A stretch of DNA of 64,000 nucleotides from Caprella mutica (Eukaryota; Arthropoda; Malacostraca; Amphipoda; Caprellidae). The position numbers were made by a program, and so were the translations under genes. The stretch lies in the NCBI GenBank assembly GCA_947561585.1, contig CANNZV010002521.1, forward strand, positions 62,001 through 126,000. Reading direction: 5' to 3'. The notes beneath the pieces are model-generated. The model was not told the DNA's origin. It was given only the letters and a program-made list of their open reading frames with translations, and did no database searches. Shown in pieces: positions 1-64,000 of this stretch (the stretch's first letter is position 1; each line of letters begins with the position of its first letter).

Positions 1-3000
1 TTCAGGTGGATGAATTTTTCAGGTGGATGAATTTTTCAGGTGGATGAATTTTTCAGGTGGATGAACTTTTCAGGTGGATGAACTTTTCAGGTGGATGAAC
101 TTTTCAGGTGGATGAACTTTTCAGGTGGATGAACTTTTCAGGTGGATGAATTTTTCAGGTGGATGAATTTTTCAGGTGGATGAATTTTTCAGGTGGATGA
201 ATTATTTAGGTGGATGAATTTTTTAGGTGGATGAATTTTTTAGGTGGATGATTTTTTTGGGTGGATGAATTTTTCAGGTGGATGAATTTTTCAGGTGGAT
301 GAATTTTTCAGGTGGATGAATTTTTCAGGTGGATGAATTTTTCAGGTGGATGAATTTTTCAGGTGGATGAATTTTTCGGGTGGATGAATTTTTTAGGTGG
401 ATGAATTTTTTAGGTGGATGAATTCTTTAGGTGGATGAATTTTTTAGGTGGATGAATTTTTTAGGTGGATGATTTTTTTAGGTGGATGAATTCTTTAGGT
501 GGATGAATTTTTTAGGTGGATGAATTTTTTAGGTGGATGATTTTTTTAGGTGGATGAATTTTTTAGGTGGATGAATTTTTTAGGTGGATGAATTTTTCGG
601 GTGGATGAATTTTTTAGGTGGATGAATTTTTTAGGTGGATGAATTCTTTAGGTGGATGAATTTTTTAGGTGGATGATTTTTTTAGGTGGATGAATTTTTT
701 AGGTGGATGAATTTTTTAGGTGGATGAATTTTTTAGGTGGATGAATTTTTCAAGTGGATGATTTTTTTAGGTGGATGAATTTTTCAGGTGGATGAATTTT
801 TCAGGTGGATGGATTTTTCAGGTGGATGAATTTTTCAGGTGGATGAATTTTTCAGGTGGATGAATTTTTCAGGTGGATTAATTTTTCAGGTGGATGAATT
901 TTTCAGGTGGATGAATTTTTCAGGTGGATGAATTTTTCAGGTGGATGAATTTTTTAGGTGGATGAATTTTTTAGGTGGATGAATTTTTTAGGTGGATGAA
1001 TTTTTCAGGTGGATGAATTTTTCAGGTGGATGAATTTTTCAGGTGGATGAATTTTTCAGGTGGATGAATTTTTCAGGTGGATGAATTTTTCAGGTGGATG
1101 AATTTTTCAGGTGGATGAATTTTTCAGGTGGATGAATTTTTCAGGTGGATGAATTTTTCAGGTGGATGAATTTTTCAGGTGGATGAATTTTTCAGGTGGA
1201 TGAATTTTTTAGGTGGATGAATTTTTTAGGTGGATGAATTTTTTAGGTGGATGAATTTTTCAGGTGGATGAATTTTTCAGGTGGATGAATTTTTCAGGTG
1301 GATGAATTTTTCAGGTGGATGAATTTTTCAGGTGGATGAATTTTTCAGGTGGATGAATTTTTCAGGTGGATGAATTTTTCAGGTGGATGAATTTTTCAGG
1401 TGGATGAATTTTTCAGGTGGATGAATTTTTTAGGTGGATGAATTCTTTAGGTGGATGAATTTTTTAGGTGGATGAATTTTTTAGGTGGATGAATTTTTCA
1501 GGTGGATGAATTTTTTAGGTGGATGAATTTTTCAGGTGGATGAATTTTTCAGGTGGATGAATTTTTCAGGTGGATGAATTTTTCAGGTGGATGAATTTTT
1601 CAGGTGGATGAATTTTTCAGGTGGATGAATTTTTCAGGTGGATGAATTTTTCAGGTGGATGAATTTTTCAGGTGGATGAATTTTTCAGGTGGATGAATTT
1701 TTTAGGTGGATAATTTTTTTAGGTGGATTAATTTTTTAGGTGGATGAATTTTTCAGGTGGATGAAATTTTTAGGTGGATGAATTTTTTAGGTGGATAATT
1801 TTTTTAGGTGGATGAATTTTTTAGGTGGATGAATTTTTTAGGTGGATGAATTTTTTAGGTGGATGAATTTTTTAAGTGGATGAATTTTTTAGGTGGATGA
1901 ATTTTTTATGTGGATGAATTTTTTAGGTGGATGAATTTTTTAGGTGGATGAATTTTTCAGGTGGATGAATTTTTCAGGTGGATGAATTTTTTATGTGGAT
2001 GAATTTTTTAGGTGGATGAACTTTTCAGGTGGATGAACTTTTCAGGTGGATGAATTTTTCAGGTGGATGAATTTTTCAGGTGGATGAATTTTTTAGGTGG
2101 ATGAATTTTTTAGGTGGATGAATTTTTTAGGTGGATGAATTTTTTAGGTGGATGAATTTTTTAGGTGGATGAATTTTTTAGGTGGATGAATTTTTCAGGT
2201 GGATGAATTTTTCAGGTGGATGAATTTTTCAGGTGGATGAATTTTTCAGGTGGATGAATTTTTTAGGTGGATGAATTTTTTAGGTGGATGAATTCTTTAG
2301 GTGGATGAATTTTTTAGGTGGATGAATTTTTTAGGTGGATGATTTTTTCAGGTGGATGAATTTTTCAGGTGGATGAATTTTTCAGGTGGATGAATTTTTC
2401 AGGTGGATGAATTTTTCAGGTGGATGAATTTTTCAGGTGGATGAACTTTTCAGGTGGATGAACTTTTCAGGTGGATGAACTTTTCAGGTGGATGAACTTT
2501 TCAGGTGGATGAACTTTTCAGGTGGATGAACTTTTCAGGTGGATGAACTTTTCAGGTGGATGAATTTTTCAGGTGGATGAATTATTTAGGTGGATGAATT
2601 TTTTAGGTGGATGAATTTTTTAGGTGGATGAATTTTTTAGGTGGATGATTTTTTTAGGTGGATGAATTTTTCAGGTGGATGAATTTTTCAGGTGGATGAA
2701 TTTTTCAGGTGGATGAATTTTTCAGGTGGATGAATTTTTCAGGTGGATGAATTTTTCAGGTGGATGAATTTTTCGGGTGGATGAATTTTTTAGGTGGATG
2801 AATTTTTTAGGTGGATGAATTCTTTAGGTGGATGAATTTTTTAGGTGGATGAATTTTTTAGGTGGATGATTTTTTTAGGTGGATGAATTCTTTAGGTGGA
2901 TGAATTTTTTAGGTGGATGAATTTTTTAGGTGGATGATTTTTTTAGGTGGATGAATTTTTTAGGTGGATGAATTTTTTAGGTGGATGAATTTTTCGGGTG

Positions 3001-4031
3001 GATGAATTTTTTAGGTGGATGAATTTTTTAGGTGGATGAATTCTTTAGGTGGATGAATTTTTTAGGTGGATGATTTTTTTAGGTGGATGAAATTTTTAGG
3101 TGGATGAATTTTTTAGGTGGATGAATTTTTCAGGTGGATGATTTTTTTAGGTGGATGAATTTTTCAGGTGGATGAATTTTTCAGGTGGATGAATTTTTCA
3201 GGTGGATGAATTTTTCAGGTGGATGAATTTTTCAGGTGGATGAATTTTTCAGGTGGATGAATTTTTCAGGTGGATGAATTTTTCAGGTGGATGAATTTTT
3301 CAGGTGGATGAATTTTTCAGGTGGATGAATTTTTCAGGTGGATGAATTTTTCAGGTGGATGAATTTTTCAGGTGGATGAATTTTTCAGGTGGATGAACTT
3401 TTTCAGGTGGATGAACTTTTCAGGTGGATGAACTTTTGACTTCAGGTGGATGAACTTTTCAGGTGGATGAATTTTTCAGGTGGATGAATTTTTCAGGTGG
3501 ATGAATTTTTCAGGTGGATGAATTTTTCAGGTGGATGAATTTTTCAGGTGGATGAATTTTTCAGGTGGATGAATTTTTCAGGAGGATGAACTTTTCAGGT
3601 GGATGAACTTTTCAGGTGGATGAACTTTTCAGGTGGATGAACTTTTCAGGTGGATGAACTTTTCAGGTGGATGAACTTTTCAGGTGGATGAACTTTTCAG
3701 GTGGATGAACTTTTCAGGTGGATGAACTTTTCAGGTGGATGAACTTTTCAGGTGGATGAACTTTTCAGGTGGATGAACTTTTCAGGTGGATGAACTTTTC
3801 AGGTGGATGAACTTTTCAGGTGGATGAACTTTTCAGGTGGATGAACTTTTCAGGTGGATGAACTTTTCAGGTGGATGAACTTTTCAGGTGGATGAACTTT
3901 TCAGGTGGATGAACTTTTCAGGTGGATGAACTTTCAGGTGATGAACTTTTCAGGTGGATGAATTTTTCAGGTGGATGAATTTTTCAGGTGGATTAATTTT
4001 TTTGGTGGATTAATTTTTTTGGTGGATGAAT
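1..4031. repeat. 17-bp minisatellite array (about 237 units)
   Basis: The unit is caggtggatgaattttt. Common variants have gaactttt, ttttttagg or attctttagg in the second half. The array starts before the window and decays at about 3990-4031. Rare variants recur at long multiples of 17: the attatttagg unit is at 201 and again at 2581 (2380 bp = 140 units), and a cgggtgg unit is at 376 and 2773 (2397 bp = 141 units). This shows a large block duplication. One unit near 3430-3442 carries an extra gactt. No coding function is supported. Confidence 0.97.
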
Positions 4032-4463
4032 GTGCTGGAATCCCTCCAGTTTTCTTTCATTTTAATCCAATAAATTATTACACCTATTTTAAAAGCCTGC
4101 CAATGTATATTTCCATTTTGATATTTTAACTCATCGCACCTCCTTTTCCGTTCCAATAATGTAAACCTAAAGCTAATCTGTAAAACGTTCATTAACATTT
4201 TAACATTGCGTCATGTAGCAGGTGTCTGTGTGTGGCTGGTATAAATGAGTGATTGGGAGTCGAGTACTGTTNGAAACATATCAATCAAAACGCTTGCGTA
4301 AGCATATCGTGTTAACGCGCTAATGAGGTCAATTATAATGATTGCTCTAGCGAAAAATGCACTTGTGTTATAATATATAATTATTTAGTATTTGTGTGGA
4401 AGAGGTGTCAAGAGAGGTCACAAATTACCTTTAAATCTGTGACCTTATCCTTTGGTAAACAGT
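4032..4463. other. unique AT-rich spacer, no gene seen
   Basis: This spacer separates the 17-bp array from the copia element. It contains the only ambiguous base of the window, at 4272. A 62-codon minus-strand ORF has no recognisable features. A 5' LTR would be expected here or just downstream, but nothing matches the 3' LTR at 7449-7787. Confidence 0.6.
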
Positions 4464-4830
4464 CTTTCAACAAAAGGTTCTTGCGAACTAAGACTTGTGT
4501 TGCTGTTCCAATTAAATATTAATAATTATATTCAGTGAAGTTATTCTTATGAATTAGAATAATTTTAAAACATCAAATTCAGTTAAACAGTAAATCAATT
4601 TAACTGCTGTGGGTGTTTATGTTTGTTAAAGTATTGAATGATAATAAATACTTTCAACAAAAGGTTCTTGCGAACTAAGACTTGGGTTGCTGTTCCAATT
4701 GAATATTAATAATTATATTCAGTTATTCTTATGAATTAGAATAATGTTAAAACATCAATTCAGTTAAACAGTAAATCAATTTAATTGCATTGGTTGTTTA
4801 TGTTTGTTAAGTATTGAACGATAATAAATA
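4464..4830 (+). repeat. tandem duplication of a ~183-bp leader segment
   Basis: Two direct copies, 4464-4650 and 4651-4830, both start ctttcaacaaaaggttcttg and differ by scattered substitutions and small deletions. They lie just upstream of the copia gag start, where the untranslated leader and primer-binding site would be expected. No convincing tRNA primer-binding site was found. Confidence 0.8.
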
Positions 4831-4840
4831 CTTTGAAAAC

Positions 4841-5550
4841 ATGTCTTCAAATAAGTTACAGGGGATTGTTCCCTAGACGGAAATAATTACCCTACATGGA
4901 GGATACAAATGAAGATGTACCTCTTACGAGAGAAACTGATGGATTTTGCTGATGGATCTAAACCAGTTCCAATTGATTCAGCTTCAACTGAGGTGAAGAA
5001 TGCCTATGCTAATAATTATAATAAGGCTCTGGCAGATATAGTACTATCTATTTCACCGGATCAATTGTACTTAGTTGGACAACCGACGGATCCACACGCT
5101 GTCTGGACTACCCTTCAAGAAACGTTTCAGAAAAACACGTGGGCTAACAAATTTCGTCTGAAGAAAAAGCTCTACAATCTAAAATTGAAGTCTCCTGAAC
5201 TACTCGACTTTCATTTGAAGGAACTAACTGAAGTTTTTCAAGAGCTTGCCTTGTTAAATCAAGTGATCAGTGAAGAGGATAAAGTTATTTGTCTTCTGTC
5301 ATCACTACCAGGGCCGTTTGAAGTGCTTGTCACTGCACTTGAAGCTCAGACAGACATCCCTAACTGGATTACCGTAGCTGACACACTCCGGAGAGAAGCT
5401 GAAAAGTTGAGTATTAAATCAAATAATGCATTAGCATTATCCAATACTCAGAATTATGCTGGAGTAAATAAACAGTCATCATTTGCCATTTCTGCAATAA
5501 GATGGGACACCTGAAAAAAGACTGCTTTAAATTTAAAAGGTCTTCTCAAA
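4841..5550 (+). pseudogene. gag: copia gag with CCHC zinc knuckle, frameshifted
   Basis: Gag normally forms the particle and binds RNA. A start ATG at 4841 opens a reading frame that breaks within ~35 nt. The frame then resumes upstream of 4909 with the classic copia gag opening DGNNYPTW and runs to a stop at 5514 (201 codons counted from 4909). A second frameshift follows: the nucleic-acid-binding knuckle Cys-x2-Cys-x4-His-x4-Cys (CHFC...GHLKKDC) is readable at 5484-5525, but in another frame. The main gag body is recognisable as the UBN2/gag-polypeptide type of copia elements. At least two frame breaks make this a pseudogene. Confidence 0.85.
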
Positions 5551-5583
5551 CTAACAGAACTCAAAACCAGCCAAATGTTGTAA

Positions 5584-7431
5584 ATGAATGTAACCTTTGA
5601 TGAATCAATTTCATCTAAGATTGAGAGCCCTCAACTGAGTGAGACTCCTACCTCTCCACTGGTGTTCCCTTCAGAAGATTCAGAACCTGCTGGACCAGAG
5701 AATCAACCTTCTGACGATAACCCTCCAATAATCCTCCCTGAGGCGCAACCTGTACCAGCTATCAGTCCTAATGAGGATCTTAGACGATCGTCCAGAATTC
5801 GTCGAGCTCCTATTAGATATGGTAGTTGGGAGTATGATCATCTTGAGGAGGAGGAGGAGGGTTTATTAGTCAATGGGAATATCAATATCGAACCTAGGTC
5901 GGTATCTGAGGCTCTTAATAGCGGTTCTGAATCCTCTAAATGGAAACATGCCATGGAGAGGGAATTAAATGCTTTTGAGAAACATAAAGTTTTTGAACTC
6001 GTAAAACCTACCTCAGATTTAAATATAATTAAATCTAAATGGGTGTTTAAAAGAAAAAAGGGATCTGATGGTAGAGTGGTTTCATATAAAGCTAGATTAG
6101 TCGCTCAGGGTTTTTTACAGGGACCTGGAATCGACTATGATGAAATTTTTGCTCCTGTAGTGAGATTTGAATCGGTGCGAACCATGTTATCTTTAGCAGC
6201 TAACCAAAAATTATTTGTACATCACTTGGATGTCAATTCTGCCTTTTTGAATGGGGATCTTAAAGAAAATGTTTATATTAGACAGCCTCCTGGCTATGCT
6301 ATTCCAGGAAAAGAAGATTTAGTATGTAAAATTAATAAATCTATGTATGGATTAAAACAATCACCCAAATGTTGGAATGATGCGTTGGATGCATATCTTA
6401 AATCCTTAGGCTTTATTCAGTCCTCTTGTGACTCTTGTATATATGTTAAATTAATCAATAACTCTCCATGCTTCATTTCTGTGTATGTAGATGATATTAT
6501 TGTAGCATGTAAGAACTATGATGATCTGACTAAAATCAAGATTGATTTAAGTGCTAAATTTGAGATGAAAGACTTAGGAAAATTATCCTATTTCTTAGGC
6601 ATAAAAATCGTTCAAGACGAAAATAAAATAGCCCTAAATCAATCTTCATTTGTCAACGAGTTATTAGATAGATTTGAATTCAATAATTGCAAACCTATTT
6701 CAACCCCTGCTGATGTTAATTCCCATTTGGAACCAACTACTGATGAGTGTGAACTAGTAGACAAAACTAAATATCAATCAGCTGTAGGTGCCTTACTGTA
6801 TCTATCTACTAAAACTAGACCTGACATAACTTATGCAGTTGGAAATGTCTCTAAATTTTGTTCCAATCCAAACACTAAGCACTGGTCTGCAATTAAGAGA
6901 ATATTTAGATACCTAAAAGGCACACCGGATCTTGGCATTACATATGGTAATGAAGATTCTGAGTTGATAGGTTATTCTGATGCCGACTGGGCAGGAAACA
7001 GAGTTGATAGGAAAAGTACTTCTGGCCAATGCTTTATGTTAAATAATTCCATTATTTCTTGGCGCTCTGTGAAACAGTCATGTGTTGCTTTATCAACAGC
7101 TGAAGCTGAATATGTTTCCCTCTCTGGAGCCTCCCAAGAAGCTGTATTTCTAAATAAATTACTATTAGATCTTAAAGTACCAAATAAGAATCCTATAGTT
7201 TTGTTTGAGGATAATCAGTCAGCTATTTGTATTGCTAAAAATGCAAAAAATCATCCTAGATCGAAACACATTGATATTAAATTTCATTACATTAGAGATC
7301 TTGTTGCTTCAAACACAATTAAACTTGTGTATTGCCCCAGCGAAACTATGCTCGCTGACATATTCACTAAACCGTTGCCTATTGATAGATTTACCAAATT
7401 AGTTGAATTAATAGGCATGAAAAATATATAA
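5584..7431 (+). CDS. pol: copia reverse transcriptase - RNase H (pol C-terminal part)
   Basis: This is an uninterrupted 615-codon frame. Residues 1-95 are an acidic, proline/serine-rich linker that in intact elements follows integrase and includes the SSRIRRAP-type basic patch. The RVT_2 reverse transcriptase domain follows: WVFKRK, KARLVAQGF, then DVNSAFLNG and the catalytic YVDD near residues 301-304. The RNase H part contains SDADWAG near residue 465, STSGQ and STAEAEY. The C-terminus carries ADIFTKPLP about 20 residues before the stop, which is the usual copia ending. The protein is open but lacks protease and integrase upstream, so it is at best a remnant polyprotein. Confidence 0.93.
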   Translation: MNVTFDESISSKIESPQLSETPTSPLVFPSEDSEPAGPENQPSDDNPPIILPEAQPVPAISPNEDLRRSSRIRRAPIRYGSWEYDHLEEEEEGLLVNGNINIEPRSVSEALNSGSESSKWKHAMERELNAFEKHKVFELVKPTSDLNIIKSKWVFKRKKGSDGRVVSYKARLVAQGFLQGPGIDYDEIFAPVVRFESVRTMLSLAANQKLFVHHLDVNSAFLNGDLKENVYIRQPPGYAIPGKEDLVCKINKSMYGLKQSPKCWNDALDAYLKSLGFIQSSCDSCIYVKLINNSPCFISVYVDDIIVACKNYDDLTKIKIDLSAKFEMKDLGKLSYFLGIKIVQDENKIALNQSSFVNELLDRFEFNNCKPISTPADVNSHLEPTTDECELVDKTKYQSAVGALLYLSTKTRPDITYAVGNVSKFCSNPNTKHWSAIKRIFRYLKGTPDLGITYGNEDSELIGYSDADWAGNRVDRKSTSGQCFMLNNSIISWRSVKQSCVALSTAEAEYVSLSGASQEAVFLNKLLLDLKVPNKNPIVLFEDNQSAICIAKNAKNHPRSKHIDIKFHYIRDLVASNTIKLVYCPSETMLADIFTKPLPIDRFTKLVELIGMKNI

Positions 7432-7448
7432 TGTCGTGTGAGGAGGAG

Positions 7449-7787
7449 TGTTGAAATTTTAGTTAAATGTATTACACACTCGTTATATGTTTAATATTAA
7501 TTTCCTGTTAGACTAGCTCAGCTATATTAAATTACCTATTGTTTCAATAACCATGTATTACTTTTAATGAGAAACGGACATAAGGTCTAAAGTCGATCAC
7601 ACTTCCGTCGAGGGTTAAATACCCTGCTTGTAGTTTCTGAAGGCAGTCTGTCTTTAACATTACTCAGAGAGAGATATGATTCACTCATCTCTCTATATAG
7701 ACTTCTAATTGTATAACATATTTACTCTTTAAATAAACTCTATGTCTTAACGTTGTTAACCCACTGTTATTTAACCTAATTCTAACA
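7449..7787 (+). repeat. copia 3' LTR
   Basis: The LTR begins TGTTGAAAT directly after the purine tract and ends CTAACA, giving the expected TG...CA ends and about 339 bp. It contains an AATAAA-like stretch near 7730. Only this LTR is present, so identity between LTRs cannot be used for dating. The exact 3' end is inferred from the TG/CA rule. Confidence 0.75.
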
Positions 7788-9156
7788 TTAAACCTCTACT
7801 AAACGTAAATAATTAGAAGTTGATGTGCTAGTTAACAAGTTTCATTTAAGAGTAAATTCTGTGTTATCAGACGGTTCCACATTTTTCGAATATGTAAGAA
7901 ATAAATAGAATAATTATCATTATTCAATTCTTACTTAAATTGGCATCCATGATACCAGTACGTAAAATACAAGTTTAGAAATAAAAATCATTACATAAAT
8001 AATTTTTCCACATAAAATGCAGAACCCCACATCCGATAACTTGAGCTTTCATCATAGTGCCAAAAGCTGCAAATGAGACGATTGAAATTCAGTGATTCAC
8101 ATTATATGATAATTAAACTTGAAGTGGTTATCGGACTCAATAAATCTATATATAATAATCATTATTTAACTTTTATTTCATTTGGTTTCATACCTTCAGC
8201 TATTTTGCTTCTAATTTAATAGTAGTTAAATAATAATAATTATATTTTCCTTTATCACGTGTTCGAAATTATAGACCCTATTAATAACTTGGAACATATA
8301 CCCTAGTGCAAATATATTTCTCAGAGCACAAAATTCCTGTTTGTTCAATGAAACACATTAATTATAAAAATCTAATTATCTATTAATTTTAATTAATGCA
8401 TCACAGAGCTTTCATCTTTATTCTAAGTCGTGGCCTCAAAACATTTTCTATAATTTGAACTCATAGAGAACGAAATATTTAAGGAGTTACAATTATATAA
8501 AAATTTGACCAACTCATTACTATTTGTAATAACAATAAGTTGTGATTTTGGTTAAAAAAAGCGGTGCTTGCCTATATTGTTCTATTCACTTTAAAATATC
8601 TTTAAGTATCTCCGGGTCGTTTAATATCAAAATTTTTTTTAGTCAAATGCATCCACGGTGGCAATGTGACAGAGGTAGGTACTGTACTACTGGCACGAGG
8701 ACGGATGGGCCCACGAACGATACCAGGACACATCGCTTCATTTCTTCCCATATAATTAACACATAACATTATGTAACATTAATCAAATTGATGTGCATCT
8801 AAATGTAAAGTACGTTATATAAATGAAGTAAGAATTTTCAATTTTAATTTCTTTATTTTATGGATGCAAGAGGATATCGTTTCGAAGCATATTAGATATA
8901 TAATTTGACGTCTGTTCGATGCAGAATCCCTATGTATGTTGAATGTCGTAATTTATCTTTCTATTCAACGCTGTTATAACGGTATCGCTTCGATGCCAAA
9001 TATACTTGATATGATGCGGTTTAGCGGTGCAAACGGATATCGGATTGATGTCTACTTGATGTCACCATGTCTAATTTGTTACTGGTATTCGATGTCGGAA
9101 GAGAGGTTATACAGAGTCGTTTAGACATCGAATAGATACATTCGTGTTTGCTGGGT
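7788..9156. other. AT-rich intergenic DNA without a recognisable gene
   Basis: Short ORFs (74 codons from 8542, 62 codons from 8936) show no domain and no codon structure that I trust. A copy of the palindromic motif tggcatccatgatacc at 7941-7956 resembles the hairpin inside the giant foldback arms. Confidence 0.5.
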
Positions 9157-9347
9157 TATTGCATCAAACTATAGTTTGGATGCATGCACTAAAGTGCATC
9201 AGTTCGATGCACTTTAGTGTCTCAAATTTTCCTTTGCTAAAATGATGAGAATAATTTTCTCATCATTTTAATAAACTTAAAGCTAAGACATTAAAGTGCA
9301 TCGAACTTATGCACTTTAGTGTACCCAAACAATAGTTTGATGCAATA
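9157..9347. mobile_element. TA-flanked foldback MITE
   Basis: Inverted arms start ttgcatcaaacta and meet at a central palindrome, aaaatgatgag...ctcatcatttt. The arms share the motif gatgcactttagtg. The element spans 9159-9345 and TA dinucleotides flank both ends (9157-9158, 9346-9347), as for Tc1/mariner-type MITEs. It has no coding capacity. Confidence 0.75.
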
Positions 9348-9974
9348 AAGTGTCTCGCTTTAGAGACAAAGCCATAGGGTGAACTCGAAACACCTGGGTG
9401 TATCAAAATTTCTAGGAGTGTAATAACTACTAGTTAATTAGTAATATAATAACAGATCAGAATTAGGGTAAAATATCGAACAGTTGCCAATTCAAACTGA
9501 AATCTATATTATTTTATTTACGCTATTTCAACCAATAATAACATTTATATTTAAAATTGAATGGAATGTTTAATTTTTAACGTGAATAATTATTTCAAAC
9601 GAAAAAATAACATTTCATACCATATATGAATTAACTAGCGGCCAAACTCATTTTTATCAAGGAAATAGATAAAGTTTTAAATTAATAATTGAATGGATAA
9701 CAGGCCTATCCATATTAAATTGCCTGAAACGGCTACAATTTCAAAGATGTACTTAATTGAGGATATTAAATTGGCTATTTGATGTGATTAAAGTTAGGAG
9801 AGATAGTTTGCACCACAGTACTATATAGAATAGGGTAGGTATTATACATACTGTGGGAGTAACAAACTAGCGGATACAAAAAGCTACACTAAAGCTTCAT
9901 ATAAAATAAATCTAAATGACAATCGTTATTCCGTATCCGTGTTCCGTATTTTATATTTTGTCATGGCGCAAATA
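9348..9974. other. AT-rich intergenic DNA, nothing recognised
   Basis: No ORF with domain features, no clear repeat and no RNA gene were seen. Confidence 0.5.
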
Positions 9975-9977
9975 CAA

Positions 9978-10440
9978 TTTGCTCTTCTCCCAGTACACAC
10001 CCTATCCTAGCTCTGACCAGGATGGGTGCTGTGGAAGAGAACCTGATTGTGTGTGTTTCTCTTCTCCCAGTACACACCCTATCCTAACTCTGAGCAGGAT
10101 GGGTGCTGTGGAGGAGAACCTGGTTGTGTGTGTTTCTCTTCTCCCAGTACTGTAGTACACACCCTATCCTAACTCTAAGCAGGATGGGTGCTGTGGAAGA
10201 GAACCTGGTTGTGTGTGTGTGTGTGTTGTTTTTCTCTTCTCCCAGTACACACCCTATCCTAACTCTGAGCGGGATGGGTGCTGTGGAAGAGAACCTGGTT
10301 GTGTGTGTGTGTGTTGTTTTTCTCTTCTCCCAGTACACACCCTGTCCTTGCTCTGACTTCTGAGCAGGATGGGTGCTGTGGAAGAGAACCTGGTTGTGTG
10401 TTTGTTTTCTCCCACAATGCACATCCTTTCTTGAATACTG
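9978..10440. repeat. minisatellite of ~78-95-bp units with embedded GT microsatellite
   Basis: There are about six units, each reading cttctcccagtacacaccct, then a hairpin-forming atcct...aggatgggt, then ctgtggaagagaacctg and a (gt)n run of variable length. Unit length variation comes mostly from the (gt)n tract. ORFs on both strands here are repeat artefacts. Confidence 0.85.
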
Positions 10441-10591
10441 CTCCTCAACCCTGTCTGATGTCTCTCTGGTATATTTGTATATTTTTATTTTTCTCGTGTA
10501 TTTTAGTTAGAACAAAAATAAAATAGTTTTTAATCTTTTAATTTGCCTGAAAATGGAATTTTGATATCTTTAAACTTTTACTAATGATACA

Positions 10592-10828
10592 CATGGGCCA
10601 AGTAATAAAGCATGTCCAAACTCGCCATTTTAATGGCGAGTTTGTGACAGTTATTTGGAGCCCTTCAATTGCAAATGGTGAGTTTTGTCTATTTTTCTCC
10701 TATGCTACAATGTTATTTTGGAGAGAATTTATGAAAATTTGATCATTTTGGAGAGAATTTGTTGAATTTTGGAGAGAGCTGGAGAGACAAATGGCGAGTT
10801 TATGAGACATACTATTTTACTTGGCACA
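10592..10828. mobile_element. small MITE with ~35-bp imperfect terminal inverted repeats
   Basis: The left end gccaagtaataaagcatgtc and the right end (reverse complement gccaagtaaaatagtatgtc) continue into aaactcgccattt on both sides. The interior repeats ggagagaattt. A convincing target duplication was not found. Related sequence recurs at 20367-20455. Confidence 0.7.
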
Positions 10829-10899
10829 TCGCCTATCTTGACTTGTGTGGGGACAGGTGTGGAGTTGCATTAGCATGCATGCTTCTCTACACCTGGTAT

Positions 10900-11005
10900 T
10901 TTACTGGAGTTATTATGATGAGGGTGTCAAATCGATGAGAGTTAGAGTGCCATTGCGAATGGCCCTACTCTGCGAATATGATACTGATACTGCTAAAAGG
11001 GATAG
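10900..11005 (+). repeat. 5' copy of LINE terminal direct repeat
   Basis: The core reads gagttagagtgccattgc, then ggccctactctg, then an atctgatactgct-like tail. It matches 16530-16630 at roughly 80% by eye. It can fold through agagt...actct and ccattg...aatgg. A separate hairpin (caggtgtggag / ctctacacctg) sits just upstream, at about 10854-10895. Confidence 0.7.
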
Positions 11006-11047
11006 AGGTGAAACTGACTGGGTGATTCGCGTTGGAAAGTTGGTTAA

Positions 11048-11330
11048 ACGAAATTTTTAAGTGGGGTCAGACCGGTCAGTGGATCCGATAGTCAAAATGT
11101 AAGCCTTAGTATATTCCATGTAAATATTAGGTCAATAAATCAAATAAAAATGGTTGAATTAATTAAATCTGTTGAATCAGAAAACACATCTGACAAACTA
11201 AATGTAATTTGTATATCTGAAACCCATGAAAAATTTGATAGGGTGGAGGTTCCTCTTGGATATAGATGTGCAACTAGGAGGAGAGACATGCTTGACAAAA
11301 AAGGTGGAGGGTTAATGATTTTATGGGCAC
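11048..11330 (+). pseudogene. LINE endonuclease, N-terminal part
   Basis: Reading in the frame of 11150, the open frame begins at 11048 and shows the usual opening of an exonuclease-endonuclease-phosphatase domain (IFHVNIRSIN), followed by the catalytic-site motif ICISETH. It reaches GGGLMILW, where the domain is cut off by the foldback insertion. Such an endonuclease nicks the genomic target so that the RT can prime from it. The second half of the same domain resumes after 12886. Confidence 0.8.
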
Positions 11331-12886
11331 TAACTAAAATGGGGAAAAAAAACGTAAGCGTGACGTGAGCGTGCACGCTCACGTCACTTAGTATTGACTA
11401 AAACACGGAAAATGGAATTTGCGTGCACGCCCACGCAACTAAGTTGACTAAAACATGGAAAAGTGGAATTTCATGTAATTTCTTGGCGTGCATGCTCACG
11501 CAACTGTCTAAAACGCGGAAAAAATGAAATTATTGGCGTGCACGCTCACGCAACGGTCAAAAATATTTTTGACTCAAATATTTTTGGCTCAAATATTTTT
11601 GACTCAAATATTTTTGATTTGACTCAATTATTTTAATTTAGACATTTGCGTGAGCGTGCACGCCATTTTTAAAAAAAATTTCTGCGTTTTTGACAGTTGC
11701 GTGAGCGTGCACGCCAATTATTTTTTTTCCGCATTTTAGACAGTTGCGTGAGCGTGCACGCCAATTATTTTAATTTAGACATTTGCGTGAGCGTGTACGC
11801 CTTTTTTTTATTTTTTCTGCGTTTTTGACAGTTGCGTGAACGTGCACGCCAGTTCTTTTTTCCACATTTTAGACAGTTGCGTGAGCGTGCACGCCAATTA
11901 TTTTAATTTAGACATTTGCGTGAGCGTGCAGGCCATTTTTTAAAATTTTTCTGCGAATTTGACAGTTGCGTGAGCGTGCACGCCAATTATTATTTTTCCG
12001 CATTTTAGACAGTTGCGTGAGCGTGCACGCCAATTATTTTAATTTAGACATTTGAGTGAGTGTGCACGCTATTTTTTTATTTTTATGCGTTTTTGACAGT
12101 TGTGTGAGCATGCACGCCAATTTTTTTTTCCGCATTTTAGACAGTTGCGTCAGCGTGCACGCCAATTATTTTAATTTAGACATATGCGTGAGCGTGCACG
12201 CCATTTTTTTATTTTTCTGCGTTTTTGACAGTTGCGTGAGCGTGCACGCCAATTTTTTTTTCCGCATTTTAAACAGTTGCGTGAGCGTGCACGCCAATTA
12301 TTTTAATTTAGACATTTGCGTGAGCGTGCACGCCATTTTTTAATTTTTTCTGCGTTTCTGACAGTTGCGTGAGCGTGCACGCCAATTCTTTTTTTCCGCA
12401 TTTTAGACAGTTGCGTGAGTGTGCACGCCAATTATTTTAATTTAGACATTTGCGTGAGCGTGCACGCCATTTTAAAAAAAATTTCTGCGTTTTTGACAGT
12501 TTTGTGAGCGTGCACGCCAATTATTTTTTTTCCGCATTTTAGACAGTTGCGTGAGCGTGCACGCCAATTATTTTAATTTAGACATTTGCGTGAGCGTGCA
12601 CGTCATTTTTTAAAATAATTCTGCGTTTTTGACAGTTGCGTGAGCGTGCACGCCAGTTATTTTTTTCCGCATTTTAGACAGTTGCATGAGCGTGCACGCC
12701 AATTATTTTAATTTAGACATTTGCGTGAGCGTGCACGCCAAGAAATTCCATAAAATTCCACTTTTCCATATTTTAGTCAACTTAGTTGCGTGGGCGTGCA
12801 CGCAAATTCCTTTTTTCCGGCTTTTAGACAGTGGCGTGAGCGTGCACGCTCACGCCGATTATTAATTCTTTTCCGTCTTTTAGATA
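11331..12886. mobile_element. CpG-rich foldback element with internal tandem repeats, inserted in the LINE
   Basis: The two ends are inverted relatives of each other. The left end (11331-11560) and right end (12720-12886) carry the same blocks in opposite orientation, including aaaagtggaattt and gcgtgcacgcccacgcaact. Between them, the motif gcgtgagcgtgcacgcc occurs more than 25 times. It is organised as about eight or nine ~135-bp composite units of three related subunits. The left end holds a perfect 28-bp palindrome (11360-11387) and the right end a perfect 24-bp palindrome (12833-12856). No ORF of interest is present, and target duplications are not clear. Confidence 0.85.
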
Positions 12887-13412
12887 CTGCCAATTTTATG
12901 TGATGAACGAGTAGGTATTAATGAGGTACCAACTGCTACTAGCAGTCCTGATTTACTGAGAGCAACCATTGAGGTGGAGAAACAGCACATAGACTTGATA
13001 CTGGTATATATGGATGTAACCTGTAATGAAAGAAATGCATTAATCAGACAGGAACTGGATCAGATAGTCTTGGATGCTGAAGATAATTGTAAGATGACTA
13101 TTTTAGGAGATTTTAATGGACATTTGGGTTATATTGAAAGTCAGAGATTAGATGTAAATGGGAGATATATCATTAACTTAATGGAGAGAAATAATTTGAT
13201 ATTGCTAAACCCTAAACTCTGATGACAAGTGTACTGGAGAGGTCACTAGGGAGGAAAATGGAAATACTAGTTCGATCAATTTTATTATTGTAAATTGCCC
13301 TATGTATGACATGTTTGTTTCTATGAATATTGATGAAAATAAACTAGAGTTTGACCTCTCTGATCACTGTCTCATGAAGGCAATATTTGAATTCCCTTCT
13401 AAAAAATAAAAA
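12887..13412 (+). pseudogene. LINE endonuclease, C-terminal part
   Basis: The frame continues the endonuclease with ILCDERVG, a long helical stretch, then ILGDFNGHLG (the GDFN motif) before a stop at 13222. After a frameshift near 13217 the sequence reads DDKCTGEVT and ends with the terminal catalytic motif SDHCL near 13365. These motifs identify an AP endonuclease-like domain of LINEs. At least one frameshift and the upstream insertion make it non-functional. Confidence 0.8.
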
Positions 13413-14090
13413 TAATAAAAGCCGGATTAAAGATGTGAAACAAGTAGAATACTACAGCACAAATGAGCGTTTTAAGGGACTTTTTATTTCAGCCTTGGAG
13501 GATGAGATGGATGAAGTTGATGGTGAGTGGAACATGATAAAATTTGAGAAAGCTTTGAAAAAGACTGCAGATACTACCCTTAGGAGGCAGTATTTAGAGA
13601 GAGTGGATTTAAGGTCAAAGAAACTGAGAAAGTAGACCCTCCGTGGTTTACCGGAGAAATAGAGGAGAACATTAAACTAAGGAAGAAATATAATAGACAT
13701 AGAAGAAATGCACAAAATGAGGAGGTGATGCTTTTTTGGAGGAGGTGCTATTTAGAACAGAAAGAGATTGTAATGTCAATGGTTAAAACTGCTATAACAA
13801 ATTATGAATTAAAAATTACTGATGAAATCAGGCAGAATGTTAACTCTAAAAAAAAATGGCAGTATATTAATAAGCTAAGAAAAAAGGATGATAATGATAA
13901 TAATAGGAATGCATTGTATGATGAGGAGGGAGTTGAAGTTGTGGAAGAAGGTGAGATTGCCCGAAATCTAATGAGATACTGGATGGAAATCTATCAGCAG
14001 CATGAGCCATCAATAGAAGATTGCTGGAATCCACAATTAAGACAAGAATATATTGCCAGCTTGCTGGTGGACCCACCAATTACCAAGTAG
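13387..14090 (+). pseudogene. LINE linker between endonuclease and RT, frame-broken
   Basis: Three overlapping frames (13387-13635, then about 13636-13724, then 13725-14090) each encode lysine/glutamate-rich helical sequence, including WFTGEI and KKWQYINKLRKK. This type of linker is typical between endonuclease and RT. The frame changes point to small indels. Confidence 0.7.
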
Positions 14091-16101
14091 AAATGATTTC
14101 AACTGTTTTTCCCCTGTAAATAGAGATTTGCTAAATTGGGTTACAAACTTGTATGGGAGAATTGGAAATGATGCAAATAGGGTTAATAATGAGATGGGAA
14201 CTAGAGATGGTAGTAGGATAGTGGGAATAGAAAAAATGGAGGTGGTGACTTTCACAATGGAAGAAGTTAGGAAACAAATAAAAAATATGAAAATGGGAAA
14301 ACAAGCTGGTCTAGATGGGATTAAAACAGAAATATTTAGGTGGCTAAGTGAAAGTCAAATTTGTATGGAGAGGTTAACTAGAGGGTTTAATTCATTGATG
14401 CTTGGTGGAGTGGTGCCAGAACATTGGAAGGAGTCTAAGACTGTGCTCATACCTAAAAAGTCAAAACCTAAGTGTTCTGAATTCAGGCCAATTTCCTTAA
14501 ACAGTACTTCCTACAAACTCTTCATGAGTCTACTGAAGGAGAAGATATACAAGCACATGAAATCACAGAGATGTATCTTGGAGCTTCAATCAGGATTTAC
14601 AAAGGGGAAACGTATTGAAGACAACCTGTTAATTTTGAGATATTGCATCGTGGAGTCAAGAAGATTGAAAAAGCCACTCTATATAACTGCGATAGACTTT
14701 GCCAAAGCTTTTGACTCTATTGACAGGCAGCAGATAGTGAAAGTACTAATGAAATATAGATGTGAGCCTAAACTTATTGACATTATAGCCCAGATATACA
14801 GTCATGATAGATGTAGAATATTTTTTGGTAATCTGGAGATAGGTAATATCGAGGCTAGTAGTGGGATACGACAAGGGTGCACTGGCTCTCCTTGGCTATT
14901 TGTTATGGTGATGAATTTATTAATAGAAAAGATGATGCTTACAGGTTTGGGATTTAAAAATAGCAAATTCAAGATACCTCTGTTAATGTTTGCTGATGAT
15001 GGTTTACTTCTCGCACACTCTGCTGGGAAGATGAGAAGTCTGATAAGGAGTGTGAATGAAGTATCTGCAGACTTGGGAATGAAGATAAATAAGGATAAGA
15101 GTGTGGTTTTAGCTATAAATACTGAAGTGAGAATTGAACAAATAGAAGGGATTAAAATTGAAGAAAGTATTAAATATTTGGGTATTAGAGTCAGTGTTCA
15201 TAATGATAGTTTTAAGCTTCACAAAGAGAGTAAAATTAAGGAAAGCAAAAGATTCTCCAACTTAACTTATTCTGTTATCTCCAAAAGTTGCAATAAAGTG
15301 CTGGTTGGCAAAACTTACTGGGAGAGTATCATCGTACCTTCTATTATGTTTGGATCTTCTGTCATCTCCTGGAATAAAAATGAGCTCAAAGAATTGCAAC
15401 GAGAAGAAAATAAGGTTTGGCGTTTTATTCTGGGGGGACCAGGTCATGTTGCAGTTGCATCTCTACGAGGAGAATTGGGAGTATCTAATGTAATAGTAAG
15501 AGATATGAAAATGAAATTGAAGTATGGAAGGCAGGTGATAAATGGAGAATCAGGTAATTTGGTGCAGGAAATCTATGAGGATATGTTTAATCAGGAAAGG
15601 GATAGTTTAATGAAGTGCATGAAAAATTATATGAGTGAAATTGCTATAGACAACTTGACTGAGTTGGCAAGTATTTCTGATTCAGAAATAAATGCAAGAG
15701 TAAATGACTATGATGAGGGAAACTGGAAGAGAGTGATGGAGGGACTGACGACTCTTGCTCTGTACAGACAGTTTAAGTCCAAGATTTGCAAGGAACCTTA
15801 CTATGACAATACTTGGAATTCAGTCCTTATGTTCAGAGCAAGAAGTGACTCCATGAATTTGGGATGGAGGAGACGTAGTTGGGGAGAAGATGGGGTATGT
15901 AGAGTGTGTGATCGAGGGGAAGAGGAAACACTTAACCATTTTCTTGTTGAATGTATAAATTACCAGCAGATCAGAATCGAATATAATGTGCAGGACTTTG
16001 AGTTGGCTGAGATTCTGTTGTTTGTTGGTGATGCTGATGCAGAGAAGTGTAAGAAATTTATTGGGGATATGTGGAGGAGGAGGCAATTCTACCTGAGATG
16101 A
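14053..16101 (+). CDS. LINE reverse transcriptase with C-terminal CCHC finger
   Basis: This is an open 682-codon frame; the real protein would enter from upstream, and the first ~20 codons may be out of frame with the linker. The RT blocks are in order: GLDGIKTE, FRPISLN, then AIDFAKAFDSIDR near residue 220 (first catalytic Asp), GIRQGCTGSPW, then FADDG near residue 314 (catalytic Asp pair) and YLGI. The C-terminal region holds Cys-x2-Cys...His-x4-Cys (CRVC...HFLVEC), a finger common in LINE ORF2 proteins. It makes cDNA from the element's RNA at the nicked target. The RT is intact, unlike the decayed endonuclease. Confidence 0.92.
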   Translation: MPACWWTHQLPSRNDFNCFSPVNRDLLNWVTNLYGRIGNDANRVNNEMGTRDGSRIVGIEKMEVVTFTMEEVRKQIKNMKMGKQAGLDGIKTEIFRWLSESQICMERLTRGFNSLMLGGVVPEHWKESKTVLIPKKSKPKCSEFRPISLNSTSYKLFMSLLKEKIYKHMKSQRCILELQSGFTKGKRIEDNLLILRYCIVESRRLKKPLYITAIDFAKAFDSIDRQQIVKVLMKYRCEPKLIDIIAQIYSHDRCRIFFGNLEIGNIEASSGIRQGCTGSPWLFVMVMNLLIEKMMLTGLGFKNSKFKIPLLMFADDGLLLAHSAGKMRSLIRSVNEVSADLGMKINKDKSVVLAINTEVRIEQIEGIKIEESIKYLGIRVSVHNDSFKLHKESKIKESKRFSNLTYSVISKSCNKVLVGKTYWESIIVPSIMFGSSVISWNKNELKELQREENKVWRFILGGPGHVAVASLRGELGVSNVIVRDMKMKLKYGRQVINGESGNLVQEIYEDMFNQERDSLMKCMKNYMSEIAIDNLTELASISDSEINARVNDYDEGNWKRVMEGLTTLALYRQFKSKICKEPYYDNTWNSVLMFRARSDSMNLGWRRRSWGEDGVCRVCDRGEEETLNHFLVECINYQQIRIEYNVQDFELAEILLFVGDADAEKCKKFIGDMWRRRQFYLR

Positions 16102-16640
16102 GACAGAAATGGATTGATACTTTTAAGATATTTCTAAAAAAAAATATGAACTGTGTAAGATAATGCGAACATTCCACTGATTAAGAGCAGTGGCCATGTT
16201 TCGCAATAGAAATGTTTGCTCGAATGAAGCAGCACTCTATCATATTAGAGTACTGACTGTCATTCGTAGCTGCTTGATATGTATTTCAGTGGGGATCTTG
16301 TCTGGGTGATTGAATGCGTTGGGTGGTTGTTTGACTAGATATATATACTTATGCCTCTTTTCTCCTCTCCGGTCTGACGGTTGGCTTCAATTTAGGATCC
16401 ATTTTCTGGGTGTTAATGTTTTTAAAAAAATAAGGATTTTAATTATTTTCTACATTTGACCATGTACGTATTACTTTGATTTTTTTTTTTGGACTGGTAG
16501 TAGATATGATTTTATATCTGCTACTTGTTTTATTGGAGCTTAATGATGAGGGTGAATTACCTGAACGAGTTAGAGTGCCATTGCCACTGGCCCTACTCTG
16601 TTTATAATAATCTGAATCTGCTTTCAACTAAATCTTGAGT
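16102..16640 (+). other. LINE 3' untranslated region
   Basis: This AT-rich tail follows the RT stop. It contains a hairpin (gtagtagatat / tatatctgctac, near 16496-16527) followed by the second copy of the terminal repeat. There is no poly(A) tail, only short A runs near 16134 and 16422. Confidence 0.65.
16530..16630 (+). repeat. 3' copy of LINE terminal direct repeat
   Basis: This copy matches 10900-11005. Shared blocks are atgatgagggtg, gagttagagtgccattgc and ggccctactctg. In both copies it follows a short hairpin and the words ttttactgga/ttttattgga. Confidence 0.7.
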
Positions 16641-17750
16641 GTTTGTACTAGTACTTCCATGTTGTTAACCAAAAGCTTTTTGGTCCCCAATGAGCGGTGC
16701 ACCACTGCTCTTTTTATTAATTGTCTTATTGTCTCAACTTAAATGACTGTTATGTAGTTTGTTGTGTAGTGTGGTCAAGGGGTGTGGTGAGGCTGTTGGA
16801 GTGTTGAGTCGGGTGTTGGTGCTGAGAGCAGTTTTGAGTGTTAGTAAATCACTAAATTGGTTTGGTGGATTTAAGCCGTTTAATTAATTATCAATTAATC
16901 TCAAAACATGTAATATTGTGTCAATTATAAATTTTATTAATTTACAAATAAGAACGGGTGTTTCTCCTGCCCTTTTCGTTTGTTTGTTTACGTTTGTGAC
17001 GTCACGGCTGCCAAGAGGGACAGCTAGACGTGGTATCTACCGTGTCGTCGAGTTCCACGAACTTGACGAACGTTCTTCGTCACGGGAACGGTTGGTTCTC
17101 GTAGAACTGAGGGACATCCTTCGAGTTCTTCAGCACGGGAACGCACCATCAGTGTAGTTTTAAGTGTTAGTGATAAGTGTAGTTTTAAGTATTAGTGATA
17201 AGTGTTGTTTTAAGTATTAGTGATAAGTGTTGTTTTAAGTGTAATTTGTAAACTGTAAAGTTAAGTGTTGGTACTGAAAGAAAAATACAGTATTGGTACT
17301 AAGTGAGAAATTAAGTGTAAGTGCTAGGTGATAAGTTTAGAAATAAGTGAAAATTGATAATGAAATAAGTGAAGGATCTTTCTTTTTGTGGTGGCAGAGG
17401 TGATCAGGTGAATACCTGAACAGGAAGTAAGGAGGAGTCTGGAGAACTGACCCGCTGAAAAGGGTATCAACAAAGCTACATCTTGATCTTCATTCTTGGG
17501 CGGCACGCCCCCCGATACATCTATGAGCTAGAGCTCAGAGCTAACGAACGGCTAACTAAAATATGTTTTTAACTTTTTATTGAGACTTCAGAGGCTCAGA
17601 CTGAAAGTTTACCATAGTTACCCCTTAAAATTATAATTATTACAGTTTTCTATGGTAAATTTTATTTTCTATTTCAAATTAAACAATAAACATCTCAATC
17701 AAAGAATAAAACTGTGTAGTATAAACATTGGATTCAGGTACCATTCATGT
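16641..17750. other. intergenic DNA with a GC-rich island and a short tandem repeat
   Basis: The segment 16985-17150 is clearly more GC-rich than its surroundings. It includes a tgacgtca word and two cacgggaacg words in similar contexts. A 79-codon ORF crosses it without a recognisable domain. At 17152-17260 there are about four copies of a ~29-bp unit (gttttaagtattagtgataa). No gene is supported. Confidence 0.5.
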
Positions 17751-17992
17751 AACAGAGCCAGTTTGTATTTGGTGCACTGACTTTTTCAAAAATCTGAGAA
17801 ATAGCTGCCAACATTTTTCATCAATTTGTCTAGTCCTCCAACATTTTTCCAGTTTCCCTTCCCAAAATTAATGGTAATATAGGAATTAATAGCTAAATAT
17901 CCTCTGACATTGCAGGAATTTTTTATTTGAGAAATTGAATATCTCTCGATCTATCCTTGGAATTTACCACCAAATACAATCTGGTAACAGAG
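17750..17992. mobile_element. hAT-like MITE with 8-bp target duplication (copy 1)
   Basis: The element spans 17758-17984 (227 bp). Its ends are ccagtttgtatttggtg and, on the other strand, ccagattgtatttggtg (16 of 17 matching). It is flanked by the perfect 8-bp duplication taacagag at 17750-17757 and 17985-17992. Eight-base duplications are characteristic of hAT and some other DNA transposons. It has no coding capacity. Confidence 0.87.
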
Positions 17993-17997
17993 TGTGA

Positions 17998-18150
17998 CAG
18001 TTAGAGCTGAGCTAATTAATTGGCTTAGATTTCAAAAGGTCAAAACTGAGATAGCTAAGTCTAATTGGCTTAAAATTTTGAATTAATTCCTACGTTTCCA
18101 ATCCCATGTTAATTTTGGCTTGAAATCTCCAAAAAATGAGCCAAATTGGC
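17998..18150. repeat. dispersed repeat, copy A
   Basis: This ~150-bp sequence (aattggcttagattt ... agccaaattggcttgg) recurs at 19790-19940 with scattered differences. It is AT-rich, non-coding and possibly another MITE, but its termini are unclear. Confidence 0.75.
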
Positions 18151-18179
18151 TTGGCAACTTCCATGAATCTGCCCCAATC

Positions 18180-18626
18180 TTCTATGCAACTGCCCCAATC
18201 TGCTGTGCAATTGTTGTGAGTCTGCTGTGCAATTGTCGTGAGTCTGCTGTGCAATTGCCGTGAGTCTGCTGTGCAATTGCCGTGAGTCTGCTGTGCAATT
18301 GCTGCGAGTCTGCTGTGCAATTGCCGTGAGTCTGCTGTGCATTTGTCATGAGTCTGCTGTGCAATTGCCGTGAGTCTGCTGTGCAATTGCCGTGAGTCTG
18401 CTGTGCAATTGCCGTGAGTCTGCTGTGCAATTGCCGTGAGTCTGCTGTGCAATTGCCATGAGGGCGTGGCTGCTGTGCAATTGCCATGAGGGCGTGGCTG
18501 CTGTGCAATTGCCATGAGGGCGTGGCTGCTGTGCAATTGCCATGAGGGCGTGGCTGCTGTGCAATTACCGTGAGGCTGCTGTGAATATGCCATGGGCCCA
18601 TGAGGCTGCTGTGCAATTTCCGTGAT
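18180..18626. repeat. 22-bp / 28-bp minisatellite
   Basis: About 12 units of gagtctgctgtgcaattgcc (22 bp with two variable end bases) are followed by four 28-bp units carrying an extra ggcgtgg, then decayed units. Three overlapping minus-strand ORFs here are repeat artefacts because the unit lacks stops in that direction. Confidence 0.9.
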
Positions 18627-19257
18627 ATAGGAGTATCGGGGATGAATATCACAGTATTATTAATGAATAAGAGCTCATTAACTTTATTGATAAATGTGCG
18701 CAAGTCCACCCGTGAATTAAAATATTCCCAGGGTGTTCTTGCGCATCTAGAATATTGTTTTTATCTCAATAATTTATAATTATTATTAAAATCATGTTAC
18801 ATGACGTTAATCTGCAGTAAATTATGCATATCCTACGTAAATTGCAATCAAATTTGAGCATAATTATCAACACTACAGCATAGTTTGATCTATGATCAGA
18901 TCATCAGAGATGATCACCATCTCTGTTTGAACACTTAGTATCTATACTTAAACTCTTATGATTTTCGTGAAATTTATGGACTAGAGGGTTTAAGAGCTGC
19001 TCTTTCCAATGGTGTCAGATTTGAAATATTTTCATGCATTCGCCGTCAATTACCAATGAGCAACTTCACCCGGAATGTCGAAGTGCGCAAGGCCACCCGG
19101 TCTGACGCTATTATTGAAAAAAAGTCTTAAAATGGCTCCTTTAACCTATATTAAGTGTCAAAATATTGAAAATCGTTTGGGGACCTAAAGCACAAATTTA
19201 CCTATTATAAATATCTATGTATCCTTCAATTTTCCTGAATACTTAATATAGTTTATC
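18627..19257. other. intergenic DNA with a small hairpin, no gene seen
   Basis: A hairpin at about 18692-18748 pairs tgcgcaagtccaccc with gggtgttcttgcgca. The word tgcgcaaggccacccg recurs near 19084. No ORF was recognised. Confidence 0.45.
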
Positions 19258-19536
19258 AGTATATTCCAGTCTGTATTTGGTGCACGTAATCCCATTGACT
19301 TTCAAAAAGCTGAAAAAATCCACCATAAATTTCCAGTAATGAGTAATTTGGCTGATCCACCACCATTTTCCCCTTTTATCCAATGAAAATTAATGGTAAC
19401 ATAAGAATAAAATCAATAAATAGCCAAAAATCCACTGCCTTTACCAGAATATAATTTCAAATTTCGAAGAGGAAAACTTCCACCGACAAGTTGGTGGAAT
19501 TTACCCTGAAATTGGAAATACAGTCTGGAGTATATT
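19258..19536. mobile_element. hAT-like MITE with 8-bp target duplication (copy 2)
   Basis: The element spans 19266-19528 (263 bp) with ends ccagtctgtatttggtg and ccagactgtatttcc (other strand). It is flanked by the perfect 8-bp duplication agtatatt at 19258-19265 and 19529-19536. Its interior (aaaattaatggtaa) resembles copy 1. Confidence 0.87.
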
Positions 19537-19576
19537 TAAAATTTCCTTCCTTTTGTCCAGTCCCTTTACTCTCAAG

Positions 19577-19771
19577 CCATATTGCCAGACTGCAGAAACT
19601 GGTAAATTGTTTGTAGAGATCTCTTATTCTGTTTGTAGCAAAATTAATCTAAAGATAGGGATTAATTCAGAATTGTTTGTTGCAAAATTAATGTAAATTT
19701 AGGAATTAAATTAAAATTGTTCAGAGAGAATCTCCAAAATATCTCCCATAATTTGCAGACTGGCCATGTTG
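19577..19771. mobile_element. hAT-like MITE (copy 3), 8-bp target duplication with one mismatch
   Basis: The element spans 19585-19763 (179 bp). Its ends, ccagactgcagaaa and (other strand) ccagtctgcaaat, are similar but not identical. The flanking octamers are ccatattg and ccatgttg. The interior shares aaaattaat and aggaattaa words with copies 1 and 2. Confidence 0.72.
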
Positions 19772-19789
19772 CAGAGTATATCAGTCAAA

Positions 19790-19940
19790 GCCCATTAATT
19801 GGCTTAGATTTTAAATGGTCAAAACTCAGATATGTCTAATTTGCTTAAATTTTTTAATTAATTCCTATGTTCCCATGTTAATTTTGGCTTGAAATCTTCA
19901 AAAAATTAGCCAAATTGGCTTGGCTCAGAATTTTTTGAAA
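19790..19940. repeat. dispersed repeat, copy B
   Basis: This is the second copy of the sequence at 17998-18150, in the same orientation. Shared words are attaattggcttagattt, ttaattttggcttgaaatct and agccaaattggcttgg. Confidence 0.75.
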
Positions 19941-20366
19941 TTTGGGGTCAATAATTGGCTTACGATTTTCCAGCCTTTAAAACATGGCCCCCAAGTATTA
20001 TTTTTGAGAGAAGGGGTCACAATCGGCAATCCCAATGCTATTGAGACCTCTATGCTCTATACATAAATTCGCTTTGATGATTTGATCCTGATAGTGGATG
20101 CATTCCAATAGGGTCACGCAGGTAAATTGCGAATGCGGCCCTTTAATTTTTAATTGTGGTCCTCTCGAGAGAGTTTCTAAAACATTCTGAACCGAAATTA
20201 CATTAAAATGTTGCATAGCTATCAAAAGAAACGCAGTGCATGATATAATTTATTAATTTAACTTATTTAAGTTTTTGAAATTTTGAATGTATGATTTTTT
20301 TGTTGTTAGAGGCCGCAGTAGTAAGTGTGCTGCATTTTACCTGCTTTATGGTTTCTTCCTTCTGGC

Positions 20367-20455
20367 CAAGTAAAATAGTATGGTTCATAAACTCTCCTTT
20401 TTCTCTCCAGCTCCCTGGTAATGAAGCATGTCCAAACTCGCCATTTTAATGGGCA
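20367..20455. mobile_element. fragment related to the MITE at 10592-10828
   Basis: The sequence ggccaagtaaaatagtatg opens this stretch, and ~60 bp later gcatgtccaaactcgccatt appears. These are the two ends of the earlier MITE brought close together, consistent with an internally deleted or rearranged copy. Confidence 0.6.
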
Positions 20456-21799
20456 TACAATTTTGATAATAATTTTAATTGAATTCCAAGAAACTACAGT
20501 TCATAACATTTTTTTTCTTAATTTCAAAATCAGAAAATCTTGATTTCACAACTTTTTTCTAATTTCGTTCAATTTCATTGCTCTTAGTCTCCAATTGCAG
20601 ATGCATTAGTGTGGATGATCTTGTTGAAAGACAAAAGACATTTTCAGAAATTGCACTTTGATATAGCTATTTTATTTCAAATTTACCAAAAAATGACAAT
20701 TTGTCTTAATTTTTTTTACTATCTGAAATTATTCTTTGGTTAAAATGAAGACATTCCTCTAGAATAACCTGCTAGAAACTTCATGAAAAGTGATTGAAAA
20801 TTGTAAAAGTTTTGTAAATTGTTTTTGAAAAATAATCTTATCAATTAGATACCGGAATAACCCTCGTTACGTTATTTGGTCTTTATTTGTTCCAAGTGCA
20901 TAATGTCGCATATGTCGGTCGTAGTACATGATGATACATAATAGTTATAATTAGAAATAGTTTTAGCACCTACCAAATTTTCTTAACCTAATTTATTTTA
21001 TTATTTATGTTTTTTTGCATAATATTTTCTTTTCACTGCCTCATTGAGGGTAACGATTAAATCATCAGATGAAAAATAGTAAATTCAAACTCAAAATGAG
21101 CATTATTTCAATAGCAACCTAGTTCATAAAAAGTCCCCTCCAAGCATTTTTTTAAAATTATTTTAATCAATGAAGCTATTGTTTCTCATTATTTTGCAGT
21201 AAACCCTATAAAAATTGATAGCATATTTTTAATTTTTATGCTTTGAAAGAAATTAATATTGAAACTTTACAATACCTGTTTTACTTACAACTTCCTAATT
21301 TTCAGTCTAAACAAAAAGAATGAACACCATTTGTTTTGTATGTCAACTAGGTAGGTATGATTAATCCATTATTTAATACTCTTGTAGAAATGGAAAATTG
21401 GATGAATTTATAATAGAAACATTTATATACTTTAGAAAATAATTTAATTCTCAATGAGGGCCAAAATTTAATTGTTTATGAAATTCAAATTTGAAATCAA
21501 AACGCAAAGTGTAGCTACAATCTTTTTCTGCAGCATCAGATTAGTTTTTCTGCACACAGAGTATTAAGAATTTTAAAATAAAATAAAAATTATATTCTAA
21601 ACCAAATTGTATGTCACTAGTTTGTAGATTAATGATCCTACTATTATGTTACTTTATGTAATAAACCTTTAATATAAACTATATATCTTGATAGTCATAA
21701 ATTACTTCTTGTAACAAATTACTACCAATATTTTTCCGTACATTTCAAGAGACTGGTGTAAATCAGTGTTTCTGGTGTTAACAGTTCTATTTCCTTCAG
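20456..21799. other. AT-rich DNA upstream of the F-box gene
   Basis: No coding region was recognised. This interval would hold the promoter and any 5' untranslated exon of the F-box gene, but no TATA box or initiator can be assigned with confidence. A polypyrimidine tract ending ttctatttccttcag at 21785-21799 looks like a splice acceptor two bases before the first coding ATG. Confidence 0.45.
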
Positions 21800-21801
21800 A
21801 A

Positions 21802-21948
21802 ATGTCAAACCCTCTGAACAGTTGTTCCCCCAAAGTTTATATAGTGACAGAAAATGAGATAATACTCAAAGATAAAGGGGATGATAGTGAGAAGTCAAAG
21901 CCAAGTAATTTGGAACAGATAGAGCTGGCTGCTAATGTTGGTAAAAAG
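21802..21948 (+). CDS. F-box gene coding exon 1
   Basis: The exon starts with MSNPLNSC. The ATG lies two bases after a strong acceptor (ttccttcag, ending 21799) and the exon ends aaaaag before gtaggt. It encodes 49 residues in phase 0, mostly charged. The frame is also open for 12 codons upstream, but the acceptor makes the ATG at 21802 the likely start. Confidence 0.77.
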
Positions 21949-24900
21949 GTAGGTTATTTTGATAGATGATGTTTTCATTAAGGGAACTTCTTCAAAAATA
22001 TTAATGATGTTCTCCATTTACTAAGAAATTGTTTGAAACTAATATATTTTTATCTTTTGATATGAAATGAATCCTGATATCTTTATATTGATATAGCAAA
22101 CGGTTTTCAAATGTCTTTCATTTCAGAGAAAGTTGACTGATGTCTTGAAGGAAAATGAAGATGAAGAATTGGTGGATGTTGACAGGTGAGTTAGTGCAGC
22201 TAGTACAGGCATCTCCCGCTTTAGTTTCCAAATCACAACTCAGTTTAGCTACCAAACGGTAAATAGAGCGAATAAAAGTAACAAGAAATTTATAATTGTC
22301 ACTCCTCGTATATATATAAATTATTTTCTATGAGGTATAGAAAGAAAATTTGTTTTAGAGTTATTAGGGTACTACGTATATAAGCATATTAATAATAATA
22401 TACAGTCTTTCATTGTTTGTGACTGTGATGAAAGAGTTTAAAGTCATGCATTTATTAAATGTTTTAAAATCCATCCATAGCTTAACTCTCACTCATTATA
22501 AGTGAGTAATTAATAGATACTTAGATTTCTATAATTATTTTGCTATATTCAACAAACCGCAGTTTTATGCTCTATGAAATGTTTTTGGTAGTAGGGTACT
22601 AAGTTCCAAGTTATTGGTTGGTTCTACAATTTCGGACACGTCAGAAAAGAAAATATTATTTAAATTCTATTCTAATTGGTATCATGGATACCAATTGAAA
22701 TAAAAGTTAAATGATGATTTATTTATGTTTTATGTGTTAAAAAATTTGAAACCGTGCGATAACACGGAATTAACCCTAAAATAGAACATGTTGAATTTCT
22801 GAACCAATTGCTTTCAAGGGGACCGCCCCCAAAATTTTGAAAAAAATTTATTATTGAAGTTATGGTTCTGAAACTTTGCATGTATATATAAAATTGAATT
22901 ATCTATCGTTTTTGTTTCTTGACATTTTTTCGATTAGACCCATAGAAAACGAGTTATTCGAATTTCGAACAAATTTCGAACCATTTTCAAAAACCTAAGT
23001 TTTTTTTTTTTTTTGGTTGAAGCTACAGCATTGCGGTTTTTTGCATTCGATTCTCCATACTGATATCTACAATATGATCTTCTTCGATTTTTGATTTTCG
23101 AATGGGTTTTCTAAATTTCGACTTTTTCATAAAAAGTAAACCAAAAATTTTGAAAAAAAAAATTTGTCGGAAAAAATGTTCTACAACAAATTCGAAAATC
23201 AAAAATCGAAGAAAATCATATTGTAGATATCATTATGGAGTATCGAATGCAAAAAACCGCAATGCTCTAGCTTCAACCAAAATCCAGAACCTTAGGTTTG
23301 AATTACAATATTTGTAGATCTCAGAATTAGTTGGAATTTCCTTTCAAAGTTTGATGATCTGACACGCAGCTTCCATCCGCTTCGAAGGTTTAGGGATAAC
23401 TGAACAATCTCTCTTTGCATTCATTGGTGTGGGCGTGCTATAGGGGTAGGTTAGATACCAGATATAGCGAGATAATTAATTATTACGAATTATAATTGGC
23501 TGAGAGATGGTTTTTAGAGTACATATTGATTCCCTACCCCCGGCCCACTTTTCCCTTTCTCCCCCTCTCCCCAGGGGGTTAGAGTTATACGATACGTCTG
23601 GTATTTTGCACTCACTATAAAAAGGTTATAAAGCAACTATTTACACAATAAAAAAAAAGATAAAATTACGATATTTCTTCGGGGGGCGGTCCCCTTAATA
23701 ACCTCATCTGGATTATAAGTTTGATGTTTTTTAATTACCGTGAAATAATCACAGAAAATTGTCTCTGTTTTCTATGTTTACGAACGGTTCCTATTTTGAA
23801 TCATACTCGAAATAAGGACCGCTTTTACTAAAGTGAGTTGTACTTAAAGCGAGGCCTGCCTGTATATCTATTATAAGCATTAAAGTTGTAATCAAACAAT
23901 ATGGAATACTATAATAATTGCCTACTTTTAATTCTTTGTTATATATAAAACAATCTAGAAATGTAAATTTCTATAAAAGAACCATGGTCTATACCTAGAT
24001 GGGTAGTAGATAACAATTTTGTTTACAGTGCTGTTGGCATTTCTTTTTCTATATTGTGTCCAATTCAATCTATTGACTATTTCAGGAACAGAAGGAAGAA
24101 CTTCAAACATAGCCCAGATGAAGAGGGACCAGGTTACAATTTGAGAAGCCGTAAAGTGAAAGTCTACGACAAGCAAGTGAAACAGGTAAGTAATTGGAGA
24201 ATTAACCCTACAACGTGCAACTATGCGTTACGACGGGCAGCACGGGTCAATTTGAGCCCCGCCTTCTTAAAATGTTTATAACTTCTAATAGAGCAAAGAA
24301 TTTTATCTATATACTCTCATACACCTACTATGAAAAATTGAGAACACATATAATTAAGTTATTCATACACTGACCAGCTTAGAACAATATAATAATGATA
24401 TAACAAAATTATAGCCGTCACTGAAGATTGTACGAGAACATACGACAACAGTGTCATGCGGTACCACAGAGTCGGAACAAGAGAGCGCGCAAAGCACAGA
24501 GCCACTCACAATGGACACATAGTCTGCACTGACTGAACCAGCAGTGGACCAGCACTGGTGTCAGTTGCGGCAGCGGTGTCTGACGTACGATCGTTTTTGT
24601 TAAATTACTAATTATACATAGTTTATTGCTATAATAATTATAGTCTAATACTTTCAGTACATCATATACAATAAGTTAAGAAAACTCATTTGATGACAAA
24701 CATCAAATCACACAATATCAGAAGTTATTGAACTTTTTTGTTGGGCGGGGTTCATATTGCCCGTGTTGCACGTTGTAGGGTTAAAGTCTACAACAAGCAA
24801 GTGAAACAGGTAAGTAACTGGAGAATTAAAGTCGACAACAAGCAAGTGAAACAGGTAAGTAACTGGAGAATTAAAGTCGACAACAAGCAAGTGAAACAGG

Positions 24901-27900
24901 TAAGTAACTGGAGAATTAAAGTCTACAACAAGCAAGTGAAACAGGTAAGTAACTGGAGAATTAAAGTCGACAACAAGCAAGTGAAACAGGTAAGTAACTG
25001 GAGAATTAAAGTCTACAACAAGCAAGTGAAACAGGTAAGTAACTGGAGAATTAAAGTCGACAACAAGCAAGTGAAACAGGTAAGTAACTGGAGAATTAAA
25101 GTCGACAACAAGCAAGTGAAACAGGTAAGTAACTGGAGAATTAAAGTCTACAACAAGCAAGTGAAACAGGTAAGAAACTGACAGACAGTAGGTAGCTACA
25201 GTTAAACAATAGTGTCTTTGGGATGATTTCTGTAGAATTTGTAATTTCCATGGAGAAACTTTTCTGAAATGAAATGTAGAGCGATGACAAAACTATCTAT
25301 TTTTCTTTTCAAGCTTTCAATTTATTCAAAAATAATACACAGGAAACATAATTTTAACTTAAAGATGAATAACTTACATTCAATAATCTCCTATCTAGGA
25401 TAAAGATGTATCTATAATTACCATTTCATAACCTTATCAAATAGCTAAAATGTAAATTAAAATCACTAATATATAATCATTTTGAAATAAAAATTCAGTA
25501 GAAGCCCCATATGAATTAAATTTGTACTTTTGGTCATAGCTACGTAAAATCAGATTCCTATGTCCTCAAATAAGAATGAAATTTTGAAATATTATTCAGA
25601 AATTTGATGATTTTGGTAGAAAGAATGGGCTATATTTAGGGTGAGATAAATCAGAGAAAAGAACTCTCACCTTTAGCTATTTCTGTGTTTCGTTTATGTA
25701 GACATGTGAATTGGTAAATAACATTGGAAAATGCAACAAGTAGAGTGGTATAATAATTAATTAAATAATTAAACATACTGCTAATAGAAATAAAGAAATC
25801 CAAAATGCAGTTAGTGTTGATTATAGGAGTTAAAAGTGCCTTTAGTTTAATTATAACTTATTTTATTTAATTGCTTATTTATTTGAGGAATTGGAACTCA
25901 TTGATTGAAATATATAGCAAATTAAAGATAGCAAATTAATGTTTGAGGTCATTGATAATTTAACCTAAATACTCTAACCTAGTTTAAACCATTGGTTGGC
26001 ACACGAAGTGTTAGCTGGTTCTGGGTTCTGAGCCTCCAAATAGTGAACTCAATTTTCAAAATTTTGGTGCAAACATTTGTCTGCAAACCTCCGAATGTTT
26101 TAAAAATAGAAAAGCGAACCTTAACTTCGATACCTTCCGTTTATAGTCAAAGCAAAATTTTACACACTCAGAATCTAAATTTAAAGCTTTCTGATTAAAA
26201 AAGTGTTTTTCAAATTATCTACATTAGCTATTTAGTGAACAAAATATTGGTAGATAAAAACATTATCAATACAATTTGAAACAATTTATTTGTGAAAAAG
26301 TGTGAGACTGTATATAGTGATAGACCGACGAGCAGTTGCAGCAGTACACGTTCAGAATGTAAATTGAACAAGTACAGTTTTAGTATGAAACGTACAACAC
26401 CAGTTAATTTAATGTTATCTTGCAATCTCCTTTTAATTGATTAAAAAGAAACTAAATCTTTAATCAAAAAGCTATACCTATTAAAAGCTAGGAGCTATAT
26501 TGATTCAATTAGAAGGTATAGCTGCATGAGAAAAGAGTGATAAATCTATCTTAAAAAGAACTAAATTGGCAACACTGACTAGATCGGAAAATGTAGATAG
26601 AGATATATCAGAAGTGCATCACCACAAGTTTGGTCGTCTTCGTTTTTCAAATTTCTCCTGGGATCTAGTGGTTCGGATTAAAAAATGACGTTATGACACA
26701 CGTAAGTCCGAATCTTTATTGACATTGTCCTAATCTGAATTTCTGAGCCCATTGTCTGTCTGAGCGGATCCATGGACCATAAAAAAGCGTTACAATATTG
26801 CATCTGATGAATCGCAACCTTGCTAAGTTGATCCACTCCACATCAATGATCATTCCCTTTGACGATAGACCTACAGGAAGCCATTACTTTAATTGATGTA
26901 CCATCAAGTACGTACAATGGTACATATTTTGCACATTAATATTGGTAGTAGATTTATCATTTGCATTTAAAGGAATTGATAAATGATATATATTTTTTTA
27001 CATGTGAAAATAATTCACAAACACAAAATTAAGTTGTTTCGCTTAGTAATAATAAGTAGCCAATTCAATAAATCATAATGGCTACCCAACTTATTAAAAT
27101 AAGGGAAGTAAATATGGTTGCACACATTCTTACCAGTGTCTCTAGACAAACGTGTAAAAGATATATAGAAAACTGATCTAGATGAAAAGAGCGACAGACA
27201 CAGTCACGGCTAAACATTTTAAATTTTCTTTGGAAGAAATTGGAGCACCGTTTCTCTCCTGTGCACCAGTACTGCTCTCAGTGCCAAAAGAGCACTGAGT
27301 GCTGCCTTTGCCCACCCCTGGTGGGTGTAAGAAAGCGAGTGAAACAATATGAATGGGTGGAGCGAGGTGCACACCCAACATCTGCATTTTTTTGAAGTAT
27401 GGAAAATATGCATAAAATTTCTCAATAACACCCTTGTATAAGGTGGTCGCAAGATTTTCATATATCATAAAAGGATATTATTCTTAATTTCTCTCAATAC
27501 GATTCACTTCACTTGAATAAAGACATTCATCGCTTGATATTTCATTTGTGGGTTATATTTTATCCATGTTGAACCACAGTGATGTGTACCTCTTCATTTG
27601 TACATATTTTGTATGTGGACATCAATAATGGTTAGAATGTTCCATGTTTGAGAGTGTGGCAGTTAGGGTAGAAACTTAGTGTTCAATTATTAACTCATTC
27701 ACTTAAGTATATACAACCGTAATTGTAGTTAATTAATCCTTCCTCTTTCGCAGGCTAGTGTGATGGATTCTCTGCCAAACGAAATGATTCTCCAGATCTT
27801 CGGTTACTTCGATAAACTCGGAGACAGAGCTGTTTTATCTCAAGTTTCGAGACGCTTCAATAGTCTCAGTAAGGTCAAAACATGGAGGAAAAAGGTCAAC

Positions 27901-30900
27901 ATCACGGTAAGGCTCTAAAATCAACTAAATTCAGTATAGTATGTTTTATCAAACATCATATTCAGATAATAATGTTTATGCAGAAGAATACTTTCCTACC
28001 ATTCAACTGGTAGCTACTTTTGTTGAAGTTTAGAAAGATAGAAAGTCCTATACGTCACTTTTTCAAATGTTTGTTTACCCACCATCATTGCCGAATATCT
28101 TGTGATACAGTCCTAAAATTAAATTCTGGATTTTTTTTTGTAATTCAAAGTAAATTTTGAATTGTATTACATATTAGGCAATTAATTTTAAACATAGGCT
28201 AAAGAAAGAACAGTGGTTGTTAGAAGTTCATTTTAAGTGATTAACAGAGTGAACAAGAATACTGAATGTATTCTCTACGACAACCTTAACACAACACTGA
28301 TTCTAGATTGTTCAAACAAGTTTTATATAAAAGCTAATTAGGAAACATTTCAAGAACCAGCATATGGTAAACATAAGACAATAATGCTGACGTGTTAAGC
28401 ACAGTAGCTAAAGACACAAACATAAATATATAACTGAGTGAGACTAATAATATAACAAATCTCTTTAAACGAGTTATACAGATATCATTCACATCAACTT
28501 AATTAGTTTGGTAAATCTATCAGCATGTAGTGGCTTGGTAAACACATCAGCCAACATTCCTTCAATAGCACGGTATTTAAGTTCAATTTCATTTGAGGAC
28601 ACCAAGTTTCAGAAGTTCAGAACATAATGATAATTGATATCACTATGTAATGTTCTTTGATGATTTTAAAGATTTTTAGCAAGACCTATAGCAGACTGCT
28701 TATCCTTAAAGAAAACAACAGAATTCTTATTAGGTAACTTAAGATCTAACAATAACTTATTTAGAAATACTGCCTCTTGAGCAGAGCCAGAAAGAGATAC
28801 ATATTCAGCCTCTGGGCTACATAAGTCCGTTTAACAGACCGCCATGAAATGATAGAATGATTTAACTTGAAAAAGTATCCTGATGTACTTTTTCTATCAT
28901 TTCTGTCATCAGCCCAGGCTTGTCAGAATAACCTACTAATTCTGACTCATCATTTCCATACAAAATTTCATCAGATATCGGAAAATTCATTTAACAGGCG
29001 TCCAGTGTTTACATTACATTACTAATAGCTTATGTAATGATGTAGGGTCTAGTCTTGGTAGATAAGTATAGTAATAAGCCTACTGCAGATTGGTACCTAT
29101 TCGCATCAACCAATTCACATTCATCTGAAGTTTGTTGCAGATAGGAGCTAACATCAGCTAGTGTGGAGTAGTACAGGGTGGGGCGTAAGTTTGGAAGCAA
29201 ATGAAAGTGCATATTATAATCCAACCAAAAATATATTTAATAATTTACAGTTATGTATTATTACATAAGGGTTTTAAGAATTCAAAAATCATAAATTTAT
29301 TCAAAATGTCCCCCCTTGTTTTTAATAACAGCCTCAAATCTCCTCCGAACTCCTCCTACTGCGGCACGCAACTGTTCTTGTGAAATTTCATTCCAAGATC
29401 TCTGGAGCGAATGCTTTAAATCATCCACACTGCGATGGAATTTACCACAGGCCTTTGATTCAAGAATGGACCATACCGAAAAGTCCATAGGATTTACATC
29501 TGGGGAGCAGGGAGGCCACATTTCTTTGGACCAAAACCGTGGAAGATGGTCATGGCACCAGTTTTGAGTGACATTTGCAGTATGTGAAGTGCGCCGTCTT
29601 GCTGAAATGTCCATAGAGTGTCATTACCGAAGTGATCCTTAGCTGACTCCAACATTGGCGTCAAAATATTCTCAATATAACATTTAGCATTGATTTTGGC
29701 GCCTTGTTCCACAAAAATTAAAGGAGATCTCCAAGTTTCTGAAACGGCGGCCCAGACCATTACTGAAGCAGGTTTCATGGTTCTGTGGACAGTTTTTTGG
29801 TTGTATGGGATGTCTTTTGCACTTTTACCAATTATTCTGTCATTCGTCCGGTTGTGAGCCATTTCCACTGTGAAAATTTTTTCGTCAGACCAAACAATTT
29901 CACCAGCCGTGCCAGACTTCAATTCTCTCAGAAGTGCTTTGCTTCTCTCCAATCTCTTTTTCTTTACAGCTTCTGACAGAGTCTGTCTCTTTTGGAGGGT
30001 GAAAGAGGACATCTTTAGGTCTTCTTTGACAACTCTTCTCAATGTTCTGGGACTCACATTAGCTGTTTTGGCTAACAATCGTATTGACCTTTTCGGGTTC
30101 CTCCTGATCTTCTCTCAGGCACATTTTATCAGTTGTTTGGTGCGTTGTGAGCGTGGTCTACCACTTCTTGGACGATCAGTCAAGTCTCTTCTCTCATTAA
30201 AACGCTTCACACACTTCCAAACAGTCGATCTCGCTATTGAAAGATTCTTTGAAATGACGGAATCTGACTTCCCGGCACGGTGTAGAGCAATAATGGCTTC
30301 TCTTTTGTCTGACATTTTTGAATTGACTAAATTTTTGTAAAAAATAACACTGCCAGGTCATAATGTAGTGTCTCTACTATAGTTCAAACCCTATCACCTA
30401 CTTAGGAACTTATTTTTAAGAATTATATTAATGTTTGAAAAATTGCTTCCAAACTTACGCCCCACCCTGTAGGTATTCTCTAAATAAGCGGTACTGAGAA
30501 TAGGGTTGCAGTGATGTGACTCATTGTAAATTATTGCACAGTAACCTGGGTAGTAGAGTGAAATATATTATAGCAACTATGAAACCTATTCATATGAATG
30601 TATGTTCAAATTTAAATGTTTAAATTTATTTTTGAATAAGATTAAATTTACGAAATATAGTTTTATTCCAAAAACTTTGATACAATTTGATAAATTTATC
30701 TAATCTTTGGTTTATATTTTCTTATTTCAGTTTGACGATATTAAGAAGCATCATCTGTACGAATTGGAAAACAATACTCTCTTGCAAGAAGCTGATATGT
30801 CTATAAACTTGGAATCTATCATCATAGATGAATTGGAATGTTCCACCACAAGGGAAGAAGATTTGAAAATAAAAATAGAAAATTTGCTCCCATACATGCT

Positions 30901-31702
30901 CTGTGATATTTTCCAAAAATGTTTAAAGCTAAGTTTAGTTGAATGCCAAATCAACAAAATTGACGAGATAATGTTTGCGGCTGAAGATGGAAGATTTATC
31001 CTAAACAATTTCGATGATAGACCAAGATTGAAATATTTTGATCAAATGGTGAACCGTTTCCCTGGGAAATTTCGTTATATATCTCACTTTGGTCCGCAAA
31101 CTCTGCTATCAGCATGCATTGATCGTTCAAGTGATGTATTAGAAGAACTGGAATGTTCAGATCTCACTCTGAATGCAGAGTTTTTATCTATACTCAAGAA
31201 ATGCAAGAACCTAAAAGATATCGAAGTAGAGGATTCATTCACCGTGGAACCGGGAATCGAACTTACGGATCTTCCGAAATTGAATCTTGGATCCCTAAAG
31301 CTAGCACCAAGATGTAAGATGCAGAATATCTTCCATATTCATCCGAACCTACTGGATATGTTCATGTCAGATTCTTTAAAGTATCTGTGGATCATGGATA
31401 ACGTTTTGGCTGATTACGAGACACAAGTTCTGACTAAATGTAAGAACATTGAATTACTTGGTATCGGAGTGGGAAGTGATTATCCTCTTTCAGATGAAGA
31501 AGCAGTTAAGTTCTATAAGAATATTCTGACTCTCTTCAAACAATCCACCACGTTGACTGCAATATACGTAGAAGATATCAGAGAAAGTTTCCGTGATAAA
31601 TTTAATGCGGAACTACTTCCGCTAATCAAACAATATGGGTTTGAAGAACATTCCGAATATTTCAATTCTTATTGGAATTCACTAATTAAGAAAACCTCAT
31701 AA
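21802..31702 (+). CDS. F-box protein gene, five coding exons (about 476 aa)
   Basis: The spliced model joins 21802-21948, 22127-22185, 24086-24185, 27754-27906 and 30731-31702. All introns are GT-AG and phases are consistent (0, 2, 0, 0). Residues 1-102 are acidic/lysine-rich and probably disordered. Residues ~106-150 are an F-box (LPNEMILQIF ... SRRFNSL ... W). The remaining 323 residues contain leucine-rich motifs such as LEELECSDLTL and CKNLKDIEV. F-box proteins normally link a substrate to Skp1 in an SCF ubiquitin ligase; the substrate here is unknown. An AATAAA signal lies at 31734-31739. The upstream end is uncertain because a 5' untranslated exon is likely. This is the only gene in the window that looks like a functional host gene. 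Confidence 0.87.
22127..22185 (+). CDS. F-box gene coding exon 2
   Basis: The acceptor is tttcag (ends 22126) and the donor gtgagt starts at 22186. The 59-nt exon encodes 19 residues (RKLTDVLKENEDEELVDVD) plus two bases of an arginine codon completed by exon 3. The phase match on both sides supports it. Confidence 0.77.
22669..22696. repeat. short palindrome related to the giant foldback arms
   Basis: The core attggtatcatggataccaat is a perfect inverted repeat around atg. It shares attctaattggtatc with the hairpin inside the arms at 36106-36155 and 60120-60168. Confidence 0.6.
22816..23696. mobile_element. nested MITE with aaggggaccgccccc ends and a long internal hairpin
   Basis: The 15-bp perfect terminal inverted repeats are aaggggaccgccccc (22816-22830) and its complement (23682-23696). 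The flanks tcaa / ttaa could be an eroded TTAA target duplication, which is inference. The centre holds 89-bp inverted arms at 23015-23103 and 23190-23278 with about five mismatches and an 86-bp loop. An ORF at 23102-23317 crosses the hairpin and is not credible as a gene. Confidence 0.75.
24086..24185 (+). CDS. F-box gene coding exon 3
   Basis: The acceptor is ctatttcag (ends 24085) and the donor gtaagt starts at 24186. The exon completes an arginine codon and adds 33 residues, ending KVYDKQVKQ. The last 27 nt plus the first 18 intronic nt are the founder of the 45-bp array found 600 bp downstream. The exon sequence (NRRKNFK, NLRSRKVK) is very basic. Confidence 0.8.
24202..24784. mobile_element. 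piggyBac-type MITE with TTAA target duplication
   Basis: The element (24206-24780, 575 bp) has perfect 16-bp terminal inverted repeats, ccctacaacgtgcaac. A second, imperfect subterminal pair follows (acgggtcaatttgagccccgcc-like, longer than shown here). TTAA flanks both sides (24202-24205, 24781-24784). TTAA duplication and CCC ends are hallmarks of the piggyBac superfamily. There is no transposase. It lies 17 bp downstream of the exon 3 donor, inside what was the first unit boundary of the 45-bp array. Confidence 0.9.
24783..25185 (+). repeat. 45-bp minisatellite made of exon end plus splice donor (9 units)
   Basis: Each unit contains 27 nt matching the 3' end of exon 3 (aaagtctacaacaagcaagt then gaaacag) followed by gtaagtaactggagaatt, the first 18 nt of intron 3. 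Units begin at 24783 and then every 45 bp. They vary mainly at tac/gac. The last unit has gtaagaaactg. Because 45 is a multiple of three, read-through stays open (KVYNKQVKQVSNWRI). Counting exon 3 there are ten copies, the first separated from the rest by the piggyBac-type MITE. Confidence 0.95.
25186..27753. other. rest of F-box gene intron 3, no gene seen
   Basis: This is AT-rich sequence ending in the acceptor ttcctctttcgcag at 27753. Short ORFs (68, 65, 96 and 80 codons) overlap one another in different frames without domains. No terminal inverted repeats were recognised. Confidence 0.5.
27754..27906 (+). CDS. F-box gene coding exon 4 (F-box domain)
   Basis: The acceptor ctttcgcag and donor gtaagg enclose exactly 51 codons in phase 0. 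The exon encodes almost the whole F-box: SLPNEMILQIFGYF, then LSQVSRRFNSL and the conserved W of WRKK. The F-box binds Skp1 in SCF ubiquitin ligases. An internal ATG at 27763 could also serve as a start if the upstream exons were absent. Confidence 0.9.
28218..28457 (-). repeat. LTR of the antisense copia relict
   Basis: On the plus strand it starts tgttagaag and ends ataatataaca, giving TGTTA...TAACA ends. It adjoins the end of the pol remnant in the expected order. It differs in sequence from the LTR at 7449-7787, so this is a different subfamily. Confidence 0.65.
28218..29171 (-). mobile_element. copia relict (3' end of pol plus LTR), antisense
   Basis: Reading the minus strand, the RNase H-proximal region is recognisable as TSDECELVDANRYQSAVG followed by LLYLSTKTRP (29030-29140). 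Further on are LADVF-type remnants and the terminal DRFTKL, after which a TG...CA LTR of about 240 bp follows (28218-28457). The wording is close to the copia element at 5584-7431, so both belong to related families. Many stops and frameshifts are present. The 5' part stops at the mariner-type element, and I could not recognise its continuation beyond 30471. Confidence 0.8.
29172..30471 (-). mobile_element. DD37D mariner-type (maT-like) DNA transposon
   Basis: The element spans 29174-30469 (1296 bp). It has perfect 27-bp terminal inverted repeats beginning CAGGGTGGGGCGTAAGTTTG and a TA duplication (29172-29173, 30470-30471). The single transposase gene lies on the minus strand. It sits in F-box intron 4 next to the copia relict. 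Confidence 0.95.
29297..30315 (-). pseudogene. mariner-type transposase with one nonsense codon and one frameshift
   Basis: The start is the ATG at 30315. Residues 1-66 form a helix-turn-helix DNA-binding region (SIARSTVWKCVKRF) with a basic GRPRS motif. An in-frame TGA at 30115-30117 follows, after which the same frame continues through a second HTH (ISPRTLRR-like), the first catalytic Asp in WSDEKIF, and the second in QQDGA. About 3-10 nt later the frame shifts by one. The third Asp is in NPMDFSVWS, 37 residues after the second, which gives the DD37D signature of maT-type elements. The ending reaches 29297. The two lesions inactivate it, but the family is clear. The intact length would be about 340 residues, normal for mariners. 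Confidence 0.92.
30731..31702 (+). CDS. F-box gene coding exon 5 (leucine-rich C-terminal region)
   Basis: This is the terminal exon: 323 codons and a TAA at 31700-31702. The acceptor is ttcttatttcag. It begins FDDIKKHHLYELE. Repeated leucine-rich segments (LEELECSDLTLNAEFLSIL, CKNLKDIEV, LPKLNLGSLKL, CKNIELLGIG) suggest a solenoid of irregular LRRs, as in many F-box/LRR substrate receptors. The end is KKTS. I do not recognise a specific orthologue. Confidence 0.85.
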   Translation, partial: FDDIKKHHLYELENNTLLQEADMSINLESIIIDELECSTTREEDLKIKIENLLPYMLCDIFQKCLKLSLVECQINKIDEIMFAAEDGRFILNNFDDRPRLKYFDQMVNRFPGKFRYISHFGPQTLLSACIDRSSDVLEELECSDLTLNAEFLSILKKCKNLKDIEVEDSFTVEPGIELTDLPKLNLGSLKLAPRCKMQNIFHIHPNLLDMFMSDSLKYLWIMDNVLADYETQVLTKCKNIELLGIGVGSDYPLSDEEAVKFYKNILTLFKQSTTLTAIYVEDIRESFRDKFNAELLPLIKQYGFEEHSEYFNSYWNSLIKKTS

Positions 31703-31733
31703 TGTTGCACGATATTTGCCATGTTGATCTATT

Positions 31734-31739
31734 AATAAA
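31734..31739 (+). terminator. polyadenylation signal of the F-box gene
   Basis: An AATAAA lies 32 nt after the stop codon, followed by AT-rich sequence. Position and context fit a cleavage/polyadenylation signal. Confidence 0.7.
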
Positions 31740-32145
31740 ACTATTTAAAACGTCAATGTTTATTTTATTTTATTATCCTAAGAACTGAAAGTTGCACTAT
31801 TTTGACCAGATACTCCTATAGAATTCCACAAATCATGAAGTGTCATTATTTTGAATTGGAAATAATAATGTTTCAATTATTTAAAATTATTACAGACGAT
31901 AATTTCGTAATTAAGTTTACGATAACACATTCAACTCCCAATGTTATACAGAAATTAAAAATTTTACATATAAGTTAATTGTTTTTAATATCGACAATAT
32001 ACTGAACGTTAAATAATTGTGCTTTTTGTGATTGGGAACTGGTCGATTTGATGGAAAATAATTAATTTAAAAGAAGCCATGTTATGTTAATTGTTTTGGT
32101 ATAGAGCCGTGATTTAGTTTGTTGTACTACACACTCCAGACGTAG
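31740..32145. other. intergenic AT-rich DNA, nothing recognised
   Basis: No ORF or repeat with recognisable features was seen. Confidence 0.5.
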
Positions 32146-32447
32146 ACCATTCACCAACGCATGTCCCCAAGGCTCTGTTCTGTCTCCATCACACTCTTAA
32201 TCAAAAATCCAAGCCTGTCCCTATCACTCTTCAACATGTTCATTGTTCATGCATGACATCTCCTAAAACACGCGTCAGGATCTTCTCATATGCTGATGAC
32301 GTCACTATCCTTTCGCAGCACCCAGACTTCCGTATAGCAGTTCAAAATGTGCAGCTATACATTCACCAGTTTGAGGGTTGACTCTTAACCAACAGGATGA
32401 CGGTGGCGCCAGACCCAGTCAATTCCTCCATGACACTAATGACTTGA
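32146..32447 (+). pseudogene. LINE reverse transcriptase fragment, left part
   Basis: Readable RT words are CPQGSVLSPS (block B) and, in another frame, RIFSYADDVTIL (the catalytic Asp pair) followed by LLTNRMTVAP. This is a different LINE family from the one at 10.8-16.6 kb. It has frameshifts and stops and breaks off near 32447. Confidence 0.8.
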
Positions 32448-33140
32448 CTAGGGTTGTGACATCATGCACTGAAAAACATGCAATGAAAGCAATGTACTTA
32501 TCCTCTAAAAAGCATGACGTATACTCTGAAAATCATGCACTCATGCCTTGAAAGCATGCACTTATGCCTTGAAAGCATGCACTTTAAGCTCTGAAACATG
32601 CTATTAAAGTTTTATTGCATGCATTTTGTATTTACATTTAGGTTAGTTAGTCTTATTTTTTCACCTTTTTCTTTGCATGTACTTTGAAAAAAGTGTAGGT
32701 ACATTGTTTGGTAGGACTATATGAATATATTCAGATATTAGATATCTAAATTGTCTTTTGTCAGAAATATTCATAGGTATAGAAGTTTTGGAGTGGAAAA
32801 CGTTATATCAATTAAAACAGTGATTTTATTTTTTATTTATTTTTTAAAATTTCTCAGTAACAGAGGGAAACTTTTAATTTGTATTACCTTAATAAAGTAA
32901 ACTAAATAGTGAAAATCAAATTAATTTAAATAGTACCGTAAACATGCAGATGAAACCAGGTAAAACTCAAAAGTAACATAACGGCAAAATACAAATAACA
33001 TATATATCAGTAGCATTGCATTTTATGACTAGACAAACAAGTCTAGAAAAATATGCAGCATGCGATTAAATAGAAAATGCATACATATAGCCTGCTTTTA
33101 AGAATAACTGCATGTGGCATGCATGCACCATGCGTTTAAT
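32448..33140. mobile_element. ~0.7-kb insertion between the two LINE fragments
   Basis: The flanking LINE sequence would be almost contiguous without this segment, so it looks inserted. It contains four ~28-bp units with ccttgaaagcatgcact (32500-32605) and several gcatgc words near both ends. It has no coding region. Termini and target duplication could not be fixed. Confidence 0.55.
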
Positions 33141-33455
33141 GCCACGTTACACTCCTACAATAGAGAGTACAACGAACAACCACAGATCACCCTGAACGGC
33201 AGCCTTTGTGTAACTTTCGACATGGGCTTCACCTTCGGTCACCCCACCAATAACGTCAATAGCAGGGTGAAAATACGTCTCAATACCCTCACTGCTACAA
33301 CATACGGCCAGTCAAAAGAATGTATATTTACCTTGTACAAGCAGTTCATCAGACCAGTCATCAACTACTAAAGTTCTGCCTGGTTGTCCGATCTGGCACG
33401 GGTCCACATTGACTCTCTCCAGCGTGGTGACCGGTCCATTTGCCGCACGACACTT
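33141..33455 (+). pseudogene. LINE reverse transcriptase fragment, right part
   Basis: The fragment reads NREYNEQPQITLNGS, then GVTFDMGFTFG-like sequence and YKQFIRPVINY. After a stop it continues SAWLSDLARVHIDSLQR. This is the thumb/C-terminal part of the same LINE RT as 32146-32447. It is more GC-rich than its surroundings. It ends near a short A run at 33461. Confidence 0.75.
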
Positions 33456-36049
33456 TCGCCGAAAAAAAAAGATTATTTTAAAAGGTTAACATATTTATCT
33501 CATGAGTCCAGATGAACTTACATATAAGTGTATAAATTACTTTACAATATTCTACCTAATTATTGGTTAAACTTTATGATACTTACGTTAATTAATTAGT
33601 TAACTCATATATAATGTTATTGCTGCATCATTTGTGACAGTTTATTGATTATATGTAAATCTTATTTTCTGTGTACAATTATCAGTTACAAAAGAAATAA
33701 TCTTTATTTTTAACCTTCTATATACATTGTAGAATCAGTCTGCTACTGTGAGTCGCTCGTGAAGATTTTGCTATACAGGGTGACCCAAAAAAAGTCTACC
33801 AACTTTAAATTCGTATATTTCAACAACTATTGAAGGTACAGTTAAAACAGATCTATATCTAGGTTTTAAGAATATTCATATAACTATTCCTTTTATAAAA
33901 TATTGACAATATGGAGAAATGTATTTGAGTACAAAAAGGAAATCAAAATCAATTTTGTTCAGCAACTCCTTTTAAAAAATAGAAAAGTTTATTTTAGAAT
34001 AAATGGATTAAATATTTATTATTTAATAAATACTACTAAATTTATTGAGAAACTTTTATAATTAATGGGACTAAGAACAAGGATTTATATGGCATTAAAA
34101 CCAGACAATAAATTACTGTTCAATTTATAGTTAATAAAAATTTGATCAATTTTAAATACTAATTTAACACAGGATGTTCAATAAACTTAAATTTTTGTAG
34201 TAAACCTTAGTCTGCTAAAAATTGTCATTTTTTCGACGAATGTGTCGTTCGGCGAATTGACCTAGAACCACAGAACACGGTGACATAATGCAATACAAGT
34301 CTTGAAGCATTTGTTTTGACATGTACAAGAAGACATGTATTTTATTAAATTGAAATTGCATGTAGTTGATGAAAAATAATGTTGGTATTTTATTTCAATA
34401 TGGCAAAATATAAAAATTAATGTGAATCACTGAAACATTCCAGTAATTAATGCGCAAAAAACTAACACATTTCCATATTTTAAAATTATGGGATATTATT
34501 GTTCACTAATTAAAACTAGTAATTGTATCTTGTATTAACATTGATACCATAAGGCATAGGTTATAAATAATATATCTCTGTTAGTATCAAGAAAAACATT
34601 GACCAATAAAATCTATGAAATTTAGATACAATCAATGTATTTGATATCTTGTTTTTATCTGTATTTCAGGGTACATAGTAATCACACGATAGGTTATTCT
34701 ACTTTATATATCAACATTAACTTTGGACGCCTGTGTGCTAAGAAAGCACTAGGTGGTAAGGGGGCTCATGACCGAGGGAGGGGGGGAGTTGGGGGAGTTA
34801 AGTGCAAGGGGGGGGGGCTCGAGACCGTACCCCAGGGACGCCACCGCCTTGTTTTCCGTTCATCACAGACAGCTTCAGAATAGAGCCCGCTCGTTGGAGC
34901 TCTCTTATTATAACTATTAAAAATATCAACAAGCTATTAGAGTATCAACAATGAATTATTTATGAATGTTATATCTTCCATATTCTGTGTCTCGAAACTA
35001 ACTGCCGAGTGAAACACAGTGCGTGTGACTGAGTCTTTTTATTAGTGATCTGCAATAGTAGACATAAAGATACATGAACATTTATCTAATATACAATGAA
35101 GCATTAAAATATTATGGTATCTGATTAAAATTCAAACCTATATATATATGAAATGAACAAGAGTATCAAACTTACTTTGGGTATTTGGGCTTGGTACGTA
35201 AACTGAATTAGGGATATGTGCATGAAGTGCTGTGTAATTGTTAAATAAGAGGATATTTGGAACTGTGAATATAGAAGACAAATTAATATCCTAGTGGATA
35301 TTTATAACAGAAATAACGAAAATAACTAAAGTGCAATGTAACGGAAATAGGGTCCATGAGTTTTAATTGAGAGCGAGAAAACAAGTTAGGAAAAGATGTT
35401 AGAAGAAATACAAGAAACTGTGAGATAGTAGCAAAATAGTCAGAAAGCGATTTATAGATATAGTCAGAAAAGCGATAGAGGAAGTTAAATACAAGAGACT
35501 CTGAAGAGACAGTCAAATAGGAAAGTGGCTCCCCAAGCAAAAGAGGGACAGATGAAAGTAAATTGGTAGGTGACTAATTTCATAGGTGATATTAATGAGT
35601 GAAAATAGAGAAAAGAATAATTAATAATATTGAAGATTCTATAAGAAACTAAATGTTAAAGCAGAAAATGGGTAACATTCAGAGAAATAAACTAGAGAAA
35701 TCTTTTAAACTAATAATGATAAGAGGAATGAGATCTAGCTATGACACATGTAGACTGATAAATTTAATAGTTTTGATTGCTTCAAAAGCCAGCTACAATT
35801 CTAAGATAAGATGTTTTTCAAGCTATATCACCGACTATGGGTAAGTGAATAGTATTTAGCTACCTATTAGAATGTTACTATTATGCAAATTTAGAATTCA
35901 CGAATAAATGTTGTACATTCGTCACATTCTGTGTAACAGTTTATTAACTTCAGTTAGGCACATACTTTGTTTATACGTTCATATGTTTGTTCTGTGTATG
36001 TTGTGCGGTTACCCCGCACAGTCAGGATTGTATTAAACTTCATCTTCAT
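33456..36049. other. intergenic DNA with a lone mariner-like end and a G-rich block
   Basis: At 33775-33803 cagggtgacccaaaaaaagt resembles a mariner terminal repeat, but no matching right end was found. A G-rich block at 34737-34845 has several runs of four to nine G. ORFs of 60-85 codons lack recognisable features. A hairpin tgtgcggttaccccgcaca lies at 36002-36020, just outside the giant foldback. Confidence 0.5.
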
Positions 36050-36487
36050 CGCAAAATAAACGGTGAGAATACGTTATCATAACTATTAGTTATTATTCAA
36101 GTTTTATTCAAATGGTATCCATGATATTTGCAGGTATCATGGATACCAATTAGAATAACAGTTAAAATTACGCACCGTTTTCTTACATGACCGGATATGT
36201 GTAACTGTTCGGTAACTCGGAACTTGCCCATAGCGAGCAAGTAACGCGGTCTCTGTGTGTACCTATTGATATTGTCTATATGATACAAACACGTGTATAC
36301 CTAATTGTGGTACACATTGTCATTATTTAATTCGCGTTTGAAATATTGACAGCGGAATACATTTGTACCATCTTGTTTTTTAGTAATACATATAGTGGTA
36401 CTAATGTGTACCAATACGTAGATAACATGTTAAGTAGTCAACCATTACAAAGGAGGTAGGGTTAGGCTACACACAGAGTACACTCGA
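36050..36487 (+). repeat. left inverted arm of the giant foldback
   Basis: This arm matches 59786-60224 in reverse complement. It contains a hairpin (36106-36155) with ggtatccatgata / tatcatggatacc. Mirror ORFs in both arms (63 and 75 codons, sharing MGKFRVTEQLHISGHV) reflect the inverted repeat; there is no evidence that they are translated. Confidence 0.95.
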
Positions 36488-39400
36488 TACAGTCACTGCA
36501 CCAGTGTACAGTCACTGCACCAGTGTACAGTCACTGCACCAGTGTACAGTCACTGCACCAGTGTACAGTCACTGCACCAGTGTACAGTCACTGCACCAGT
36601 GTACAGTCACTGCACCAGTGTACAGTCACTGTACCAGTGTACAGTCACATCACCAGTGTACAGTCACATCACCAGTGTACAGTCACATCACCAGTGTACA
36701 GTCACATCACCAGTGTACAGTCACATCACCAGTGTACAGTCACATCACCAGTGTACAGTCACTGTACCAGTGTACAGTCACTGTACCAGTGTACAGTCAC
36801 TGTACCAGTGTACAGTCACTGTACCAGTGTACAGTCACATCACCAGTGTACAGTCACTGCACCAGTGTACAGTCACTGCACCAGTGTACAGTCACTGCAC
36901 CAGTGTACAGTCACATCACCAGTGTACAGTCACTGTACCAGTGTACAGTCACTGCACCAGTGTACAGTCACTGCACCAGTGTACAGTCACTGCACCAGTG
37001 TACAGTCACTGCACCAGTGTACAGTCACTGCACCAGTGTACAGTCACTGCACCAGTGTACAGTCACATCACCAGTGTACAGTCACATCACCAGTGTACAG
37101 TCACTGTACCAGTGTACAGTCACTGCACCAGTGTACAGTCACTGCACCAGTGTACAGTCACTGCAACAGTGTACAGTCACTGCACCAGTGTACAGTCACT
37201 GCACCAGTGTACAGTCACTGCACCAGTGTACAGTCACTGCACCAGTGTACAGTCACATCACCAGTGTACAGTCACATCACCAGTGTACAGTCACTGTACC
37301 AGTGTACAGTCACTGTACCAGTGTACAGTCACTGTACCAGTGTACAGTCACTGTACCAGTGTACAGTCACTGCACCAGTGTACAGTCACTGCACCAGTGT
37401 ACAGTCACTGCACCAGTGTACAGTCACTGTACCAGTGTACAGTCACTGTACCAGTGTACAGTCACTGCACCAGTGTACAGTCACTGTACCAGTGTACAGT
37501 CACTGTACCAGTGTACAGTCACATCACCAGTGTACAGTCACATCACCAGTGTACAGTCACATCACCAGTGTACAGTCACATCACCAGTGTACAGTCACTG
37601 TACCAGTGTACAGTCACTGTACCAGTGTACAGTCACTGTACCAGTGTACAGTCACTGTACCAGTGTACAGTCACTGTACCAGTGTACAGTCACTGTACCA
37701 GTGTATAGTCACTGCACCAGTGTACAGTCACTGCACCAGTGTACAGTCACTGCACCAGTGTACAGTCACTGCACCAGTGTACAGTCACATCACCAGTGTA
37801 CAGTCACATCACCAGTGTACAGTCACTGTACCAGTGTACAGTCACTGCACCAGTGTACAGTCACTGCACCAGTGTACAGTCACTGTACCAGTGTACAGTC
37901 ACTGCACCAGTGTACAGTCACATCACCAGTGTACAGTCACATCACCAGTGTACAGTCACTGTACCAGTGTACAGTCACTGCACCAGTGTACAGTCACTGC
38001 ACCAGTGTACAGTCACTGCACCAGTGTACAGTCACTGCACCAGTGTACAGTCACTGCAACAGTGTACAGTCACATCACCAGTGTACAGTCACATCACCAG
38101 TGTACAGTCACTGTACCAGTGTACAGTCACTGTACCAGTGTACAGTCACTGTACCAGTGTACAGTCACTGTACCAGTGTACAGTCACTGTACCAGTGTAC
38201 AGTCACTGCACCAGTGTACAGTCACTGTACCAGTGTACAGTCACTGTACCAGTGTACAGTCACATCACCAGTGTACAGTCACATCACCAGTGTACAGTCA
38301 CATCACCAGTGTACAGTCACATCACCAGTGTACAGTCACTGTACCAGTGTACAGTCACTGTACCAGTGTACAGTCACTGTACCAGTGTACAGTCACTGTA
38401 CCAGTGTACAGTCACATCACCAGTGTACAGTCACTGCACCAGTGTACAGTCACTGCACCAGTGTACAGTCACTGCACCAGTGTACAGTCACTGCACCAGT
38501 GTACAGTCACATCACCAGTGTACAGTCACATCACCAGTGTACAGTCACTGTACCAGTGTACAGTCACTGCACCAGTGTACAGTCACTGCACCAGTGTACA
38601 GTCACTGCACCAGTGTACAGTCACTGTACCAGTGTACAGTCACTGCACCAGTGTACAGTCACATCACCAGTGTACAGTCACATCACCAGTGTACAGTCAC
38701 TGTACCAGTGTACAGTCACTGCACCAGTGTACAGTCACTGCACCAGTGTACAGTCACTGCACCAGTGTACAGTCACTGCAACAGTGTACAGTCACATCAC
38801 CAGTGTACAGTCACATCACCAGTGTACAGTCACTGTACCAGTGTACAGTCACTGCACCAGTGTACAGTCACTGTACCAGTGTACAGTCACATCACCAGTG
38901 TACAGTCACTGCACCAGTGTACAGTCACTGCACCAGTGTACAGTCACCGTACCAGTGTACAGTCACTGTACCAGTGTACAGTCACTGCACCAGTGTACAG
39001 TCACTGCACCAGTGTACAGTCACTGTACCAGTGTACAGTCACTGTACCAGTGTACAGTCACATCACCAGTGTACAGTCACATCACCAGTGTACAGTCACT
39101 GTACCAGTGTACAGTCACATCACCAGTGTACAGTCACTGTACCAGTGTACAGTCACTGTACCAGTGTACAGTCACTGTACCAGTGTACAGTCACTGTACC
39201 AGTGTACAGTCACTGTACCAGTGTACAGTCACATCACCAGTGTACAGTCACTGCACCAGTGTACAGTCACATCACCAGTGTACAGTCACTGCACCAGTGT
39301 ACAGTCACTGCACCAGTGTACAGTCACTGCACCAGTGTACAGTCACTGCACCAGTGTACAGTCACATCACCAGTGTACAGTCACATCACCAGTGCACAGT

Positions 39401-42400
39401 CACTGTACCAGTGTACAGTCACTGCACCAGTGTACAGTCACTGCACCAGTGTACAGTCACTGCACCAGTGTACAGTCACTGCACCAGTGTACAGTCACAT
39501 CACCAGTGTACAGTCACATCACCAGTGTACAGTCACATCACCAGTGTACAGTCACTGTACCAGTGTACAGTCACTGCACCAGTGTACAGTCACTGCACCA
39601 GTGTACAGTCACATCACCAGTGTACAGTCACATCACCAGTGTACAGTCACTGTACCAGTGTACAGTCACTGTACCAGTGTACAGTCACTGTACCAGTGTA
39701 CAGTCACATCACCAGTGTACAGTCACTGTACCAGTGTACAGTCACTGCACCAGTGTACAGTCACATCACCAGTGTACAGTCACATCACCAGTGTACAGTC
39801 ACATCACCAGTGTACAGTCACTGTACCAGTGTACAGTCACTGCACCAGTGTACAGTCACTGTACCAGTGTACAGTCACTGTACCAGTGTACAGTCACTGC
39901 ACCAGTGTACAGTCACTGTACCAGTGTACAGTCACTGTACCAGTGTACAGTCACTGCACCAGTGTACAGTCACTGCACCAGTGTACAGTCACTGTACCAG
40001 TGTACAGTCACTGCACCAGTGTACAGTCACTGCACCAGTGTACAGTCACTGCACCAGTGTACAGTCACATCACCAGTGTACAGTCACTGTACCAGTGTAC
40101 AGTCACTGTACCAGTGTACAGTCACTGTACCAGTGTACAGTCACATCACCAGTGTACAGTCACATCACCAGTGTACAGTCACATCACCAGTGTACAGTCA
40201 CATCACCAGTGTACAGTCACATCACCAGTGTACAGTCACATCACCAGTGTACAGTCACTGTACCAGTGTACAGTCACTGCACCAGTGTACAGTCACTGTA
40301 CCAGTGTACAGTCACATCACCAGTGTACAGTCACATCACCAGTGTACAGTCACTGCACCAGTGTACAGTCACATCACCAGTGTACAGTCACTGTACCAGT
40401 GTACAGTCACTGTACCAGTGTACAGTCACTGCACCAGTGTACAGTCACTGTACCAGTGTACAGTCACTGCACCAGTGTACAGTCACTGTACCAGTGTACA
40501 GTCACTGCACCAGTGTACAGTCACATCACCAGTGTACAGTCAGTGCACCAGTGTACAGTCACATCACCAGTGTACAGTCACATCACCAGTGTACAGTCAC
40601 TGCACCAGTGTACAGTCACTGCACCAGTGTACAGTCACATCACCAGTGTACAGTCACTGCACCAGTGTACAGTCACATCACCAGTGTACAGTCACTGCAC
40701 CAGTGTACAGTCACTGCACCAGTGTACAGTCACATCACCAGTGTACAGTCACTGCACCAGTGTACAGTCACTGCACCAGTGTACAGTCACATCACCAGTG
40801 TACAGTCACTGCACCAGTGTACAGTCACTGCACCAGTGTACAGTCACTGCACCAGTGTACAGTCACTGCACCAGTGTACAGTCACTGCACCAGTGTACAG
40901 TCACTGCACCAGTGTACAGTCACATCACCAGTGTACAGTCACTGCACCAGTGTACAGTCACATCACCAGTGTACAGTCACTGTACCAGTGTACAGTCACA
41001 TCAACAGTGTACAGTCACTGCACCAGTGTACAGTCACTGCACCAGTGTACAGTCACATCACCAGTGTACAGTCACATCACCAGTGTACAGTCACTGCACC
41101 AGTGTACAGTCACTGCACCAGTGTACAGTTACATCACCAGTGTACAGTCACATCACCAGTGTACAGTCACTGCACCAGTGTACAGTCACATCACTAGTGT
41201 ACAGTCACTGCACCAGTGTACAGTCACTGCACCAGTGTACAGTCACATCACCAGTGTACAGTCACTGCACCAGTGTACAGTCACATCACCAGTGTACAGT
41301 CACTGCACCAGTGTACAGTCACATCACCAGTGTACAGTCACTGCACCAGTGTACAGTCACTGCACCAGTGTACAGTCACTGCACCAGTGTACAGTCACTG
41401 CACCAGTGTACAGTCACTGCACCAGTGTACAGTCACTGCACCAGTGTACAGTCACTGCACCAGTGTACAGTCACATCACCAGTGTACAGTCACATCACCA
41501 GTGTACAGTCACTGCACCAGTGTACAGTCACTGCACCAGTGTACAGTCACATCACCAGTGTACAGTCACTGTACCAGTGTACAGTCACATCACCAGTGTA
41601 CAGTCACTGTACCAGTGTACAGTCACATCACCAGTGTACAGTCACTGCACCAGTGTACAGTCACTGCACCAGTGTACAGTCACATCACCAGTGTACAGTC
41701 ACTGCACCAGTGTACAGTCACATCACCAGTGTACAGTCACATCACCAGTGTACAGTCACTGCACCAGTGTACAGTCACATCACCAGTGTACAGTCACTGT
41801 ACCAGTGTACAGTCACTGTACCAGTGTACAGTCACTGTACCAGTGTACAGTCACTGCACCAGTGTACAGTCACTGCACCAGTGTACAGTCACTGCACCAG
41901 TGTACAGTCACTGCACCAGTGTACAGTCACTGCACCAGTGTACAGTCACTGCACCAGTGTACAGTCACTGCACCAGTGTACAGTCACATCACCAGTGTAC
42001 AGTCACATCACCAGTGTACAGTCACTGTACCAGTGTACAGTCACTGTACCAGTGTACAGTCACTGCACCAGTGTACAGTCACTGCACCAGTGTACAGTCA
42101 CATCACCAGTGTACAGTCACTGTACCAGTGTACAGTCACTGCACCAGTGTACAGTCACTGCACCAGTGTACAGTCACATCACCAGTGTACAGTCACTGCA
42201 CCAGTGTACAGTCACTGCACCAGTGTACAGTCACTGCACCAGTGTACAGTCACATCACCAGTGTACAGTCACTGTACCAGTGTACAGTCACATCACCAGT
42301 GTACAGTCACTGCACCAGTGTACAGTCACTGCACCAGTGTACAGTCACTGCACCAGTGTACAGTCACTGTACCAGTGTACAGTCACTGTACCAGTGTACA

Positions 42401-45400
42401 GTCACTGTACCAGTGTACAGTCACATCACCAGTGTACAGTCACATCACCAGTGTACAGTCACATCACCAGTGTACAGTCACATCACCAGTGTACAGTCAC
42501 TGCACCAGTGTACAGTCACTGCACCAGTGTACAGTCACATCACCAGTGTACAGTCACTGCACCAGTGTACAGTCACATCACCAGTGTACAGTCACTGCAC
42601 CAGTGTACAGTCACTGCACCAGTGTACAGTCACTGCACCAGTGTACAGTCACTGCACCAGTGTACAGTCACATCACCAGTGTACAGTCACTGTACCAGTG
42701 TACAGTCACTGTACCAGTGTACAGTCACATCACCAGTGTACAGTCACTGTACCAGTGTACAGTCACTGTACCAGTGTACAGTCACATCACCAGTGTACAG
42801 TCACTGTACCAGTGTACAGTCACATCACCAGTGTACAGTCACTGTACCAGTGTACAGTCACTGCACCAGTGTACAGTCACTGCACCAGTGTACAGTCACA
42901 TCACCAGTGTACAGTCACTGTACCAGTGTACAGTCACTGCACCAGTGTACAGTCACATCACCAGTGTACAGTCACTGTACCAGTGTACAGTCACTGCACC
43001 AGTGTACAGTCACTGCACCAGTGTACAGTCACTGTACCAGTGTACAGTCACTGTACCAGTGTACAGTCACTGTACCAGTGTACAGTCACTGCACCAGTGT
43101 ACAGTCACTGTACCAGTGTACAGTCACTGTACCAGTGTACAGTCACTGTACCAGTGTACAGTCACTGCACCAGTGTACAGTCACATCACCAGTGTACAGT
43201 CACTGTACCAGTGTACAGTCACTGCACCAGTGTACAGTCACTGTACCAGTGTACAGTCACTGTACCAGTGTACAGTCACATCACCAGTGTACAGTCACAT
43301 CACTAATGTACAGTCACTGTACCAGTGTACAGTCACTGTACCAGTGTACAGTCACTGCACCAGTGTACAGTCACTGCACCAGTGTACAGTCACTGCACCA
43401 GTGTACAGTCACTGCACCAGTGTACAGTCACTGCACCAGTGTACAGTCACATCACCAGTGTACAGTCACTGCACCAGTGTACAGTCACTGCACCAGTGTA
43501 CAGTCACTGCACCAGTGTACAGTCACTGCACCAGTGTACAGTCACTGCACCAGTGTACAGTCACTGCACCAGTGTACAGTCACTGCACCAGTGTACAGTC
43601 ACATCACCAGTGTACAGTCACATCACCAGTGTACAGTCACTGCACCAGTGTACAGTCACTGCACCAGTGTACAGTCACATCACCAGTGTACAGTCACTGC
43701 ACCAGTGTACAGTCACTGCACCAGTGTACAGTCACATCACCAGTGTACAGTCACATCACCAGTGTACAGTCACATCACCAGTGTACAGTCACATCACCAG
43801 TGTACAGTCACATCACCAGTGTACAGTCACATCACCAGTGTACAGTCACATCACCAGTGTACAGTCACTGTACCAGTGTACAGTCACTGTACCAGTGTAC
43901 AGTCACTGCACCAGTGTACAGTCACTGCACCAGTGTACAGTCACATCACCAGTGTACAGTCACTGCACCAGTGTACAGTCACTGCACCAGTGTACAGTCA
44001 CTGCACCAGTGTACAGTCACTGCACCAGTGTACAGTCACATCACCAGTGTACAGTCACATCACCAGTGTACAGTCACATCACCAGTGTACAGTCACATCA
44101 CCAGTGTACAGTCACTGCACCAGTGTACAGTCACATCACCAGTGTACAGTCACTGCACCAGTGTACAGTCACTGTACCAGTGTACAGTCACTGCACCAGT
44201 GTACAGTCACTGCACCAGTGTACAGTCACATCACCAGTGTACAGTCACTGCACCAGTGTACAGTCACTGCACCAGTGTACAGTCACTGCACCAGTGTACA
44301 GTCACTGCACCAGTGTACAGTCACATCACCAGTGTACAGTCACATCACCAGTGTACAGTCACATCACCAGTGTACAGTCACATCACCAGTGTACAGTCAC
44401 TGCACCAGTGTACAGTCACATCACCAGTGTACAGTCACTGCACCAGTGTACAGTCACTGTACCAGTGTACAGTCACTGTACCAGTGTACAGTCACTGCAC
44501 CAGTGTACAGTCACTGCACCAGTGTACAGTCACTGTACCAGTGTACAGTCACTGTACCAGTGTACAGTCACTGTACCAGTGTACAGTCACTGTACCAGTG
44601 TACAGTCACTGCACCAGTGTACAGTCACTGTACCAGTGTACAGTCACTGTACCAGTGTACAGTCACTGCACCAGTGTACAGTCACTGCACCAGTGTACAG
44701 TCACTGCACCAGTGTACAGTCACTGCACCAGTGTACAGTCACATCACCAGTGTACAGTCACATCACCAGTGTACAGTCACATCACCAGTGTACAGTCACA
44801 TCACCAGTGTACAGTCACATCACCAGTGTACAGTCACATCACCAGTGTACAGTCACATCACCAGTGTACAGTCACATCACCAGTGTACAGTCACATCACC
44901 AGTGTACAGTCACTGTACCAGTGTACAGTCACTGCACCAGTGTACAGTCACTGTACCAGTGTACAGTCACATCACCAGTGTACAGTCACATCACCAGTGT
45001 ACAGTCACTGCACCAGTGTACAGTCACATCACCAGTGTACAGTCACTGTACCAGTGTACAGTCACATCACCAGTGTACAGTCACTGCACCAGTGTACAGT
45101 CACTGTACCAGTGTACAGTCACTGTACCAGTGTACAGTCACTGCACCAGTGTACAGTCACATCACCAGTGTACAGTCACATCACCAGTGTACAGTCACAT
45201 CACCAGTGTACAGTCAGTGCACCAGTGTACAGTCACATCACCAGTGTACAGTCACTGCACCAGTGTACAGTCACATCACCAGTGTACAGTCACTGCACCA
45301 GTGTACAGTCACATCACTAGTGTACAGTCACTGCACCAGTGTACAGTCACTGCACCAGTGTACAGTCACATCACCAGTGTACAGTCACTGCACCAGTGTA

Positions 45401-48400
45401 CAGTCACATCACCAGTGTACAGTCACTGCACCAGTGTACAGTCACTGCACCAGTGTACAGTCACATCACCAGTGTACAGTCACTGCACCAGTGTACAGTC
45501 ACTGCACCAGTGTACAGTCACTGCACCAGTGTACAGTCACATCACTAGTGTACAGTCACTGCACCAGTGTACAGTCACTGCACCAGTGTACAGTCACTGC
45601 ACCAGTGTACAGTCACATCACCAGTGTACAGTCACTGCACCAGTGTACAGTCACATCACCAGTGTACAGTCACTGTACCAGTGTACAGTCACATCACCAG
45701 TGTACAGTCACATCACCAGTGTACAGTCACTGCACCAGTGTACAGTCACTGCACCAGTGTACAGTCACATCACCAGTGTACAGTCACATCACCAGTGTAC
45801 AGTCACTGCACCAGTGTACAGTCACATCACCAGTGTACAGTTACATCACCAGTGTACAGTCACATCACCAGTGTACAGTCACTGCACCAGTGTACAGTCA
45901 CTGCACCAGTGTACAGTCACTGCACCAGTGTACAGTCACTGCACCAGTGTACAGTCACTGCACCAGTGTACAGTCACATCACCAGTGTACAGTCACTGCA
46001 CCAGTGTACAGTCACTGCACCAGTGTACAGTCACTGCACCAGTGTACAGTCACTGCACCAGTGTACAGTCACATCACCAGTGTACAGTCACTGCACCAGT
46101 GTACAGTCACTGCACCAGTGTACAGTCACTGCACCAGTGTACAGTCACTGCACCAGTGTACAGTCACTGCACCAGTGTACAGTCACATCACCAGTGTACA
46201 GTCACATCACCAGTGTACAGTCACTGCACCAGTGTACAGTCACTGCACCAGTGTACAGTCACATCACCAGTGTACAGTCACTGCACCAGTGTACAGTCAC
46301 ATCACCAGTGTACAGTCACTGTACCAGTGTACAGTCACATCACCAGTGTACAGTCACTGCACCAGTGTACAGTCACTGTACCAGTGTACAGTCACATCAC
46401 CAGTGTACAGTCACTGCACCAGTGTACAGTCACATCACCAGTGTACAGTCACTGCACCAGTGTACAGTCACATCACCAGTGTACAGTCACTGCACCAGTG
46501 TACAGTCACATCACCAGTGTACAGTCACATCACCAGTGTACAGTCACATCACCAGTGTACAGTCACTGCACCAGTGTACAGTCACTGTACCAGTGTACAG
46601 TCACTGTACCAGTGTACAGTCACTGTACCAGTGTACAGTCACTGCACCAGTGTACAGTCACTGTACCAGTGTACAGTCACTGCACCAGTGTACAGTCACT
46701 GTACCAGTGTACAGTCACTGCACCAGTGTACAGTCACTGCACCAGTGTACAGTCACATCACCAGTGTACAGTCACATCACCAGTGTACAGTCACATCACC
46801 AGTGTACAGTCACATCACCAGTGTACAGTCACTGTACCAGTGTACAGTCACTGCACCAGTGTACAGTCACATCACCAGTGTACAGTCACATCACCAGTGT
46901 ACAGTCACTGCACCAGTGTACAGTCACTGCACCAGTGTACAGTCACTGCACCAGTGTACAGTCACTGCACCAGTGTACAGTCACATCACCAGTGTACAGT
47001 CACTGTACCAGTGTACAGTCACATCACCAGTGTACAGTCACTGCACCAGTGTACAGTCACTGCACCAGTGTACAGTCACTGTACCAGTGTACAGTCACTG
47101 TACCAGTGTACAGTCACTGTACCAGTGTACAGTCACTGTACCAGTGTACAGTCACTGTACCAGTGTACAGTCACATCACCAGTGTACAGTCACATCACCA
47201 GTGTACAGTCACTGCACCAGTGTACAGTCACTGCACCAGTGTACAGTCACATCACCAGTGTACAGTCACTGCACCAGTGTACAGTCACATCACCAGTGTA
47301 CAGTCACTGCACCAGTGTACAGTCACTGCACCAGTGTACAGTCACTGCACCAGTGTACAGTCACATCACCAGTGTACAGTCACTGCACCAGTGTACAGTC
47401 ACATCACCAGTGTACAGTCACTGTACCAGTGTACAGTCACTGTACCAGTGTACAGTCACTGTACCAGTGTACAGTCACTGTACCAGTGTACAGTCACTGT
47501 ACCAGTGTACAGTCACTGTACCAGTGTACAGTCACTGCACCAGTGTACAGTCACTGTACCAGTGTACAGTCACTGTACCAGTGTACAGTCACTGTACCAG
47601 TGTACAGTCACTGTACCAGTGTACAGTCACTGTACCAGTGTACAGTCACTGCACCAGTGTACAGTCACATCACCAGTGTACAGTCACATCACCAGTGTAC
47701 AGTCACTGCACCAGTGTACAGTCACTGCACCAGTGTACAGTCACATCACCAGTGTACAGTCACTGCACCAGTGTACAGTCACATCACCAGTGTACAGTCA
47801 CATCACCAGTGTACAGTCACATCACCAGTGTACAGTCACTGTACCAGTGTACAGTCACTGTACCAGTGTACAGTCACTGTACCAGTGTACAGTCACTGCA
47901 CCAGTGTACAGTCACTGCACCAGTGTACAGTCACTGCACCAGTGTACAGTCACTGCACCAGTGTACAGTCACTGCACCAGTGTACAGTCACATCACCAGT
48001 GTACAGTCACTGCACCAGTGTACAGTCACTGTACCAGTGTACAGTCATATCACCAGTGTACAGTCACTGCACCAGTGTACAGTCACATCACCAGTGTACA
48101 GTCACTGCACCAGTGTACAGTCACATCACCAGTGTACAGTCACATCACCAGTGTACAGTCACTGTACCAGTGTACAGTCACTGCACCAGTGTACAGTCAC
48201 ATCACCAGTGTACAGTCACATCACCAGTGTACAGTCACATCACCAGTGTACAGTCACTGTACCAGTGTACAGTCACTGCACCAGTGTACAGTCACTGTAC
48301 CAGTGTACAGTCACTGTACCAGTGTACAGTCACTGTACCAGTGTACAGTCACTGCACCAGTGTACAGTCACTGTACCAGTGTACAGTCACTGTACCAGTG

Positions 48401-51400
48401 TACAGTCACTGTACCAGTGTACAGTCACTGTACCAGTGTACAGTCACTGCACCAGTGTACAGTCACTGTACCAGTGTACAGTCACTGCACCAGTGTACAG
48501 TCACATCACCAGTGTACAGTCACTGTACCAGTGTACAGTCACTGTACCAGTGTACAGTCACATCACCAGTGTACAGTCACATCACCAGTGTACAGTCACT
48601 GCACCAGTGTACAGTCACATCACCAGTGTACAGTCACTGTACCAGTGTACAGTCACTGTACCAGTGTACAGTCACTGTACCAGTGTACAGTCACATCACC
48701 AGTGTACAGTCACTGTACCAGTGTACAGTCACTGTACCAGTGTACAGTCACTGTACCAGTGTACAGTCACTGTACCAGTGTACAGTCACTGTACCAGTGT
48801 ACAGTCACTGCACCAGTGTACAGTCACTGTACCAGTGTACAGTCACTGTACCAGTGTACAGTCACTGCACCAGTGTACAGTCACATCACCAGTGTACAGT
48901 CACTGTACCAGTGTACAGTCACTGTACCAGTGTACAGTCACTGTACCAGTGTACAGTCACATCACCAGTGTACAGTCACATCACCAGTGTACAGTCACTG
49001 CACCAGTGTACAGTCACATCACCAGTGTACAGTCACTGTACCAGTGTACAGTCACTGTACCAGTGTACAGTCACATCACCAGTGTACAGTCACTGCACCA
49101 GTGTACAGTCACTGTACCAGTGTACAGTCACATCACCAGTGTACAGTCACTGCACCAGTGTACAGTCACATCACCAGTGTACAGTCAGTGCACCAGTGTA
49201 CAGTCACATCACCAGTGTACAGTCACTGCACCAGTGTACAGTCACATCACCAGTGTACAGTCACTGCACCAGTGTACAGTCACATCACTAGTGTACAGTC
49301 ACTGCACCAGTGTACAGTCACTGCACCAGTGTACAGTCACATCACCAGTGTACAGTCACTGCACCAGTGTACAGTCACATCACCAGTGTACAGTCACTGC
49401 ACCAGTGTACAGTCACTGCACCAGTGTACAGTCACATCACCAGTGTACAGTCACTGCACCAGTGTACAGTCACTGCACCAGTGTACAGTCACATCACTAG
49501 TGTACAGTCACTGCACCAGTGTACAGTCACTGCACCAGTGTACAGTCACATCACCAGTGTACAGTCACTGCACCAGTGTACAGTCACATCACCAGTGTAC
49601 AGTCACTGCACCAGTGTACAGTCACATCACCAGTGTACAGTCACTGTACCAGTGTACAGTCACATCACCAGTGTACAGTCACATCACCAGTGTACAGTCA
49701 CATCACCAGTGTACAGTCACTGCACCAGTGTACAGTCACTGCACCAGTGTACAGTCACATCACCAGTGTACAGTCACTGCACCAGTGTACAGTCACAGCA
49801 CCAGTGTACAGTCACTGCACCAGTGTACAGTCACTGCACCAGTGTACAGTCACATCACCAGTGTACAGTCACATCACCAGTGTACAGTCACTGCACCAGT
49901 GTACAGTCACATCACCAGTGTACAGTCACTGCACCAGTGTACAGTCACTGCACCAGTGTACAGTCACTGCACCAGTGTACAGTCACTGCACCAGTGTACA
50001 GTCACTGCACCAGTGTACAGTCACTGCACCAGTGTACAGTCACATCACCAGTGTACAGTCACTGCACCAGTGTACAGTCACTGCACCAGTGTACAGTCAC
50101 ATCACCAGTGTACAGTCACTGTACCAGTGTACAGTCACATCACCAGTGTACAGTCACTGCACCAGTGTACAGTCACTGTACCAGTGTACAGTCACATCAC
50201 CAGTGTACAGTCACTGCACCAGTGTACAGTCACTGCACCAGTGTACAGTCACATCACCAGTGTACAGTCACTGCACCAGTGTACAGTCACATCACCAGTG
50301 TACAGTCACTGCACCAGTGTACAGTCACTGCACCAGTGTACAGTCACTGCACCAGTGTACAGTCACATCACCAGTGTACAGTCACTGTACCAGTGTACAG
50401 TCACTGTACCAGTGTACAGTCACTGCACCAGTGTACAGTCACTGTACCAGTGTACAGTCACTGCACCAGTGTACAGTCACATCACCAGTGTACAGTCACT
50501 GCACCAGTGTACAGTCACATCACCAGTGTACAGTCACATCACCAGTGTACAGTCACTGTACCAGTGTACAGTCACATCACCAGTGTACAGTCACTGCACC
50601 AGTGTACAGTCACTGCACCAGTGTACAGTCACTGCACCAGTGTACAGTCACATCACCAGTGTACAGTCACTGCACCAGTGTACAGTCACATCACCAGTGT
50701 ACAGTCACTGCACCAGTGTACAGTCACTGCACCAGTGTACAGTCACATCACCAGTGTACAGTCACTGTACCAGTGTACAGTCACTGTACCAGTGTACAGT
50801 CACTGCACCAGTGTACAGTCACTGCACCAGTGTACAGTCACATCACCAGTGTACAGTCACTGTACCAGTGTACAGTCACTGTACCAGTGTACAGTCACTG
50901 TACCAGTGTACAGTCACATCACCAGTGTACAGTCACATCACCAGTGTACAGTCACATCACCAGTGTACAGTCACTGCACCAGTGTACAGTCACTGCACCA
51001 GTGTACAGTCACATCACCAGTGTACAGTCACTGCACCAGTGTACAGTCACTGCACCAGTGTACAGTCACATCACCAGTGTACAGTCACATCACCAGTGTA
51101 CAGTCACTGCACCAGTGTACAGTCACATCACCAGTGTACAGTCACTGCACCAGTGTACAGTCACTGCACCAGTGTACAGTCACTGCACCAGTGTACAGTC
51201 ACTGCACCAGTGTACAGTCACTGCACCAGTGTACAGTCACATCACCAGTGTACAGTCACTGCACCAGTGTACAGTCACTGCACCAGTGTACAGTCACTGC
51301 ACCAGTGTACAGTCACATCACCAGTGTACAGTCACTGTACCAGTGTACAGTCACTGTACCAGTGTACAGTCACTGTACCAGTGTACAGTCACTGTACCAG

Positions 51401-51575
51401 TGTACAGTCACTGTACTAGTGTACAGTCACTGTACCAGTGTACAGTCACTGCACCAGTGTACAGTCACTGTACCAGTGTACAGTCACATCACCAGTGTAC
51501 AGTCACTGTACCAGTGTACAGTCACTGTACTAGTGTACAGTCACTGTACCAGTGTACAGTCACTGCACCAGTGTA
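36488..51575 (+). repeat. 19-bp minisatellite, about 794 units, three unit types
   Basis: The unit is cagtgtacagtcactgcac. Almost every unit is one of three types: ctgcac, ctgtac or catcac at the variable end. Each unit contains the inverted repeat cagtg...cactg, and ctgcac units form cactg-cac-cagtg. Rare variants recur at exact multiples of 19, showing nested block duplications. The unit has no stop codon on the plus strand in any frame, and 19 is not a multiple of three, so every frame stays open with a 19-residue period. The very long ORFs here, up to 4325 codons, are therefore artefacts. Confidence 0.98.
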
Positions 51576-51902
51576 TATTGAAAATATAGTACGATGTGGA
51601 GAAATATAGATAAAAAGTTTAAAAGTTTTTTATTCGTAGCAGATATTTGACAACTACGAGTCTGAAACTCATTTTGAAACTCTAGAATGAATAAGGTGTC
51701 TTTTGTCAGCCGAGAGAGTGCAAGCCAACCACTTCCACGCCGCACCTCCGATTGTACTGAACTGCAAAAAAATGAAAAGAAACCATGAAATATATAATTA
51801 TAGGTTCAAAGATTATAATTAATTAAAGGGTTGATAAATTTTAAAATAGATTTTAATAAGAGTAACTATTATGATTTTATTTGCAATAATAAACTGAAGA
51901 AC
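51576..51902. other. core of the giant foldback, left AT-rich part
   Basis: About 330 bp separate the 19-bp array from the 10-bp satellite. No gene or motif was recognised. Confidence 0.5.
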
Positions 51903-52461
51903 AAACAACTCTAAACAACTCTAAACAACTCTAAACAACTCTAAACAACTCTAAACAACTCTAAACAACTCTAAACAACTCTAAACAACTCTAAACAACT
52001 CTAAACAACTCTAAACAACTCTAAACAACTCTAAACAACTCTAAACAACTCTAAACAACTCTAAACAACTCTAAACAACTCTAAACAACTCTAAACAACT
52101 CTAAACAACTCTAAACAACTCTAAACAACTCTAAACAACTCTAAACAACTCTAAACAACTCTAAACAACTCTAAACAACTCTAAACAACTCTAAACAACT
52201 CTAAACAACTCTAAACAACTCTAAACAACTCTAAACAACTCTAAACAACTCTAAACAACTCTAAACAACTCTAAACAACTCTAAACAACTCTAAACAACT
52301 CTAAACAACTCTAAACAACTCTAAACAACTCTAAACAACTCTAAACAACTCTAAACAACTCTAAACAACTCTAAACAACTCTAAACAACTCTAAACAACT
52401 CTAAACAACTCTAAACTCTAAACAACTATAAACTCTAAACAACTATAAACTCTAAATAACT
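51903..52461. repeat. 10-bp satellite, 50 perfect copies plus decayed tail
   Basis: The unit ctaaacaact is repeated without a single change from 51911 to 52410 (50 copies). It then decays through ctaaactctaaacaactata units to about 52461. Perfect homogeneity contrasts with the mixed unit types of the other arrays. Confidence 0.97.
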
Positions 52462-53462
52462 ATGAGCTTACTATTTATTAATTTTAATAAGAAAAAAGAA
52501 GTCTATCAATTACGGGTAAACCTAAAATGTAATATTAAATCTTACATAGGTATTTATAATTTAGTATGATTTTAATATTTAAGAAAAAATGTTAATTATA
52601 TTTTATGCAAATTCAGTTTTGTTTTTATTGGGGAACTATGAAGGGGAATACTTATCACTAGGATAAGTACCTCAAATAACGGTAACAGAACAACCTCTCA
52701 CATATTGCTTACCGTCATTATTGAAGAGGACTTTCATTCCTTAGAGTCACTGTCCATCCACCATCTTAGTACCACTTCGCCCCGTACCGCCCGGTACCAC
52801 CTTTTAAGGATTAGTCAGTCATACTAGAGTTGGAAATCCTCGCAGTAAAACATATCCCTGCGTTCAACTTCCAGTGTAGAAAGGGAGATTTTTTCCAGGA
52901 GAGATACAAATTTTAGCTGTTGATTCAGTGGTGGCTAATTTTGGACTGCCTTCTACAGCGCTGAAAATCTCAGAAGTAAAGGTCATAAACAAATGAAGGG
53001 GGTATTGCGTAGTGAAATATTATTGTAATATGATCGGTTAACAATATATGAGGAAAAATCTATTACCGTTATGTCCCATACCTCATTATTTAATACACTC
53101 CCAAGAAAAGGATTCAAATTGAGTATAGCAATTTGAATTCATAATAAATTTATTGAATATACTTATCATGGTATAAACAGAATATATGTTTTAGAATCCA
53201 AAATTATAAATTTTGAACATCTAAATATCCAAGCAGTTATGTAAATGGAACACCTACAATCTGATTAGGGATTCATTAAAACCACTAAATATATCTATCT
53301 AAATGTACAGAAAACCACAAAAAAGCTATAACGAAATAGTAACTAACAACAAACTACAGAAAACTTCAACATATATACACTCATTAGAACTAACAAACTA
53401 CGAAAGGAACAAGAATAAACTATTTAATATATATATATACACAAACACAAAATGGTAAAAAA
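52462..53462. other. 3' flank of the BEL/Pao relict, possible LTR not resolved
   Basis: This lies downstream of the integrase stop on the minus strand and should include a polypurine tract and LTR if the BEL element ended normally. I could not define TG...CA boundaries. A slightly GC-richer patch with gtaccgcccggtacc lies at about 52784-52798. Confidence 0.4.
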
Positions 53463-55685
53463 TCAGCCCAACATCACTTTGGACTTTTCTCTGCTAATTA
53501 AAGCGGCTTTACGTTTCTTGCGAAAGTTTGGAACATCTGAATCAGTCTTCTCCTTTTCTATGACCTCGACTGAAGTCTCTTGTATCATAGGTATGAGGTT
53601 AGAAGAATGTCTCTTCACGAGTTCTTGCGTCCTACCCTTGAATAGTATAGCACCTGTAGTTTCTCCCAAATCATTTACCTGAACGTCTTCAACTATTGCC
53701 AATGGGTAATTGGATGGCTTATAGTTTTCTTCTTTTATAAGCACAATATCCCCAATATTCAACTTATCGTGCTTAACAGGTTTATATCTTGTCTTCTTAT
53801 CAGTAGCTTGTGATATCAATGTTCCCAAAAACTCGCTATTGTAAATTTTAATCATAGCTCTTCTAACATTTCTAAGCTTCTTGTAGGTATCTGTTATGGA
53901 GGAAGAACTACTTATTTCAAAATTCAAGTCCCCAGGTACTGGGTCCAATTCCGGTATTACATTAATGTTAATAGTTTCATAGCCTCTTAACAAGAGTTCA
54001 GGCGTAATAACATATGGAATTTCCTCGTTGCTCCTTAAACTACTCTGCAATGAAATTGGCCTTTTGTTCAGTAAATTTACACATTCAGCAACCAAAAAAT
54101 CGAATTCTCTAACTTTCAATATATTCTTCTTAATAGAAGCGAACAACAATCTTTTGGTCATCTTGACACAAATTTCTACAAGAGAACCAAGTTCACTTTG
54201 ACCTTTGTAATAATGATCAAAAGTAGTTACCTTCAAGTTATGCTCTGCGAAGTATTTCTTGCATTCAAAATTATTTAACAAGTTCGTAATTATGTTACCA
54301 CCCGCAACAAGTTGTGCTCCTAAATCTGAGAAAACTTTTACGGGTAACCCATATTCAAATGAATGAAGTTGAAAAGCTCGCAAGAATTCTGCTGTAGTTA
54401 AATCCTTAACGACCTTTAAATTTATAGCACGGGTCCAAACACAAGTAACACAGAGTACCCAAACTTTCACGTTTTCTTCTGCATAATCTTTAATTAAGTT
54501 TGGCCCAAAATAATCCAAATACACTGTCGAAAAGGGGGTATTAGGAGGGTCCACCCTAAATTCCCGATAAGGACTTTGATTGAGTCTTACACTACGAGCA
54601 TTAAATCGTTTACAGTGGACACATGCACGTAACGTTTTTTTAACTGTTGAAAAGTGACTAGGGATCCAATAATTTTTTCTCAAGTTAGACAGCACAACAT
54701 AAACACCACAGTGCTTTAAACGTTCGTGGGTTTCACGAATGATCATCTTAGTAACTGAACTGTTCTTTGGAAGCAAAATAGGACACAAATTATTTTTATA
54801 TTTCCCGTCTTTGAGTAATTTACTTCCCACTCTAAGTAACCCGTCTGAGTCTAAGAAAACTTTCAACTGACAGATCAGATTTGGAACATCTTTAACAAGA
54901 GACTTATCAGACGAAAAATAACCATAAACCTCGGAAAAATGCTCTCTTTGTTCATTCTCAATAATTGTACGTAATGCCTTGTCTTTAATTGCCCCTGAAT
55001 CTAATGTATCTGTTTTACGTACTTTATGCTTACGTTTCTCCATGAAAGTAATCACATGTTCGTACACTTTAACTAACTTCAAAAAACTTGAATATAGTTC
55101 ATGAGGAAACAAAGACTCCTTAATCGCCTGGTAAGATATCGAATAATTATGAGAACTGTTGAATTCCTCAAATGGTACAACAAAATTCATTACTTCCGAA
55201 TTACTAACAGATTTATCAGAAGAACGTAAAAAATCGGGACCGCTAATGTAGTTACTTTTTCGAAGTAACTTCGTTGAAAAGGGTCTAGTAATGAAATCAG
55301 CGGGGTTTTGACACCCTTCAACAAAGTTGAAATGAATTGGGAAATAATTGGCCATTTTTTTTATTTTCTCCAATCTGTTGACAACAAACACAGCTTTCTT
55401 ATTCATTTTGTCTAACTTCACCTGGTGAGACTTTATCCAGTTCAGCGCCACCAGACTGTCTGAATAAATCAACATTTCGGTAATCTCTATTGGAGACAAA
55501 ATAGTTTCTCCCTTCAAGTCAACTAAAGTCTCAACTCCAAGTACTATTGAAAGAAGTTCTAGTGACGGAATAGTTTTCCCTTCCAAATTCTTTCCTATCA
55601 TACGATTCTTAGCCAAGAGGAAATTCACTTCAAGCGTTTCTAAACATTGGATATAATAAAATTGGATGAAATTAACATACTGCAA
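53463..55685 (-). CDS. pol: BEL/Pao retrotransposon RNase H - integrase fragment
   Basis: This open 740-codon frame lacks the gag, protease and reverse transcriptase that would precede it. Residues ~37-160 resemble the BEL/Pao RNase H region (TIPSLELLSIVLGVE, then SDSLVALNWIKSH and NPADFITR). A zinc-binding HHCC-type integrase N-terminal part follows (HERLKHCGV ... CVHCKRF). The rve core has Asp in YLDYFGP, Asp in FSDLGAQ and a Glu in SELGSLVE. The C-terminus matches the DUF5641-type tail of BEL/Pao integrases (GDIVLIKEENYKPSNYPLA). RNase H removes template RNA and integrase joins cDNA to the genome. The frame is surprisingly free of stops for a fragment, which suggests a recent truncation. 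Confidence 0.9.
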   Translation of the reverse strand: MQYVNFIQFYYIQCLETLEVNFLLAKNRMIGKNLEGKTIPSLELLSIVLGVETLVDLKGETILSPIEITEMLIYSDSLVALNWIKSHQVKLDKMNKKAVFVVNRLEKIKKMANYFPIHFNFVEGCQNPADFITRPFSTKLLRKSNYISGPDFLRSSDKSVSNSEVMNFVVPFEEFNSSHNYSISYQAIKESLFPHELYSSFLKLVKVYEHVITFMEKRKHKVRKTDTLDSGAIKDKALRTIIENEQREHFSEVYGYFSSDKSLVKDVPNLICQLKVFLDSDGLLRVGSKLLKDGKYKNNLCPILLPKNSSVTKMIIRETHERLKHCGVYVVLSNLRKNYWIPSHFSTVKKTLRACVHCKRFNARSVRLNQSPYREFRVDPPNTPFSTVYLDYFGPNLIKDYAEENVKVWVLCVTCVWTRAINLKVVKDLTTAEFLRAFQLHSFEYGLPVKVFSDLGAQLVAGGNIITNLLNNFECKKYFAEHNLKVTTFDHYYKGQSELGSLVEICVKMTKRLLFASIKKNILKVREFDFLVAECVNLLNKRPISLQSSLRSNEEIPYVITPELLLRGYETININVIPELDPVPGDLNFEISSSSSITDTYKKLRNVRRAMIKIYNSEFLGTLISQATDKKTRYKPVKHDKLNIGDIVLIKEENYKPSNYPLAIVEDVQVNDLGETTGAILFKGRTQELVKRHSSNLIPMIQETSVEVIEKEKTDSDVPNFRKKRKAALISREKSKVMLG

Positions 55686-56021
55686 ACACAGATCAATACA
55701 AATGTAGGGTTATAATGGAGGTCTGTGTATAGTGACATCTATGTGTGTTTATTATTAGTTCTTATACTTTAAAATAAATAATGCACTATTTAGAACTCTA
55801 ACAATGTTATATTTAATAAGACTGTAAGACATTATAAACATGATGTGGAGAAAGATAGTTTGTAGTTGGTCAGGGTACACGGCGATTAATTTTTAAGATA
55901 GGCAAATCATGAGTCAGTAATTTACATCACACATACACATTATCAAGCACAAACTCACCATATGTATACGTGTGGTAAGTTGCGACGCGTCTATCCGCAT
56001 ACATATGAAGTTGGGATGTGA
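55686..56021. other. right part of the foldback core, no gene
   Basis: This is unique AT-rich sequence between the BEL fragment and the inverted 19-bp array. No reverse transcriptase sequence was found, so the truncation of the BEL element lies at about 55685. Confidence 0.5.
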
Positions 56022-56162
56022 CTGTGCACTGGTGCAGTGACTGTACACTGGTGATGTGACTGTACACTGGTGATGTGACTGTACACTGGTACAGTGACTG
56101 TACACTGGTGCAGTGACTGTACACTGGTACAGTGACTGTACTCTGGTGCAGTGACTGTACAC
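56022..56162 (-). repeat. inverted 19-bp array, inner segment
   Basis: Seven to eight units of the 19-bp repeat run in minus orientation, with all three unit types and single variants (gtgcactgg, gtactctgg). The segment ends at ctgtacac (56155-56162), where a transposon is inserted. Confidence 0.95.
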
Positions 56163-56682
56163 TAGGGTGGGCCGAAAACAAAAATTTTTGATATTCAATT
56201 GTGGGGTGTAACAGAAATTTGTGAATAGGTAAAATATTATATAAAATGAAATTTCAGGTTATTTTTACAAGATTAAGAGGTCCCCCAACGCATTTGAAGT
56301 TTTCAAATTCATGTATTTATTGATAAATATGATATAATTTTCACAAATACATTTTTTAATCCATACTCTACTATCATTTACATATTCATTATATAAATAA
56401 GTTAATGCTTTCACTGTTATAATTCATTCATATGTAGTTTTCTTCTGATCAGTAATCTGAAGATGTTCTGAACGAACTTCTAGCCTCTAGGAGAGGTATC
56501 GAGTTACCGCGAAGCCAGTGCCTCAGGATTACCCTGAGTTAACATGTCGTGTGTGGCTGTGACACGCAACTCATTTAACCTCCCTGTGTTTGGAGTTGTT
56601 AGTGATTTCAATTCCAACCAATTACCGACTTATGCTTACATTATAAAGTCAATTCTGTTTAGAAAAAAAAAACAGTTGAAAT

Positions 56683-58591
56683 TTGATACAGGGAAGGAAT
56701 AAGAATATCTGCTACACATTGGCTGAACCTATTGCAAATATTTACGTGAGTGCATCCATTCTAAGTGTAACTGTGAAACAAATATCTGATAAATTTATCT
56801 CTTATCATGAGAAGTATTTAAATTTTATCAAACCTTATAAGAGCCGGTGCAATTTGGAGAGTTATAAACAGAAACTTAAAAAGTTCTTGGATCACTCTGA
56901 AATATTGTTTGACTTTTCCTCTTGTAAGTGCAATGATTTTGAATCGTGTATCTGTCCGAAGGAAAAGAAAATTCCCAAAATTGAACAGCAATTTCTGATT
57001 GACCAGCGTAATAACCATTTGATGATCATAGGTTCAGTTGATGGCAGTACCACAAAAAAATTAGAAAAAAGAGCCGCACGTTAAAGTGCTTCAGAAATGA
57101 GAGGCACTGAAATAAGTATCGAAACTTTGTATGCTGCTAGTGACTCCACTGTTGATACAGAATCCGAACTTGAAGAATTTATTCCATCAAAGACAACATT
57201 GAAAAAACTTAGAAATGAAGTCTTCTATGCAACAGATAAAGGTTGAAGCAGCTCCACGTTTTTAACACCAAAACAAGTGAAGAGTTTTCATATTTTTGCA
57301 ACTGCATTTGACCGTGTCGGGATCTCTGATCGTGGTGCTTCGTTGCTTTCTTCCTCTTTGTTAGAGGATATTTCTGTTCCTGATGACACTAAAAATATAT
57401 TTGACAAAAATAAAATCCGTAGTGAAAGAACTAAGAACCGGATGAACAAAAGAAAGTTTGAATCTGATATTACTAGCATTTATTTTTATGGCAAGAGAGA
57501 CATCACATTGACAGATGAAAAGAGAGGTAACAAAAATTACTGGAAGAAAGTCACTGAGGAACACATATCCGTTATTGCTGAACCAGATTCCCAATATGTA
57601 AGACACTTCACTCCAGATTACGGAAGTTCACAAAGTACCAATCGAGGCATCTTGCAATTCTGTCTGATGAAGTCCCTTCCTCTCGAATCATTGGTTGCTA
57701 TTGGGTGCGATGGAACTAATGTAAATAAAGGATTGAAAGGTGGAATAATCAAATTGATCGAGCAATCTATGAAGAAACCCCCCTTGGTTCGTCTGTATGC
57801 TGCATGGTAATGAACTTCCACTCAGACATTTATTCACCTTTATACCTAGATGGTAAAACAAGTGGTCCACGGTGCTTCACAGGAGTTATAGGTAAGAGTT
57901 TACAAAATTGTGAGACAAAACCTATTGTAAAATTCACTGTGACAACTCTAAGTACTGATCAAAAATTTCTCTATGAAATTCATCAAGCTATAAGTGTCGG
58001 TGAAGTTTCACAAGACTTGTCATCGCGTTCACCAGGAGGATTGAATCATGCCAGATGGATAACAACTGCAAATAGGATTCTTAGGTTGTATGTTTCAATT
58101 AAATATCCGAGTCAAGATCTGATCACATTGACTCGATTTGTCATGGAAGTGTATTCACCAATGTGGTTTGCCATTACAGTAAATCCTTTCGTTCAGAGTG
58201 GCCCTAAGCACATATTCCAGAGCATTCTATTGATCAAAACACAATGTAAAAGTACCCAAAGAATTGTGATGCCTGTTGTCAAAAGGAATGCTTACTTTGC
58301 TCATTCAGAGAATATTCTACTTGCAATGTTGATACCAGGTCTGATATAGTGCGGGTATTCAAGTTGCCTGAAATAAATTGGGAGTGCACAAATTACATAA
58401 CTTTAATCAATTGGAGAAGTGAAGTAACAGAGCCTCCTCTAACTAAGCATTTCACAGATGAAGAAATTGAAAATCACATTGTAAATAAGGAGCTGTTCCA
58501 ATGTCCAAAATATCCACTTCACACACAAGCAGTAGAACGCACCATAAAGCTGATAAAGCCAAGAAGCAAGAGATGGTTTAATACTAATTAA
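56683..58591 (+). pseudogene. transposase-like protein of unassigned family, broken
   Basis: Frame 56683-57810 continues through two in-frame stops (57082-57084 and 57244-57246). Frameshifts then move it to 57804-58349 and on to 58349-58591. The N-terminal third has a cysteine cluster (CKCNDFESCICP) that may bind zinc. The middle has IGCDGTNVNKGLKGG, GNELPLRH (another frame) and DGKTSGPRCFTGVIGK. Further on are GGLNHARWITTANRILRLYV, YFAHSENILLAML and finally HTQAVERTIKLI. These words recall a family of uncharacterised proteins repeated in many invertebrate genomes (general recollection, not checked). Acidic residues in CDG and LDGK could be catalytic, but this is inference. The position within terminal inverted repeats supports a transposase role. 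Confidence 0.68.
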
Positions 58592-59552
58592 AATAGCATC
58601 AAGGCAACGTGTTAGTAAATTCGACTCAAAAAAAGACTTTATGTAACTGATCTTCACTTGTAATTATCCTTTCTTATAGTCAAATATAGCTCAATATATT
58701 TTTTTATTTGTAGTAAATGCCACTGAATTAAAAGGAAATGTAATTTTGTAACAGCAATGGATAACATTTTTATCAATCATTTTTGTTTACTTGAACACTT
58801 TTGTATTGTATTCGTTAAAGGATGAAGATTTTGTTGTTTTTTCTCATTTAGTTAAACGTTGTTGTGTCCGTGATGGAAAGAATTTTTTGCTGTGAATTAT
58901 TATTTTCTAAATATTTTATGAATAAATTTCTTTAAAACTATCTATCTTTAATTCAACCTATGTTTACAGAATCAAAACATGCCATTGATTATGTGAAAAG
59001 TCTGAGGTTTTTCAGTAGAATAAATTATTATTGGATCCTGATAAAATTAATACGTATATTGAATATGTTAATGGAACTTCTTTTTTGAAAAATGATATTT
59101 CTATATATAATGAATAATATTTTGTTCTACAAATTAATTCCTTGGTAAGAAAAATGCTGATCAGACAAGCCTAATTCGTGTTTAATCTCACAGATGAATC
59201 ATTTTATACGTAAAATCAAATAATTTATTTTCAGAATCAAGTTGTGGGACCTCTTATCCAATTCTAAGCGATCTGGAAATTTACACACGATCTCTGAATT
59301 AACATATGAAACGAATTAAATATCCCCGTTCATAAGTCATTTTGAAAATTTTGAGAAAATTTTAAATATATGAGAAATAAATGATAAATTTATTAATTCC
59401 ATATTTCTGTTGCTTTGGGGGACCTATTAAATTTCTTTAATTGGTCTAATATTGTAAACACGTTATTTTTATACCAATACACAACTTTTCTGAGTACCCC
59501 GTAGTTGAAATTCGAAAAAGTTGGTCAAACCCCCCTAAAACGGCCCACCCTA
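58592..59552. other. 3' non-coding part of the decayed transposon
   Basis: This is AT-rich sequence without ORFs, ending in the right terminal repeat. It holds the right subterminal gggacct words. Confidence 0.6.
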
Positions 59553-59785
59553 TTGTACACTGGTGATGTGACTGTACACTGGTGATGTGACTGTACACTG
59601 GTGATGTGACTGTACACTGGTACAGTGACTGTACACTGGTGCAGTGACTGTACACTGGTGCAGTGACTGTACACTGGTGCAGTGACTGTACACTGGTACA
59701 GTGACTGTACACTGGTGATGTGACTGTACACTGGTACAGTGACTGTACACTGGTGCAGTGACTGTACACTGGTGCAGTGACTGTA
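59553..59785 (-). repeat. inverted 19-bp array, outer segment
   Basis: About twelve units in minus orientation continue the array at 56022-56162 after the transposon. It meets the right arm at ctgta (59785), at the same phase as the junction at 36488. Confidence 0.95.
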
Positions 59786-60224
59786 TTGAGTGTACTCTGT
59801 GTGTAGCCTAACCCTACCTCCTTTGTATTGGTAGACTACTTAACATGTTGTCTACGTATTGGTACACATTAGTACCACTATATGTATTACTAAAAAACAA
59901 GATGGTACAAATGTATTCCGCTGTCAATATTTCAAACGCGAATTAAATAATGACAATGTGTACCACAATTAGGTATACACGTGTTTGTATCATACAGACA
60001 ATATCAATAGGTACACACAGAGACACACGTTACTTGCTCTCTATGGGCAAGTTCCGAGTTACCGAACAGTTACACATTTCCGGTCATGTAAGAAAACGGT
60101 GCGTAATTTTAACTGTTATTCTAATTGGTATCCATGATACCTGCAAATATCATGGATACCATTTGAATAAAACTTGAATAATAACTAATAGTTATGATAA
60201 CGTATTCTCACCGTTTATTTTGCG
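59786..60224 (-). repeat. right inverted arm of the giant foldback
   Basis: This is the reverse complement of 36050-36487. Examples of differences are a g/a near the array junction, a gtct(a/g)tatg change and a small indel at cgcgg/cgtgtg. Similarity stops at tgcg (60224). Confidence 0.95.
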
Positions 60225-60735
60225 GCTTTACCTCGATATTCACGAAACTGCCTCATTTTACGGTAACACATTTTCGTTATTCTTGAAAGCCGTCACGTCA
60301 AAGTTTCTAATTTCAGTCTAAATTCTGATTCTCTTCTATTCTAAATTCCTCTAAAAGAAGTAGGTACTAGGTAGTATGTGAAGTAACTGCACCGGTGATT
60401 GTTGCCAACCTACAACTACTGTTCCTTCCGAACATTATTTGTTATTGTTACCATTAATATATATATATATGGAATAGTAATCCAAATCTTATAACTTGTG
60501 TCGTGAGTTAACTTTCTGCACTTTATTTGGATTATTTCTGTTAAATATACTCATTTAGGTACACATATAACTTAACACACACAAACACACATGTGAACTC
60601 TTTGTGACTATTTTCATGAAATACATGGTGAACTATTTTAGCAAAGCACAAAATCATTATTAACGACATTCTGGTAATTTTATGAATCTCTTAAATATAA
60701 TACACTATACCTTTTCCAATTGAAGTTCCTCCAAA
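60225..60735. other. unique AT-rich spacer
   Basis: No gene was seen. A short (ta)n tract lies at about 60456-60469. The spacer separates the giant foldback from the 21-bp array. Confidence 0.55.
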
Positions 60736-63700
60736 TGAAATATCATTTCATCAAAGTGAAATATCATTTCATTAAAGTGAAATATCATTTCATTAAAGTG
60801 AAATATCATTTCATCAAAGTGAAATATCATTTCATCAAAGTGAAATATCATTTCATCAAAGTGAAATATCATTTCATTAAAGTGAAATATCATTTCATCA
60901 AAGTGAAATATCATTTCATTAAAGTGAAATATCATTTCATCAAAGTGAAATATCATTTCATTAAAGTGAAATATCATTTCATTAAAGTGAAATATCATTT
61001 CATCAAAGTGAAATATCATTTCATCAAAGTGAAATATCATTTCATTAAAGTGAAATATCATTTCATTAAAGTGAAATATCATTTCATCAAAGTGAAATAT
61101 CATTTCATCAAAGTGAAATATCATTTCATTAAAGTGAAATATCATTTCATCAAAGTGAAATATCATTTCATCAAAGTGAAATATCATTTCATCAAAGTGA
61201 AATATCATTTCATTAAAGTGAAATATCATTTCATTAAAGTGAAATATCATTTCATCAAAGTGAAATATCATTTCATCAAAGTGAAATATCATTTCATTAA
61301 AGTGAAATATCATTTCATCAAAGTGAAATATCATTTCATTAAAGTGAAATATCATTTCATCAAAGTGAAATATCATTTCATTAAAGTGAAATATCATTTC
61401 ATTAAAGTGAAATATCATTTCATCAAAGTGAAATATCATTTCATCAAAGTGAAATATCATTTCATTAAAGTGAAATATCATTTCATTAAAGTGAAATATC
61501 ATTTCATCAAAGTGAAATATCATTTCATCAAAGTGAAATATCATTTCATTAAAGTGAAATATCATTTCATCAAAGTGAAATATCATTTCATCAAAGTGAA
61601 ATATCATTTCATCAAAGTGAAATATCATTTCATTAAAGTGAAATATCATTTCATCAAAGTGAAATATCATTTCATCAAAGTGAAATATCATTTCATTAAA
61701 GTGAAATATCATTTCATTAAAGTGAAATATCATTTCATCAAAGTGAAATATCATTTCATCAAAGTGAAATATCATTTCATTAAAGTGAAATATCATTTCA
61801 TCAAAGTGAAATATCATTTCATCAAAGTGAAATATCATTTCATCAAAGTGAAATATCATTTCATTAAAGTGAAATATCATTTCATTAAAGTGAAATATCA
61901 TTTCATCAAAGTGAAATATCATTTCATTAAAGTGAAATATCATTCCATCAAAGTGAAATATCATTTCATCAAAGTGAAATATCATTTCATTAAAGTGAAA
62001 TATCAATTCATTAAAGTGAAATATCATTTCATTAAAGTGAAATATCATTTCATTAAAGTGAAATATCATTTCATTAAAGTGAAATATCATTTCATCAAAG
62101 TGAAATATCATTTCATTAAAGTGAAATATCATTTCATCAAAGTGAAATATCATTTCATCAAAGTGAAATATCATTTCATTAAAGTGAAATATCATTTCAT
62201 TAAAGTGAAATATTATTTCATCAAAGTGAAATATCATTTCATCAAAGTGAAATATCATTTCATCAAAGTGAAATATCATTTCATTAAAGTGAAATATCAT
62301 TTCATTAAAGTGAAATATCATTTCATCAAAGTGAAATATCATTTCATTAAAGTGAAATATCATTTCATTAAAGTGAAATATCATTTCATCAAAGTGAAAT
62401 ATCATTTCATCAAAGTGAAATATCATTTCATTAAAGTGAAATATCATTTCATCAAAGTGAAATATCATTTCATTAAAGTGAAATATCATTTCATCAAAGT
62501 GAAATATCATTTCATCAAAGTGAAATATCATTTCATTAAAGTGAAATATCATTTCATCAAAGTGAAATATCATTTCATCAAAGTGAAATATCATTTCATC
62601 AAAGTGAAATATCATTTCATTAAAGTGAAATATCATTTCATTAAAGTGAAATATCATTTCATCAAAGTGAAATATCATTTCATCAAAGTGAAATATCATT
62701 TCATCAAAGTGAAATATCATTTCATTAAAGTGAAATATCATTTCATCAAAGTGAAATATCATTTCATTAAAGTGAAATATCATTTCATTAAAGTGAAATA
62801 TCATTTCATTAAAGTGAAATATCATTTCATCAAAGTGAAATATCATTTCATCAAAGTGAAATATCATTTCATTAAAGTGAAATATCATTTCATCAAAGTG
62901 AAATATCAATTCATCAAAGTGAAATATCATTTCATCAAAGTGAAATATCATTTCATCAAAGTGAAATATCATTTCATTAAAGTGAAATATCATTTCATCA
63001 AAGTGAAATATCATTTCATCAAAGTGAAATATCATTTCATTAAAGTGAAATATCATTTCATTAAAGTGAAATATCATTTCATCAAAGTGAAATATCATTT
63101 CATCAAAGTGAAATATCATTTCATTAAAGTGAAATATCATTTCATCAAAGTGAAATATCATTTCATCAAAGTGAAATATCATTTCATTAAAGTGAAATAT
63201 CATTTCATCAAAGTGAAATATCATTTCATCAAAGTGAAATATCATTTCATCAAAGTGAAATATCATTTCATTAAAGTGAAATATCATTTCATCAAAGTGA
63301 AATATCATTTCATTAAAGTGAAATATCATTTCATTAAAGTGAAATATCATTTCATCAAAGTGAAATATCATTTCATTAAAGTGAAATATCATTTCATTAA
63401 AGTGAAATATCATTTCATCAAAGTGAAATATCATTTCATCAAAGTGAAATATCATTTCATTAAAGTGAAATATCATTTCATCAAAGTGAAATATCATTTC
63501 ATCAAAGTGAAATATCATTTCATTAAAGTGAAATATCATTTCATCAAAGTGAAATATCATTTCATCAAAGTGAAATATCATTTCATCAAAGTGAAATATC
63601 ATTTCATTAAAGTGAAATATCATTTCATCAAAGTGAAATATCATTTCATCAAAGTGAAATATCATTTCATCAAAGTGAAATATCATTTCATTAAAGTGAA

Positions 63701-64000
63701 ATATCATTTCATTAAAGTGAAATATCATTTCATCAAAGTGAAATATCATTTCATTAAAGTGAAATATCATTCCATCAAAGTGAAATATCATTTCATCAAA
63801 GTGAAATATCATTTCATTAAAGTGAAATATCATTTCATTAAAGTGAAATATCATTTCATTAAAGTGAAATATCATTTCATTAAAGTGAAATATCATTTCA
63901 TTAAAGTGAAATATCATTTCATCAAAGTGAAATATCATTTCATCAAAGTGAAATATCATTTCATCAAAGTGAAATATCATTTCATTAAAGTGAAATATCA
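60736..64000 (-). repeat. 21-bp minisatellite, about 155 units, runs off the window
   Basis: The unit is tgaaatatcatttcatcaaag or the same with a t (cattaaag), so nearly every unit is in one of two states. The core tgaaat-atc-atttca is an inverted repeat. Since 21 is a multiple of three, one minus-strand frame stays open for 1091 codons as MIFHFDE / MIFHFNE heptads. Rare variants recur at exact multiples of 21. Every unit also offers an ATG, so no start can be chosen. I read this as a satellite and not as a gene. Confidence 0.93.

Follow-up and report, generated by a model that had tools for sequence, protein, structure and literature searches.

A 19-bp tandem array of 794 units in an inverted pair of a low-copy segment of Caprella mutica: probably a newborn satellite rather than a jumping element

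The growth of satellites from short arrays inside transposons has already been published (PMC7004042; PMC4079207). The closest described systems include both transposable elements and a minisatellite. The foldback element Tetris of Drosophila virilis, with the TIR-220 satellite, is found in several dispersed copies, contains a ~220-bp unit in arrays of up to 66 copies that are reported in beta-heterochromatin, and shows target duplications of 8-9 bp in complete copies and 9-10 bp in rearranged ones (PMC4079207). In D. mojavensis, the ends of Galileo F, a representative of the many-copied Galileo family (P superfamily), vary by up to three copies of a ~210-bp repeat (PMC3573991). In Lathyrus sativus, satellites have grown from short tandem arrays in retrotransposons (PMC7004042), and human MSY1 is a hypervariable minisatellite with interspersed variant repeats (PMC2599865). 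A literature survey, judged by titles and the beginnings of abstracts and with most subscription papers outside its scope, identified no foldback element with an array of the length reported below.

The locus considered here is located in contig CANNZV010002521.1 of Caprella mutica, within a window of 64,000 nucleotides (the whole stretch of DNA analyzed), and is bounded by a pair of inverted arms (36050-36487 and 60224-59786). The features in common with Tetris are the tandem repeat within inverted arms, a variable repeat number (between alleles in Tetris, between related copies here), and growth, predicted in the present case, into longer satellite arrays; unlike Tetris as reported, the window locus has no visible target duplication, is the one two-armed locus found, and has a 19-bp unit in 794 copies (PMC4079207). 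Galileo similarly possesses long inverted ends with an internal repeat number that is unequal between the ends, and some of its copies lack matching target duplications, whereas for the arms described here no dispersed family was found and no transposase was identified (PMC3573991). The short internal array that occasionally expands at particular places is shared with L. sativus, the difference being that the seed appears to reside not in a dispersed retrotransposon but in a segment that is low-copy and gene-like (PMC7004042). The best explanation, to which we assign a probability of about 0.72, is that the arms are a locus-specific inverted pair of a low-copy segment, likely produced by one inverted duplication, with the disparity of 794 against ~20 units being the predicted outcome of the left array having subsequently expanded through the copying of multi-unit blocks. 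The 19-bp array is probably a newborn satellite, not a jumping element; no cellular function is proposed for it, and its behavior is that of a young satellite array.

Each arm comprises an outer 31-bp portion, hereafter X (36050-36080 on the forward strand and 60194-60224 on the reverse strand, located by pattern matching over the 903-Mb assembly), and a body (36081-36487, forward strand, delineated by genome search and alignments; 59786-60193, reverse strand, delineated by alignments). The left arm body is shared with three other contigs, designated C4930, C3606 and C2692. Whether the arm occurs elsewhere, a question raised in the initial annotation of this DNA, receives a divided answer: five of the 46 matches listed in the arm search of the 903-Mb assembly are arm-length, namely, the two window arms and the inner arms in these three contigs, and no partner arm accompanies any of the three among the best 40 of 1956 candidates that were scored, a depth at which weak copies may be missed; moreover, in C2692, fewer than 400 bases separate the arm from the contig end, and a partner might be missing there for that reason. 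Apart from the arm-length ones, the listed matches are short pieces or matches of ~200 bp to a common repeat, and most of those listed cover just the query from ~200 to 372-398. The remnant of this common repeat in the left arm (36250-36433, forward strand, alignment with 7 copies) ends at TTAA within the arm, is present in the right arm too, and appears to belong to a MITE-like class. A tRNA origin of the repeat was considered and rejected, ARAGORN having predicted a single tRNA in 7 loci, outside the repeat.

Beyond the arm, the relatives share a tail segment, which follows the array and is present in the window in a single copy (55657-56017, reverse strand, genome search). Long matches to the tail are confined to the window, C4930, C3606 and C2692 (8 of 8 candidates scored), the other hits being copies of a 47-bp array on C3245 and three short fragments. 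The 47-bp unit forms a tandem array inside the tail at the C2692 contig end (L024 2-189) and another at C3245:87919-88595; the segment has perhaps given rise to this array as well. Upstream part, arm, array (44 and 37 units, respectively) and tail follow one another in C4930 and C3606; in C2692, the arm meets the tail with a single TACAGTCACATC unit between them, which may represent a collapsed array instead of the ancestral state.

The same comparisons bear on the alternative that the locus is a degenerate foldback transposon of the FB, Galileo or Tetris type, with the arms being terminal inverted repeats that contain internal repeats, the target duplication lost and one array expanded. The anatomy fits, given the succession of flanking domain, array and inner part in inverted orientation, with long inverted ends that hold internal tandem repeats, and the published accounts of Galileo copies whose two ends have arrays of unequal length, and of Tetris alleles that differ in repeat number, also speak in its favor. 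Against it, X, with up to 3 mismatches allowed, is matched once on each strand of the 903-Mb assembly, in both cases by a window arm, and all three relatives carry in its place another common sequence of 370-420 bp that has no match to the window, so that no terminal sequence is common to the copies. Likewise, no dispersed copy with both ends was found in the arm search (best 40 of 1956 candidates) or in assembly-wide pattern matching with X and an array 36-mer. By eye, ..CATCTTCAT, which precedes 36050, and GCTTTACCT.., which follows 60224, are unlike and reveal no target-site duplication; a target duplication may have been lost or mutated. Between the arms, no transposase is seen, unless an insertion with boundaries of its own (see below) encodes one. 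The arm search, the unique X, the placement of the 36-mer and the upstream sequence of the relatives thus led us to abandon the mobile foldback element, one of the two origins suggested initially, as the best reading, and we consider it unlikely.

The upstream sequence of the relatives, which by eye resembles the promoter and first exon of a gene, occurs, in whole or for the most part, in six places on five contigs. In C4930 and C3606, inspection by eye identifies, in order, TATAAAA or TATAATA, CAGTT or TAGTT some 32 bases on and, later, GAG|GTAAGT; C2692 has this sequence in common with them from CAGTT onward. We take the TATA-like box, CAGTT/TAGTT and GTAAGT to be promoter, start site and first splice donor motifs, respectively. 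These motifs upstream of the arm suggest that the arm and the array sit within intron 1 of a small family of duplicated genes. The upstream sequence is seen at L018 (9820-10000), L022/L023 and L024 and may mark such a family. Two open reading frames are found in the vicinity of the relatives: one of 647 codons, ~7 kb from the C2692 arm copy (L024 8033-9976), with a match to the NACHT domain (E 1.1e-12), and one of 756 codons, ~2.3 kb from the C3606 arm (L023 7177-9447), with a DDE_1 match and a weak Psq-like match, which perhaps encodes a pogo-like transposase.

The 19-bp arrays were delineated by a tandem-repeat scan and unit scoring. The expanded left array (36488-51575, forward strand) contains 794 units in the assembly, from which its length and order are taken. 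Not one of the 793 spacings between units departs from 19 bp, and 771 of the 793 scored units belong to one of three types, TGC (328), ATC (248) and TGT (195), that differ at positions 10-12 alone; outside these positions, 21 of 12,704 cells deviate (0.17%). The right array, on the reverse strand, consists of an outer part of ~12 (12.2) units (59553-59785) and an inner part of ~7.7 units (56018-56163), ~20 in total. Both arrays begin in the same phase inside the arms and run in opposite orientations, as originally described; the original counts of ~794 and ~20 units are also right, with the qualification that the right array is split in two by a 3390-bp transposon. Fixed-length head-to-tail units with interspersed variants, and a copy number of 1, 37, 44, ~20 and 794 across related loci, are what a minisatellite or young satellite displays. 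Human MSY1 reportedly consists of a few discrete unit types in changing order and is said to change by whole units and blocks, and the 19-bp array likewise has few discrete unit types in changing order.

A search of the whole assembly with the array 36-mer at up to 2 mismatches, a pattern that would overlook strongly diverged arrays, yields 792 matches (760 forward and 32 reverse), all of which are placed in four arrays at three loci: 731 forward and 13 reverse in the window, 29 forward in C4930, 19 reverse in C3606 and none in C2692. Non-standard units account for 22 of 793 in the left array compared to 12 of 44 in C4930 and 11 of 37 in C3606; this far greater uniformity fits recent growth and, together with the locus-specific outer end of the arms, supports the other origin suggested initially, a recent inverted duplication in which the left array grew about 40-fold. 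The common ancestry of the array also looks younger than that of the arms (0.17% deviation against 8 substitutions, or ~1% per arm), with the proviso that 0.17% is no clock and that homogenization can mimic youth. Two other interpretations of the array were rejected: for a coding array, we read its long open reading frames as units without stops, and for hairpin-driven expansion, a 285-base stretch of the array, as single-stranded DNA, folds no better than shuffled sequences (z 0.25 and -0.19 for the two strands). A search of Rfam at gathering thresholds produced no match within the window.

The span from 36050 to 60224, first described as a 24-kb element, is real, yet it is not a single unit: two unrelated transposable elements are nested within it. 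The first of these, a BEL/Pao LTR retrotransposon, is represented by its 3' part and lacks the 5' half (51576-55656, reverse strand, identified by Pfam and genome copies); it contains matches to the Pao peptidase and integrase zinc-binding domains, and only BEL/Pao-type Pfam domains are detected between the arms. The outer end of its LTR adjoins the left array, and at least 25 matches to the terminal repeat are listed in the genome, including the one in the window. In all 5 BEL/Pao copies compared, the terminal-repeat match begins at the end of the window array, and in 4 of the 5, homology reaches 55656 and each copy goes on to a second terminal repeat; the fifth copy, L038, has the terminal-repeat match only within the stretch compared. 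From these boundaries, the retrotransposon very likely integrated into the left array and then lost its 5' half together with the center of the structure. The fragment itself includes a 10-bp array (51903-52450, forward strand, tandem-repeat scan), and the BEL/Pao copies (the window and L037-L041) contain 10-bp or 17-bp arrays beside the terminal repeat, with ~5 to at least 68 units.

The second element, inside the right array, is a DNA transposon of 3390 bp (56163-59552, forward strand, alignment to the C4930 copy) with the ends TAGGGTGGGCCG, presumably of the hAT class judging from the end sequence and the length of the target duplication. The 8-bp target duplication is CTGTACAC/TTGTACAC in the window, with one mismatch, and TTGTAGAG on both sides at C4930. 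The 99.94% identity to C4930:16851-20252 over 3402 bp suggests a recent insertion, and a recent insertion would leave the shortness of the right array unexplained. The open reading frames at 56683-58349 have no Pfam match, and a protein search with them returned 4 unnamed proteins. This interior transposon was rejected as a source of transposase for the arms: both its ends and its target duplication are separate from theirs, and a near-identical copy is present at another locus.

That the arms were made, or the array inflated, by a palindromic chimeric read or a mis-joined haplotype appears very unlikely. Such regions do seem to assemble poorly, since the contig with the C4930 arm copy is 33 kb long and the copy in C2692 borders a contig end. 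However, unlike the halves of a hairpin read, the arms differ at 9 places and the arrays differ 40-fold in size and have different unit orders; furthermore, the two halves are occupied by different transposable elements, and the 794 units include no long exact internal duplication.

The divergence of the arms is informative about their origin. Over ~438 aligned bp, the two arms are distinguished by 8 substitutions and one 1-bp indel, in line with the eight or nine differences originally noticed. Two substitutions are common to both window arms and absent from C4930, C3606 and C2692; private changes amount to five substitutions and a 1-bp deletion in the left arm and to two substitutions in the right arm, and one more difference is ambiguous, as the right arm has the base of C2692 there and the left arm that of C4930 and C3606. 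This pattern, together with the locus-specific flank, favors, with modest support, a single inverted duplication later than the split from C4930 and C3606. Least probable of the alternatives is that two independent copies of the segment were inverted through separate duplications, which could draw on the identity of the arm bodies being only slightly higher between the arms (98.0%) than between the arms and C4930 (97.3% and 97.5%) but is countered by the junction of both arms to the unique 31-bp X at the same base and by the 2 shared derived substitutions. For the preferred inverted duplication, the same narrow spread of identities is a weak point, as is the reliance on just 2 shared derived substitutions plus X to join the arms. 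The sequence abutting the left arm is the end of another dispersed repeat, LTR-like by inference from its matches (35923-36048, forward strand, genome search); among the best 40 of 78 candidates, these matches extend over query positions 274-397 and stop at 36046, and in two contigs, C5086 and C512, they are paired ~4.6 kb apart. On the right, the flank at 60579-60647 is similar to a 35-bp repeat found after the tail in C4930 and C3606, which points to a rearranged segmental duplicate.

The order of events and the mechanism of growth that we infer for the preferred reading would be the following. A seed unit would have given rise to a short array in a low-copy, intron-like segment, and the segment carrying this minisatellite would then have undergone head-to-head inverted duplication. 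The BEL/Pao element would have inserted into the left array, and a deletion from this element into the right tail would have removed the center; the growth of the left array would have followed and, last, the recent hAT-like insertion into the right array. Growth might have proceeded by unequal exchange, or by break-induced or rolling-circle copying of blocks of ~210-250 units, after which single units would have been gained and lost. In the unit order of the left array, units 178-331 match units 426-580 (76%) and units 443-568 match units 653-766 (74%), that is, there are three related domains at offsets of ~248 and ~210 units. The best local block score is 109 compared to a maximum of 64 in 200 first-order Markov simulations, whereas under strict scoring there is no block signal in the 19-bp array (17 compared to the null maximum of 20 in 60 simulations). 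Blocks were thus probably copied, and later eroded as single units were gained and lost.

An array of 15 kb is long for a minisatellite. On this contig, it is not exceptional, and giant arrays are not peculiar to the arms: 17-bp and 21-bp arrays of 14-15 kb with a similar signature are present on the same contig. The 17-bp array spans at least 14 kb (C2521:52001-66031; window 1-4031 and L025), one 21-bp array ~15.5 kb (C2521:122732-138281; window from 60732 to 64000 and beyond), and a second 21-bp array on the contig ~15 kb, reaching the contig end; altogether, 21-bp arrays of ~10-15 kb are found at three places (window 60732-64000 onward, L017 and L028-L029). Like the 19-bp array, these arrays consist of near-fixed units with one or a few common variant sites: one balanced C/T site in the three 21-bp arrays (340:285, 275:192 and 385:291), and a C/T site (510:298) and several further variant sites in the 17-bp array. 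Spacings that depart from the unit length number 10 of 818 in the 17-bp array and 23 of 700 in the far 21-bp array. Elsewhere in the window, positions 11625-12741 are occupied by a ~136-bp tandem array of shorter (~39 bp) sub-repeats with GCGTGAGCGTGCACGCC. In 12 other loci, a sample biased by the choice of five of them via the array-carrying retrotransposon, 13,307 of 118,005 bases are in arrays of at least 5 copies.

Block structure is pronounced in the 21-bp arrays. Permissive alignment of unit order places six comparisons above all 40 simulations but in a saturated range, and strict scoring was therefore used. Under strict scoring, the highest values reached in the null simulations (60 each) are 23, 21 and 27 for blocks within arrays, where the observed scores are 72, 45 and 54, and 22, 23 and 20 for blocks common between arrays, where 33, 54 and 33 are observed. 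In the 17-bp array, no block structure was detected with two scorings (465 against a null mean of 742 and 141 against a null mean of 345, both below the null maxima too). A tentative and, on balance, doubtful generalization is that, in this genome, minisatellites reach 14-15 kb through the copying of mixed blocks as a whole, which would preserve a few balanced unit types in each array instead of uniformity. If this is true, the window would represent one caught stage of an active, genome-wide amplification of arrays, e.g., by reinsertion of rolling-circle copies, and the pedigree of the 19-bp array would be countable in one assembly.

The growth of an array in an inverted duplication is a real case here, and events of this kind are known. 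As a rule, satellite DNA comes into view after its spread; the unusual point is that a single assembly allows all matching arrays (36-mer, up to 2 mismatches) to be counted. With relatives at 1, 37 and 44 units, the birth and growth of one array can be traced locus by locus, and the two inverted copies provide a built-in comparison, with equal sequence and neighborhood and 40-fold different growth.
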